From: Tannerella sp.
GTDB taxonomy: Bacteria; Bacteroidota; Bacteroidia; Bacteroidales; Tannerellaceae
Length of the DNA stretch: 51,452 bases
NCBI GenBank assembly: GCA_031271805.1
Contig: JAISUX010000071.1
Location: forward strand, 1 to 51,452
Direction: 5' to 3'
The translations under genes and the position numbers were made by a program. A model generated the notes under the pieces. That model did no database searches and had not been told where the DNA came from. It saw only the letters and a list, made by a program, of their open reading frames with translations. Shown here piece after piece: positions 1 to 51,452 of the stretch; position 1 is the first letter of the stretch, and each line of letters starts with the position of its first letter.

Positions 1-1350
1 ATGTACAAACTCGGCTCTGCGGCTCGGAGTTACTCGCCGCCGATATCGCTTCAGGCGGTCTGGACCGCCGACAACGGTAATTTGCCGCCATGGAAAGGCG
101 ATTACCACCACGACTTGAACACCCAACTCAGTTACTGGCCATGCTATATCGGCAACCATCTTGAAGAAGAATCGGGATACCTCAACTGGCTGTGGGAGAC
201 CATGCCTGCCAACCGACGCTATACAAAAGAGTTTTTCGGCTTGGAAGAGGGCTTGGCAGTGCCGGGAGTTGCGACGCTTCAGGGCGAACCGCTTGCCGGA
301 TGGGCGCAATACACGCTGCAACCCACAACAGTCGCGTGGTTGGCGCAGCATTTCTATCTTCACTGGCTCTATTCGGCTGACCGTGAGTTTCTTAAAACCC
401 GCGCCTATCCGTACATGCGCGAAGCGGCCGTCCTATTCGACAAAGTCGCCGTCCGCGATGAAAACGGCAAACGCAAACTGACCATCAGCGCAAGCCCCGA
501 AATCTATAATAACTCTTTAGAAGCATGGTTCTTAACTACTACTAATTTCGACCTTGCACTGATACGCTTTATCTATTCGGCAGCTGAAAAATGCGCCCGC
601 GAACTCGGACTCAACGACGAAGCGGCGCGCTGGCAAACAATTCTTTCGGAATGGACTGATTACGACCTTGATGAAGACAGCGCTCTGACTTTCGCCAAAG
701 GCTTTCCCTATAACGAATCGCACCGCCATTTCTCGAACGCGATTGCTATTCACCCGCTTGGCCTGCTCGACCGCAGCAATGGCGAAGCCGATGCCCGCAT
801 AATTGAAGCAACTATCGGAAAATTAGACCAATACGGACCTGACGCATGGTGTGGTTATTCCTACAGCTGGCTCGGCAACATTAAAGCCCGCAACCTTGAT
901 GGCGACGGCGCGGCGCTCGCTCTGCGCATCTTTGCCGAGCATTTCTGTCTGCCGAACACGTTCCACGCCAACGGCGACCAGACTAATCAGGGCTATTCCA
1001 AGTTCACATATCGTCCTTTCACACTCGAAGGTAATTTTGCTTTTGCGTCGGGCATTCAAGAGATGCTGCTGCAAAGCCATACGGGGGTTGCGAGGCTGTT
1101 TCCGGCTATTCCTTCTGACTGGAAAGACGTGTCTTTCAGCCAGTTACGAGCCATCGGCGCTTTCCTCGTTTCAGCTGAGATGAAAGACGGCGCGGTGGTG
1201 CACATCGTGATTAAATCGGAGAAAGGCGGCGCTTTGCGTATGGCGAAACCTGCTAACAACGCTCTCAAATGCAAACGAGAAGTTAAGGAAGAGAATGGCG
1301 TCTGGGTCATTGAGACTTCCGTCGGGGAGGTTGTTGAGTTTGGGGTTTGA
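1..1350 (+). CDS. GH95-like glycoside hydrolase, C-terminal part (5' end outside window)
   Basis: This is the (alpha/alpha)6-barrel and C-terminal beta part of a glycoside hydrolase resembling GH95, a family of alpha-L-fucosidases and alpha-L-galactosidases. Seen: an LQAVW...PPWKGDY stretch (residues 17-35) and DLNTQLSYWP (38-47), matching the family's LQGxW / NINTEMNYWP region; a SPE motif with Glu167, which fits the general acid; and LEGNFAFASG (342-351) followed by EMLLQSH, matching the family's DGNFG region. GH95 proteins have several hundred residues before this region, so the ATG at base 1 is probably internal and the gene starts upstream of the window. Residues expected to be Asn (DLN instead of NIN) and Asp (EGNF instead of DGNF) differ, which may mean a different sugar specificity. 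Next to GH116 and GH78 genes it fits a plant-glycan degradation cluster. Confidence 0.72.
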   Translation: MYKLGSAARSYSPPISLQAVWTADNGNLPPWKGDYHHDLNTQLSYWPCYIGNHLEEESGYLNWLWETMPANRRYTKEFFGLEEGLAVPGVATLQGEPLAGWAQYTLQPTTVAWLAQHFYLHWLYSADREFLKTRAYPYMREAAVLFDKVAVRDENGKRKLTISASPEIYNNSLEAWFLTTTNFDLALIRFIYSAAEKCARELGLNDEAARWQTILSEWTDYDLDEDSALTFAKGFPYNESHRHFSNAIAIHPLGLLDRSNGEADARIIEATIGKLDQYGPDAWCGYSYSWLGNIKARNLDGDGAALALRIFAEHFCLPNTFHANGDQTNQGYSKFTYRPFTLEGNFAFASGIQEMLLQSHTGVARLFPAIPSDWKDVSFSQLRAIGAFLVSAEMKDGAVVHIVIKSEKGGALRMAKPANNALKCKREVKEENGVWVIETSVGEVVEFGV

Positions 1351-1428
1351 GGTTTGAGATTCATCACGTTTTTTTCGTAACGAAATTTTCGTAACTAAAA
1401 AAACATGATGAAATTCATAAAAATTTTG

Positions 1429-1436
1429 TATCTTTG
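1429..1436 (+). promoter_or_regulatory. Candidate -7 box (TATCTTTG) for the AAA+ ATPase gene
   Basis: TATCTTTG lies 27 bases before the ATPase start and matches the Bacteroidota TAnnTTTG -7 element. No good TTTG -33 element is seen at the expected distance. Just upstream the decamer TTTTCGTAAC occurs twice within about 25 bases (around 1370-1395), which could be a protein-binding site or chance in AT-rich DNA. Confidence 0.55.
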
Positions 1437-1462
1437 CAGCATGATTTTTAATAAGAAAGAAA

Positions 1463-2605
1463 ATGAAAAAAGAGCTATCTCCTTTTCTAACAGAGAATTA
1501 TATCTCGAAAGAGTATTTCTGCGACCGTGAAGCAGAACTTGCTCTTTTGAAAAAATACGCTCAAAATTCGGTAAATATTACGCTTCTTTCTAACCGAAGA
1601 TTGGGAAAATCGGCGCTTATTCACCGTTTTTTTGAGGACATGGAAGCCGAAAATTATGCCTGCATCTATGCCGATATTTTCGCTACCGGCACCTTGAAAG
1701 AGTTTACCGAAGAGTTGGCGGCGGCTATTTTCAAGCGTTTTCCCAAGAAACGGGGCATAGGGCGCAAGTTCTTTGATTTACTGATGGGTTTCCGTCCGGT
1801 CATCACATACGATGCGCTGTCAGGAACGCCCGAAATTCGTTTTGAATACGTTACGCCAGCGGAATACGAAACGACGCTGAAAGGACTTTTGACGTTCTTA
1901 GACTCTCAAAATCAGAAAGTTATCGTAGCGATTGACGAGTTCACCCAAGTCGCCGACTATCCGGAGAAAAAGACCGAGGCATTGCTGCGCACTGTTGTTC
2001 AGACGCTAACGAACACGAACTTCATCTTTTGCGGCAGCAAGAAGCATCTGATGCTTGAGATGTTCAACACTGCCAACCGCCCGTTCTTTAGCAGCACGCT
2101 CACAATGGGACTTGACGAAATCACGGCTGACAAATATGCCGCGTTTATCACAGAAAAGTTCGCGCTCCACAAGAGAAGCATTGACAGTGAGGCGGTTACA
2201 TTTATTTTGGATTGGACATTGCGTCATACGTACTATACGCAGTTTGTTTGCAACGCTATCTTTGCCGACGGCGAGAAGAAAATCGGCATTGACGTAGTAA
2301 AGCGTGTGTGCGACGAGTGCCTGCGGATACAGCAAACGACTTTTATGCAGTATCGCAGTCTGCTCGCGCCGGTGCAGTGGCGACTGCTTGTCGGCATAGC
2401 CAAGGAAGGCATTGTTACCAAGCCGCAAGCGAAAGATTTCCTGCGCAAATACAACATCGGCGCCGCCTCGTCGGTGAAATCGGCTTTGAACGCACTGCTC
2501 GACAAAGAGATGGTTTGCACCCTCGAAAACCCCGACAAAACAGCCTATCGCGTTTACAACGTCTTCTTAATGAGATGGTTAGCAAGAACAATTAAATTAC
2601 TATAA
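1463..2605 (+). CDS. AAA+ ATPase of the archaeal-type ATPase (ATPase_2) family
   Basis: A cytosolic P-loop ATPase of 380 residues. Seen: degenerate Walker A SNRRLGKS (residues 43-50, Lys49), Walker B KVIVAIDEF with Asp158 and Glu159, a sensor-like FIFCGSKK segment, and a C-terminal region with winged-helix character (a repeated pattern of helix, then SSVKSALNALLDKEMV). This is the layout of the ATPase_2 (PF01637) family, which is found in many copies in Bacteroidales and has no settled role. No signal peptide. It lies alone between two glycosidase genes with its own promoter-like box, so it may be an unrelated insertion in the cluster. The start is the first ATG of the frame, preceded by an AAGAAAG stretch. 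Confidence 0.8.
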   Translation: MKKELSPFLTENYISKEYFCDREAELALLKKYAQNSVNITLLSNRRLGKSALIHRFFEDMEAENYACIYADIFATGTLKEFTEELAAAIFKRFPKKRGIGRKFFDLLMGFRPVITYDALSGTPEIRFEYVTPAEYETTLKGLLTFLDSQNQKVIVAIDEFTQVADYPEKKTEALLRTVVQTLTNTNFIFCGSKKHLMLEMFNTANRPFFSSTLTMGLDEITADKYAAFITEKFALHKRSIDSEAVTFILDWTLRHTYYTQFVCNAIFADGEKKIGIDVVKRVCDECLRIQQTTFMQYRSLLAPVQWRLLVGIAKEGIVTKPQAKDFLRKYNIGAASSVKSALNALLDKEMVCTLENPDKTAYRVYNVFLMRWLARTIKLL

Positions 2606-2654
2606 AAATGAAACATCTAATAGAACTCTTGTTATTTTAGTTGATTTTTTTAAC

Positions 2655-2668
2655 AAATTAGTGCATCA
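2655..2668. repeat. Intergenic 14-mer AAATTAGTGCATCA, copy 1
   Basis: The identical 14-mer recurs at 10882-10895; in both places it follows a T-rich run and is followed by an AT-rich stretch. Copy 1 lies 10 bases before the first possible start of the GH116-like gene. It may be a shared regulatory element of the glycosidase genes or a small dispersed repeat. Confidence 0.35.
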
Positions 2669-2701
2669 GTAGTATTTATGAACAATAATTATCATATTAA
2701 A

Positions 2702-5203
2702 ATGAAAAAGACAGTATTTTTTATCTTATTTTTTATGGGAATCGTAGTATCGACCGCATCTATAGCGCAGTCATCGCAGGCATGGCCTGTATTAAAACAT
2801 TACGACCAACAGCATCTGTACCGAATAGCGCTTCCGTTGGGAGGTATAGGCACTGGAACCGTTTCGCTTGGCGGCAGGGGTGAACTGCGCGACTGGGAAA
2901 TCATGAACGTACCGGGCAAAGGTTACGGTACCATACAGACGGGTAATGACGCGCCGTTTTTTGCCGTCTATATCAAGCCTGCTGCCGGCAATGGCACGAC
3001 AACCTTGCTTGAAGGTCCATTATATGACTTCGAATATCTGCATGCCGAGGGGCGACCCGTCAATCACCACGGACTGCCTCGATTCTCACATGCCTCTTTT
3101 GATGCCGCATACCCTTTCGGACAGGTCAATCTGACGGATGACAATCTTCCCGTAAAGGTAAAAATCAAAGGTTTCAACCCGCTTATACCCGGTGACGAGG
3201 AGAACAGCGGGTTGCCGATAGCCATTTTAAGATATGAAGTTACCAATACGGGAAATCAGCCGTTGGAAGTTTCCGTCTGCGGTTCAATACGTAATTTCAT
3301 CGGGAGAGACGGCAGTCGCTTTCACTTTGACTGGAAAGGCGATTTCATGCCCGACGGAGCGCGTTACAACAGGAATGAATATCGTGAAATGAATGGTCTG
3401 AAAGGCATTTATTTCACTTCCGACAGTGTGCCTGAAAACGATACGGCTTATGGTAATATGAGTTTAGTGACTCCTGCGGAAGGGGCGGTAACATATCGTA
3501 CATCTTCAAAATCAAACAATTGGAGTAATTCCATGCTTAATTTCTGGGATGATTTCAGCGCTGACGGGCTGTTAACCGAGCGAACCGAACCGGTTACCGA
3601 GAGCGACCCGATGGCTTCTTTGGCCGTAAAGAAAACCGTTGCGGCAGGCACAACCGAGACATTCACCTTTTATCTGACATGGAACTTTCCAAACCGCAAG
3701 TCATGGTCGTCAACCGTTGTCGGCAATTATTACAGCGTCAAATATCCCGATTCATGGCAGGCTGCCCTGCAAATAATACCTCAAATACCAGAATTTGAAC
3801 GTCAAACATTACTGTTTGTGAACGCATTACTCGAATCGTCTTATCCCGATGAGATTAAAGAAGCGGCTTTATTTAACCTTGCCACATTGCGTTCTCAGAC
3901 GGTGTTTCGACTTCCCGACGGTCATTTGATGGGTTGGGAAGGCGTATTCGATCGCTATGGTTCCTGTATGGGGTCTTGTACACACGTTTGGAACTATGAA
4001 ACGGCTACGGCGTTCCTGTTTGGTAAGTTAGCCCTGACAATGCGTGACGTGGAACTTAATTACGCTTTACGTGAAGATAACGGTCTGATGAACTTTCGCG
4101 CCGCGCTACCCCTTTCGGAAGCATCCAAAGGCAACAGCGCCGCTGCCGACGGTCAGATGGGTTGCATAATGAAAGCATACCGCGACTGGAAGATGTCAGG
4201 CGATAATGAGTTCCTTCAAAAAAATTGGGGGCAGATAAAAAAAGCCCTTTCGTATGCATGGGTAGAAAAAGGTTGGGACGGTAATCAGGACGGCGTGATG
4301 GAAGGCTCTCAGCACAATACTATGGACGTCAATTATTTCGGCCCGAACCCACAGATGCAGTTCTGGTATCTTGGAGCATTGAAAGCTGCCGAACAGATGG
4401 CTAAAGCGATGAAAGACAAATCTTTTGCAACAAAATGTCGCCGACTTTACGAACAAGGCAGTCGCTGGACGGACGCCAACCTCTTTAACGGCGATTATTA
4501 CGAGCATAAAATAACCGACCCGCAGACGTTTGAATTTTTAGACAACGAAAACAACATTCCCGACTTCCAACTCGGCAAAGGTTGCCTCGTTGACCAGTTG
4601 GTAGGACAGTATATGGCGCATATTTGCGGACTGGGTTATCTTGCTGACAAACAGCATGTTCAAACAACTCTGAAAAGTATCATGAAGAACAATTTCGTTC
4701 CTGATTTCAGCCGTCATTTCAACAATATGCGCTCGTATGTCATGGGCGACGAAGCAGGCTTGTTAATGGCATCATGGCCTAAAGGGAGACTTACTACGCC
4801 GTTTCCTTATTTTGCCGAGGTCATGACAGGCTTTGAATACTGCGCTGCCGTTGGTATGATTTACGAAGGTAATGAAACTGATGCGCTTACGGTCATCAAA
4901 GCCATCCGCGCCCGCCACGACGGAGCCAAACGCAATCCGTTCAGCGAACCCGAATGTGGACATCACTATGCCCGTTCCATGGCGTCATGGTCGGCTATTC
5001 CCGCCTTATCGGGTTTCCACTGGTCGGGAATTGACGGAATAATGGAATTTACTTCCAAACCCGGAACATACTTCTGGTCGAACGGATACGCATGGGGAAC
5101 ATGTAAAATCAGCAACAGTGAAGTAGATCTGAAAGTCTTGTACGGTACGCTTAAAATCAAGAAATTGAGACTTGACGACGGACGAGAAATAAAATATAAC
5201 TAA
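2702..5203 (+). CDS. GH116-like glycoside hydrolase (beta-glucosidase/glucosylceramidase GBA2 type), secreted
   Basis: An exported enzyme with the two-part layout of GH116: an N-terminal beta-sandwich opening with LPLGGIGTGTVSLGGRGELRDW, then an (alpha/alpha)6 catalytic domain. GH116 members act on beta-glucosides, beta-xylosides or glucosylceramide. Seen: MGSCTHVWNYE, the typical start of the catalytic barrel, and VDQLVGQ...CGLGYL, whose Asp fits the family's general acid; it is residue 631 counted from this start. I place the start at the ATG of MKKTVFF because it gives a clean signal peptide (cleavage after SIAQ); an in-frame ATG 24 bases upstream would add eight polar residues. The gene leads an operon: the GH78-like gene begins 10 bases after its stop. 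Confidence 0.85.
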   Translation: MKKTVFFILFFMGIVVSTASIAQSSQAWPVLKHYDQQHLYRIALPLGGIGTGTVSLGGRGELRDWEIMNVPGKGYGTIQTGNDAPFFAVYIKPAAGNGTTTLLEGPLYDFEYLHAEGRPVNHHGLPRFSHASFDAAYPFGQVNLTDDNLPVKVKIKGFNPLIPGDEENSGLPIAILRYEVTNTGNQPLEVSVCGSIRNFIGRDGSRFHFDWKGDFMPDGARYNRNEYREMNGLKGIYFTSDSVPENDTAYGNMSLVTPAEGAVTYRTSSKSNNWSNSMLNFWDDFSADGLLTERTEPVTESDPMASLAVKKTVAAGTTETFTFYLTWNFPNRKSWSSTVVGNYYSVKYPDSWQAALQIIPQIPEFERQTLLFVNALLESSYPDEIKEAALFNLATLRSQTVFRLPDGHLMGWEGVFDRYGSCMGSCTHVWNYETATAFLFGKLALTMRDVELNYALREDNGLMNFRAALPLSEASKGNSAAADGQMGCIMKAYRDWKMSGDNEFLQKNWGQIKKALSYAWVEKGWDGNQDGVMEGSQHNTMDVNYFGPNPQMQFWYLGALKAAEQMAKAMKDKSFATKCRRLYEQGSRWTDANLFNGDYYEHKITDPQTFEFLDNENNIPDFQLGKGCLVDQLVGQYMAHICGLGYLADKQHVQTTLKSIMKNNFVPDFSRHFNNMRSYVMGDEAGLLMASWPKGRLTTPFPYFAEVMTGFEYCAAVGMIYEGNETDALTVIKAIRARHDGAKRNPFSEPECGHHYARSMASWSAIPALSGFHWSGIDGIMEFTSKPGTYFWSNGYAWGTCKISNSEVDLKVLYGTLKIKKLRLDDGREIKYN

Positions 5204-5213
5204 TTTACATAAT

Positions 5214-7475
5214 ATGAGAAAAGTATTCATTTGTATTTTACTTGCCGCAGGCTTGAATGTTGCGGCGCAAACCGGCGAGGCATTGAAGCCTACTAATCTC
5301 ACTACCGATTTGTTGGAACATACCGACCGCGTCTTCCTCGACGGATACCCTTCCACGGTGGCTCTTTCCGAACTTACAAAAACCGTCGAGCGCTATCAGA
5401 TTGCGGAAATACGCTCTACGAAGCCTTTTTTAGGGTGGGTAGTGAACAGCACAACGCCCAACATTTTGCAGACATGCTACAGGATATTGATGGCCACAAC
5501 GCCTGCTTTGCTTGCCAAAGACAGCGCCGACGTATGGGACAGCGGACGCATTGACAGCGATAACTCCGTCGCCGTGCAGTATGACGGCAAGCCGCTGAAG
5601 CCCTCGACTGTCTATTACTGGGCAGTCAAGACATGGGACAACCACGGCAACGAGAGTGCGTTATCTGCGCCGAAAGCCTTTCGCACAGCCGCGACGCTCG
5701 ACGGCGCTACGGCGCGTTACCCGTTGCAGCTCACCGACGAGACGCCGGTAAGCATCGCGACTAACAGCGCCGGAAATCGACTTGTTGACTTCGGACGCGA
5801 CGCTTTCGCCAAGCTACGGCTGACGCTGGCGTCGGAACATGGCGGCGACACGGTAACAGTGCATCTTGGCGAGACGCTGCGAGGTGATGCGATAGACCGC
5901 CGTCCGGGCGGCACTATCCGCTATGCGTCGTACCGGTTACCGCTACTTGCAGGAATCCACACATATACTGTAAAGATGCGCCCCGATGGACGCAACACCG
6001 GCAATGCGGCAGTGAAAATGCCCGACTACATCGGCGAAGTACTGCCGTTCCGCTATTGCGAAATTGAGAACTATGGCAAACCATTACAACCGACAGCGCT
6101 TGTGAGGCAGATGGCGCACTACCCGTTTGACGACAATGCCGCATATTTCCATTCCTCTGATACTGTATTGAATAAAGTTTGGGAACTGTGTAAATATTCG
6201 ATGAAAGCGACCTCGTTCTGCGGCGTCTTTGTTGACGGCGATCGCGAGCGCATACCCTACGAAGCCGACGCTTTCATCAACCAGTTAGGCTACTATGCCG
6301 TCGCCCGCGAATATTCCATAGCCCGATATTCAAATGAATATTTGCTCTTTAACACAACCTGGCCAACCGAGTGGTTTCTGCACTCAGTATTGATGTCATG
6401 GTACGACTATTTATATACCGGCAATCCGGAATCGCTTCGCAAATATTATAACGAGCTGAAACCAAAGACATTGCTTGCATTAAGAGAGGCTAACGGTTTG
6501 ATAAGCACGCGCACCGGCAAGTTGACGCCCGAAGTGAAACGCGAAATACATGCTAACGGCGATGTGCGTGACATAGTGGACTGGCCCCAGGCAGGCGGCT
6601 TCGGTGCGAAAGGCGAATCCGACGGCTTTGTTTTTACCGACTACAACACTGTCGTCAATGCGTTCCATTATGAGAATCTGCGCCTGATGAGCCTTATAGC
6701 CGACGAACTGGGTTTTGCCGACGACAAGGCTTTTTATGCCAAAGAAGCCGAAAGGGTTAAGGGACAGATAAATAAGCTACTCCTTGACCCACAAAAAGGC
6801 ATTTACAAAGACGGAGTTGAAACAGAGCATAATGCCTTGCACAGTAATATGTTGCCGCTCACATTCGGCATTACGCCTGCGAAACATGTTGCAGCGTCGA
6901 AGGCGTTCATCCGCTCGCGGGGCATGGCGTGCAGCGTCTATGGCTCGCAATATCTGCTTGATGCGACGTATGCGAGCGGCGACGCCGACTACGGTCTCAA
7001 ACTGCTGACCGCTACCGACGACCGCAGTTGGTACAACATGCTGCGCGTCGGCTCTACCATCACCCTCGAAGCATGGGACAACAAATACAAGACCAATCAG
7101 GACTGGAACCACGCTTGGGGCGCGGCGCCTGCCAATATCATCCCCCGCAAACTGATGGGCGTCGAGCCTTTGGAAGCGGGGTTCAAACGCATCCGCATCA
7201 AGCCGCAGCCCTCAACGCTCGCTAATGCGTCTATCTTAACCCCAACCATACGCGGTAACGTGCGCGTATCGTTTGATAATCAACCGGGAACACGGTTTGA
7301 AATGGCTGTTGAAATACCGGCAAACGCCGTTGCCGAAGTATGGGTTCCTCTTTCAGGTCTGTCGGAGAGAAAATACCGACTTACCATTGACGGCAAACCC
7401 GTAAAAGGCAAATTATCAGACGGTTTCGTTGTTGTGGAATCAGGCTCCGGCTCTCACACATTCCTGTTGCAATGA
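5214..7475 (+). CDS. GH78-like alpha-L-rhamnosidase, secreted
   Basis: A probable alpha-L-rhamnosidase that removes terminal L-rhamnose from glycans or glycosides. Seen: signal peptide ending in VAAQ (about residue 19); a fibronectin-like N-terminal region (VYYWAVKTWD, about 130-140); a beta-sandwich with VDFGRDAFAKLRL; then the (alpha/alpha)6 barrel with VDGDRERIPYEAD (340-352), equivalent to the family's D-x-x-R-D-E-R motif, and EAWDNK...DWNHAWG (Glu619, His633), the second conserved catalytic region. A C-terminal beta domain follows. At 753 residues it is a compact member. It starts 10 bases after the GH116-like gene and its stop overlaps the next start (ATGA), so the three genes are co-transcribed. 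Confidence 0.85.
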   Translation: MRKVFICILLAAGLNVAAQTGEALKPTNLTTDLLEHTDRVFLDGYPSTVALSELTKTVERYQIAEIRSTKPFLGWVVNSTTPNILQTCYRILMATTPALLAKDSADVWDSGRIDSDNSVAVQYDGKPLKPSTVYYWAVKTWDNHGNESALSAPKAFRTAATLDGATARYPLQLTDETPVSIATNSAGNRLVDFGRDAFAKLRLTLASEHGGDTVTVHLGETLRGDAIDRRPGGTIRYASYRLPLLAGIHTYTVKMRPDGRNTGNAAVKMPDYIGEVLPFRYCEIENYGKPLQPTALVRQMAHYPFDDNAAYFHSSDTVLNKVWELCKYSMKATSFCGVFVDGDRERIPYEADAFINQLGYYAVAREYSIARYSNEYLLFNTTWPTEWFLHSVLMSWYDYLYTGNPESLRKYYNELKPKTLLALREANGLISTRTGKLTPEVKREIHANGDVRDIVDWPQAGGFGAKGESDGFVFTDYNTVVNAFHYENLRLMSLIADELGFADDKAFYAKEAERVKGQINKLLLDPQKGIYKDGVETEHNALHSNMLPLTFGITPAKHVAASKAFIRSRGMACSVYGSQYLLDATYASGDADYGLKLLTATDDRSWYNMLRVGSTITLEAWDNKYKTNQDWNHAWGAAPANIIPRKLMGVEPLEAGFKRIRIKPQPSTLANASILTPTIRGNVRVSFDNQPGTRFEMAVEIPANAVAEVWVPLSGLSERKYRLTIDGKPVKGKLSDGFVVVESGSGSHTFLLQ

Positions 7476-8923
7476 AACATTTCGCATTTTTCTTGTTCCT
7501 GTGGGTTAACATACAGTTTTCACAAAGCGCCCGTAACTATTACATAAGCGCCTCCACAGGCAATGACGCCAATAGCGGTTTGACGTCTGAAAAGGCATGG
7601 AAATCGTTGGAAAAGGTCAACGCTCATGTTTTCCTGCCCGGCGACAGCATCCTGTTTCACTCAGGCGACAAGTGGTACGGGCAACTGCGTCCGCAGGGTT
7701 CGGGCGCCGACGGCAAGCCTGTATGCGTCGCAAAATACGGCGGCGAGGCGCTACCGGTGATAGATGCTTTGGACAAACCCGGCGCAGTGTTCCAACTTGA
7801 AAATCAGGACTATTGGGAAATAACATCTATAGAAGTAACAGCAAGCGCTACAAAGGACGATTTAACGATTGAGAAGCCAATCTTTCAGGGTATCCATATT
7901 ATTGCCACAACAGCAGAGCGGGTATTGAAGCACATCGTAATTCGTAACTGCGTGGTACGCAACATCTACAGCAGAATGAAAGTTTATGAGAGCGGCGGCA
8001 TCTGGATAGGCGTTCCGGGGTGGAGCGACAAGTTGACCGGCAAGAAAGGCGTTGAAAATCCATACGGTCATAGCGCAAATCTCAAAACCGGTTTCGAGGA
8101 TGTGCTGATAGAAAACAACCGTATCTGCGGTGTGGACAGGTGCGGTATTTTGGTTTGGACAACAGCAAGCCCGTCTCCAAGCATTCAAGGTCTTTTTCTG
8201 AAAGAACTGATTCCTTCCAAAAACGTGGTAGTACGAGAAAACGAACTGTCGGATATTGGCGGAGACGCCATCCTTATTATGGGTTCCGAAGCGCCGTTAG
8301 TAGAGCGAAATATCGTTAGGCGCGCCTGTAAAAAAGCCGGTCATCCCGCTTTGGAAGAAAAGGAATACTGGGCTTACTGCGCCGCTTCCGTCTGGTTTCA
8401 TCACTGTTACAGAGGTATTATCCAATACAACGAAGTGTATGATACAGAGAGACTTGAGCGCAATTTCGACGGTATGGCATACGACATTGATTTGGGCTGT
8501 GAACAATGCGCGGTACAATATAATTACAGCAGCAACAACCGTGGCGGTCTTCTACTTGTCATGGGTTCGACCTTTGATAATGTGGCGCGGTATAATATCA
8601 GCGTAAACGACCATACCCATATTCTTTTTATCGTAGGTAACGTTTCGGATAATAACCTGATTTGCAACAACACGATATATACGAATGCCGATACTGCCTG
8701 CATTGTTCCTCGCGCCCGTTTGAAAAACAATACATTCATGGCTACCGGCGCAGGCAAGATTGAAATCCGCGATTGGAAACATCCGGTCTATACAGAGTGG
8801 CTGCCTGCTAACGGCGAATTGTTAAACAACTGCTATTTCGGTAATGTGGACGTACCGGAGCAGGACAGTTTGAGGATAATCAACAGTCCGCAAATCAGTT
8901 TTCCGAGCAAAGACGATTATTAG
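7472..8923 (+). CDS. Secreted right-handed parallel beta-helix protein
   Basis: A 483-residue exported protein with a signal peptide (hydrophobic stretch FAFFLFLWVNIQFSQSA) and the start YYISASTGNDANSGLT..AWKSLEKVN, typical of bacterial right-handed beta-helix proteins, some of which are polysaccharide lyases or glycosidases. The middle has repeated short strands with Asn/Val/Ile ladders such as VVRENELSDIGGDAI and NIVRRACKKAG, as in PbH1 repeats. I cannot assign a CAZy family or catalytic residues. The start overlaps the stop of the GH78-like gene by four bases, so it is translationally coupled; a role as lyase, glycosidase or glycan-binding protein acting with the rhamnosidase is inferred. 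Confidence 0.75.
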   Translation: MKHFAFFLFLWVNIQFSQSARNYYISASTGNDANSGLTSEKAWKSLEKVNAHVFLPGDSILFHSGDKWYGQLRPQGSGADGKPVCVAKYGGEALPVIDALDKPGAVFQLENQDYWEITSIEVTASATKDDLTIEKPIFQGIHIIATTAERVLKHIVIRNCVVRNIYSRMKVYESGGIWIGVPGWSDKLTGKKGVENPYGHSANLKTGFEDVLIENNRICGVDRCGILVWTTASPSPSIQGLFLKELIPSKNVVVRENELSDIGGDAILIMGSEAPLVERNIVRRACKKAGHPALEEKEYWAYCAASVWFHHCYRGIIQYNEVYDTERLERNFDGMAYDIDLGCEQCAVQYNYSSNNRGGLLLVMGSTFDNVARYNISVNDHTHILFIVGNVSDNNLICNNTIYTNADTACIVPRARLKNNTFMATGAGKIEIRDWKHPVYTEWLPANGELLNNCYFGNVDVPEQDSLRIINSPQISFPSKDDY

Positions 8924-9054
8924 GTCGTCAAGTCTTAACAACACGTTTTCAAGTTCGAGGGCTAATGCTATTGCCGACGACTCGCCCTTAGGCAACTCGT
9001 ATCGGTAATGACAGCTATCTCACGCTTTGGAAAACCAAACGTCGGACTATTTTA

Positions 9055-10707
9055 CTACAAGTCGGAAGAACACGCCTCCAACAGTTTAAGGCGGGTGGCG
9101 CGGAAAATGCGGATATTACTTTGGTATCTGTCAAAATCTTTAACTATACTTGCGGCCAGTTCTTTAGCCTTGTCGGGCGATTTCTGTTCCAGCAGTTTCA
9201 GCAGTTCATAATCGCGAATGCCGTCGAGCATAGCCTCCAGGCGGATAGAACTTTTCACCTTGCCGTAAGCCGGATATACTATCCAGCAGTCGCCACCCGG
9301 CCAATCTTCATTATCGTTAGCGAGGTCGCCGGTAGTGCTCAAGTCCCAACTGTTAAAGCCCCAATGCAGGTAGCCGGTAGCGCCGTAGCGGTAATTGAGC
9401 CAGTGCAGGATACGCATCTGCACCAAAGGCTGTTCCAGAAAGCGATTGGCATAGTTGCCCTGCGGACCGGTGCAGGTGTAATACCATACCTCGTCGCCTG
9501 CAGCTTTGCGCTCGCGGTAGAAATCGTAATCGTGATGAAAATGGTCGAGAATAGGCACCCAGATATCCACCGTATTTGCCAATTTGCGCGACATCACCGC
9601 ATCAATGATTTTAGTGCCCGGCATCTGTTTCTTCACAAATTCGGTGATTTTGATGTACGATGCCGCGTTCTGGTCGGTCGGCTCGTCGGCTATGTGCTGC
9701 ATGTATATATCCGCCCATCCCTTACTTTCAAGATGCTGATACAGTGCAGGAAAGAACTGCGAAAGGAAGAGGCGGGCAGTATCATTTTCGATCGGTCGCG
9801 CCCCCACTCCCGGCACACTGACCACAAATTCCGATTCCCATTTTCCGGAACGTCCGCCCAAATGGCCACCCTCAATCCGTTTCATATTGCCTTCTTTGAG
9901 GAACAGTTCGATCGTTTTGTCGAAGTTAGTGAAGTCGAACGCATACTTGCCGTCGGTCAGTTTGGCGTCGCAGAGAGACGGGACGCCCGGAAAAAGATAC
10001 ACATTCTGGCCGTGATCGCGCATGATATGAGCCAGTTCCGTCATCAGTTCCCAATAGCGGTCGGAATAAGGTTCCACTTTATCGTCGTTGTTCATTTTCG
10101 ACAATGAGCCGAAAAACCAGTTTGTAACCATCAGCGTCTGTTCGGGCACAACGACATCGAAAACCTTAGATTTCACCGATTTAACGACGCGAAACGGTTT
10201 GCCGCCCGTCTTGCCTGTCAGCACGATTTCGGCCGTATAATCGCCCGCATCGGCATCTTTCGGGATGGCATAACTCACCCAAACCGGCTGGTTCGACATC
10301 GGCGGCACATCTATCATTTCCTCATCATTCAGACAGTCCGGATAATAGTCCGAAACGGGAAAAACGGCGTCCTTAGAATGATTCCCGGTATGCTTTCCGG
10401 CACGGATATAGCCCACAAAGGCTTTCAAACCGGCATCAATCTTTTGCTCGCCTTTAGTCAGACTTCCCGCCTCAATTTTCAGGTCGGTAACGGGATAAAC
10501 ACTACGGAAAACAAACTGAAACGTAGCGTTTTCGCCTTTAGCAACCGCCACCGCATCAGTGTTTTCTTCAAAATACATTTCCTCCTTGAACGCTTTTTTC
10601 AACGGATCGATTTGGACGCAGTAAACGGCGTCACTGACTTTTATATTACTGCATCCGCCGAAAATCAGCGCCGATGCAAAAACCGAAAATAACAGACTTT
10701 TTTTCAT
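9055..10707 (-). CDS. GH123-like / DUF4091 glycoside hydrolase lipoprotein
   Basis: A 550-residue lipoprotein (lipobox FGGC, Cys19) with the N-terminal beta-sandwich and TIM-barrel layout of GH123/DUF4091 proteins. Founding GH123 enzymes are beta-N-acetylgalactosaminidases using substrate-assisted catalysis with adjacent Asp-Glu; here HIADEP contains Asp341-Glu342 at the matching place. Other landmarks are YLHWGFNSWD and, near the C-terminus, SIRLEAMLDGIRDYELLKLLE, a strong signature of this group. Many DUF4091 members are uncharacterised, so the substrate is open. It is convergent with the GH116-GH78 operon and has its own promoter box upstream. Confidence 0.8.
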   Translation of the reverse strand: MKKSLLFSVFASALIFGGCSNIKVSDAVYCVQIDPLKKAFKEEMYFEENTDAVAVAKGENATFQFVFRSVYPVTDLKIEAGSLTKGEQKIDAGLKAFVGYIRAGKHTGNHSKDAVFPVSDYYPDCLNDEEMIDVPPMSNQPVWVSYAIPKDADAGDYTAEIVLTGKTGGKPFRVVKSVKSKVFDVVVPEQTLMVTNWFFGSLSKMNNDDKVEPYSDRYWELMTELAHIMRDHGQNVYLFPGVPSLCDAKLTDGKYAFDFTNFDKTIELFLKEGNMKRIEGGHLGGRSGKWESEFVVSVPGVGARPIENDTARLFLSQFFPALYQHLESKGWADIYMQHIADEPTDQNAASYIKITEFVKKQMPGTKIIDAVMSRKLANTVDIWVPILDHFHHDYDFYRERKAAGDEVWYYTCTGPQGNYANRFLEQPLVQMRILHWLNYRYGATGYLHWGFNSWDLSTTGDLANDNEDWPGGDCWIVYPAYGKVKSSIRLEAMLDGIRDYELLKLLEQKSPDKAKELAASIVKDFDRYQSNIRIFRATRLKLLEACSSDL

Positions 10708-10740
10708 GACTTTATTATTTATGATAATTTTTTACGACTG

Positions 10741-10748
10741 CAAATATA
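10741..10748 (-). promoter_or_regulatory. Candidate -7 box (TATATTTG) for the GH123-like gene
   Basis: On the minus strand TATATTTG sits 33 bases before the GH123-like start and matches TAnnTTTG. I see no clear -33 element. Confidence 0.45.
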
Positions 10749-10771
10749 AGATTTTTTTTGAATATAAACTT

Positions 10772-10800
10772 AAAGAGGGCGGAAAACTCACACCCTCTTT
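10772..10800 (-). terminator. Possible terminator hairpin after the TPR gene
   Basis: Inverted repeat AAAGAGGG / CCCTCTTT (8 bp stem, 13-base loop) between the end of the TPR gene and the GH123 promoter. The following U-rich stretch is weak, so termination is uncertain. Confidence 0.4.
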
Positions 10801-10881
10801 CAGTTACTATTTTTTCAAATCAAATCGTAAAATCAAAGAATCTTTGTAACATATTTTATATCAATTAGTTACATTTTTTTT

Positions 10882-10895
10882 AAATTAGTGCATCA
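10882..10895. repeat. Intergenic 14-mer AAATTAGTGCATCA, copy 2
   Basis: Second exact copy of the 14-mer at 2655-2668. It lies in the 221-base gap between the TPR gene and the GH123-like gene, again after a T-run. Apart from this, a hairpin and a -7 box the gap holds only AT-rich sequence. Confidence 0.35.
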
Positions 10896-10928
10896 CTATT
10901 AGTTTTAAAACATAAATTTGTTTTTTTG

Positions 10929-11756
10929 TTAAAATGTTTGTTTCAGCAGTCTCTCGACGGTATCCCTGTCGTATCCGAGTTCGAGAGCTTTTTTGAAGTC
11001 GAGGGCGGCGGAGGCTTTTTCATACTGGGCGAGTTTGATTCGTCCGCGCAGCATGTACATCTCGGCCGACGGCTCCTTGACGCCGGCAAAGACCCGGTTA
11101 ATGTCGGCCATGGCGCGTCCGTTGCGTTTTGTCAGGAAATAGAGTTCGGCGCGTTCTTCGAGTACCCGCAGATTATCCGGCTGTTTATCAATGAGATATA
11201 GCAATATTTTCTCGCTCTCGTCATAGTTGCCCTGAGCTTTTTCAAGGACGGCATATCCGAAGCGTCCGAGGAAGGTATCCTTATAATTGTCGATGATTTT
11301 CTCGAAGTCGGCCTGCGCCAAGATTAGTTCGCCACGTTTAATATATAGCATACCGCGGTTGTAGAGGGCGTTTTCGTTCAAGGGTTGCTTCGAGAGCAGG
11401 CTATTGTAGTCGGCGAGCGCCTTGTCGTTCTCGTCCATTTCGGTATATAGTTCGGCGCGGTTGGTGAGTATAAGCGCGTCGTCGGGACGCTGGCTTAATG
11501 CCGCCGAATATGAGATGAGCGCCTCGTCGAGCTTGCCTTGACGACGCTGGATGGTGCCGAGATTGGTCAGCAGCGCGAAGTTAAATTTGTTAGCCGGCTC
11601 AAGGCGCATTGCCGCTTTCAGACATTCTTCGGCTGCACGGAAATCGCCCGAATCGGTGTACTGATAGCTCTTCATTATCATATCTTCGTAGCCCTGCGCC
11701 TGCACAGATTGCCCTATTGATGCGGCAAGTACTAATATTGTAATAAAAAATCTCAT
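10929..11756 (-). CDS. Exported tetratricopeptide-repeat protein
   Basis: A 275-residue protein with a signal peptide (MRFFITILVLAASIG, cleavage near QAQ) followed by about six tetratricopeptide repeats from roughly residue 22 to 270; repeat cores such as ALISYSAALSQRPDDALILTN and ALADYNSLLSKQPLNENALY are clear. TPR arrays form protein-binding superhelices; no catalytic part is present. It is transcribed divergently from bS16 from its own TACCTTTG box. Partner and process are unknown. Confidence 0.8.
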   Translation of the reverse strand: MRFFITILVLAASIGQSVQAQGYEDMIMKSYQYTDSGDFRAAEECLKAAMRLEPANKFNFALLTNLGTIQRRQGKLDEALISYSAALSQRPDDALILTNRAELYTEMDENDKALADYNSLLSKQPLNENALYNRGMLYIKRGELILAQADFEKIIDNYKDTFLGRFGYAVLEKAQGNYDESEKILLYLIDKQPDNLRVLEERAELYFLTKRNGRAMADINRVFAGVKEPSAEMYMLRGRIKLAQYEKASAALDFKKALELGYDRDTVERLLKQTF

Positions 11757-11781
11757 AGTCTTTTATCATAAAAATCAGGGA

Positions 11782-11789
11782 CAAAGGTA
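11782..11789 (-). promoter_or_regulatory. Candidate -7 box (TACCTTTG) for the TPR gene
   Basis: Minus-strand TACCTTTG 26 bases before the TPR start, matching TAnnTTTG; the -33 element is not clear. Confidence 0.5.
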
Positions 11790-11831
11790 ATGTATTTTTG
11801 CCTTTCCGAAAAATTTTTTTTCAACTTTGCA

Positions 11832-11861
11832 TTGTCATGTCAAAAAAAGTCCGTACCTTTG
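11832..11861 (+). promoter_or_regulatory. Promoter of bS16 gene (TTG-N19-TACCTTTG)
   Basis: TTG at 11832-11834, a 19-base spacer and TACCTTTG at 11854-11861 match the Bacteroidota housekeeping promoter. The position, 45 bases before the MATKIRLQ start, shows that the longer upstream frame is not translated. Confidence 0.7.
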
Positions 11862-11906
11862 CGCCTCGAAATTTCAAAAAACAAAGTTTTATTTAATTAT
11901 CAAAAG

Positions 11907-12746
11907 ATGGCAACAAAGATTAGATTGCAACGATTCGGCCGCAAAGGTTACGCCTTTTACCAGGTCGTTATCGCAGACAGCAGGGCTCCACGAGATGGAA
12001 AATTTATTGAAAGGATAGGTTCTTATAACCCGAATACCAATCCTGCTACGATAAATTTGAAATTCGATAGGGCTTTGTATTGGTTACAGACGGGCGCGCA
12101 ACCGACCGATACGGCGCGCATGATTCTCTCGCGCGAAGGCGTATGTTTGAAAAAGCATTTGCTCGACGGCGTCAAGAAAGGCGCGTTCGACGAGGCTGCC
12201 GCCGAAGAGAAGTTTGAGGCTTGGCTCAAAGAGAAGCAACAGTCATTGCAGAAAGTTAAGGACAGTGAGCGTGAGAAACGTCGCAGTACGGCGAAAGCTC
12301 TCCTTGAGGCCGAGAAAGAAGTGAACAAGGCTAAGGCAGAGGTACTTGCTAAGAAACGCGCCGAAATAGCCGCTGCTCAGGAAGCCGAGCGTAAGGCAAA
12401 GGCCGAAGAGGCTAAAGCGAAGGAAGAAGAGGAGAAAGCGCAGTTGGAAGAGGCCAAAGCCGCAATAGAAGCGAAAGTGGCGGAAGAGACCAAAGCCGAA
12501 GAAGCGCCTGCAGCTCCTGCTCCAGTTGAGGAAGCGACGGCTGAGGAAGCGCCCGTTGAAGCGGCTCCGGTAGCTGAAGAAGCGCCTGTAGCGGAGGCTC
12601 CGGCGGAAGTTCCGGTTGTTGAGGAAGTTGCTGTTGAGGCTCCCGCGGCAGTTGAAGAAGCGGCTGCTCCCGTCAAAGAAGAAGTGAATGAAGTTATAGC
12701 AACGGCCGAGGCTCCTGTTGATGCTCCAGCCGAAGAAATCAAATAA
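11907..12746 (+). CDS. rpsP: 30S ribosomal protein bS16 with long Ala/Glu/Lys C-terminal tail
   Basis: Ribosomal protein of the small subunit. The first roughly 85 residues are a clear bS16 domain ([19 protein letters not shown], then [13 protein letters not shown] and [20 protein letters not shown]). From about residue 95 the protein continues as a charged helix rich in Lys, Glu and Ala, likely a coiled coil (about 95-195), then a low-complexity tail of EEAPVEAAP-like units to residue 279. Typical bS16 has 80-100 residues and Bacteroidota forms are often extended to about 180; this one is longer still. The start is fixed by the domain and by the promoter lying inside the longer open frame. 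A strong terminator follows 20 bases after the stop. Confidence 0.95.
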
Positions 12747-12766
12747 TTTTTTTTCATAATGTTTTG

Positions 12767-12804
12767 AGGGGCTGTTCCTATTAAGGAACAACCCCTTTTT
12801 TTTT
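12767..12804 (+). terminator. Rho-independent terminator of the bS16 gene
   Basis: Stem AGGGGCTGTTCC / GGAACAACCCCT (one C-A mismatch, 6-base loop) followed by a run of nine T. It also separates bS16 from the convergent SusD gene. Confidence 0.9.
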
Positions 12805-12806
12805 AT

Positions 12807-14549
12807 TTACCGCTCCCAGCCGGGGTTTTGACCGAGGTTGGGATTGAGTATTGTTTCCGTCAACGGTATGGGATAGAGGTAATCTTTGTCCTCATCCCAA
12901 TGCTTTTCGACATTCGGAAGCCAGACCGCATTGCCGTAGGTGCCATGTTCAAGCAAGATGTTCGTGCCTATCTCGAGCACCTGTGAGATGCCGGCCGTTT
13001 CGGCAGCCGACGGTTTATTGCTTGCTTCATGGATGATGAGATCATTCACGCCGTCGCCGGTCAGGTCGTAAGCGCCCGGTCCGGGGAAGTACATGCCTCT
13101 CGACAGGCGTTCCAACTGTTTGCCGGCTTTCCAGCGCATCAGGTCGGGGTATCGCTGCTCTTCCTGTACCAATTCAACGCGGCGTTCGCGGCGTATTTCA
13201 AGGATAACGCCCTTGTTGGCGCCCGTGACAAGCGGATATTGCGCTGCAAGGAAGGGGTCGGGATCGGCGTTTGCGGCAGCCATGTCGAGATTAGGCATAG
13301 CTACACGGGCGCGAATCAACTTGATCGTCCTGTCAATGTCGGCTTGGGTCAGAGTGCCTTTTTCGGCTTTCGCTTCGGCCGTGTTGAGCAACACTTCGGC
13401 ATAACGCAAAATCGGCAGGTCGTTCTCATTGTTACGGTTGTCGTATTGCGACGAGCAAACGTATTTAATTGGATGATAGCCGGTTGTGGTGTATCCAAAC
13501 TGCGGCGCCAGCACTTCATTTCCTCCTATGCGTTTGTATCCGAGTCCGCGGATAGTCTGCGACAGACGCTTGTCACGCCCTACCATCTCTTCCACAAAAA
13601 TTTTCTTGTCGTAATCGGGAATATCGGTAAAGCGGCTGCCGTCGTCCATAAGATAAGAATCAATCAGCTGTTTTTCAAGCCCGTTCTGACCAAGCGAAGC
13701 CGCAAGCGTCTGTGAGTTTGTCCAGTGAGTGATATTGTAATAAACGCTGTAACCTTTGGCGAGTATCATTTCCTGCGAAATGGCGTCGATGGAGGTAAAG
13801 AGGTCGCGATAGGCGACATCAGGCCCTGAACCGTTATAGATGCTGTACTGGCCGCTGTTGATAAGTTCATCGCCGGCCGAGATTGCTTCGTCGATAAACT
13901 TTTCGCTTCCCGATATGCCGTGATACTTGCGGAAAATGCCTTCAAACAGACAGATACGGCTTTTCAGCGCCAGAGCCGTCCATTTCGTTATCTCGTAGGT
14001 CTTTTTATCCGTGGGGCAGTTTGCGACGGCAAAATTTATATCCGCCAGAACCGAGTCCATGACTAAAGCCCTCGGATCGCGTCCTTTATAGAGTTGCTCG
14101 TTGTCGGTTTCGCCCAGCACATGCGAATACCAGGGCACATCACCGAATCGTTTGACCATGTAAAAATAAAAATTGGCGCGGAACCACCGGGCAATACCTT
14201 CATATTTCACTCTTATTGCCGCATCCTGGCATTTATAAGAATTATCGAGGAAGTAATTGACGCTGCGAAGATTACCCCAGTTCCATCCGCCTGTGGTTGA
14301 CGGGTCGCGAATACCCCGGACTTCTTCGGAAAAAGTAGTCCCGATGAGATTGTCGGGTTCGCTTCCGAAGGGGCTTGCATCAAGCTGGCTAAGCAGTGAA
14401 TTTGTATATAATTTCAAATCCTGTTCTGTGCGGAAAAAAGTCTCCGACGAAAGTCTGTCCTGCGGAAATTCGTCAAGCACAGTATCATCGCACGATTGAA
14501 AAGCGAACGATGCAATTGCTATTCCTGTAATAAAAATATATTTCTTCAT
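12807..14549 (-). CDS. SusD/RagB-family glycan-binding lipoprotein (pair 1)
   Basis: Outer-surface lipoprotein that caps its SusC partner and binds glycan. Seen: lipoprotein signal with Cys20 (FQSC), N-terminal SusD-like helices with FFRTEQDLKLYTNSLL, TPR-like helices (RYAEVLLNTAEAKAEKG) and the C-terminal RagB/SusD signature IRRERRVELVQEEQRYPDLMRW. Length of 580 residues is usual. It follows the SusC gene by 28 bases on the same strand, so the two form one transcription unit. No glycosidase, regulator or sigma factor adjoins this pair; its substrate cannot be told, but the glycosidase cluster a few kb away is a possible partner. Confidence 0.93.
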   Translation of the reverse strand: MKKYIFITGIAIASFAFQSCDDTVLDEFPQDRLSSETFFRTEQDLKLYTNSLLSQLDASPFGSEPDNLIGTTFSEEVRGIRDPSTTGGWNWGNLRSVNYFLDNSYKCQDAAIRVKYEGIARWFRANFYFYMVKRFGDVPWYSHVLGETDNEQLYKGRDPRALVMDSVLADINFAVANCPTDKKTYEITKWTALALKSRICLFEGIFRKYHGISGSEKFIDEAISAGDELINSGQYSIYNGSGPDVAYRDLFTSIDAISQEMILAKGYSVYYNITHWTNSQTLAASLGQNGLEKQLIDSYLMDDGSRFTDIPDYDKKIFVEEMVGRDKRLSQTIRGLGYKRIGGNEVLAPQFGYTTTGYHPIKYVCSSQYDNRNNENDLPILRYAEVLLNTAEAKAEKGTLTQADIDRTIKLIRARVAMPNLDMAAANADPDPFLAAQYPLVTGANKGVILEIRRERRVELVQEEQRYPDLMRWKAGKQLERLSRGMYFPGPGAYDLTGDGVNDLIIHEASNKPSAAETAGISQVLEIGTNILLEHGTYGNAVWLPNVEKHWDEDKDYLYPIPLTETILNPNLGQNPGWER

Positions 14550-14577
14550 TGTAAATATCTTTTATGAGTGTGACATC

Positions 14578-17500
14578 TTAAAACGTTACATTTAATCCTA
14601 CCGAAAAGACTTTTGCAAGCGGATAGACTTTGCCTTCCCAGTTTGCCGACAATTCTTCGGGGTCGTAGTATTCGGTATGCATCGGACTTATGAAGAACAG
14701 ATTTTCGCCGCTCGCGTACACGCGCAGGCGTTCAATATATATCTTCTTAGTCAAGAGAGCGGGCAGGGTATATCCCAAGACTAAGTTTTTGAGCCTGAGA
14801 TAAGCGATATTCTGCAAATAGCGTGTTTGCGCCTCATACAACTGACGGTTGGCGCTATATGCCGCATATCCGCGTTCTATTTGCGGGAAATAGGCGTCTT
14901 TGTTGTCTTCACGCCAAGCGTCATCGGCAAAATTCTTCGGCAGGAAACTTGCAGCCGGACGTCCGTAGGTGCCCCAAAACTGTGTCAGTTTGCCGCCAGG
15001 ATACATGTCCTGATGCCCTATACCCTGGAAGAAAGCGGAGAAATCAATGCCGTTCCACGATGCACTCATGTTGACGCCATAGTTGTAACGTGGAGTGGAA
15101 TTACCAATAACCTTGCGGTCGCCCGGATCATCAAGAGTGCTTGCTCCCGGATGTATTTTCCCGTTATTGTCGAGGTCAAGGAATTTCACGTCGCCGGCTT
15201 TAGGATTATTCCACTCACCGCTATAGGAAAGCGAATTGACATATTTCTGGTCAACCGTTTTATTCCATTCCACAGCTTCTTCGTCCGACTGGAACAGGCC
15301 GACAGAGGTATAACCCCATATCTCTCCTATTTTCTTGCCGACATAGTAATCGGAAATCAAGCCCTTCTCGTTTGCGTCGTATTTGGTGATTTCGCTCATT
15401 GCGTCGCCCAGCGTTGCGTTTATACTGTAACGCAAGGGTTTGCCGGCGATAGTCACTTCGTCGTTCCATCCGAGTGTCAGCTCATAACCTTTCGTCCGCA
15501 TGTCGCCGGCGTTCTGTTGCGGCGAACTTGCACCGAAAACCGACGGGACAGTCAGTCCGTTGACCAACATCCCCGTAGTGTTACGGATATAGAAGTCGCC
15601 GGTAAACGACAACCTGTTTTGCAGCAATGAGATGTCGATACCCGCATTTGAGGTCGTCGATTTTTCCCATGTAAGATTATCGGCGACAGGCGCGGGAATA
15701 CCGACCTGATATGGTTTCTGACCGTCTATCAACCATGACGATAAGGTTGCCGTCATTGAGGAAATATACGGATAGTAATTCGATCCGCTCACCTGGTTGC
15801 CAAGGCTTCCGTACGATAGGCGGATTTTCAGGTTGTCGATACCCGAACGCAATGGTGCGAACCATTCTTCTTCGCTAAGCCTCCAACCGGCCGAGACAGA
15901 GGGGAAGAATCCGAAGCGTTTCCCGCTCATGAAGCGCGAAGTGCCGTCATAACGCCCGTTAAATTCAAACAGGTAGCGACTCTTGTAATCGTAGTTCAGG
16001 CGATAGAACAGACCAAACAGCCGGTATTTGTTTTGCCCGCCGTTAGCCAGCGACTCGCCGGTACCGAGATTAAGGTCATTAAGCGTAGTCGTTATCAAGT
16101 CATAACGTTGTCCTTTAAGGTCGCGGTAGTCGGTAGTCTCGTAGTTGACACCGGCCGTAGCGCCTACCGTATGGTCGGAAAACGTCTGATTATATGCGAA
16201 ATAGCCATTGGCAACATGTGTGGCGTTATAGTTCATCGTCTTGTTGTAATAGTCGGTGCTATATGCCGGAATGGTTGAGATAACGCCCGGATAGAGGGAG
16301 TACTCCGATATTCCGCGACGGTACCAGTTGTCGTAAATGGTCATCTGGAAAGAGTAGTCGGCGATGAATTTCAGATTTTCGAGTATGCTTGCCTCGAAAG
16401 AAACGGTCTCCTTGAGTTCATGAACGCCGTTCTTGCCCTTAGATACGTCGCCGAGGTAAGCCGGAATATGTCCGTCGCCGATGCCGTAAGAGTTTTTGCC
16501 GGTCGAATAGGTGAACGTACCGTCGGGATTGTAGGGCACATACATCGGCAAAAGATGTGCGCCGTCATTGGCGAAATTCTGGTTAGCGCCGCCTTCAAGC
16601 CCGGGATAGGTGTATTTCGAGTCGTAATAGACTGTGTTATTGGTGAGCTTGAGCCATGACGCCAATTGGGCGCTTATTTTTGAGTTGATAGTCAATGCCG
16701 TAAACTCGTCGGTGTTATGCTTCATCAAACCGTCTTGCAGTGTGGCGCTCGCCGAGACCATATAGCTCACCTTGTCGTTACCGCCCGAAATATTCACGTT
16801 GTGATATTGCGAAGGACGCCATTTGTTAAAGAGGAAGTTCCACCAGTCGAAGTTACCGTAATAATTATAAATGTCGCGACCGGCGTATGGTTTGATTACG
16901 ACCCAGGGGCGAGAGGGATCTTCCGTTTTATCGTTGCGACGAGCCATCAATTCCTGTATATCCTCATCGGTATAGCCGGAATAAATACGTCCGGAGTATG
17001 CCTTGAAAGCGATGTCGATAAGGCGGGTCGCTTCATAGCCTTCGGTAATGTAATCCGTTCGGGCTGTGGGCGTTGACCATGCCCCGTACATATCGTAGGA
17101 GACACGTGTCTGACCCGATTTGGCCGATTTTGTGGTTACGAGGACAACGCCGAACGCGCCGCGGGCGCCGTAGATTGCTGCCGATGCGGCGTCTTTCAAG
17201 ACAGATACCGATTCGATATCGGAGGGGTTCAACCGGTTGAGACTTCCCGGCACGCCGTCAACCAAGACGAGCGGATCGCTGCCGTTCAACGAGCCTGTTC
17301 CGCGCACCTGGACACTGGCGCCCTGACCCGGCGCTCCCGACGAGACCGTTATCTTGACGTTAGGCATCGTGCCCTGCATCATCTGCGCCACAGTAGCCAC
17401 AGGGCGATTCTCAAACTCCTTTGAAGTAATCTGCGATACGGCGCCGGTCAGATTGACCTTCTTCTGAATACCGTATCCGACAACAACCACTTCTTCCAAA

Positions 17501-17832
17501 GCCTTGGTGTCTTCCAAGAGAGTGACGGTAATATCCGTCCTGTTGCCTATAGCAACTTCCTGAGTAGCATATCCGATATACGAAATAAGCAATTTCGCAC
17601 CGGACGAGACATTCAAAGAGAAATAACCATCGACATCTGTAATAACGCCGTTGGAAGTTCCCTTTTCCACCACATTTGCGCCGATAACGGGTTCGCCGAT
17701 AGCATCGACGACTTTACCTTTAATTCCTACTGACTGCGCAACCATTGTCAGCGAAAAACAGGTAAACATGCAAACAAGCCAAAACGCTCGTTGCATCCGC
17801 ACACTTAATTTTCTTCTTAAAATTCCGTTCAT
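14578..17832 (-). CDS. SusC/RagA-family TonB-dependent outer-membrane transporter (pair 1)
   Basis: A 22-strand-type outer-membrane importer of 1084 residues, energised by TonB. Seen: signal peptide ending near VAQS (about residue 35), carboxypeptidase-regulatory-like domain (GIKGKVVDAIGEPVIGANV), TonB box region EEVVVVGYG near residue 115, plug domain with GSLNGSDPLVLVDGVPGSL and AASAAIYGARGAFGVVLVTTK, then the beta-barrel ending in aromatic VGLNVTF. There is no STN domain, so it is not a classical sigma-factor-signalling SusC. It heads the unit with its SusD. The 220-base region upstream is shared with the divergent bL25 gene. Confidence 0.95.
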   Translation of the reverse strand: MNGILRRKLSVRMQRAFWLVCMFTCFSLTMVAQSVGIKGKVVDAIGEPVIGANVVEKGTSNGVITDVDGYFSLNVSSGAKLLISYIGYATQEVAIGNRTDITVTLLEDTKALEEVVVVGYGIQKKVNLTGAVSQITSKEFENRPVATVAQMMQGTMPNVKITVSSGAPGQGASVQVRGTGSLNGSDPLVLVDGVPGSLNRLNPSDIESVSVLKDAASAAIYGARGAFGVVLVTTKSAKSGQTRVSYDMYGAWSTPTARTDYITEGYEATRLIDIAFKAYSGRIYSGYTDEDIQELMARRNDKTEDPSRPWVVIKPYAGRDIYNYYGNFDWWNFLFNKWRPSQYHNVNISGGNDKVSYMVSASATLQDGLMKHNTDEFTALTINSKISAQLASWLKLTNNTVYYDSKYTYPGLEGGANQNFANDGAHLLPMYVPYNPDGTFTYSTGKNSYGIGDGHIPAYLGDVSKGKNGVHELKETVSFEASILENLKFIADYSFQMTIYDNWYRRGISEYSLYPGVISTIPAYSTDYYNKTMNYNATHVANGYFAYNQTFSDHTVGATAGVNYETTDYRDLKGQRYDLITTTLNDLNLGTGESLANGGQNKYRLFGLFYRLNYDYKSRYLFEFNGRYDGTSRFMSGKRFGFFPSVSAGWRLSEEEWFAPLRSGIDNLKIRLSYGSLGNQVSGSNYYPYISSMTATLSSWLIDGQKPYQVGIPAPVADNLTWEKSTTSNAGIDISLLQNRLSFTGDFYIRNTTGMLVNGLTVPSVFGASSPQQNAGDMRTKGYELTLGWNDEVTIAGKPLRYSINATLGDAMSEITKYDANEKGLISDYYVGKKIGEIWGYTSVGLFQSDEEAVEWNKTVDQKYVNSLSYSGEWNNPKAGDVKFLDLDNNGKIHPGASTLDDPGDRKVIGNSTPRYNYGVNMSASWNGIDFSAFFQGIGHQDMYPGGKLTQFWGTYGRPAASFLPKNFADDAWREDNKDAYFPQIERGYAAYSANRQLYEAQTRYLQNIAYLRLKNLVLGYTLPALLTKKIYIERLRVYASGENLFFISPMHTEYYDPEELSANWEGKVYPLAKVFSVGLNVTF

Positions 17833-17967
17833 ACAATAAATTTAAGTTATTAAACCTCATCAAATATTTCTACGGCAAAAATGAGAATAATTTTTGATAT
17901 TACAAAATATTTTAATGAAAAAAGATAAAAATTCGATATTTATTATCCTAATATCAAAAAAAAATCG

Positions 17968-17975
17968 TACCTTTG
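17968..17975 (+). promoter_or_regulatory. -7 box (TACCTTTG) of the bL25-pth-S4 operon
   Basis: TACCTTTG 80 bases before the bL25 start matches TAnnTTTG. The remaining AT-rich gap towards the divergent SusC start shows no clear minus-strand promoter. Confidence 0.6.
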
Positions 17976-18055
17976 CGGCGCTTTTTTAAGCCTGTCGAAG
18001 TGTGATGGGAAATTAGAGAGCGCTAATTTTGAGTAACACATTAATTTTTAACAAG

Positions 18056-18718
18056 ATGAAGACTTTTAAGTTGGAAGGAACGCCGCGGGAAAACCTCGGC
18101 AAAAAAGCATCGAAAGAATTGCGCAAGAACGGATTGATTCCTGCCGTTCTGTATGGTAAGGATCCGGCCGAATTGCCATTGAAAGGCGAACTCAAGCCGG
18201 GTGACAAAGTAATTGAAATCGGCAATGGCAAAGGAATTGTCGTAACGGATTTCACGGTGACATTCGAAGGCGTACGCAAACTCATCTATTCGCCCGAAAT
18301 CTTTCTCGTAGAGATTGATATTAAGGGGAATAGGGTTGTCAACGCTATTTTAAAGGATTCGCAGTATCATCCTGTATCGGAAGCCGTATTGCATCTTGAT
18401 TTCCTTGAAGTATTCAGCGACAAGGACATCGAAATGGAGGTTCCGATCGTATTGTCGGGACACGCTGTCGGCGTTAGGGCCGGTGGTAAGTTGAATCAAT
18501 TCATGCGCAAACTGAAGGTCAGCGGTCCGGCGAAGAATATTCCCGAAAAGCTGGAAATCAGTGTTGACCACCTTGATTTGGGTAAAGTAATAAAAGTCGG
18601 CGATTTGAAATTCGACGGCATCGAACTTATCAGCCCGAAGAACGCCGTGGTTTGCATGGTCAAGATGACCCGCGCTTCGCAAAGCGCTGCCGCCGCATCG
18701 GCTTCGGCAAATAAGTAA
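18056..18718 (+). CDS. rplY: 50S ribosomal protein bL25 (general stress protein Ctc form)
   Basis: Binds 5S rRNA in the large subunit. Of 220 residues, the first half is the bL25 5S-binding domain (RENLGKKASKELRKNGLIPAVLYGK) and the second half the TL5/Ctc beta domain (DIEMEVPIVLSGHAVGVRAGGKL), so this is the long Ctc type. A short Ala/Ser-rich tail ends the protein. The start at MKTFKLEG is chosen from the family N-terminus; an upstream TTG frame would add nine unrelated residues. pth follows after 6 bases, as commonly seen in Bacteroidales. Confidence 0.95.
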   Translation: MKTFKLEGTPRENLGKKASKELRKNGLIPAVLYGKDPAELPLKGELKPGDKVIEIGNGKGIVVTDFTVTFEGVRKLIYSPEIFLVEIDIKGNRVVNAILKDSQYHPVSEAVLHLDFLEVFSDKDIEMEVPIVLSGHAVGVRAGGKLNQFMRKLKVSGPAKNIPEKLEISVDHLDLGKVIKVGDLKFDGIELISPKNAVVCMVKMTRASQSAAAASASANK

Positions 18719-18724
18719 TTGCAA

Positions 18725-19288
18725 ATGAAATTCCTCATAGCCGGTTTAGGTAATATTACCGAGGAGTACTTCGGAACGAGGCATAACATCGGTTTCAGAA
18801 TCGTCAACGAACTTGTCGATTCTGCCGATGCGTCGTTCCGTGAAGAGAGGTATGGCGCTGTGGCTCGCTTTCGCATCAAGAACGCCGAGCTGATAGCGCT
18901 TAAGCCCAACACTTTCATGAACCTCAGCGGCAACGCCGTCCGCTACTGGCTGCAGAAGGAGGAACTGCCCATATCGCAGTTGCTCGTCTGTGTCGATGAC
19001 CTGGCGCTTCCTTTCGGGACGCTCCGCATCAAGCCCAAAGGCAGTCATGCCGGGCATAACGGCCTTAAAAACATTGAGGAAACGCTCGGTACGTCGGAAT
19101 ACGCACGCCTGCGCTTCGGATTGGGCAACGATTATCCCCAGGGACGGCAGATAGATTTCGTGTTAAGCCGGTTCACCGACGAGGAACTGGAACAGATGCC
19201 CGAAAGGATAAAACTTGCCGCCGAAATGGTTCGCTGTTTCTGCCTTTCAGGTGTCGAATACGCTATGAATCAATACAATAACAAGTAG
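18725..19288 (+). CDS. pth: Peptidyl-tRNA hydrolase
   Basis: Cleaves peptidyl-tRNA released from stalled ribosomes, recycling tRNA in the cytosol. At 187 residues it has the normal Pth length. Seen: GLGN with Asn10, TRHNIGF with catalytic His20, FMNLSG with Asn66, [18 protein letters not shown] with Asp92 and GHNGLKNIE with Asn112, matching the known E. coli active-site set (Asn10, His20, Asn68, Asp93, Asn114). The ATG giving [10 protein letters not shown] is used rather than an in-frame TTG six bases upstream. It lies between bL25 and an S4-domain gene in one operon. Confidence 0.96.
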
Positions 19289-19306
19289 TCCCCACCCCTA
19301 CCCTAT

Positions 19307-19729
19307 ATGGATGAAGTTCGTATTGACAAATGGTTGTGGGCGACGCGAATATTCAAGACACGCACCGTAGCGTCGGAGGCTTGCAAGAAAAATCGCGTCT
19401 CGGTAGGCAATGTCAACGTCAAGCCCTCCCGGATGATTAAGGTCGGCGACGTCGTTGCCGTCCGCAAACCACCCGTAACATATTCTTTCCGTGTGCTCGG
19501 CTTGACGGAAAATCGCGTCGGGGCGAAACTTGTACCGTCGTTTTTCGAAAACATCACGCCGCCAAGCGAATACGAAATCCTCGAATTGAACAAGATTTCA
19601 GGCTTTGTAGCCCGCGCCAAAGGCACAGGCCGACCGACCAAAAAAGACCGGCGCGAACTCGAACATTTCATTGACCCCATCCCTGAGGCTATCAACGACG
19701 ACCCGCCGACATTCGACTGGGACGAGTAA
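19307..19729 (+). CDS. S4-domain RNA-binding protein, Hsp15-like
   Basis: A 140-residue basic protein with an N-terminal S4 RNA-binding domain (RIDKWLWATRIFKTRTVASEACKKNRVSVGN, residues 5-35) and the C-terminal GRPTKKDRREL motif typical of the Hsp15/HslR family, which binds free 50S subunits carrying nascent chains. It is third in the bL25-pth operon, 18 bases after pth, which supports a ribosome-rescue role together with Pth. The acidic end DDPPTFDWDE is usual in Bacteroidota members. Confidence 0.88.
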   Translation: MDEVRIDKWLWATRIFKTRTVASEACKKNRVSVGNVNVKPSRMIKVGDVVAVRKPPVTYSFRVLGLTENRVGAKLVPSFFENITPPSEYEILELNKISGFVARAKGTGRPTKKDRRELEHFIDPIPEAINDDPPTFDWDE

Positions 19730-19736
19730 CATACCG

Positions 19737-20399
19737 CTATAAGTCCTCGGCATATTTGCACAGGCCGATTACATCATCCGTGTTATTAAAATCCGGTTTG
19801 TTGGTTTTGACATACTCCTCAATGGCTGTTTTACTTTTCGGATACAGTTTAATGAACTGTTTGAAATCGGCAAATTTCTTCTTCTTGCCGTCTTTCTCCA
19901 CCCAATAAGTATTCGTCACATCGGAATATTCGACACCGCCGGTTTTCAGTTCCACATGTTCCCCACTACTGCCTGCAATATGGGTAACTCCGGTAGTTGC
20001 CGTAGTTTGGCTTTTTATACCATAAGCGCCGGTAGCACCCTCAGACGATTTTCTTATTTTGCGCTCCACATACAGCGGCGGCTCGCAAGGCAATAATTCC
20101 TGCACTTTGTTGTTGACGGCAAAAAAAGTCCTTTCGCCGATCTTAATAGAGGCAATCGTCAAAGGGTCTTCAACAATTTTTTTGCTGCCGTCGGCCTTGT
20201 CGAGAAACCAAATAGAGCCGTCTGTGAGATTAAAATTAATCTTTTCTCTTGCAATAAGATTGGTTTTTAGATGAATAACAGCTTCCTGATATTCGGCAAA
20301 CTGAAATCCGTCCGACTGTTTCGTTTTAGCATCGTCCTGAGCCAATGTTGAGGAAGCGATTAGCATAAAAGCTGTAAGAAAATAAATTTTGCGTATCAT
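19737..20399 (-). CDS. Exported hypothetical protein
   Basis: I do not recognise a family. It is 220 residues with a signal peptide (IRKIYFLTAFMLIASSTLAQ, about residues 2-21) and a soluble mixed alpha/beta body. One strand-rich segment (INFNLTDGSIWFLDKADGSKK and IGERTFFAVNNKVQELL) and a Gly/Thr-rich segment (GIKSQTTATTGVTHIAGSSG) stand out; the C-terminal part resembles a helical YP-S-K-x-A-I-E-E-Y-V element. The chosen ATG has AAAAGGA upstream and gives a clean signal; a longer frame reading is less likely. It is convergent with the S4 gene, 7 bases away. Confidence 0.6.
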   Translation of the reverse strand: MIRKIYFLTAFMLIASSTLAQDDAKTKQSDGFQFAEYQEAVIHLKTNLIAREKINFNLTDGSIWFLDKADGSKKIVEDPLTIASIKIGERTFFAVNNKVQELLPCEPPLYVERKIRKSSEGATGAYGIKSQTTATTGVTHIAGSSGEHVELKTGGVEYSDVTNTYWVEKDGKKKKFADFKQFIKLYPKSKTAIEEYVKTNKPDFNNTDDVIGLCKYAEDL

Positions 20400-20479
20400 A
20401 ATGATCCTTTTATTTGTTATTAACAAGAAAAGGTTAAAAGTTTCGTAAGATTGCTTCGGCATGAAGCCTTACAATAGCG

Positions 20480-20520
20480 AAAAAAAACACGGCAGGGTCG
20501 TTGTAAAACCCTGCCGTGTT
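20480..20520 (-). terminator. Strong terminator of the SusC/SusD pair 2 operon
   Basis: Perfect 13-bp stem AACACGGCAGGGT / ACCCTGCCGTGTT with a 9-base loop; on the minus strand it is followed by a run of T. It lies 12 bases after the stop of the DUF3823-like gene and ends the operon. Confidence 0.93.
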
Positions 20521-20532
20521 CCGATTAAGTAA

Positions 20533-21216
20533 TTACTTTAACTGTACGACCGAAGACCAGATTGCCTGTTCGCGGCCGGAAGTTTTGACGCCTATACGTC
20601 CGAAGATATATTTGGCGTTAGCAACGTCGCTGCTGCCCGACAAATCAGCCGATAAAGTGTTGGAACCCACTTTTACGTCTGTAATGTCCGCACGAAAGAT
20701 ATTATTCACTTCATCAACAAACTGCGTTTTGCTGAGAATCAAATAAACCTTTTCAAGCGTAGCAGACGAAACGACCTGATTGATAGTAAGCGATGCGTTC
20801 AATGTATTGCCGGAAATCGAAATATTCGCTCCGGAAATAGTAAAGAACGGCGTTACGTTCAGAGTAACGGATGTACTGCCTTTGAGTTTGATAACAGTTG
20901 TATCGGTAGAATTTTCCCAAGGTCCGTTACCGCTAATGGTTGTCATTTTATACTCTCCGTCAAACAGTTTGGCCGTAAAAGAGCCATCCTGACCGACATA
21001 GACGGTAATAGGGTCATGCAGTTCATAACCGTCTTGATAGAGATACAGCCTGACAGCCTCGCCCGTACCGCGCACCTGAACAGGTTCGCCGTTATAAACG
21101 ACTTGTCCGAGAAGCGTCGATTCAGGCTCGTCATAATTGTCTAATCCGCAACTTGCCATTATTGCAAGAGCTGCAAGCGGAATGAATTTAAATATATTTT
21201 TCATATCTTTCTTCAT
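20533..21216 (-). CDS. DUF3823-like surface lipoprotein
   Basis: A 227-residue lipoprotein (lipobox MASC, Cys23) that follows SusD by 7 bases. Its start LLGQVVYNGEPVQVRGTGEAVRLYLYQDGYE, followed by FTAKLFDGEYKMTTISGNGPW, is characteristic of the DUF3823 family, which is nearly always found after SusD and has a two-domain Ig-like/transthyretin-like fold. Such proteins are thought to be surface glycan-binding or assembly partners of the SusCD complex. Last gene of the operon before the strong terminator. Confidence 0.85.
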   Translation of the reverse strand: MKKDMKNIFKFIPLAALAIMASCGLDNYDEPESTLLGQVVYNGEPVQVRGTGEAVRLYLYQDGYELHDPITVYVGQDGSFTAKLFDGEYKMTTISGNGPWENSTDTTVIKLKGSTSVTLNVTPFFTISGANISISGNTLNASLTINQVVSSATLEKVYLILSKTQFVDEVNNIFRADITDVKVGSNTLSADLSGSSDVANAKYIFGRIGVKTSGREQAIWSSVVQLK

Positions 21217-21223
21217 TTTTTGA

Positions 21224-23083
21224 TTATTGATAAGGGTTAAGAACTATCTTAGGATTGTTGTTTTGCCATGTCAAACTTATATAGTTGTAATAGTTCAACA
21301 TCTGGAAGTAAGTAGCGTTAGGTCTCATAAAAGACAAACTTTCGATGAAAACCCACTTGCCGTCGTTCGGGTAGCCGGGAGCTTTTACGCGATAGGGCCA
21401 GAGCGAGCGAGGACGGGCGAAGCCGTCATTGCTGTTTCCGTTCCATACCGTATGAGCCAGGCGCCAGCGTTTCATATCCCAATAACGATGATCTTCAAAG
21501 GCAAATTCAACCCGACATTCATGCACTATATTGTCAAACGTTACCGAAGTAAGCGGTTTGACGCCTGCACGAGTTCTTATAGCGTTGATATAGGATGTCG
21601 CTTTGGCATTGTCGCCAAGCTCAAAAGCCGCTTCGCAGGCTATCATATAAGCCTCGGCAATACGCATGCGAACAGCCCATACATCGGAACCGTGTCCGCG
21701 TGTACCGTTACCGACAGTTTCGTCAAGCCATTTGCGTACATAGAATCCGGTCTTGTTTACTAACTGCTCGTTAGATTGTCTCGGACCGTTTTCTGCAACA
21801 ATCAGTCTGCCGTCTTCGTCATACTGGTCAACGCCTGTACCGGCGACAACCCTTGTCGTCCATGCTCCGCCTTCTTTAATCAACTGACCGGCTTGCAAAA
21901 CTACTTCTTTACCCTTGAACATAGCGCCCGGGTAAATATAAGTAGCCCACAGACGCGGGTCGCGAGATTCGAATATCTCCGAAGCCGTATTATAGAACTT
22001 GTAATCTCCATTCTCCTGAGTTACAAACGGTTCCATCTGACCAGGCGTTGATGTATTGATAGGCTCGAATTGTTCGGCAAGGTTCACTATACCGCCAAGA
22101 TAGCTGTTATCAAGGTCTTCGGCGTGAGAGTGAGGTGCATTTGTGTTGGTAAAACCGTGCAGTATGTTCGGACTTTTATAGTCGCGGCACCAGATAACTT
22201 CCGTATTAGCGGCTTTCACCGTAGTAGCGTTATAGAAGTTTTTGGCAAGCGCATCGTAAGTATCCTCAAGCGAACGTTGCAGTTCGTAAGGCGAATTGTT
22301 GATTATATCTTCGGCAGCCGTCAGGGCTTTCTGATAATAACTTTGCGCCAGATTAGCAGGGATACCGACTTCTCCGCCGGGAGTAGTTATCGGCGTTGTA
22401 AGCTTGTTGTTATAGTTGGCGATAGAAGCCGCATAAAGCGCGGCGCGCGCCTCTAACATCCTTGCCGTCCATTTGTTGGCGCGGGCGTTATTGGCATTCT
22501 TATCGCCTGACAACATAGAATAAGCCGCCTGACATTCGCTGATGATATAGTCATACGTTGCCGCCTCGGTTGAGCGAGGAACCTGTATGGTAGTAATATC
22601 CATACCGGCAGTATAATTATATATCTCATCGTTAACAATAGGCACTCCGCCCAGACCGCGACACGACATAAAATAAACCCAAGCCCTGATAAAGCGCGTC
22701 TCGCCTTCAAAAAGCGTTTTGTTAGCCTGATTAAGAGCCGTAGTTTCACGCACTCCTTTAAGGTAGAGGTTCAGATTACGAATAAGCGTGTAGTCGTATA
22801 TTCGCCATTGGTCGGTACCGATTGTAGAACGGGTGTCCGGACCGCCATCGCATTTCAGGGCGTCGTCAACAACAAGATACTGACCCGAATCATTCGGTCT
22901 TTCACCCCAGTCCATTCTATCATAGAAATTCGCAAGCGCCGCCTTAATAAGTACCTCATCGCCAAAGACCTGGTCTTCGGTAAGAATACTCATTGAAGTG
23001 GTATCAAGAAAAGAATCGCTGCAAGAACCGAATAGCAGTGTCATGGAAGCAGCGAAAACAATTATAAAATGTTTATTTTTCAT
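21224..23083 (-). CDS. SusD/RagB-family glycan-binding lipoprotein (pair 2)
   Basis: A 619-residue surface lipoprotein with Cys21 in the lipobox (FGSC). Seen: SusD-like N-terminus (SFLDTTS, then DEVLIKAALANFYDRMDWG), the TPR-like helical core (RIAEAYMIACEAAFELGDNAKATSYINAIRTRAG) and the C-terminal HECRVEFAFEDHRYWDMKRWR signature. It begins 5 bases after the SusC stop and 7 bases before the DUF3823-like gene, a normal SusC-SusD-lipoprotein order. Substrate unknown. Confidence 0.94.
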   Translation of the reverse strand: MKNKHFIIVFAASMTLLFGSCSDSFLDTTSMSILTEDQVFGDEVLIKAALANFYDRMDWGERPNDSGQYLVVDDALKCDGGPDTRSTIGTDQWRIYDYTLIRNLNLYLKGVRETTALNQANKTLFEGETRFIRAWVYFMSCRGLGGVPIVNDEIYNYTAGMDITTIQVPRSTEAATYDYIISECQAAYSMLSGDKNANNARANKWTARMLEARAALYAASIANYNNKLTTPITTPGGEVGIPANLAQSYYQKALTAAEDIINNSPYELQRSLEDTYDALAKNFYNATTVKAANTEVIWCRDYKSPNILHGFTNTNAPHSHAEDLDNSYLGGIVNLAEQFEPINTSTPGQMEPFVTQENGDYKFYNTASEIFESRDPRLWATYIYPGAMFKGKEVVLQAGQLIKEGGAWTTRVVAGTGVDQYDEDGRLIVAENGPRQSNEQLVNKTGFYVRKWLDETVGNGTRGHGSDVWAVRMRIAEAYMIACEAAFELGDNAKATSYINAIRTRAGVKPLTSVTFDNIVHECRVEFAFEDHRYWDMKRWRLAHTVWNGNSNDGFARPRSLWPYRVKAPGYPNDGKWVFIESLSFMRPNATYFQMLNYYNYISLTWQNNNPKIVLNPYQ

Positions 23084-23088
23084 ATTCT

Positions 23089-26000
23089 TTAAAATTTAAC
23101 ATTTAGACCAAAATTAATAACTCGAGTAGTAGGATAAGTCAGACCGTTAGTATCAGCGATTTCAGGGTCTATACCTACAACATTGGCAAGGCTAAAGACG
23201 TTTGTACCGGAAATATAAAGCCTCAGACCTTCAAGATATATCTTATTAAGGAATGATTTCGGCACGTTATAACCTAATTCCAAATTACGCATTTTCACGT
23301 ATGTAACATTCTTTTTCCAGAAAGTGCTGTTCCAATAGTTACTGTGCGAGCTGTTACCAATCAGAAGTGTAGGATACTTACCGGGGATAAGCGCGCTGTT
23401 AGCATCCCAGATATCGGCAAGATGCCATGTGTCGCCCATATAGTAGGCGGCATTATTGCCTCCGTCGTGGAACGGATTACGCTGTTCATAGTCCTGATAC
23501 CATGAGTACAGTGTACCGCCGGTAAAATCTATTGCAACATCGAAGCCCTTCCATGTCGCTCCCAGATTGAGGGCGAAGTTCATGATAGGCGTCGAACCCT
23601 CGCGGTAACCAACCGGACGTTCGTCCATACTATTGATAATGCCGTCGCCGTTGACATCCCTGTATTTAATGTCGCCCGGACGAAGGGTTTTGTTACCCTG
23701 ACGGTCATTGTCGATCGTATAATTGGCGATTTCTTCCCAACTCTCAAACTGTCCGATAGCTTCGAGACCCCAGTTGAGGTAGCCATAGCGATGCCAGATA
23801 GAATTACGGTAGTAATCCCAGGAGTTGCTGCGTCGCGGTTTATATTGTTCCCAGTCATAGAAACGCGAATAAGTAAGGTTAGCGCCTATGCGATACGTCA
23901 TATCTCCTATTTTATCGTTCCAGTTAGTCTGAAATTCCCATCCTAATTGGACGTCGGATGCAAGGTTTTCGTCCGGAAGGGAAATACCCGCTTCCGTAGG
24001 CACGAGGACGTCATAACGAGATGCGGCAAGACCTTTACGGATACGGCGGAAGAAGTCGGCTTGTCCCGTTAGACGCTGGTTAAGGAAAGCTACGTCTATA
24101 CCAACATCAAACATATAAGCCTTTATCCACGAAAGCGTTGTAACGGGCATACCGCGGTCGCGCACACCTATAATGTAAGAGTCGTCAATAATCGCACCTC
24201 CCTGATTGTATGAATAACCGCCCATATAATTATAGTCGCTGCCTATGTCATCACTACCGGTTAAACCGTAAGAAGCGCGTATTTTCAAGTCGTTGAGGAT
24301 TTGTTTAAGCGAGCTGTCTTCATAGAAAGACTCTTGCGAGATTCTCCACCCCGCCGAAACAGACGGGAACAGACCCCAACGCTGACCTTTCTGGAAACGG
24401 TACGAACCGTCGTATCGTCCCTGCACATCTATCATATACTTGTCGGCATAGTCATAATGTACGTGTCCGATATAACCCAGACGCGCCTGTTGAGTATTCT
24501 CATCATTATACGTGTCGAGGTCGGCGATATAAATCAAATGCAGCGCGTTTGCCTTGGGGTATGAATGAACCCACACAGACCTGTGGTCGCGCGACCAGGC
24601 TTCCATACCTACCTGAGCGTTTACCGAATGGTCGCCGAACTTCTTGCTGTATTCCAACTGAATATTTGAGTTCAAATCTTCATTGTACGCAGTTGTGCGT
24701 TCGCGCCATGGGTTTTGATTTTCAAAAATAACCGGATAGGTATCCGTAGCTTCGTCATAGCCGTACAGCTTATACGTATATTCCTGATTATCATGATGAT
24801 TATAAGCGAAATAATATCCAACAAGCATTTTAGCCTTCAAACCTTCAAGAATCTGGTACTCGGCGTTTGCCTGAAGCTGGGCTACACGCCACATGTTTTC
24901 CATCTTACCTGACAATTCATAGTTGAGCCACGCCATATTTGTTTCGTTACTCGGACCTGTATTTGTCGGATACAACGGATTATCATTGGCGTAAGGACGC
25001 CTGGTAGGCAAGTTTCTATAAACTCCGTAACGCGGCATCCACAAGTCGTCACCCTGCGGAACGCCGGGGTTGATCCTGTATTCGAGACGTCCGTTCATGT
25101 TGGCGCCTACTTTCAGTTTGTCGGTAATCTTGGACTCAATATTCATTTGAACATTTGAACGCTCAAAACCGCCATAGTTCAAAATAGCGTTGTCGGCCGT
25201 CAAGTGTCCTATGGAAATGTAATAACTTGTTTTGTCGCTACCGCCGGAAATATTCACGTTACCATAAATTTGCGGGGCGGTTCTGAAAACGAAGTCATAC
25301 CAGTCGAAGGGCACATATCCCTTTTCCGTACCCTGCTGCCATTTGGCATAGTCTTCTTTGGAATAGGTATATTGCGAGCCTGTTTTGCCCTGTAATGTTT
25401 CCGACTGGATATAGTTCTTGACATAGGTAACAGCGTCGGCGGGACGCGGAAAATTACTCAAACTCTGGAAGCCGTAATAAGCATTGACGGACACGGTGTT
25501 ACGTGTGTTCGTCTGTCCTTTCTTCGTTGTTATTACCACAACTCCGTTAGAAGCCCGCACACCGTAGATAGCCGCCGAAGCGTCTTTTAGGATAGATATG
25601 GACTCGATGTCATAGAAGTTGACATTGTTGAACTGTCCTTCATCGCTCACCACACCGTCGATAACGTACAGTGGAGTACCCATGTTACGTATCTGGATAG
25701 CAGTGCCATTACCCGGACGACCGTCGGTTTGGCGGCTGTTGATACCGGCCATTTTGCCGACCAAAGCGCCGGAAGCAGTCGTTGCCAAAGAGCGGCTAAT
25801 CTCCTTGTCTCCGATAGCGGTAATAGCGCCTGTAAGGGTCAGCTTCTTCTGCGCCAGACCGAAACCGGTAACAACCACTTCGTCAAGCGCCTGTGCATCT
25901 TCTACTAAAGTTATCACAAGCGTTGTAGAAGTGACGGTAACGGTTTGTTTCACATATCCTATATAGGACACTTCCAATTTCGCGCCCTGGGGCACCGAAA

Positions 26001-26307
26001 TGGTGAACTGACCGTTATCATCGGTAGAAGTACCGTTAGCTGAGCTTCCCTGCTCAATAACGTTGGCGCCTATTACAGGATCGCCAAGTGCGTCGATGAC
26101 AGTTCCCTTAACGGTAATCTTTTGTTGCTGCGCTTCGTTAAAGGTAAAACCGGTCACCGAAGGACCATTCACAGTTGCCCCGTCTTTCTTCCCGTCATCG
26201 GCATGAGCGCCGTAGGGCGCCAGCAACGAAAAGGCTGCAAGAGCAATCATCATTAATGGGACTCTAATAGAGACTCCCTTTTTTGAAAAATACATTTCTC
26301 TTTTCAT
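23089..26307 (-). CDS. SusC/RagA-family TonB-dependent outer-membrane transporter (pair 2)
   Basis: A 1072-residue TonB-dependent importer. Seen: an unusually long signal region (hydrophobic VPLMMIALAAFSLLA about residues 16-30, cleavage near AHAD), the carboxypeptidase-regulatory-like domain (GTVIDALGDPVIGANVIEQG), TonB box DEVVVTGFG near residue 140, plug signature with VIDGVV and DASAAIYGVRASNGVVVITTKKG, and the C-terminal barrel ending in NFGLNVKF. No STN domain. A 113-base AT-rich gap separates it from the propeller lipoprotein gene upstream, with no visible TAnnTTTG box, so it is probably read from the promoter at 29806-29835. Confidence 0.95.
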   Translation of the reverse strand: MKREMYFSKKGVSIRVPLMMIALAAFSLLAPYGAHADDGKKDGATVNGPSVTGFTFNEAQQQKITVKGTVIDALGDPVIGANVIEQGSSANGTSTDDNGQFTISVPQGAKLEVSYIGYVKQTVTVTSTTLVITLVEDAQALDEVVVTGFGLAQKKLTLTGAITAIGDKEISRSLATTASGALVGKMAGINSRQTDGRPGNGTAIQIRNMGTPLYVIDGVVSDEGQFNNVNFYDIESISILKDASAAIYGVRASNGVVVITTKKGQTNTRNTVSVNAYYGFQSLSNFPRPADAVTYVKNYIQSETLQGKTGSQYTYSKEDYAKWQQGTEKGYVPFDWYDFVFRTAPQIYGNVNISGGSDKTSYYISIGHLTADNAILNYGGFERSNVQMNIESKITDKLKVGANMNGRLEYRINPGVPQGDDLWMPRYGVYRNLPTRRPYANDNPLYPTNTGPSNETNMAWLNYELSGKMENMWRVAQLQANAEYQILEGLKAKMLVGYYFAYNHHDNQEYTYKLYGYDEATDTYPVIFENQNPWRERTTAYNEDLNSNIQLEYSKKFGDHSVNAQVGMEAWSRDHRSVWVHSYPKANALHLIYIADLDTYNDENTQQARLGYIGHVHYDYADKYMIDVQGRYDGSYRFQKGQRWGLFPSVSAGWRISQESFYEDSSLKQILNDLKIRASYGLTGSDDIGSDYNYMGGYSYNQGGAIIDDSYIIGVRDRGMPVTTLSWIKAYMFDVGIDVAFLNQRLTGQADFFRRIRKGLAASRYDVLVPTEAGISLPDENLASDVQLGWEFQTNWNDKIGDMTYRIGANLTYSRFYDWEQYKPRRSNSWDYYRNSIWHRYGYLNWGLEAIGQFESWEEIANYTIDNDRQGNKTLRPGDIKYRDVNGDGIINSMDERPVGYREGSTPIMNFALNLGATWKGFDVAIDFTGGTLYSWYQDYEQRNPFHDGGNNAAYYMGDTWHLADIWDANSALIPGKYPTLLIGNSSHSNYWNSTFWKKNVTYVKMRNLELGYNVPKSFLNKIYLEGLRLYISGTNVFSLANVVGIDPEIADTNGLTYPTTRVINFGLNVKF

Positions 26308-26420
26308 AATCTAAAAAATTAGTTAATAAAATGTTTTACTTGTTTAATAGTTAAAAAATACGTTTGTCTAAAAATAATTCTTTTAATTCTTTTCTTTTGT
26401 CATAGGCATAATAATTTTAA

Positions 26421-27911
26421 TTAGTACTCAGTTTCATTTATACTATTTTTGATATTTGTCTGAAGCCTAAAAGCAAGATTTTGAGCGGCGCTCGCGTCCT
26501 TTGCCTTTTTCATCACGGCATAAGATTTATTACTGATTTTACCTGTTACAAACTCAGGTATATTATATGATTTTAGCAGGTCGGAATAATACTCTGCCGG
26601 TTTTTTTTGCGGTAAGAGGAACGGCTTGGATGTTTGTCCGTCTGCATCAACATGTACAAAATAAGGTCTTGTATAAAGTCCGTCAAGCCTGCGACTGCTG
26701 AATACTACCCAACGACTGTTTGAAGACCATGAATGATAGGAATCTGCGCAATCGCTGTTGACGCCGTCAAGCATCCTTGTTTCGCCGCTTGTAAGGTCAA
26801 TAAGACAAAGATCGGCGTCTTTATGCCACAAGGGGAAGGTTCCATAAGCAGATACGGTTATTAACATAAAGCGTCCATCGGGCGAAACACGTGGAAAGGA
26901 TACGCTACAGCCTTGTGTGACGGCATTGTATAGAGTATCTGTTGTTTCGCCGAATGTAGCTGTTTCAGGATTGAAAGAGATGCTGCACAGGCTGTACATG
27001 AGGTCGTTAATCGAATCCGGCACAACACAGTTCTTGCCGCTGCAAAAATAAAGCGTCCTGCCATCGGCAGAGAATGTCGGGAAGGTCTCGAAATCGGACG
27101 TCGAAAACGTAGGAGGCGACGTCAATATAGTCTTGTTTTCAACGTCATAGACCACAACGTCTGAAGCTTTGTCAAAGACTTCAACTCGATTTGATGGGTG
27201 AAAAACTTGCGTCGTTCTGTTAACGGAAAAAGCTACATACCGTCCGGACGGATGCCATGAAGGATAGACAAGCGCCGACATAGTGTTGTCGGTTTTAGTG
27301 TTCAGAAACTCAATCTCTTTGCCGTTAATATATACTGTACCTGCATGCTTCGCCCTAAGATGGAACATCATTTTTTCAGGGTCTCGCTGACAGAAAGAAT
27401 GACAATTAATACAGTTATTATCCGTCATTTTATTCTCATATACAGCGCTTTGGTCATAGTTACATAGCTCGCGTTGATAAATCCCCATCTCATTCCAAAT
27501 AGCATAACCCGGTTCTATAAGTCTATAAGCTATATAATCATCGCAAGGATCTGTTGACACTTTTACTTCAAATTTCTTATATTCTTCATCCTTAACTGTT
27601 ATTCTGACCTCAAATTTACTTCCTTTAGCTTTGTCGGTCAAAGTTTTCCATTTCTTAGAAGGTATGACAAAGTCGCCGGTTCCGTTTGAGGTCAAAGTAA
27701 AGGCGTAGTTATCGCAACTGAATACGGCTGTCGCTTTTTCTCTTTCAATAATTGAAAAGTTAAGCGGTGCAATATTAGGTGGTATTGTTACCCCGTCGTA
27801 ATCCGGAAATATACCTGCTTCCCTGCCTTCACGAAAAAAGACGGCTCTTTCATTCGTGCAGGCAGAGAGCAAGTACGACAAAACCAATAATATGTAACAG
27901 TATTTCTTCAT
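26421..27911 (-). CDS. Beta-propeller (TolB/PD40-like) lipoprotein with a CxxCH haem-c-type motif
   Basis: A 496-residue lipoprotein (lipobox LSAC, Cys18). After an N-terminal beta region (about 20-130) comes NNCINCHSFCQ with Cys167, Cys170 and His171, the covalent haem c attachment pattern. From about residue 215 there are WD40-like PD40 repeats (YPSWHPSGRYVAFS, FPTFSADGRTLYFCS, SFPRVSPDGRFMLITV, YHSWSSNSRWVVFSS), forming a beta-propeller. The combination suggests a periplasmic or surface protein that binds haem or a metal and a ligand, but haem attachment is not shown by the sequence alone. Its start overlaps the stop of the upstream membrane-protein gene (ATGA); the SusC/SusD pair 2 lies downstream. 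Confidence 0.75.
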   Translation of the reverse strand: MKKYCYILLVLSYLLSACTNERAVFFREGREAGIFPDYDGVTIPPNIAPLNFSIIEREKATAVFSCDNYAFTLTSNGTGDFVIPSKKWKTLTDKAKGSKFEVRITVKDEEYKKFEVKVSTDPCDDYIAYRLIEPGYAIWNEMGIYQRELCNYDQSAVYENKMTDNNCINCHSFCQRDPEKMMFHLRAKHAGTVYINGKEIEFLNTKTDNTMSALVYPSWHPSGRYVAFSVNRTTQVFHPSNRVEVFDKASDVVVYDVENKTILTSPPTFSTSDFETFPTFSADGRTLYFCSGKNCVVPDSINDLMYSLCSISFNPETATFGETTDTLYNAVTQGCSVSFPRVSPDGRFMLITVSAYGTFPLWHKDADLCLIDLTSGETRMLDGVNSDCADSYHSWSSNSRWVVFSSRRLDGLYTRPYFVHVDADGQTSKPFLLPQKKPAEYYSDLLKSYNIPEFVTGKISNKSYAVMKKAKDASAAQNLAFRLQTNIKNSINETEY

Positions 27912-29779
27912 GTTGCTTTATTTTTATAAAAAACAAGATAAAACCAGTATGTATCGCCATGAGCAGATTGCATCTTATCAACAAAATCTTTAACGTTTTG
28001 ATTGTTCATATCTCTGTCGAAAGCCCTGAATCGCTGCTCTGTTTTAGTTGTTACTCCATTTCTAATCCAGAAAACAGGATTATTTTGCTCAAGCGCTATG
28101 ACCGCTTCTTGTTGATTGTTGGACAAGGTCGGCAATAGCGGCGTTCTAAAATATTTTTCTATCAGAGACCTGAATGTCTTGAGGTCTTTCCCTGCAAGCG
28201 TCAGCGCCAGCAGATACTGCATAGGCAAAGTGCAAGAGGGATTATTAAAAGCCAGCTGCTCAAATGTTTCGCGTACGGTGTTAAATACGGCTATGCCTTT
28301 GTCGCTGAATAATGCTTTTCTCTTTACTCCGAGCAGAAAATCACGTTCCACAGCTCTGTCATTGCGCAACAGCGTACGGTACTCGTGTCCTTTTTTTCTG
28401 TAAAAGAGCGTTCCCTCCATCATCCTGATATATTTCTCAGCTACTTCATATTCTCCGAAAATAAGATTTGTTTCCACTAAGCGCTGCAATAGTCGTGTGT
28501 TGCCGTTTTGCAGCGATGAAGTCATACCTTCCATAGCATATTTCTGCGCAGTACCTATATCTCCTATATGAAAATATATGTCGCTCAAGGTCATTGCGTT
28601 CTGTTGGGTGTTATCCCAAGTTTCCAACACGCTAGGCGCACCTTGTGGCGCATAAGCAAAAAGCCTGTCGCCTAATAGCCCCTTTTGAGCAAGTGCCAGA
28701 CACAACACATTCATCATCTGATTGTTATGTTTATCCGGAAAAGTTTCTATTATCTCATCCCATTGATAGTTACGCAACAGATAATCCTGATAAGCCATCA
28801 AGGGAAACAATTTCCGGTCTTTTACCTTAGTATGTACAAGAAATAGAATAAACAACACTACCTGAAGCGCTGTAAGTATATAAATTATGTTTTTCTTAAA
28901 CGGTTTAAATACTTTAAAAAGAAAGGCAGCAAGCATAACAGCGGGAAAAGAGAGCCACGACCACAGCAATAGTTTGTTGTTCAGCAAAGGGTCATAGTAT
29001 GCGGCTGGCGACAACACCAACCTTAAATCGCCTTGCCATGCAAGTTTCAACGACAGATAACCTGCCATAATCGCTGCCATTGCTAACAGTACAGTGGTAA
29101 TAAGCGTTGTAATAAATTTTTTGCTTTTAAGAAATACAATCAACAGATATAATACGGCAAACAGCATAGCAACCGAACCTGTTGTAAAGAACAGGAGCGC
29201 AAAGCCGACTAAACCTATTAGTGATTGAAACACATTATTACTAACGAAGCGAAATGATAACAATAACATGCAAAGCATCAAAATCAAAGCAACAGTGCCT
29301 TGCACCGAATAATAAATATCCGTATGAAGGAGTAAGAGCAAGCATGAAGGGATGATGCTTAATATAAAGTTTAGAGTTGTATCTGTTATCTTGTCTAATA
29401 TTTTACGAGTAAGAAAAACCGTCAGTGTAAGCAGCAAAGCTACACATATTGCGCCGGAATAAGGGATATACCACAACTGAACAATGAAACGGGCTAAATA
29501 CAAGGCGAGGCCGCCGGGCTGCATCAGCGTATCCCAAGCATAAGAACTGCTGAAGAGAAACAATTGCATTTGTTCCGCATAAAAGAAGTTGTACGAATAT
29601 GCTAATTGTAACAGTACGAAAAATCCGCTAAATACTACAATATAGTATAGCGATTGCATATAAGGAAAAACCGTGTATGTGTGCGCGTGATTGCGATCGT
29701 AGAGTCCGCAACTATCCATACCAGATCTTTTAGAGATGGCATTATTCGATAAAGTATATGTTTTTTTATCCCGACACAT
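27908..29779 (-). CDS. Polytopic membrane protein with soluble helical C-terminal half (possibly DUF6057)
   Basis: A 623-residue inner-membrane protein: about ten hydrophobic segments from residue 40 to 320 (for example YYIVVFSGFFVLLQLAY, LNFILSIIPSCLLLLLH, ITTVLLAMAAIMAGYL, IIYILTALQVVLFILFLV), then a soluble alpha-helical half with TPR-like helices (DIYFHIGDIGTAQKYAMEGM, FGEYEVAEKYIRMMEG). From memory, proteins like this are grouped as DUF6057 in Bacteroidales, but I cannot confirm it. It is the first gene of the operon, with a near-consensus promoter, and is translationally coupled to the CxxCH lipoprotein. The two probably act as a pair; function unknown. The true start may be one of the later Met codons, before the first membrane segment. 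Confidence 0.65.
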   Translation of the reverse strand: MCRDKKTYTLSNNAISKRSGMDSCGLYDRNHAHTYTVFPYMQSLYYIVVFSGFFVLLQLAYSYNFFYAEQMQLFLFSSSYAWDTLMQPGGLALYLARFIVQLWYIPYSGAICVALLLTLTVFLTRKILDKITDTTLNFILSIIPSCLLLLLHTDIYYSVQGTVALILMLCMLLLSFRFVSNNVFQSLIGLVGFALLFFTTGSVAMLFAVLYLLIVFLKSKKFITTLITTVLLAMAAIMAGYLSLKLAWQGDLRLVLSPAAYYDPLLNNKLLLWSWLSFPAVMLAAFLFKVFKPFKKNIIYILTALQVVLFILFLVHTKVKDRKLFPLMAYQDYLLRNYQWDEIIETFPDKHNNQMMNVLCLALAQKGLLGDRLFAYAPQGAPSVLETWDNTQQNAMTLSDIYFHIGDIGTAQKYAMEGMTSSLQNGNTRLLQRLVETNLIFGEYEVAEKYIRMMEGTLFYRKKGHEYRTLLRNDRAVERDFLLGVKRKALFSDKGIAVFNTVRETFEQLAFNNPSCTLPMQYLLALTLAGKDLKTFRSLIEKYFRTPLLPTLSNNQQEAVIALEQNNPVFWIRNGVTTKTEQRFRAFDRDMNNQNVKDFVDKMQSAHGDTYWFYLVFYKNKAT

Positions 29780-29805
29780 AATTGTTTTATCTTAGCTTAC
29801 GGCCG

Positions 29806-29835
29806 CAAAGATATAACATTTTTTTTAATCGCCAA
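29806..29835 (-). promoter_or_regulatory. Promoter of the membrane protein/propeller/SusCD operon (TTG-N19-TATCTTTG)
   Basis: On the minus strand TTG (29833-29835), a 19-base spacer and TATCTTTG (29806-29813) match the Bacteroidota promoter closely. It is the only clear promoter upstream of the five genes ending at 20533. Confidence 0.75.
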
Positions 29836-29891
29836 TTTTTTTTGAAAAAAACTTACGTTTAATACAGCCGACTATGTGAAAATTAATGAAA

Positions 29892-29911
29892 CGCCGATTA
29901 GCAGATCGGCG
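29892..29911. repeat. Inverted repeat between divergent promoters
   Basis: Perfect 7-bp arms CGCCGAT / ATCGGCG with a 6-base spacer in the 299-base gap between the divergent operons. It has no T-run in either direction and lies upstream of both promoters, so an operator is more likely than a terminator. GC-rich in an otherwise AT-rich gap. Confidence 0.45.
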
Positions 29912-29947
29912 CTAACGGGATGAAAATAATAATTTTTCGGCTTTGTA

Positions 29948-29979
29948 TTTGATAATGTCAATTATTGTTTGTATTTTTG
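29948..29979 (+). promoter_or_regulatory. Candidate promoter of the GH43-like gene (TTTG-N20-TATTTTTG)
   Basis: TTTG at 29948-29951 and TATTTTTG at 29972-29979 with a 20-base spacer; about 100 bases of leader precede the GH43-like start. Confidence 0.5.
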
Positions 29980-30078
29980 CCAAGTCTTCACGAGTAAATC
30001 AACTCGGCTGTACATTAAACCTTTCGACGGGGAAAGGCGGTAAATTTTACGGGATTAAACTCTAATAATATACAAACT

Positions 30079-31059
30079 ATGAGGTATTTAACATTGGCAT
30101 TGACTACTTTTATGCTGGGCGGATGCGCTACCGGCAGTAAGACGACTACGACAACAATGATGAGCGGAAATCCCGTATTCGAGGGCTGGTATGCAGACCC
30201 CGAAGGTATTATCTACGGCAAAACATACTGGATATATCCTACGTTTAGCGACAGATATGAGAAACAGACGTTTTTCGACTGCTTTTCATCTAAAGACCTG
30301 ATTACGTGGACAAAGCATCATGCCATACTCGACACCGCCGAGGTCAAGTGGGCTAAAAGAGCGATGTGGGCGCCATCGGTGATACGCAAAAACAAAAAAT
30401 ATTACCTCTTTTTCGGAGCTAATGACGTCCACGAAGGCGAAATAGGCGGCATAGGCGTCGCAATAGCCTCCAAGCCCGAAGGTCCATATAAAGATGCGCT
30501 TGGCAAACCGCTTATAAATGAGATAGTTAACGGCGCACAGCCGATAGACCAGTTTGTCTTTCGCGACGACGACGGTCAGTATTACATGTATTACGGTGGT
30601 TGGGGGCATTGCAACGTCGTGCGCTTGGACGACAACCTGACAGGACTTGTTCCTTTTGCCGACGGCGCTGTCTATAAGGAAGTTACTCCGGAAAAATATG
30701 TCGAAGGGCCGTTTATGATGCGCCACAACGGACGCTACTACTTTATGTGGAGCGAGGGCGGCTGGACAGGTCCCGACTATTCGGTGGCATACGCGATTGC
30801 CGATTCGCCGCTCGGACCGTTCAAAAGGATAGGCACAATACTTCAACAGGACGCATCGGTAGCCAACGGCGCAGGTCATCACTCGATAATACATCCCGAA
30901 GGCAGCAACGATTATTACATCGTTTACCACCGACGTCCGATAGGAGAAAGAGCTGCTAATCACCGCGCTACGTGCATTGATAAACTCACATTCGATAATC
31001 AGGGCTTTATCAATCCGGTCAAAATAACTTTTGAAGGAGTAGAAAAAAGAAAACTTTGA
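30079..31059 (+). CDS. GH43-like glycoside hydrolase lipoprotein
   Basis: A five-bladed beta-propeller enzyme of the GH43 type, a family of arabinofuranosidases, xylosidases and galactosidases. It has 326 residues with a lipobox (LGGC, Cys16). The three expected acidic residues are visible: Asp40 in WYADPEG (general base), Asp157 in PIDQFVFRDDDG (pKa modulator) and Glu209 in YVEGPFMM (general acid). It is a single-domain form without a carbohydrate-binding module. It has its own promoter, diverging from the pair 2 SusCD operon, and likely trims side chains of the same glycan. Anchored to the membrane, probably facing periplasm or surface. Confidence 0.85.
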   Translation: MRYLTLALTTFMLGGCATGSKTTTTTMMSGNPVFEGWYADPEGIIYGKTYWIYPTFSDRYEKQTFFDCFSSKDLITWTKHHAILDTAEVKWAKRAMWAPSVIRKNKKYYLFFGANDVHEGEIGGIGVAIASKPEGPYKDALGKPLINEIVNGAQPIDQFVFRDDDGQYYMYYGGWGHCNVVRLDDNLTGLVPFADGAVYKEVTPEKYVEGPFMMRHNGRYYFMWSEGGWTGPDYSVAYAIADSPLGPFKRIGTILQQDASVANGAGHHSIIHPEGSNDYYIVYHRRPIGERAANHRATCIDKLTFDNQGFINPVKITFEGVEKRKL

Positions 31060-31080
31060 AACTTTTTACGGTTTAATTTG

Positions 31081-31088
31081 TATATTTG
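31081..31088 (+). promoter_or_regulatory. Candidate -7 box (TATATTTG) for the GH42-like lipoprotein gene
   Basis: TATATTTG lies just after the stop of the GH43-like gene and about 100 bases before the chosen start of the next gene; it would make that gene separately transcribed. The -33 spacing (TTTG at 31055-31058) is too long, so this is tentative. Confidence 0.4.
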
Positions 31089-31191
31089 CAACGATTTTAG
31101 ACAGAGTTTTTTACGGACTTCGGCTGTGTCGAAAAATCAGACTAAGAAAAATAATTATCAGAAGATCCCATTACTTAAACATTTTTTCGCT

Positions 31192-33468
31192 ATGAGACAT
31201 TTAATTTTAGCAACTATCCTATCAATCAGCGTATTAAGCGCATGTTCTCAGACGAGCAAACATGCTGAGTCCTCTACGGTGAGGGAAAAAACTACGTTTC
31301 AGACGAGCGGTCAGTGGAAGCCCGTTACCGACATCAGAGCCGACGTGGCCATGGTTTATGGCGTCGGCGGCAATCCTTCGGACAGGCGCCCGGGACGTCT
31401 TACTTTTGAAGAACGCGTTCAGTCGTGGCGTGAACGCGGATACACCGTTCATTTCATGACGGGCATTGCTTGGGGCAGTTACCAGGATTATTTTACCGGT
31501 CAATGGGACGGACAGTGGCATCTTGACGAAGGTCAGGTTACCGTTAAAGGCGATACCATCTGGCACGGGCGCATGGTGCCTTATATAGTACCGTCGAAAA
31601 ACTTCCTCGAATACATGAAAGAGAGGCACGTAAAGCGCGTCATCGACGCGGGCATAGACGCCATTTTCATGGAAGAACCCGAATTTTGGATGCGCGGAGG
31701 ATACAGTGAAGCTTTCAAACGCGAATGGCAGGATTATTACGGTTTTCCGTGGCGTCCGCAACATGAGTCGCCCGAAAATACTTATTTGGCGAATAAATTG
31801 AAATATTTTCTTTATTACAGGGCTTTGGAAGAAGTCTTCACGTATGCAAAGGAATACGGCAAGAGTAAAGGAATGGACGTGCGTTGCTATGTGCCGACTC
31901 ATTCGTTGGTGAATTATTCGTCGTGGCAGATAGTAAGTCCCGAAGCAAGTCTTGCGTCGCTGCCGTGCGTTGACGGCTATATAGCTCAGGTCTGGACGGG
32001 CACGTCACGCGAACCGACTTATTTCAACGGATTACGTAAGGAAAGAGTATTTGAAAATGCCTATCTCGAATACGGTTCAATGGAATCAATGACACGTCCT
32101 ACGGGTAGAAAAATGTTTTTCCTTACGGACCCGATAGAAGATTGGCCTCGCGACTGGGCTGATTACAAAAAGAATTATCAGGCTACTTTTACGGCTCAGC
32201 TTCTCTATCCCATGATTGCCGATTATGAAGTCATGCCCTGGCCTGATCGTATCTATGAGGGACTTTACAAAACATGCGCCACTTGCGAGACCCGCGAGCG
32301 TATTCCGCGTTTTTATTCCACCCAGATGCAGGTCATGATTAACGCGTTGAACTTCATGCCTCTGTCCGATAACAAAATAAACGGTTCTCACGGCATAGGC
32401 GTCTTGATGTCAAATTCGCTGATGTTCCAACGTTTTCCGACGCACAGCCCAAAACCTGTCAATGACGAGCAGGAAGTTCAAAATCAAGGTTCGATGCAGA
32501 CCATGGCGTCTAATTACGAAGACCCTCAATTCTCCAATTTTTACGGACAAACGTTGCCGTTGCTTAAGCGAGGCATTCCAGTAAGCACCGTGCATATTGA
32601 AAATACGGGATACGAAGACACGTGGAAAGATCTGTCGGTGCTCGTGATGTCGTACTCCAACATGAAGCCCATGAATCCCGAATATCACGAGAATATAGCC
32701 GAATGGGTGAAAAACGGCGGCGTTCTACTTTACTGCGGAACGGATACCGACCCGTATCAGACGACGATGGAATGGTGGAACACGGACGGAAAAAGCTATG
32801 CCGCGCCGTCCATGCATCTGTTTGAATTGCTCGGTCTGGACGACAAAACGCCTGCCACGGGCGAATATACGTGCGGCAAAGGAAAAGTATATGTGTTGAG
32901 GGAAGATCCGAAAAATTACGTCTTGCAAACGACGGGAGACGATGTTTTTTTCGAAACCGTGAAGAAAGCATACGAAACGACGCCCAACAAAGGCTCTTTG
33001 ACGGTCAAAAACAATCTTTACCTTGAACGCGGACCATACGTTATGGTTGCCGTTATGGATGAAAGCGTCTCCGACGAGCCGTTTACGCTTGACGGATTAT
33101 ATATAGATCTGTTTGATCCCGAACTGCCCGTTTTGCAAACAAAGACCGTCAAACCCGACGAGCAGGCGTTTCTTTTCAACATAAATGCCGTTACAAACAA
33201 GAAGATTCCTCAAACGCTTGCGGGAGCGGCAAGGGTTTATAACGAAAAAACAAGCGGGAAATCGTATTCGTTTATAGCCAAAAGTCCCGCCAACACCAAT
33301 AATGTCATGCGCATACTCCTTCCAAAAGAGCCGAAGACCGTAACGATCACCAATCCCGACGGTCAACCGGCTGAAACCGGATCATATTCATGGCATGAAA
33401 CGAGCAAAACGCTACTCGTTAGTTTCGAGAACTATCCCGATGGAGTGCAGGTTGTCATTGAATGGTAG
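31192..33468 (+). CDS. Lipoprotein with GH42-like three-domain architecture, unclassified glycosidase candidate
   Basis: A 758-residue lipoprotein (lipobox LSAC, Cys18). Residues about 45-400 look like a TIM barrel: VIDAGIDAIFMEEPEFW holds Glu161-Glu162 and Glu164 at a strand end where clan GH-A enzymes carry a catalytic Glu, followed by a helix FKREWQDYYG. From about 410 to 600 is a flavodoxin/glutamine-amidotransferase-like region (LSVLVMSYSNMKPMNPEYHENIAEWVKNGG), as in the middle domain of GH42 beta-galactosidases, and a beta-rich C-terminal domain ends the protein. I do not recognise a named family; the GH42 NE motif is not evident. The start is the ATG of the lipoprotein signal; an upstream reading frame would place 38 non-signal residues before it. 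Confidence 0.6.
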   Translation: MRHLILATILSISVLSACSQTSKHAESSTVREKTTFQTSGQWKPVTDIRADVAMVYGVGGNPSDRRPGRLTFEERVQSWRERGYTVHFMTGIAWGSYQDYFTGQWDGQWHLDEGQVTVKGDTIWHGRMVPYIVPSKNFLEYMKERHVKRVIDAGIDAIFMEEPEFWMRGGYSEAFKREWQDYYGFPWRPQHESPENTYLANKLKYFLYYRALEEVFTYAKEYGKSKGMDVRCYVPTHSLVNYSSWQIVSPEASLASLPCVDGYIAQVWTGTSREPTYFNGLRKERVFENAYLEYGSMESMTRPTGRKMFFLTDPIEDWPRDWADYKKNYQATFTAQLLYPMIADYEVMPWPDRIYEGLYKTCATCETRERIPRFYSTQMQVMINALNFMPLSDNKINGSHGIGVLMSNSLMFQRFPTHSPKPVNDEQEVQNQGSMQTMASNYEDPQFSNFYGQTLPLLKRGIPVSTVHIENTGYEDTWKDLSVLVMSYSNMKPMNPEYHENIAEWVKNGGVLLYCGTDTDPYQTTMEWWNTDGKSYAAPSMHLFELLGLDDKTPATGEYTCGKGKVYVLREDPKNYVLQTTGDDVFFETVKKAYETTPNKGSLTVKNNLYLERGPYVMVAVMDESVSDEPFTLDGLYIDLFDPELPVLQTKTVKPDEQAFLFNINAVTNKKIPQTLAGAARVYNEKTSGKSYSFIAKSPANTNNVMRILLPKEPKTVTITNPDGQPAETGSYSWHETSKTLLVSFENYPDGVQVVIEW

Positions 33469-33494
33469 ATTTTAGATTTAGGATTTTAGATTTA
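33468..33494. repeat. Short tandem repeat GATTTTAGATTTA
   Basis: Two exact copies of a 13-mer with a 14-base period (33468-33480, 33482-33494), beginning in the stop codon of the upstream gene. Such ATTTTAG tracts occur between genes in Bacteroidota; no function is apparent. Confidence 0.5.
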
Positions 33495-33509
33495 TTTCGT
33501 TTTTTTCAT

Positions 33510-33517
33510 TACCTTTG
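33510..33517 (+). promoter_or_regulatory. Candidate -7 box (TACCTTTG) for cysS
   Basis: TACCTTTG 36 bases before the cysS start, matching TAnnTTTG; the -33 element is unclear. Confidence 0.55.
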
Positions 33518-33553
33518 TGGCGTAAATATAAAAAATAATCGGATTTTTTAGAT

Positions 33554-35020
33554 ATGAAACTTACGATTTACAACACATTGGCGAGGGAAAAACAGGTTTT
33601 TGAGCCGCTGCATGAGGGACGTGCGGGGATGTATGTTTGCGGGCCGACAGTATATGGCGACCCGCATCTTGGCCATGCGCGACCGGCGATTACTTTCGAC
33701 GTGCTGTTCAGGCTATTGAAACATCTCGGTTACAAGGTGCGCTACGTGCGCAACATCACTGACGTCGGACATCTTGAGCACGACGCTGACGACGGCGAGG
33801 ACAAAATAGCCAAGAAAGCGAGGCTTGAGCAGTTGGAGCCTATGGAAGTGGCGCAGTATTACACTCTGCGCTATCACAAGGCTATGGAATTACTCAACGT
33901 GCTGCCGCCAAGCATTGAACCCTGCGCTTCGGGGCATATCATTGAGCAGATTCAACTCGTCGAGGATATCCTTAAGAACGGGTATGGATATGTTAGCGAC
34001 GGCTCGGTGTATTTCGACGTTGAAAAATATAACAAAGACCATCGCTACGGAATACTCTCGAATCGCAATATTGACGATATGCTCAACGTCACGCGGGAGC
34101 TTGAAGGTCAGGAAGATAAGCGTAATCCCGTGGATTTCGCCCTGTGGAAAAAAGCGCAGCCGGAGCACATCATGCGTTGGCCGTCGCCATGGAGCGATGG
34201 ATTTCCGGGTTGGCACTGCGAGTGCACAGCCATGGGGAAAAAATATCTCGGCGACCACTTCGATATTCACGGCGGCGGGATGGACTTGATTTTCCCACAC
34301 CATGAGTGTGAAATAGCACAGGCCGTAGCCTCTCAGGGCAGCGATATCGTCCGTTATTGGATGCACAACAACATGATAACCATCAACGGTCAGAAGATGG
34401 GTAAGTCGCTCGGCAATTTTATCACTCTGGATGAGTTTTTCACAGGCAGCAACAAACTGCTCTCGCAGCCTTTTAAGCCTATGACGATACGCTTTTTCAT
34501 CTTGCAGGCGCACTACCGCAGTACGGTGGATTTCAGCGACGAAGCGCTTGTGGCGGCCGAAAAGGGCTTGGAACGTCTTCTCGAAGCATACGCTCATCTG
34601 CATAAACTTCAAGCCGCCGATGCCTCGACCGTTTCATTCGGGAACCTGCGCGAGAAGTGCGAGGAGGCTATCTACGACGACCTGAATACACCGATCGTTA
34701 TTTCGCTTCTCTTTGATGCGAGCCGTATCATAAACTCGCTTTACGACGGCAAAGGGACTATTTCGGCAGTCGATCTGGAAGAAGTGAAGTCGGTTTTCAA
34801 GATATATCTCGAAGATATTCTCGGTTTGCAAGCGGCCGGCGAGGATGTCTCCGGAGGCAATACGGAGGCCTATCGTAAGGCTGTCGATTTGCTCCTGTCT
34901 ATTCGCCAACAAGCGAAAATGAACAAGGATTGGACAACGAGCGACAAGATTCGCAACGAGATGACGGCGATAGGATTCAAAGTTAAGGATACAAAAGACG
35001 GATACGAATGGAATTTATGA
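33554..35020 (+). CDS. cysS: Cysteinyl-tRNA synthetase
   Basis: Class I aminoacyl-tRNA synthetase joining cysteine to tRNA-Cys. All landmarks are present: zinc ligands Cys29 (YVCGPTVY), Cys224 (HCECTAMG), His249 and Glu253 (HHECE); HIGH motif as HLGH (38-41); KMSKS as KMGKS (281-285). The DALR-type helical domain and C-terminal tail follow. At 488 residues it has the usual length. The next gene starts in its stop codon (ATGA overlap), so the thioesterase is coupled to it. Confidence 0.97.
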
Positions 35021-35427
35021 CAGTAAAAGATTTTTTCAAGAACGACGCTTTCGCTGCCGGTGCGGGCGTCGAGTTGCTCGAAGTGGGCAACGGTACGGCA
35101 CGGACACGTATGAAGATAACCCCCGCACATCTGAATGGCGGCGGCGTATGTCAAGGCGGGGCAATATTCACGCTCGCCGACTTAGCATTTGCGGCGGCGG
35201 TAAACAGTCATGCTCAATTGACCTACTCAATCTGGTCGCATATACAGTTTTTCAAGTCCGAAAACAGCGGTTGGCTCTACGCCGAGGCACGCGAAATCTT
35301 TAACCGAGGCCGACTTTCGAGCGCAGAAATCAGCGTCACAAACGAAGCCGGCGATCTCGTGGCCTCTTTTAGCGGGATGGGTTACCACAAAGGGACGGAA
35401 TTGCCGTTTAAAGCGATAGAAGATTAA
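35017..35427 (+). CDS. PaaI-like hotdog-fold acyl-CoA thioesterase
   Basis: A small cytosolic hotdog protein of 136 residues. Seen: [27 protein letters not shown] (residues about 31-57), the long central helix with the conserved Asp of the PaaI/4HBT family, then beta-strands ([34 protein letters not shown]). Such enzymes hydrolyse phenylacetyl- or other aryl/acyl-CoA thioesters. An ATG nine bases earlier would overlap cysS by 13 bases; the ATGA overlap at 35017 is more usual. The substrate cannot be told. Confidence 0.85.
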
Positions 35428-35433
35428 ACGCTT

Positions 35434-36306
35434 CTATTTCTTATCCTGAACAATATCAACGAGTTCGATCTCGAAAATCAAGGTCGAATAAGGCGGGATA
35501 TTACGCTGTTCCACAGAGCCGTAAGCCAATTCCTGCGGGATATAAAGTTCCCATTTGGAGCCGACAGGCATTATCGACAGCGCTTCCGTCCAACCCGGAA
35601 TGACTTGGTTGCAGCGGAATTGGGAAGGCGCGTTGTTCTTGTAGGAACTGTCAAACTCGGTGCCGTCAATGAGCGTGCCGCGATAATTCACCGAAACCGT
35701 AGAATTGTTTTCCGGAATAGCGCCATTGCCCTCGACAAGGATTTTATACTGCAGTCCCGAAGATGTTGTCACAACGCCTTCTTTCGATTTGTTGTCTTCA
35801 AGGAATTTTTTGTTTTCGGCTATGCTTGCGGCATACTTCTGCAACTTGTATTCTTCCTTGATTTTCTCAATCATGGTGCGACTGTAGGTCTCGGCGCGCA
35901 TAATCTTCATGTCCTCAGGATTCTTTATGCCGTTATAAAAACCCGAAAGAACAGCCATACGATTAACACTCTTGCCGGAATCGCCTAAAAAAATATCCCG
36001 GTTAAGATTTTTAATCCACTGATTATTAGCCATTTGAGCTATACGCATCCCTTCAAGATAAGCGACATCTTTGGGGCTGTACTTCTTACTGCCGGCTTTG
36101 AATCCTTCGTAGAAAGCGTCCATATAGGCCGTATCAATTCCGGCCTGCATGGTGAGATAATCCCTGGCGCCTTCAGCCCGCGCCATGCCGAAAAAATATG
36201 ACATAGTGTCGAGTTCGGTCTTCAACCCCGGCTTGTGAAACATATTGCATGACCCGAAATAACAACCGCCTGCAACAATCAAAACTAAAATACTTACACG
36301 TTTCAT
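35434..36306 (-). CDS. FKBP-type peptidyl-prolyl cis-trans isomerase lipoprotein
   Basis: A periplasmic folding helper of 290 residues with a lipobox (FGSC, Cys20). The first part is the helical FKBP N-terminal dimerisation region (YFFGMARAEGARDY, then helices up to about 170); the FKBP domain spans about 180-288 with SGLQYKILVEGNG, VSVNYRGTLIDGTEFDSS, VIPGWTEALSIMPVGSKWELYIP and YGSVEQRNIPPYSTLIFEIELVDI. This is the FkpA/Mip layout. It is convergent with the thioesterase gene (6-base gap) and has a TATTTTTG box upstream. Confidence 0.92.
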   Translation of the reverse strand: MKRVSILVLIVAGGCYFGSCNMFHKPGLKTELDTMSYFFGMARAEGARDYLTMQAGIDTAYMDAFYEGFKAGSKKYSPKDVAYLEGMRIAQMANNQWIKNLNRDIFLGDSGKSVNRMAVLSGFYNGIKNPEDMKIMRAETYSRTMIEKIKEEYKLQKYAASIAENKKFLEDNKSKEGVVTTSSGLQYKILVEGNGAIPENNSTVSVNYRGTLIDGTEFDSSYKNNAPSQFRCNQVIPGWTEALSIMPVGSKWELYIPQELAYGSVEQRNIPPYSTLIFEIELVDIVQDKK

Positions 36307-36336
36307 TTCTTATATTTTTATTGAATTTTCAGGCCG

Positions 36337-36344
36337 CAAAAATA
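36337..36344 (-). promoter_or_regulatory. Candidate -7 box (TATTTTTG) for the FKBP gene
   Basis: Minus-strand TATTTTTG 30 bases before the FKBP start. Confidence 0.45.
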
Positions 36345-36403
36345 TTAAATTTTGAGCTAAATTATCATTAATATCGCTCCAACAAAGGTGAATATTACAT
36401 ATT

Positions 36404-37915
36404 TTATGAATTATTCAATTTGAGCAACACTTTCGAGAGTGGGATTTTACGCAGTTTCGATTCGATCCATGCCGTGAAATCAAATGATTTAAATAGCTGA
36501 TATTCAAATATATCTTTGCGAATATTCATTATTTCAGGTTCATATTTCCGCCATATTTTTTCCCTTGCGCTGCTTCCGAACAGTTCGTGTTTACTTTTAT
36601 TCAGGAAAGTGAGCATAAGATGTTCAGTTCGGTAGGCGCTTTCGGATTTGGACAAGTTTCGTTTAATGGAGCGGCTTTCCAGGGTTACAAACTCGAGATT
36701 ATCCAATTCATATTGGATGATGAGGTTGACAAGACGGATGGTGCGGTACAAAGGAAAGGAAGAGATACTATTGTCGCGCACAAATTCATTTATCAAAGTC
36801 TTTTGAGCCTTCTTGAAGGCACGTAATCCAATGTGTATCAGCGATATATACAGAGATATTTCTGCCCGGCGAAGCATGACCAACTGGTCGGTTTTCGACA
36901 GGACGGTATCTTTATATTGCTCTGCAAGCCGCATTGAGGCTTCAAACTCGCCCCTGTCGAGCAGCGGGAACAGCTCGTAAAGGAAAATTAACGCCGAGAT
37001 ATGTGTTTGGAATCCTGCCGAAGGATGGCTGATTTTCCGCAGGCGGTCGATGAAATAAGGCATTTCGCCGTAGTTACGCATGCTTCGCAGGTTGTCGAGG
37101 ATACCTTCAATGACCGAAACATAGTAGAACGGCGGGTTGGCCCAGAACTGCGGGTTTTTCTCAAACAGCCGGTTGAGTTCGCGGAACGATTGAAGAGCCG
37201 AAGTGTTATCTCCGATGTAAATCAGGTAGTTAGACTGAAACAACTGATGCAGTTTTTTTGCTTCAAAGCTGTCTTTTATCGACGATTGGAGCGACATTTC
37301 CGAAAAAACCAAGTCGTTATGCGATTCTTTCTGCTTTTTCGAGCGGACGTTTCCTTTGTATATAGTCCTGTGTTTCAGCGTCTCGTATAGCAACGAGTGC
37401 TCATCGATTTTACGAATATTATTCAGCAAACCGCTGATTCGGAAGTGTCGATTGGCCAGATCCACTTCGGAAATATCGGGGAAATTCAGGAACAAGAGGT
37501 ATTCCAGCTCAATACGCGAGGCATAAAGCAGGGCGATATGATTTTCGTGGCGAGCCGCTTCATCCTTGATCTTGCCGAGCAATTCGAGCGAATCGGCGAA
37601 CAGCGATTTCTCGAACAAAATCCTCGCTTTCATAATTTTGTTGAACAGACCATAATAGCTGTCCTGATTCTCACGTAGTGACAACAAGACGTCGAGCAGC
37701 GTTTTATACAGGTAAGTGACTGTTACATTGAAATTCGCATCCTTGCGCTTTTTCTCGAACAGCGACCTCAGTTCATGAGCCGAAACCATGCCCGCTTTCC
37801 TGATTATATCAAACAGCGCGACATAGTCGGCGTCTTTCCTGCCCATTCGAAATATCCTTTTTTCGTTCTTCGAGAGCGAATGTACCAATAATATAAGGGA
37901 ATCTGCCTGTGTCAT
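36404..37915 (-). CDS. Helical-repeat protein of unknown function
   Basis: A 503-residue cytosolic protein with no signal peptide or membrane segment, made almost wholly of alpha-helices in a TPR/HAT-like pattern (ADSLELLGKIKDEAARHENHIALLY, ASMRLAEQYKDTVLSKTDQLVMLRRAE). The opening LVHSLSKNEKRIFRM resembles the start of a group of Bacteroidota proteins of unknown role. No DNA-binding helix-turn-helix was found by eye, but the first 90 residues (helices with HELRSLFEKKRKDANFNVTVTYLYKTLLDVL) could fold as a winged helix. It is divergent from the ribokinase operon across a 269-base AT-rich gap, so a regulatory role for that operon is possible but unproven. Confidence 0.7.
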   Translation of the reverse strand: MTQADSLILLVHSLSKNEKRIFRMGRKDADYVALFDIIRKAGMVSAHELRSLFEKKRKDANFNVTVTYLYKTLLDVLLSLRENQDSYYGLFNKIMKARILFEKSLFADSLELLGKIKDEAARHENHIALLYASRIELEYLLFLNFPDISEVDLANRHFRISGLLNNIRKIDEHSLLYETLKHRTIYKGNVRSKKQKESHNDLVFSEMSLQSSIKDSFEAKKLHQLFQSNYLIYIGDNTSALQSFRELNRLFEKNPQFWANPPFYYVSVIEGILDNLRSMRNYGEMPYFIDRLRKISHPSAGFQTHISALIFLYELFPLLDRGEFEASMRLAEQYKDTVLSKTDQLVMLRRAEISLYISLIHIGLRAFKKAQKTLINEFVRDNSISSFPLYRTIRLVNLIIQYELDNLEFVTLESRSIKRNLSKSESAYRTEHLMLTFLNKSKHELFGSSAREKIWRKYEPEIMNIRKDIFEYQLFKSFDFTAWIESKLRKIPLSKVLLKLNNS

Positions 37916-37969
37916 ATCAATAAAATTTTTGATCCGGTCGCAAAATTAAGCAAAAAAATCCCTATTCGG

Positions 37970-37977
37970 CAAAGTTA
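37970..37977 (-). promoter_or_regulatory. Candidate -7 box (TAACTTTG) for the helical-repeat gene
   Basis: Minus-strand TAACTTTG 55 bases upstream of the start; a second candidate TAATTTTG lies at 37941-37948. Neither has a clear -33 partner at normal spacing. Confidence 0.35.
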
Positions 37978-38102
37978 TATCTTTTTTTTAAGCAAAAAAT
38001 ATATTTGTAATTATTATTTTAGTTTAAATTTTAATATATAATCATCTGTTTTACAGTGATATAACTATTTAATATTGTAATTTTAAATTATTAAAACGGC
38101 AA

Positions 38103-38142
38103 TATTTTTGTAAATCATATATCAATAAAAAACATATTTTTG
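38103..38142 (+). promoter_or_regulatory. Two candidate -7 boxes (TATTTTTG) for the ribokinase operon
   Basis: TATTTTTG occurs at 38103-38110 and again at 38135-38142, each within the repeated undecamer ATATTTTTGTA. The second is 42 bases before the ribokinase start. The rest of the 269-base gap (37916-38184) is very AT-rich and shows no other element. Confidence 0.4.
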
Positions 38143-38184
38143 TATCGAAATTCATGAAATAAGTTTTTAATATTGAGGCAGATT

Positions 38185-39084
38185 ATGAGCAAAATTGTAG
38201 TAATCGGTAGTTCTAATACGGACATGGTAATCAAGGCGGACAGGCTTCCTGCCCCCGGCGAGACCATCATAGGCAAGCAGTTTATGATGACTCCCGGCGG
38301 TAAAGGCGCCAATCAGGCTGTTGCGGCAACCCGCATGGGCGGCGCCGTTTCCTTTATCGCCAAAACGGGCAATGACTTGTTCGGGCGTCAATCTGTAGAG
38401 TTATACAAGTCGGAAGGTATCGGGACGGAATATATTTTTTCCGACACCGAGAATCCTTCGGGTGTGGCGTTGATTTCGGTTGACGACCAGGGCGAAAACT
38501 GTATCCTCGTGGCTCCCGGCGCGAACGGCACGTTGAGTGTCAAAGACATAGAGAAAGCGAAGAAAGAAATCGAAAGCGCCGACATCATGCTGATTCAGTT
38601 AGAGATACCGATCGAGACTGTCGAGTATGCCGTCAAAATCGCGTTTGAAAAGGGTGTAAAAGTGGTGTTGAATCCTGCTCCGGCGCGAAGCCTTTCGACG
38701 AATTTGTTAAAGAGCATCGACATCATCACCCCTAACAAAAACGAGGCTGAGCTGTTGACCGGCATTCACGTGCGCGACAGCGCGTCGGCAAGAAAGGCCG
38801 CCGACAGCCTCCACGAAAAGGGCGTGAAAACGGTTATTATCACGTTAGGGTCAAAGGGCGCCCTTATCAGGGAAAACGGTGAGTATCATGAAATTAAAGC
38901 CCAAAAAGTCAAGGCGGTGGACACCACGGCGGCAGGCGACACCTTTTGCGGGACACTTTGCGTAGGGCTTTCCGAGGGGATGACAATCGTCGAAGCCGTC
39001 AAACTTGCCTGCAAAGCCTGCGCCATTACGGTGACGCGGATGGGGGCGCAGGCTTCGATTCCTTTCCGCAGGGATATTAGTTGA
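38185..39084 (+). CDS. rbsK: Ribokinase (PfkB family)
   Basis: Phosphorylates D-ribose to ribose 5-phosphate in the cytosol. Of 299 residues, the PfkB layout is complete: SSNTDMVIKADRLPAPGETI with substrate-binding Asp residues, GGKGANQAVAATRMG (PfkB signature 1), NPAPARSL, and DTTAAGDTFCG with catalytic Asp252 (signature 2). The ATG of MSKIVVIG follows a GAGG stretch; an upstream TTG frame adds four residues and is less likely. It leads an operon with hydrolases for ADP-ribosyl compounds and nucleosides and a permease, which supports ribose as the substrate. Confidence 0.92.
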   Translation: MSKIVVIGSSNTDMVIKADRLPAPGETIIGKQFMMTPGGKGANQAVAATRMGGAVSFIAKTGNDLFGRQSVELYKSEGIGTEYIFSDTENPSGVALISVDDQGENCILVAPGANGTLSVKDIEKAKKEIESADIMLIQLEIPIETVEYAVKIAFEKGVKVVLNPAPARSLSTNLLKSIDIITPNKNEAELLTGIHVRDSASARKAADSLHEKGVKTVIITLGSKGALIRENGEYHEIKAQKVKAVDTTAAGDTFCGTLCVGLSEGMTIVEAVKLACKACAITVTRMGAQASIPFRRDIS

Positions 39085-39104
39085 ATAATTTAATTTTTAC
39101 ATAT

Positions 39105-40334
39105 ATGATAAGGAACACATTGTTTATAGTTTTAGTTGCTTTTGTTGCAAGTTGCAGCACGGATAAGGTCGAGTATCGTAAGATATCGGTAAAAGAATAC
39201 CGCGACAAGTTAGAGGCCGGTTGGTTGGGTCAGATTGCGGGCGTCAGTTGGGGTGGCCCGACGGAATTTCGCTGGCGCGATACGGTCATTCCCGAAGATA
39301 AGATGCCGAAGTGGACGCCCGAAATGATTAACGACGCTTTTAATCAGGACGATATCTATGTGGAGATGACGTTTTTACGTTCCATGGAACAATACGGGAT
39401 CGACGTTTCAATCCGTCAGGCGGGGATTGATTTTGCCAACAGTGAATATAACCTGTGGTGCGCCAATGCTGCCGGGCGCAAGAATCTTCGTTCCGGAATC
39501 GCGCCTCCCGATTGCAGCAATCCGAAATTCACGAAATGCCCTAACGACATTGACTATCAGATTGAGGCCGATTATTCGGGGCTGATTGCTCCTGGAATGC
39601 CTTCCGTAGCCATCGCTTTGGGTGAGAAGTTCGGTAGGCTTATGAATTACAGCGACGGGATGTATGCCGGGCAATTTATCGGCGGCATGTATGCGGAAGC
39701 GTTTTTCGAGGACGACCTCCTGAAAATCATTGACGCCGGATTGGAATGTATTCCGGCGGGTTGTCAGTATGCCGAAATGGTGCGTGATGTGGTCGCATGG
39801 TACAAATCGAATCCCGATGATTGGGAAGCGACCTGGCAGTTGTGCCAGAAAAAATACCGCGAAGACCCCGAATACCAGAAATGCTCGAATGGAGGTATCG
39901 ACGTGAAAATCAACGGCGCATATATCCTAATCGGTCTTCTTTACGGCAACAAGGATTTGGACAAGACTATCGTTATTTCTACGCGCTGCGGCCAGGATTC
40001 GGACTGCAACCCGTCGAATGCCGGCGGAATATTGTTCACTACCCTCGGAACCTCCCAACTGCCTGCGCGATTCAAAGAAAAGCTTAATTATGAGACAGTA
40101 TTTTCGCATACGGCATATAATTTCCCGCGGTTGCTTGATGTATGTGAGAAGCTCGCTCGAGAATTTTTGGCGCGTGAAGGCGGACGTGTTGAAAAAGGCG
40201 CCGACGGCGATGTATTCGTTATCCCCGTCAAAAAGCCCATTCCCAGCCGGTTGGTTTACAGTTGGGAACCCGAACCGATTGCCAACAGCGTTTTCACCGA
40301 AGAGGAAATGGCGCAAATTAAACATAAAGAATAA
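39105..40334 (+). CDS. ADP-ribosylglycohydrolase-family lipoprotein
   Basis: A 409-residue lipoprotein (lipobox VASC, Cys17) of the ADP-ribosylglycohydrolase (ARH/DraG) superfamily, Mg-dependent all-helical hydrolases that split N- or O-glycosidic bonds of ADP-ribose compounds. Seen: AGWLGQIAGVSWGGPTEF near the start, NQDDIYVEM with Asp82-Asp83 and CGQDSDCNPSNAGGI with Asp298 and Asp300, equivalent to the two metal-binding motifs. Being lipidated it acts outside the cytosol, so its role is scavenging rather than reversing intracellular ADP-ribosylation. It starts 20 bases after the ribokinase stop; a similar association occurs in the described ribose-utilization (rus) loci of Bacteroides. Confidence 0.85.
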   Translation: MIRNTLFIVLVAFVASCSTDKVEYRKISVKEYRDKLEAGWLGQIAGVSWGGPTEFRWRDTVIPEDKMPKWTPEMINDAFNQDDIYVEMTFLRSMEQYGIDVSIRQAGIDFANSEYNLWCANAAGRKNLRSGIAPPDCSNPKFTKCPNDIDYQIEADYSGLIAPGMPSVAIALGEKFGRLMNYSDGMYAGQFIGGMYAEAFFEDDLLKIIDAGLECIPAGCQYAEMVRDVVAWYKSNPDDWEATWQLCQKKYREDPEYQKCSNGGIDVKINGAYILIGLLYGNKDLDKTIVISTRCGQDSDCNPSNAGGILFTTLGTSQLPARFKEKLNYETVFSHTAYNFPRLLDVCEKLAREFLAREGGRVEKGADGDVFVIPVKKPIPSRLVYSWEPEPIANSVFTEEEMAQIKHKE

Positions 40335-40355
40335 AACTTTTAAATTTTAAATATC

Positions 40356-41357
40356 ATGTTTATTGTAAATAATTATTCGTTGGCAGTCATATTCTGCATC
40401 GTGACCATGCTTTGCTGGGGGTCGTGGGGCAATACCCAGAAACTTGCGGGGAAGTCGTGGCGTTATGAATTGTTCTATTGGGATTATGTTATCGGAATCC
40501 TGTTGTTTTCACTCGTTTCGGCGTTCACGTTGGGCAGTTTCGGGTCGGCAGGACGCAGTTTCTTACCCGATTTGTGCCAGGCCGAATGGGGGAATATCGG
40601 CAGTGCATTCCTTGGCGGAATCGTTTTCAATGCCGCCAATATTCTCTTAGCAGCCGCAATTTCCATAGCAGGACTTTCGGTGGCCTTCCCTGTAGGAATA
40701 GGACTTGCGTTGGTTTTAGGGGTGATTATCAATTACTTAGGCCAGAAGGCCGGCGATCCTGTTTTGTTGTTCGGCGGCGTGGCTTTGGTGACGGTAGCTA
40801 TTGTTCTTAATGCCGTGGCCTACAACAAACAAGCCAAACAAGCGAAGAAAGTTTCGTCGAAAGGATTGATTCTGTCGTTGGTAGCGGGATTACTGATGTC
40901 GTTTTTCTACCGTTTTGTGGCGGCTTCGATGGATTTGGACGATTTCGTTAATCCGGCGGTCGGAAAGATGACGCCATACACGGCGATGTTCATCTTCGCC
41001 TGCGGCATCTTTGTCAGCAATTTTGTGTTCAATACCTTAGTGATGAAGCGTCCGTTCGAAGGCGTTCCGGTTTCTTACAAGGAATATTTCCGAGGCGGTT
41101 TCAATATCCATTTGGTAGGTATTTTGGGCGGTTTGATCTGGGGTTTGGGAAATGCTTTCAACCTGATAGCCGCCGGAAAAGCAGGCGCAGCGATATCCTA
41201 CGGGCTTGGCCAGGGCGCCACTTTGGTCTCGGCATTTTGGGGAGTTTTTATATGGAAAGAATTTAAAGATGCGCCGAAAGGAACGAATATATATCTGTAT
41301 CTGATGTTCCTGCTGTTCCTGATTGGAATAGGAGTGATTATTGCTGCAGGGCTTTAA
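40356..41357 (+). CDS. DMT-superfamily permease, glucose/ribose-porter or ureide-permease type
   Basis: A 333-residue inner-membrane protein with ten hydrophobic helices and the duplicated DMT fold. The opening YSLAVIFCIVTMLCWGSWGNTQKLAG is typical of Bacteroidota members related to the GRP sugar porter (RbsU-like) and plant ureide permease families. In the first half IAGLSVAFPVGIGLALVLGVIINYLG and in the second AGKAGAAISYGLGQGATLVSAFWGVFIWKEF are matching halves. Its place between a ribosyl hydrolase and a nucleoside hydrolase, behind ribokinase, makes ribose (or a nucleoside) the likely cargo. The start at MFIVNN follows a 21-base gap. Confidence 0.85.
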   Translation: MFIVNNYSLAVIFCIVTMLCWGSWGNTQKLAGKSWRYELFYWDYVIGILLFSLVSAFTLGSFGSAGRSFLPDLCQAEWGNIGSAFLGGIVFNAANILLAAAISIAGLSVAFPVGIGLALVLGVIINYLGQKAGDPVLLFGGVALVTVAIVLNAVAYNKQAKQAKKVSSKGLILSLVAGLLMSFFYRFVAASMDLDDFVNPAVGKMTPYTAMFIFACGIFVSNFVFNTLVMKRPFEGVPVSYKEYFRGGFNIHLVGILGGLIWGLGNAFNLIAAGKAGAAISYGLGQGATLVSAFWGVFIWKEFKDAPKGTNIYLYLMFLLFLIGIGVIIAAGL

Positions 41358-41376
41358 TTATATTATGTTGTTTATT

Positions 41377-42375
41377 ATGAGGAGATTAGTTTTTTTGATT
41401 TTAATTTTGTGCGGCGCTATGTTTGCTTTTGAGGGTTGCAAGACTGCGCCGCAGCCGGTGTCACTTATTTTCGACACCGATTTAGGGCCTGACTACGACG
41501 ATGTCGGCGCTCTGACTATACTTCATGCCTTGGCCGACAGCGGCGAAGTGAACATATTAGCCACGGTATCATGTAATTTAGACCCTTTGGTAGCGCCTGA
41601 CATTGACGCCATTAACACATATTTCGGACGTCCCGACATTCCCATCGGAGCGCCGAAATCGGGCGGGGTAAACATGGGCGACCACTGGCACAAAGAAAAA
41701 TGGACGGAGGCCTTGGCAGCCAAATATCCCCACGATTTGAAATCGACTGCCGACGCGCCCGACGCAGTGCGTGTTTACCGCGAAATCCTCTCGAAAGCCG
41801 CCGATACGTCGGTGGTGATCGTGACGGTAGGTTTTCTGACTAATCTCGCTAACTTAATGACGACCCCGCCTGATGAGTTTAGTCCGCTTAACGGCATGGA
41901 TTTGATAAAAAAGAAGGTGCACCATCTCGTCTCAATGGCAGGGGACATACCTTCGGGGAGGGAATTTAATGTTTTCTGCGATTCCACAGCCTCGGTAAAA
42001 GTTTTCAACGAGTGGCCTACCCGTATCATTATCAGTCCGTCAGGCCCACAAGGCATAGGGCCTAAAATCCTTACAGGCAAACAATTAGTCGCCTCAGGAA
42101 TAGCGGAAACCCCGGCAAAGACAGTCTTCACGCTCTGCCTGAAACAGGGCGACTTTGAAGGGCGTATGAGTTGGGATCAGACAGCGGCATTGGTCGGGGT
42201 GAGAGGTATCCGCGACTATTTCGATGTTGTGAAAGGGCGGTTGATAGTCGCCCCCGACGGCAGCAACACCTGGCAGGACGACCCGGCCGGAACACATGAG
42301 TGTTTAAAATTTAAAATGACGCCCGAAGAAATCCGCAGTGTCATTGAAGGAATGATGATGCATGAAAAGGAGTGA
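41377..42375 (+). CDS. Nucleoside hydrolase (IUNH family) lipoprotein
   Basis: Hydrolyses the N-glycosidic bond of nucleosides to free ribose and base. It has 332 residues with a lipobox (FEGC, Cys21). Seen: DTDLGPDYDDVGAL (residues 33-46), the Ca-binding Asp cluster of the family, here with the Tyr-containing spacing of a Bacteroidota subgroup; VVIVTVGFLTNLANL; and near the C-terminus MSWDQTAAL with the family's conserved Asp. Lipidation implies action in the periplasm or on the surface. ATG 41377 gives the cleaner signal peptide; ATG 41365 is also possible. It starts 19 bases after the permease stop. Confidence 0.9.
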   Translation: MRRLVFLILILCGAMFAFEGCKTAPQPVSLIFDTDLGPDYDDVGALTILHALADSGEVNILATVSCNLDPLVAPDIDAINTYFGRPDIPIGAPKSGGVNMGDHWHKEKWTEALAAKYPHDLKSTADAPDAVRVYREILSKAADTSVVIVTVGFLTNLANLMTTPPDEFSPLNGMDLIKKKVHHLVSMAGDIPSGREFNVFCDSTASVKVFNEWPTRIIISPSGPQGIGPKILTGKQLVASGIAETPAKTVFTLCLKQGDFEGRMSWDQTAALVGVRGIRDYFDVVKGRLIVAPDGSNTWQDDPAGTHECLKFKMTPEEIRSVIEGMMMHEKE

Positions 42376-42377
42376 TT

Positions 42378-43412
42378 TTGATACGATTCGAATGTGATTA
42401 TGGCGAAGGCGCTCATCCTCTGATACTTGAGCGACTGGTTGAGACAAATTTCGAGCAGACGCCGGGGTATGGCGAGGATGTGCATTGCGCGAGGGCGCGG
42501 GAATTGATACGCGATATATGTTGTCGTGACAGCGCCGACGTACATTTCTTAGTTGGCGGGACGCAGGCCAATATGACGGTCATTGCGTCGATACTTCGTC
42601 CTCACCAGGGCGTCATTGCCGCTTCGACGGGGCATATCAGCATCCATGAGACCGGGGCTATCGAAGCGACCGGCCACAAGGTCATTGAGTTGCCTCCTAC
42701 GGACGGCAAAATTACTTCCGTCCAGGTCGAGAGCGTCCATGCCCGCCATTGGAGCGACACGGCGCACGAACACATAGTTCAACCGGGAATGGTCTATATC
42801 TCTAATCCTACCGAGACCGGAACGATATATTCACTGAGCGAATTGCAATCTCTCAGCGAGGTATGTCGTCGTCTCGGACTGCCGCTTTTCCTTGACGGCG
42901 CTCGCCTTGGATACGCTTTGGAGGCCGATGGTAACGACCTTACACTGCCCGACATCGCCGAACTATGCGACGTTTTCTATATCGGCGGCACTAAAATCGG
43001 CGCCCTTTTCGGCGAAGCGGTGGTCATAACCGCCGAACGCCTGAAGCCCGATTTCCGCTATCTCATAAAACAGCGCGGCGGCATGCTGGCCAAGGGGCGT
43101 TTGCTCGGCATACAGTTTGAGACGCTTTTCACCGACGGCCTTTACTTTGAAATATCCCGCCATGCCGTTAGTATGGCGATGCTGATACGCGACGCTCTCA
43201 CTGCTCATAAAATCCCTCTCTACTGCCAATCGCCTACCAATCAGCAATTTCCCATTCTAACTCGTCGGCAGATAGATGTTTTGTCTCTCAAATACGCTTT
43301 CGAGACATGGACGCCGCTTGACGACGACCGTTCGGCCGTCCGTTTCTGTACCTCGTGGGCGACCCGCGAAGAAGACGTTCGCGCCTTAGTAGAGGATATC
43401 CGCAAGCTATAA
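42378..43412 (+). CDS. Threonine aldolase-like PLP enzyme
   Basis: A fold-type I PLP enzyme of the beta-eliminating lyase / low-specificity threonine aldolase group, which splits L-threonine or allo-threonine to glycine and acetaldehyde. Of 344 residues; FECDYGEGAHPLILERL and FEQTPGYGEDVHCARARELI are the usual N-terminus, GGTQANMTVIASILRP and FLDGARLGYAL follow, and GGTKIGALFGEAVVI contains the PLP lysine. I use the TTG start: AAAGGAG lies 5 bases upstream and the protein then begins like its relatives; a GTG six bases earlier is the alternative. It is 2 bases after the nucleoside hydrolase stop, but has no obvious role in ribose use. Confidence 0.88.
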   Translation: MIRFECDYGEGAHPLILERLVETNFEQTPGYGEDVHCARARELIRDICCRDSADVHFLVGGTQANMTVIASILRPHQGVIAASTGHISIHETGAIEATGHKVIELPPTDGKITSVQVESVHARHWSDTAHEHIVQPGMVYISNPTETGTIYSLSELQSLSEVCRRLGLPLFLDGARLGYALEADGNDLTLPDIAELCDVFYIGGTKIGALFGEAVVITAERLKPDFRYLIKQRGGMLAKGRLLGIQFETLFTDGLYFEISRHAVSMAMLIRDALTAHKIPLYCQSPTNQQFPILTRRQIDVLSLKYAFETWTPLDDDRSAVRFCTSWATREEDVRALVEDIRKL

Positions 43413-43413
43413 G

Positions 43414-44019
43414 TCAGAATCTCTTACTTATGATATCTTTCAAGACGGATATTATCTTGTCGATATCGAGGCGTGATGAGTTGAAGCAGAAATCGTAACT
43501 TGAAGCCATGCCCCATGTCTTGTTAGTATAATAGTTATAAAAAGCGGCGCGTTTTTTGTCGATGCTTTCCATCATGTCGCGGGCTTTGTCGGGGGAAATG
43601 TTGTTTTTTTCGGCTATGCGGCGGATGCGGTCGTCGGCGTCGGCGCTAATAAAAACGCTCATGAGGTCGGTGCGTTCGCGCAGGATATAGTCGGCGCACC
43701 GTCCTATGAAAATGCTCGGCCTGCGGTCGGCGAGGCTGCGGATGACATCGCTTTGTATCCTGAACAGCATCTCGTTCGACAGGCCGAGGGAAGGACCTCC
43801 TTCGCCCGCAAACGGGAAACGCATTCCCAGGAATCCCGTAGGAATACCTTTCTGCGTCCTCTCATCCGCCTTTTCAAAGAGTTTCTGACTCAAGCCGCTT
43901 TCACGGGCTGTTATCTCAAGGATTTCCTTGTCGTAGTAGGCTAAATCCATTGTTTCGGCGAGGCATTTGCCTATCACACTGCCTCCGCTGCCTAATTGTC
44001 TTCCTATAGTTACAATCAT
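43414..44019 (-). CDS. Cytidylate kinase-like family protein
   Basis: A 201-residue P-loop protein of the cytidylate-kinase-like group (PF13189 type), distinct from the essential Cmk. Seen: IVTIGRQLGSGGSVIGKCLAE with the P-loop, YYDKEILEITARESG, then FIGRCADYILRE and VFISADADDRIRRI, the lid-like region with Arg residues. The true substrate is unknown. The ATG for MIVTIGRQ overlaps the stop of the MATE gene by four bases; a longer reading frame upstream is antisense to nothing real and is rejected. It ends 1 base after the converging threonine aldolase gene. Confidence 0.85.
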   Translation of the reverse strand: MIVTIGRQLGSGGSVIGKCLAETMDLAYYDKEILEITARESGLSQKLFEKADERTQKGIPTGFLGMRFPFAGEGGPSLGLSNEMLFRIQSDVIRSLADRRPSIFIGRCADYILRERTDLMSVFISADADDRIRRIAEKNNISPDKARDMMESIDKKRAAFYNYYTNKTWGMASSYDFCFNSSRLDIDKIISVLKDIISKRF

Positions 44020-45368
44020 ATCGTTTCTTTTTTGAATTTCCTGAACTGATGAATAATCATTACGGTCGAGACGATACATGCCGCCAAGTCGGAGACCGGC
44101 ATTGACACCCAGACACCCGTCACCCCGTAAAATTTGGGCAGGATAATCAAGCACGGGATGAGTACTATGACCTGCCTTATCAAAGATAAGAAAATCGCCT
44201 TGCCCGACATGTCGATGCTCTGGAAGAAGTTGGCAATGACGATTTGTGCGCCTATCAGAGGGAATAACATGACATTGATTCGCATGCCGTAAACCGAAAG
44301 CGCGATAAGTTCCTCGTCGCTTGTAAACGCTCGCGACGCTAATTCGGGGAAGAACTCGCCGATAACGAAAGCTGAGGTAGTAATTATGGTTGCGACAAAA
44401 ATTGTTTTCTTCAGCACCTCCTCTACCCTATCATAAAGTCGAGCGCCATAGTTGTAACCGGCAATCGGTTGCATTCCCTGGTTCAAACCCATAACTATCA
44501 ATAAGAACATGAACGAGAGGCGATTGATTATCCCGAACGCGCCAATGGCCAAGTCGCCGCTGTAACGCTTCAAACCGTTGTTGATCAGCATAACTATTAT
44601 GCACGAGGCGACATTCATCAGGAAAGGAGACAGGCCGATGGATAACATGTCGCGGATGATACGCATGTTGGGTTTATATATGCCTTTGGTAAAATGCAGC
44701 AGTTCGCGCTTATCACGGAACATGCTGTTTTGCCACACCAACGAGACGATTTGCGCTATGACGGTCGCTATTGCCGCTCCCTGAATGCCCCATTTGAAGC
44801 CGAAAATAAAAATAGGGTCGAGCACGGTATTGAGTATTACCGTATTGATAGTCAACATCATAGCCTTGCGGGGATGCCCTGCAGCACGCAGTACATTATT
44901 CAGGCCGAAGTAAAGATGTGTGACGACGTTGCCAAGCAGGATTATGACCATATAGTCGCGGGCATAACCGATAGTGTTCTCGCTTGCGCCGAAGAAATAC
45001 AGGATAGGGTCGATAAAGATGAGTGAGATGATCGTGAAAACCAGTCCGATAAAGACATTCAGTACGACGACATTGCCGAGTATGCTCTGCGCCGTAGCAT
45101 AGTCTTTTTGTCCGAGCCTCACCGAGATAAGCGTCCCTGCGCCTACTCCGACAAGGGAGCCGAAAGCCGCCGCTATGTTCATAAACGGGAATGTGATCGA
45201 CAAGCCCGAAATAGCGAGAGCGCCGACGCCATGACCTATAAAAATGCTATCAACGAGGTTGTAAAGCGATGCCGCAATCATAGCCACGATAGCCGGTATC
45301 GCGTACTGACCGAGCAGTTTTCCTATCCGCTCGGTGCCGAGTTCGGTAGGGATATTTTGATTCAGCAT
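44016..45368 (-). CDS. MATE-family efflux transporter
   Basis: A 450-residue inner-membrane exporter with 12 predicted helices in two halves, as in MATE (NorM/DinF-like) cation-coupled drug exporters. Seen: GKLLGQYAIPAIVAMIAASLYNLVDSIFIGHGVG, the standard first two helices, GVGAGTLISVRLGQKDY at the end of helix 2-3, FGLNNVLRAAGHPRKAM, and in the second half GLNQGMQPIAGYNYGARLYDRV. The cargo is unknown. It begins 6 bases after the TPR gene stop and is overlapped by the cytidylate-kinase-like gene, making a three-gene operon. Confidence 0.93.
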   Translation of the reverse strand: MLNQNIPTELGTERIGKLLGQYAIPAIVAMIAASLYNLVDSIFIGHGVGALAISGLSITFPFMNIAAAFGSLVGVGAGTLISVRLGQKDYATAQSILGNVVVLNVFIGLVFTIISLIFIDPILYFFGASENTIGYARDYMVIILLGNVVTHLYFGLNNVLRAAGHPRKAMMLTINTVILNTVLDPIFIFGFKWGIQGAAIATVIAQIVSLVWQNSMFRDKRELLHFTKGIYKPNMRIIRDMLSIGLSPFLMNVASCIIVMLINNGLKRYSGDLAIGAFGIINRLSFMFLLIVMGLNQGMQPIAGYNYGARLYDRVEEVLKKTIFVATIITTSAFVIGEFFPELASRAFTSDEELIALSVYGMRINVMLFPLIGAQIVIANFFQSIDMSGKAIFLSLIRQVIVLIPCLIILPKFYGVTGVWVSMPVSDLAACIVSTVMIIHQFRKFKKETI

Positions 45369-45374
45369 AGATGA

Positions 45375-46193
45375 CTACTTTATTAAATTAGCCTGCTTAC
45401 GGGCTTCTTCGCGCAGCTGTTTTTGCTTGTCCGTAGCATGGCGGACGGTCAATTCAAAATAACGCTTTGCGTTGTCCTTGTCATTCAAGAGTTTATAAAC
45501 CTCCGCAATATTATAAAGAAGAACCGCATTGCTCGGCTCTATTGACTTGGCCTTGAGCAACACTTCAAGCGATTTGTCATACGCCTTTTGAGTCACATAA
45601 ACAGTCGATTTAGTCAAGTAACTCTGCACATTATCAGGATAATACTTTATCATCACGTCCGATATCCGGATGACGTTTTTATACAACGAAGTGTCGCCGG
45701 TCGCAAAAAGCGTTTCCTGAAAATCGAGAACGGAACCTGACAATATCTTGTCGGGATTGTCCAATAAGCGGAAATCCTCGCGTTTCCAATTGTTGTCGAT
45801 CTGTTTTGAGTACTCTATCAATTTTATGACCTCTGTGGTCAAAGGTTGATAATACTTGAGCTGGGAGTACATGTACAACTTCGCAAGACGCATATCAAAG
45901 CGCGTCGGATAATGTTCTATGCCCTTGGAAATATAATCCAAAGCCTTATGTGCATACTGTTTATCATACTTTGTCGAATCCTTTTCGAGGCTTTTTAAAG
46001 TGTAAAAATTGAAGTATGCCACATATAATTCCGGATTTTCGGCATCGCGACTTTCCCAATCTTTAAGAATAGATTCTGCCGTTTTAAAGTCTTTTTTGTC
46101 AAAAGCTCTCCTTAAATTATCCGTAGCGATCTGTCCTTTGAGTGTCGAAAACGACGTCAATCCTATTATTATCAAAAAAATATACTTTCTCAT
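45375..46193 (-). CDS. Exported tetratricopeptide-repeat protein
   Basis: A 272-residue protein with a signal peptide (RKYIFLIIIGLTSFSTLKGQ) and TPR helices: AFDKKDFKTAESILKDWES, AHKALDYISKGIEHYP, and in the last third AYDKSLEVLLKAKSIEPSNAVLLYNIAEVYKLLNDKDNAKRYFE, the clearest repeats. No catalytic domain. First gene of the operon with the MATE exporter; whether it works with it is unknown. The ATG is preferred to an in-frame TTG six bases upstream. Confidence 0.8.
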   Translation of the reverse strand: MRKYIFLIIIGLTSFSTLKGQIATDNLRRAFDKKDFKTAESILKDWESRDAENPELYVAYFNFYTLKSLEKDSTKYDKQYAHKALDYISKGIEHYPTRFDMRLAKLYMYSQLKYYQPLTTEVIKLIEYSKQIDNNWKREDFRLLDNPDKILSGSVLDFQETLFATGDTSLYKNVIRISDVMIKYYPDNVQSYLTKSTVYVTQKAYDKSLEVLLKAKSIEPSNAVLLYNIAEVYKLLNDKDNAKRYFELTVRHATDKQKQLREEARKQANLIK

Positions 46194-46220
46194 TGTCAAA
46201 ATAATTTCTTAAAACCGATG

Positions 46221-46228
46221 CAAATATA
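46221..46228 (-). promoter_or_regulatory. Candidate -7 box (TATATTTG) of the TPR-MATE operon
   Basis: Minus-strand TATATTTG 27 bases before the start; a TTTG (minus) follows about 20 bases further upstream. Confidence 0.5.
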
Positions 46229-46288
46229 GGCAAAATATTTCACATAACACAAAGACGGATAAAAGATGGTGTTTTTTTAACGCGGATA

Positions 46289-46320
46289 TTTGGAAAATAA
46301 ACTCTAAAGACTTACCTTTG
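46289..46320 (+). promoter_or_regulatory. Promoter of the HExxH lipoprotein gene (TTTG-N20-TACCTTTG)
   Basis: TTTG at 46289-46292 and TACCTTTG at 46313-46320 fit the Bacteroidota promoter. The start follows an AAAGGGAAA stretch. Confidence 0.65.
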
Positions 46321-46344
46321 CTCAACTGTTAAAGGGAAATATAT

Positions 46345-47493
46345 ATGAAAAAGAAAGTTTTTAAACAATTAATCGTCGCTATGGCGGCCATGGTGTGTAT
46401 CTCCGCCTGTGTAACGGACAAACCTGAGCCTACGCCCGAAGTAGTACCGACTGTCTGGAAAGTTTTATGGGCTATCTGCCCGGAGATCGACGCCGAAATT
46501 AACGGTAAAAGATACCAAACGTCGATGACCGCCGAAGAGATTGAGATAGTAAAATCCAAAGCGGCCTGGTTCGAGGAGTTTGTCGAGCAAAATGCCGACG
46601 GATGGGTAGATATCCAAATCACTACGGACGTGATTCGTAACACCATCACAGCTATTGAGCACAACGAAGAAACGGCTTGGGGCTTCCGCCTGCCGCTGGC
46701 CGACAGGATAAGACTATGTCCTGAAGATAATTTTGACTGCTTCATTTATACGGCCGACTATACCGGTATCCCTATCAACTGGCGGGCAATCACGTCGTGG
46801 AATACTTCATGGATGGTCTTCTGTCATACAGGCGGATGGGTATGGGAATACGGCGGATTTAACCCTGATGCAACCACCAAACAATACCATAGAAACGTCT
46901 ATGTGCACGAGTGGTGCCATCAGTTGGAAGCATTTTTTCCATCTCTCGGCGAAGGCTATGAAATGCCCGTGCTGCACGACGACCAGTCGGCCTACGCCTA
47001 TACGGAAGCCAATACCGGCCTGACCGGTGAGACCCGCTCAGAGAAATGGTACGCCGACTATATTCATGGCACGATCGTGGCCTATCCGGGCGCTACGGCC
47101 TCGTGTAAGGGCGTTCACCCTGACTGGTGGCAGTACACGCCGCTTTCGTTTAGGGAGGATATCATCACAATGCCTTATAATTACGAAACAGGAGTTGAGG
47201 CGCCGCCGACAGTGATGGTCAAATGGAAAAAACCTGTCGAACAGTCGTGGTCAACAGGTAGTTTTCACGTCGTGTTGCGCGATGGTGAAACCGACGTAGA
47301 GCTTGGCTTTTACAACGTCACCAACCTGATGAGCGCCGACCGCATGACCCTAACAATTGATTTCAGCCAGCCGCTGTACCGAATGTGGGATAATGTCTAT
47401 GAAACCATCAACTTCGTAAGCGGTAAATCCTACCGACTGACCTCTTACTCTCTCGGATATGCCGATTTCAGTATAACATTCACGATAAAATAA
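46345..47493 (+). CDS. Lipoprotein with HEWCH motif, putative zinc metallopeptidase
   Basis: A 382-residue lipoprotein (lipobox ISAC, Cys22). NVYVHEWCHQLEAFF contains His188-Glu189-x-x-His192, the HExxH zinc motif with a preceding hydrophobic residue as in true metallopeptidases. After it come GEGYEMPVLHDDQSAYAYT and SEKWYADYIHG, either of which could provide the third ligand. Before it, two Trp-rich segments (SWNTSWMVFCHTGGWVWEYGGF) recur. The last 90 residues are beta-rich (VVLRDGETDVELGFYNVTNL), perhaps an Ig-like or carbohydrate-binding module. I do not recognise a peptidase family; activity is inferred from the motif alone. It is monocistronic. Confidence 0.6.
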   Translation: MKKKVFKQLIVAMAAMVCISACVTDKPEPTPEVVPTVWKVLWAICPEIDAEINGKRYQTSMTAEEIEIVKSKAAWFEEFVEQNADGWVDIQITTDVIRNTITAIEHNEETAWGFRLPLADRIRLCPEDNFDCFIYTADYTGIPINWRAITSWNTSWMVFCHTGGWVWEYGGFNPDATTKQYHRNVYVHEWCHQLEAFFPSLGEGYEMPVLHDDQSAYAYTEANTGLTGETRSEKWYADYIHGTIVAYPGATASCKGVHPDWWQYTPLSFREDIITMPYNYETGVEAPPTVMVKWKKPVEQSWSTGSFHVVLRDGETDVELGFYNVTNLMSADRMTLTIDFSQPLYRMWDNVYETINFVSGKSYRLTSYSLGYADFSITFTIK

Positions 47494-47494
47494 T

Positions 47495-47526
47495 TTTGTT
47501 GTTTTAAAATTTATTTCTTACCTTTG
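47495..47526 (+). promoter_or_regulatory. Promoter of the DUF1097-like gene (TTTG-N20-TACCTTTG)
   Basis: TTTG at 47495-47498 and TACCTTTG at 47519-47526, 36 bases before the start at 47563. Confidence 0.65.
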
Positions 47527-47562
47527 CACGAAATTTTTATACCAAATATATTATTATTAAAC

Positions 47563-48078
47563 ATGAAAAAATTAATTTTTGCAGTAGGTTCGGCATGGAC
47601 GGCATTACTTGCGTTCATCATTGTTTGTATCGACCAATTAATTAAAGGCTACATGCCGATAGGTTCGGTCAAGGGTTTTACATACATCGCGTTCGTTGCG
47701 TGGGCGGTTTATTTCTTTTCGGGATGCACCGGAAAGGGTGGAATACGCGCGGCGATAGGTTACGTTGTTGGCATCACCTTTTCGATAGGGATAATCCTTA
47801 TCGCCGGGCTGTTCGCCTGCACGCCGTTCTTTGCGGTGCCGATAGCTGTGTTCATCGTTGTGTTTGTTGTGCTCTATCTTGAAAAGGTGCCATGGATAGA
47901 TCTTATTCCGGCCATGTTCGTGGCCTCAGGTTGCTACTTCGGGATAATGACTTACGTGCCCGATGCCACGTTCGGTACGGCTGCTTTAGTCGAAATCGTT
48001 TATGGCTTCATCGGCCTTATCTTCGGATGGATAACAATTACCGGTAAAGGCATTCTGTCGAAGATGATAGAAAAATAA
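47563..48078 (+). CDS. DUF1097-like membrane protein
   Basis: A 171-residue inner-membrane protein with about five hydrophobic helices (LIFAVGSAWTALLAFIIVCI, GFTYIAFVAWAVYFFSGC, AAIGYVVGITFSIGIILIAGLF, FFAVPIAVFIVVFVVLYLE, ALVEIVYGFIGLIFGWITI). Length and pattern fit the DUF1097 family, whose E. coli member is YcdZ; its role is not known. The promoter lies inside the longer upstream frame, so the start at MKKLIFAVG is used. It is convergent with the YhhN-like gene. Confidence 0.7.
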   Translation: MKKLIFAVGSAWTALLAFIIVCIDQLIKGYMPIGSVKGFTYIAFVAWAVYFFSGCTGKGGIRAAIGYVVGITFSIGIILIAGLFACTPFFAVPIAVFIVVFVVLYLEKVPWIDLIPAMFVASGCYFGIMTYVPDATFGTAALVEIVYGFIGLIFGWITITGKGILSKMIEK

Positions 48079-48105
48079 AATCCTATTAAACCGACACCGT
48101 ACAAA

Positions 48106-48753
48106 TTACTCGCTTTTGACAGCTAAAACCGCCGCGGTAACAAGTATATGCGCGGCATAATAGGTCGGCATCATAAGGTGAGCATACAACCATTGCGCCT
48201 TGCCCGGAAATTCATAAAGGGCAATCAGCGTATCGGAGAAAACAATACATGCTATCCCGGCCGTAAAAAGCCATCGTGCCGCCGGCGAGAATCTCAGTCC
48301 CGGCGCAGCCGCTAACGAGAAGCACGAAATCAACATATAAAGCAACACGGCTATCCGCATTTCCATTCCGCGGATAGCCGGAACCAACATCAGCGCGAAA
48401 AACAAGCCGTAGCCGACGAGCAAGGCCGTCAGCCATAGCCATTTAATCCTGCCGTTACGCAGACAAAACGCGAGGTAACCGACATGAGCGATGAAAAACA
48501 GCGCTATCCCGTAAATGAAACGCATCTCGTCGCCCCCGCGATGTTTCAGCATCCAGTCGCCCGCAATCGAAAACAGCAAAGCCGCAATCAGCATCCAGTT
48601 CGTCCGCCTGACCTCCCTGCCGCACAGGAAAGCGACAAGCAAAATGCACGTCACAGGAACCCCCACGTGCGGCAGATATCCTCCCCCATTCAAAGCCGCG
48701 ACCGCGCAAATAACCGGTACAAGTATAAGACCTAAAAATTTCATAAGCATCAT
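48106..48753 (-). CDS. YhhN/TMEM86-like membrane protein (lysoplasmalogenase family)
   Basis: A 215-residue inner-membrane protein with about eight hydrophobic segments. The family signatures are present: FSIAGDWMLKHRGG (S-x-x-G-D-x-x-L, about residues 62-75) and the later FSDTLIALYEF (S-D-x-x-I, about 172-182). Animal TMEM86 members hydrolyse the vinyl-ether bond of lysoplasmalogens; bacterial members are less studied. Plasmalogens occur in some anaerobes, so the activity is plausible but unshown. It is preceded by a TATCTTTG box. Confidence 0.8.
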   Translation of the reverse strand: MMLMKFLGLILVPVICAVAALNGGGYLPHVGVPVTCILLVAFLCGREVRRTNWMLIAALLFSIAGDWMLKHRGGDEMRFIYGIALFFIAHVGYLAFCLRNGRIKWLWLTALLVGYGLFFALMLVPAIRGMEMRIAVLLYMLISCFSLAAAPGLRFSPAARWLFTAGIACIVFSDTLIALYEFPGKAQWLYAHLMMPTYYAAHILVTAAVLAVKSE

Positions 48754-48770
48754 TTATTATTTTAAAGATA

Positions 48771-48778
48771 CAAAGATA
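48771..48778 (-). promoter_or_regulatory. Candidate -7 box (TATCTTTG) for the YhhN-like gene
   Basis: Minus-strand TATCTTTG 17 bases before the start, giving a short leader. Confidence 0.55.
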
Positions 48779-48804
48779 ATAATTTTTCTATTTTTAGCGC
48801 AACA

Positions 48805-48833
48805 ACGCCAACTCGCTTAAAGCAAGTTGGCGT
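48805..48833 (-). terminator. Hairpin after the tRNA pair, probable terminator
   Basis: Arms ACGCCAACT and AGTTGGCGT pair perfectly and continue with GC after one C-A mismatch. It begins 10 bases past the tRNA-Leu end. The T-run afterwards is weak. Confidence 0.6.
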
Positions 48834-48842
48834 CACATTTTG

Positions 48843-48926
48843 TACTCGAAGGGGGACTTGAACCCCCACAGCCGCGATGGCCAAAGGATTTTAAGTCCTT
48901 CGTGTCTACCATTCCACCATTCGAGC
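48843..48926 (-). tRNA. tRNA-Leu (UAA)
   Basis: Cloverleaf read on the minus strand, 84 nt: acceptor GCTCGAA / TTCGAGT (one G-U pair), discriminator A, D-arm with GGTAGAC, anticodon loop CTTAAAA with anticodon TAA between AAGGA and TCCTT, a long variable arm with GGCC/GGCT pairing (class II), and T-arm GGGGG-TTCAAGT-CCCCC. CCA is not encoded. Confidence 0.95.
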
Positions 48927-48955
48927 GGAAATGTTCTTAAACCTCTGTCTCTGTG

Positions 48956-49028
48956 AGCGGAAGACGGAACTCGAATCCGCGACCCTAACCTTGGCAAGGT
49001 TATGCTCTACCAACTGAGCTACTTCCGC
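48956..49028 (-). tRNA. tRNA-Gly (GCC)
   Basis: 73 nt on the minus strand: acceptor GCGGAAG / CTTCCGC, discriminator T as usual for bacterial tRNA-Gly, D-arm GCTCAGTTGGTAGAGC, anticodon loop TTGCCAA (GCC) between TAACC and GGTTA, T-loop TTCGAGT. CCA is not encoded. It is upstream of tRNA-Leu by 29 bases and co-transcribed with it. Confidence 0.96.
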
Positions 49029-49049
49029 ATGTTTTTGTTTTTGTGGCCG

Positions 49050-49057
49050 CAAAGATA
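49050..49057 (-). promoter_or_regulatory. -7 box (TATCTTTG) of the tRNA-Gly/tRNA-Leu unit
   Basis: Minus-strand TATCTTTG 21 bases upstream of the tRNA-Gly 5' end, which fits a short leader. No clear -33 element. Confidence 0.6.
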
Positions 49058-49119
49058 TGAAGAATATTTTAATTAGAAAAATTTTTCCTCGATTTCACAA
49101 GCGTTTTTTATTAATTATT

Positions 49120-49149
49120 TTTGTTTTTTAGAAGAAAAGCGTATCTTTG
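49120..49149 (+). promoter_or_regulatory. Promoter of the ECF sigma gene (TTTG-N18-TATCTTTG)
   Basis: TTTG at 49120-49123, 18-base spacer, TATCTTTG at 49142-49149. It overlaps the first codons of a longer frame, which excludes that upstream start. Confidence 0.65.
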
Positions 49150-49162
49150 CGACAAAAATACT

Positions 49163-49777
49163 ATGGACGGACGATGTAATATAGATAGCGATATGGCGAC
49201 GCAGGACAACAGGGAGCATGAATTTAAGGATAATTTCGAGAAAATATACCTCTCGTACTATCCCGGTATGGTGCGCTTCGCACGCAGGTATGTTTACAGA
49301 ATGGAGGATGCCGAAAACATTGTGCAGGATACTTTTGCCGAAATCTGGGAACACAAAACCATCTATTTTTACGACAGACAGCATCTTCTGTCGCTGATTT
49401 TTAACATCATAAAAAATAAAAGCATTGAATATCTGCGTCATCAACTCGTTGTGAAAGAAGTGCACAATGCCGTGCAGGAAGAATTTCTGCTGGAGCAGAA
49501 GATAAAGTTCGATTCATTGGAGGCGCTCGACGACCAAATTTCGGCTTCGGGCGAGACAATAGAAGACGTCCTAAGGCGCGCTATAGATGCCCTGCCCGAA
49601 AAGTGCAGGGAGATATTTATCAAAAATAAAATAGAAAAGAAAAAGCAGCGTGATATAGCTGCGGAACTGAATATCTCAATCAATACCGTTGAAACACAGA
49701 TGGAAATAGCCTGGAAGAAGCTGAAACAGGAACTTAAGGATTACCTGCCGTTGCTGCTGTTTTTGGTATGCCTTTGA
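49163..49777 (+). CDS. ECF-type RNA polymerase sigma factor
   Basis: A sigma-70 family factor of the ECF group (204 residues), which directs RNA polymerase to genes under an outer-membrane signal. Region 2: FEKIYLSYYPGMVRFARRYVYRMEDAENIVQDTFAEIWEHK; region 4: LPEKCREIFIKNKIEKKKQRDIAAELNISINTVETQMEIAWKKLKQEL, with the helix-turn-helix. This is the Bacteroidota type that precedes FecR and SusC. Given the promoter, the ATG at 49163 is used; ATG 49193 is an alternative and would start nearer to the conserved domain. The C-terminal LPLLLFLVCL is an unusually hydrophobic end, seen in several members of this group. Confidence 0.93.
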   Translation: MDGRCNIDSDMATQDNREHEFKDNFEKIYLSYYPGMVRFARRYVYRMEDAENIVQDTFAEIWEHKTIYFYDRQHLLSLIFNIIKNKSIEYLRHQLVVKEVHNAVQEEFLLEQKIKFDSLEALDDQISASGETIEDVLRRAIDALPEKCREIFIKNKIEKKKQRDIAAELNISINTVETQMEIAWKKLKQELKDYLPLLLFLVCL

Positions 49778-49829
49778 TTTTTTTAACAAAAATCTTTTGG
49801 CGGATTTTTCGGGGTCAAACGATATAACA

Positions 49830-49854
49830 AGTGATAGGGTATCACTCTATCGCT
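49830..49854 (+). promoter_or_regulatory. Overlapping alternative hairpins before the fecR-like gene
   Basis: In the 90-base gap between sigma and anti-sigma genes, AGTGATAG can pair with CTATCGCT (one wobble), or GTGATA with TATCAC three bases further on. The two stems exclude each other. They end 13 bases before the FecR-like start. Confidence 0.35.
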
Positions 49855-49867
49855 TATCGAGAAGAAA

Positions 49868-50854
49868 ATGGAAGACAGAATATATAAATATTTTCATGGC
49901 GGCCTGAAGCGGGAAGAAAGGCTTGAACTGCTGCGCGAAGCTGAAACGGATAAGGAGTTGCGAAAGGAACTTATCCGTCAGCATAATATGTTGGCATTGT
50001 TTGAATTAGCGCAGCAGAAGGGCGATGCCGAAACAGCGCTCGCGGAATATAAACGCTTCCTACGCGTACGTAAATATAATAATATGCGCAGGCTCCGCTC
50101 TGCCGTTTTGCGTTATGCGGCGGTGGCGGCAGCGGCGGCGGCTCTGACATGGTTTGTTGCGGATTTCTATCCTGAAAGAGTTTTGAACCTTGTAAGGGTT
50201 AGCGCCGATGATATGCAGGAACTTAATGTCCCTGCCGGTCAGAGGATTAGTTTTATGCTTCAGGATGGCACAATGGTCTGGCTCAACGCCCAGTCAACCA
50301 TACGTTATCCGCTCGCTTTCGACAGGCGGGAAAGACGGATAAACATTGACGGTGAGGCATATATTGAAGTCGCCCCCGACGAAAATCGTCCTCTGACGGT
50401 TTTTTTGAAAGGCGTTGAGGTGAAGGCGCTCGGCACTACGTTCAATGTCCGCGCTTATGAAGATGAATCGGATGCCGTAGTCAGCCTGCTGCAAGGGAAA
50501 GTTTCGGTAAGGAGCCTCAACAATGAGAGCGAGATCATCCTCCGCCCCAATCAGCAAGCCACAGTATCCGGCGACGGAATCCGCGTCACCGCTATCACAC
50601 ATCCCGACTATTTCCTCTGGAAAGACGGCATCTACAGTTTCACTAACGAACCTTTCGAATCAATAGCCGAAAAGTTAGAACTTTACTACGACGTCGATAT
50701 TACATTCAACGATGACATCATCCGAAAATGGAAATATACCGTCAAGTTCCGTCAGCGCGAAAGTATTAACGAAATCATGCGGCTGATGCAGCGTATCCAC
50801 AAATTCGGTTTTATTAAAGACGAAGAAAACAACCTATTCACTATAACAAAATAG
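49868..50854 (+). CDS. FecR-family anti-sigma factor
   Basis: A 328-residue single-pass inner-membrane protein that holds the ECF sigma factor until the SusC partner signals. Residues 1-75 are the cytosolic anti-sigma part (helical, DKELRKELIRQHNM), 78-98 the membrane helix (VLRYAAVAAAAAALTWFVADF), then the periplasmic FecR domain (VPAGQRISFMLQDGTMVWLNAQSTIRYP, GEAYIEVAP, VKALGTTFNVRAYED, LLQGKVSV) and a C-terminal DUF4974-like domain (FTNEPFESIAEKLELYYDVDI). It sits 90 bases after the sigma gene and 3 bases before SusC, the standard order. Confidence 0.95.
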   Translation: MEDRIYKYFHGGLKREERLELLREAETDKELRKELIRQHNMLALFELAQQKGDAETALAEYKRFLRVRKYNNMRRLRSAVLRYAAVAAAAAALTWFVADFYPERVLNLVRVSADDMQELNVPAGQRISFMLQDGTMVWLNAQSTIRYPLAFDRRERRINIDGEAYIEVAPDENRPLTVFLKGVEVKALGTTFNVRAYEDESDAVVSLLQGKVSVRSLNNESEIILRPNQQATVSGDGIRVTAITHPDYFLWKDGIYSFTNEPFESIAEKLELYYDVDITFNDDIIRKWKYTVKFRQRESINEIMRLMQRIHKFGFIKDEENNLFTITK

Positions 50855-50857
50855 ATT

Positions 50858-51452
50858 ATGAAGAAAATTTTTAAATTTATGAAAATGCAGTGTTTTTTAC
50901 TGCTACTCTGCACATTACAAATGAATGCGGAGAATCTTAACGCTCACGACGTTTATATAACGTTAAGCGAGAGTAGCGTTAGTGTGCGGCAGCTGATTCA
51001 GGCTATCGAAAAACAAAGCGATTTCCTGTTTCTGTTTCGTAACAATGATGTCAATTTGGAGCGGGTAATCCGTTTGAAAACCATCAACGGCAAACTTAGC
51101 GACATATTGGCCGAAGCATTTCCCGAAACCATGGATTTGCGTTATGAATTTCAGAACAAGTACATTGTGCTGTCGAAGACCTCAGGCGACACCCTAAGTG
51201 TTGCCGCAGAACCCCAACAGGCGCGCAAGACGACGGTAACCGGCATCGTCAAAGATGTTACGGGCGAACCTCTTGCAGGCGCAAACATTATTGAGAAAGG
51301 CGTAATCAACGGCACCACAACCGACGCCGACGGCAACTTCACTCTTACCGTAGCTAATGATGCAATCCTGCAAATATCTTTTATCGGATATCGGACGCAG
51401 GAAATCAAGGTCGACAGCCAGTCAACGTTCAACGTCACACTGGCTGAAGACA
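50858..51452 (+). CDS. SusC/RagA-family TonB-dependent transporter with STN domain (3' end outside window)
   Basis: The first 198 codons of a SusC-like outer-membrane transporter. Seen: signal peptide (MQCFFLLLLCTLQMNAE-like, about residues 8-25), an STN domain (VYITLSESSVSVRQLIQAIEKQS and LSDILAEAFPETMDLRYEF, about 35-105), then a carboxypeptidase-regulatory-like domain (VTGIVKDVTGEPLAGANIIEKG, TDADGNFTLTV, ISFIGYRTQEI). The STN domain contacts FecR in the periplasm, so this transporter is a signal transducer for the sigma/anti-sigma pair just upstream. TonB box, plug and barrel, and presumably a SusD gene, lie beyond the window. Confidence 0.93.
   Translation, partial: MKKIFKFMKMQCFLLLLCTLQMNAENLNAHDVYITLSESSVSVRQLIQAIEKQSDFLFLFRNNDVNLERVIRLKTINGKLSDILAEAFPETMDLRYEFQNKYIVLSKTSGDTLSVAAEPQQARKTTVTGIVKDVTGEPLAGANIIEKGVINGTTTDADGNFTLTVANDAILQISFIGYRTQEIKVDSQSTFNVTLAED

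Follow-up and report, generated by a model that had tools for sequence, protein, structure and literature searches.

Introduction

Several described systems come close to the locus reported here, and each differs from it in a particular respect. TolB, the soluble propeller protein of the Tol-Pal system, shares a PD40 propeller fold with the lipoprotein that is our main subject, but the two are only 13% identical, the NCBIfam model for Tol-Pal TolB (TIGR02800) gives the lipoprotein 30.5 bits against a cut-off of 343, and we know of no CxxCH in TolB. The c-type cytochromes matured by CcsBA (System II) resemble it in that it too is a CxxCH lipoprotein of a CcsBA-bearing genome; it differs from them in having no cytochrome c domain and in the predicted beta-strand position of its CxxCH, which in classical sites is part of a helical turn. 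Single-chain propeller-TPR proteins (L060 and its relatives L212 and L213) conserve CxNCH and the equivalent of His393, but have a hydrophobic N-terminus with no lipobox Cys at the aligned position and, as seen for L060, TPR repeats C-terminal to the propeller. The import genes downstream have their counterparts in SusCD loci equipped with ECF-sigma and FecR genes and an STN-bearing SusC, the type to which the orthologous SusC-SusD-DUF3823 sets of relatives belong; here, no such genes are in place, Pfam finds no STN domain in SusC, and no gene stands between propeller and susC. Finally, the membrane protein encoded beside the lipoprotein matches the family DUF6057 (PF19529) over its full length. 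No function of DUF6057, of the propeller or of the two together is described in the literature searched.

The window, by which we mean the whole 51,452-nt stretch of DNA analysed, corresponds to contig C59 in a genome assembly of 3.07 Mb, 138 contigs and 86% completeness, whose nearest named relatives among the matches listed are Tannerella and Parabacteroides records. We show that a DUF6057 protein and a CxNCH propeller constitute a unit that is widespread across Bacteroidales and is sometimes fused into a single chain. Our leading explanation, which we hold to be close to an even call, is that the two genes encode an envelope unit serving as a haem-c redox carrier or sensor.

Layout of the locus

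The initial annotation proposed five packed minus-strand genes between a near-consensus promoter and a strong terminator, the first two overlapping by ATGA, and this layout stands: every ORF was recovered (ORF list, Pfam, NCBIfam), the overlap lies at 27908-27911, and a promoter of Bacteroidota type and a terminator bracket the set (Table 1). The promoter, which has the Bacteroidota form, ends 26 nt ahead of the first ATG (29779). Homologues and the PF19529 match, which begins at residue 41, indicate that translation of DUF6057 probably starts at ATG 29659 (583 aa) rather than at 29779. The propeller lipoprotein has its lipobox Cys at C18, and the SusC gene is followed directly by a SusD_RagB lipoprotein gene, as in a SusCD pair.

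Table 1. Features of the five-gene locus, in window coordinates
Feature	Position	Strand	Basis
Promoter, TTG-N19-TATCTTTG	29806..29835	-	sole -33/-7 pair on the minus strand within 27700-37900
DUF6057 polytopic membrane protein, soluble C-terminal half, 623 aa	27908..29779	-	PF19529, hydropathy, conservation
TolB-like PD40 propeller lipoprotein, CINCH at C167-H171	26421..27911	-	PD40 E 3.6e-13, predicted structure
GCCTATG element, 100 nt ahead of susC	26401..26407	-	comparison of pre-susC gaps
SusC, 1072 aa	23089..26307	-	TIGR04056 E 6.4e-240; plug and CarboxypepD domains (Pfam)
SusD lipoprotein	21224..23083	-	SusD_RagB PF07980 E 2.7e-42
DUF3823 lipoprotein	20533..21216	-	PF12866 (DUF3823) E 1.2e-28; PF18003
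Intrinsic terminator, 16-pair stem and T run	20484..20522	-	terminator search

DUF6057 and the propeller as a unit

Relatives of the propeller are numerous, with at least 560 confirmed. Among 198 genomes sampled across the order, 26 contain PF19529 and 35 a propeller at E 0.001, of which 21 are strong matches (E 2e-26 or better); within the family, 100 of 118 genomes have a propeller at E 1e-50, with up to seven matches per genome. Pairing was assessed on 123 distinct propeller copies longer than 420 aa, drawn from the order-level genomes and 80 named loci in a gathering that favoured close relatives; shorter ORFs were left out of the counts, and the HMM counts were made with profiles built from the very loci being counted. 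A DUF6057 gene is a same-strand neighbour of 112 of these, directly upstream in 107 cases and downstream in five. Three of the remainder sit at contig edges, while eight are away from any edge and have no DUF6057 neighbour; conversely, DUF6057 stands without a propeller at three loci orthologous to ours (L205, L209, L210), and both sets of exceptions count against the leading explanation. Two loci of the window's own arrangement fall partly outside this view: the contig of L113 (the same contig as L195) ends inside the propeller, which places its DUF6057 beyond reach, and the propeller frame of L112 (the same as L197) has no start codon near the expected N-terminus, so that its ORF was called at 344 aa and is not among the 123 copies. 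Likewise, L114 and L204, from a Parabacteroides relative that shares the gene order, are one contig.

The strongest evidence in this analysis that the two proteins act together comes from natural fusions in two different genomes of one Tannerella-type genus. At L202, whose ORF is alone among those of the earlier locus sets in matching both profiles, a 1079-aa frame matches DUF6057 at 3-580 and the propeller at 622-1069; at L215, a 1088-aa frame matches them at 1-588 and 622-1081. The two fusions are 66% identical and their linkers, which take the place of the lipoprotein signal, differ; both keep CVNCH, and each has a SusC gene about 140 nt downstream. The fusions are also our best evidence for placing the propeller and the end of DUF6057 on one and the same side of the membrane. 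Thus, the idea that the first two genes form a unit has held up well.

DUF6057 itself (PF19529 E 3.7e-135, 452.5 bits against a cut-off of 29.8) offers few leads as to its chemistry. Its N-terminal half is multi-pass, with a conserved Glu-Gln (E29, Q30) behind the first hydrophobic stretch, and its soluble half gives weak TPR matches in a few of the 63 aligned members (ORFs of 540-680 aa, taken as the first 62 of 65). These features would suit a GT-C-like glycosyltransferase with a TPR tail, which we take to be TMTC-like, with the propeller as its partner. We consider this very improbable: the membrane half has no second acid that reaches 70% conservation, and apart from DUF6057 no Pfam family matches more than two of the 63 members. 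A sequence search of the PDB found no relative below E 0.36. Nor does any histidine exceed 44% in an alignment column, so that DUF6057 has no conserved ligands to offer to b-haem, a point that also weighs against the leading haem-c explanation.

A conserved Cys/His site in a TolB-like fold

That the lipoprotein is a PD40 propeller is borne out by Pfam and by a confident AlphaFold model (mean pLDDT 92.5), which places it in the TolB-like class. Its best Foldseek matches are TolB chains (1c5k, E 6.1e-16, TM by target 0.55), and the best 50 of 1759 structural matches include no entry named as a c-type cytochrome; Pfam and NCBIfam likewise find no known cytochrome c domain. In the model, CINCHSF forms a beta-strand; by eye, it lines up with strand A in the remaining PD40 blades. 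This geometry speaks against the haem-c explanation and for a reading in which the module is the same but its Cys/His cluster is a site for a non-haem metal or a thiol site, the resemblance of CxxCH to cytochromes being coincidental.

The motif itself is strongly kept, in 35 of 37 copies of a first set, in 121 of the larger set of 123 and in all 63 sequences of an alignment picked for close relatives (ORFs of 440-560 aa, the first 62 of 85), and it is not due to chance; all 37 copies of the first set also have the lipobox Cys, that is, an export signal accompanies the motif. Within that first set C167 and C170 are present in 35 copies, H171 in 36, H184 in 35, and H363 and H393 in 33 each, with C290 mostly conserved as well (27 of 37). 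The two copies that have no CxxCH, L095 and L102, have neither H363 nor H393, each of which is kept in 33 of the 35 others (Fisher p 0.009, kinship ignored), and this joint loss makes the residues look like parts of one functional site. Furthermore, the single-chain relatives L060, L062, L212 and L213 all retain C167, N169, C170, H171 and H393, and have Asp and Gln at positions 184 and 363, which points to C167/C170/H171/H393 as the core. L214, a fifth single-chain, fused relative, keeps CxxCH, but HSW was not matched in it, which counts against the haem-c explanation.

The histidine cluster (171, 184, 363 and 393) and C290 would serve a metal or thiol site as well, and PF01578, a domain of the haem-c synthase, occurs also where no propeller was found; but a strict CxNCH in a lipoprotein of CcsBA-bearing genomes speaks against such a site, and PMC8112865 describes CcsBA assayed with CXXCH-containing peptide analogues. 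On balance we regard the non-haem site as possible, though on the unlikely side.

A candidate client for the haem-c synthase

The Tannerella genome encodes its own haem-c synthase, a CcsBA fusion of ResB and CcsA on contig C74, and in the 86% complete assembly a search for NrfA (PF02335) and PF13442 returned no match to either. Across the order-level genomes, PF01578 is present in all 21 with a strong propeller match and in 135 of the 177 others (Fisher p 0.009, kinship ignored), and in the family sample it is found in 97 of 100 propeller genomes, including 69 of the 72 that have no NrfA. The three propeller genomes in which PF01578 was not matched are incomplete or contaminated assemblies. 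Twelve family genomes contain PF01578 but lack both NrfA and a strong propeller match, so the synthase has other clients, and the notion that CcsBA is kept only for the propeller was rejected. With CcsBA present and NrfA not detected, haem c on the propeller is plausible.

The gap ahead of susC

The initial annotation derived its link between the pair and the SusCD genes from the apparent lack of a second promoter. In the gap between propeller and susC (26308-26420) the minus strand indeed contains neither a TAnnTTTG core nor a terminator-like site, a point against functional separation of the two halves. However, it contains the heptamer GCCTATG, and the single-promoter argument is weakened by the conservation of this element: besides the window, 14 of 16 orthologous pre-susC gaps contain it without mismatch, the exceptions being L192, where it is absent, and L198, with one mismatch. 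It is common to gaps that follow a propeller and gaps that follow a FecR-type gene, which otherwise align poorly, and in 14 of the 15 orthologous genes holding it within reach it lies 60-100 nt ahead of susC; in the remaining one, L112, it is 4 nt ahead of an ORF start that was probably called too early. Within 250 nt upstream it occurs at 21 of 63 susC genes but at just 13 of the 1053 other genes, an enrichment that the statistical test overstates because susC genes share ancestry. Rfam gave one sub-threshold microRNA match in the window, outside the element, and nothing at gathering score in the pre-susC region of seven loci. The element may be part of a promoter, an operator or a leader-RNA element, and in any of these roles susCD is probably under its own control. 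PMC11697453 describes the control of susC leader sequences by sRNA in B. thetaiotaomicron; we do not equate the FopS target with GCCTATG.

Relation to SusCD import

Among the 118 genomes of the family, 23 others encode a SusD at least 50% identical to that of the window, and 20 of these loci were compared (G259, G278 and G200 were left out). The propeller stands directly before SusC in four (L195, L197, L202, L204) and is followed by a FecR-type gene and then SusC in five; the pair is divergent beside SusCD in one; DUF6057 precedes a FecR-type gene with no propeller in three; a FecR-type gene occurs without the pair in two, and neither occurs in one (L194); four loci are broken or cut by a contig end. 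Pfam, applied for FecR at L192 and L193 and for sigma at L199, L201, L206 and L209, confirmed FecR and ECF-sigma genes in examples, and genes elsewhere were judged by length and position.

It is quite possible, although we lean the other way, that the pair and SusCD are functionally separate neighbours and that the gap element controls susCD. The conserved GCCTATG fits this, as do the orthologous SusCD genes without the pair at L199, L206 and L194 and the 51 of 79 fully flanked copies with no SusC or SusD within three genes. Against it, the order propeller-SusC-SusD-DUF3823 recurs at four other loci with SusC and SusD 59-67% identical to those of the window, a fused copy also precedes SusC at L215, and SusC is locally enriched, at 53 of 810 genes one to four positions from the pair against 10 of 452 further out, approximately threefold (propeller copies were de-duplicated by sequence; the overlapping loci L080/L081 and L093/L094 were both counted). 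Of the 79 copies, 28 have SusC or SusD no more than three genes away, on the same strand in 24, and 14 direct propeller-SusC-SusD or SusC-SusD-DUF6057-propeller blocks come from 13 loci among the 123 copies.

The same-strand direct neighbours of the pair (86 genes of at least 150 aa within 200 nt, excluding SusC/SusD and the pair itself) are varied, with L-PSP (6), FkbO/Hyg5-like chorismatase (5), GH28 (5) and DUF4369 (4) the commonest families, and no recurrent partner gene dominates among them. With 51 of 79 copies away from SusC/SusD, the operon joining pair and import genes is a lineage-specific arrangement: a general partnership with SusCD was rejected as a rule and kept as a local association. 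The pair is, in short, portable between operons. That SusCD might instead import a haem- or metal-bound ligand, as also suggested at the outset, is hardly credible; adjacency to the pair speaks for it, but nothing else was seen to point that way, and copies of the pair adjoin GH28, GH2, GH43 and GH127 genes, as expected of glycan loci, along with chorismatase-like genes and others with no evident link to import.

The comparison of orthologous loci raises one further possibility, namely that the module is a sensor which took over from the ECF-sigma/FecR signalling set of this SusCD. SusC measures 1072-1097 aa where it adjoins a propeller and 1137-1156 aa where it adjoins a FecR-type gene (one broken copy omitted), and in the two examples tested with Pfam (L193 and L197) STN was found in the long form and not in the short one. 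In the clade of the window, the FecR-type gene and STN thus seem to have been lost, loss being the presumed direction of change. At L201 the pair, and at L209 a lone DUF6057, is flanked by a sigma gene on one side and by a gene of FecR length on the other. But L194 has neither FecR-type gene nor pair, loss of FecR may follow takeover by another regulator, and sigma and FecR genes are absent from the commonest 25 of the pair's 120 neighbour families, which leaves replacement by the module a distinctly unlikely account.

Proposed working and its meaning

In the haem-c explanation, the products of the two genes would work as one unit, present in several copies in many genomes and placed in varied operons, one copy of which in Tannerellaceae stands ahead of a SusC-SusD-DUF3823 import set. 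DUF6057 would sit in the inner membrane, its soluble C-terminal half contacting and holding the lipid-anchored propeller. The propeller would form one cofactor site from C167, C170, H171 and H393, joined in this subfamily by H184 and H363, and the likeliest cofactor would be a haem c that CcsBA of the same genome attaches covalently. The module may then act in the periplasm as a redox carrier or sensor, with the genes around it determining its partner, and might in this way act on SusCD. In its boldest form, which we judge unlikely, the proposal describes a new kind of c-type cytochrome: one covalent haem on a TolB-like propeller, carried by its innermost strand and with a histidine of another blade closing the site, in a lipoprotein that DUF6057 wires to the inner membrane, the whole being a plug-in redox module of many Bacteroidales operons that here replaces sigma/anti-sigma control of SusCD.

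The natural fusions, the TPR-fused relative and the copies that have lost CxxCH make the haem idea directly testable. If the propeller does bind haem c, gut bacteria without NrfA would have one reason to retain CcsBA, and some nutrient-uptake loci would have gained a redox part.

Fusions, variant arrangements and neighbours of the DUF6057/propeller pair

The DUF6057 membrane protein and the CxxCH propeller lipoprotein occur naturally as a single open frame at two loci of related genomes (L202 and L215; see table). Propellers carrying CxNCH and a long C-terminus on one chain are found at L060, where the C-terminus contains TPR, and at L062, L212, L213 and L214; such proteins are rare, with matches in 2 of 296 genomes of the phylum. 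A second pair, with the motif CMNCH, lies at a contig end in the window's own genome, its visible side being without SusCD. At L205, L209 and L210 DUF6057 has no propeller beside it and is followed by a FecR-type gene and then by the long form of the orthologous SusC; the sigma gene at these three loci was tested at L209 only.

A protein of ~385 aa directly adjoins the pair in nine loci, eight of them being L080, L101, L127, L130, L156, L158, L176 and L177. Both of those scanned singly matched L-PSP, and that of L080 also matched an FkbO/Hyg5-like chorismatase. Beyond the window's five-gene set, a lipoprotein-like ORF gave zero matches in a Pfam scan.

Coordinates of the features discussed
Feature	Locus	Position	Strand	Context
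DUF6057–propeller frame, 1079 aa	L202	12304-15543	(-)	upstream of SusC
DUF6057–propeller frame, 1088 aa	L215	453-3716	(+)	upstream of SusC
Single-chain propeller	L060	370-2628		
Second pair	L069	G000:C80:1-3441		contig end
~385 aa neighbour	L080	17384-18547		adjoins pair
~385 aa neighbour	L101	7555-8688		adjoins pair
Lipoprotein-like ORF, 796 aa	window	31078-33468	(+)	behind GH43 gene
GCCTATG	window	26401-26407	(-)	upstream of susC

A short element before susC

No Rfam family matched the GCCTATG element in the window, and none reached the gathering score in seven loci. The 7-mer also lies 5' of susC in L071, L087, L088, L111, L136 and most of L193-L210 (loci with SusD at least 50% identical to the window's), and precedes many susC genes of Tannerellaceae-type loci by 59-156 nt. 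Apparent small hairpins, judged by eye, follow it in several loci.
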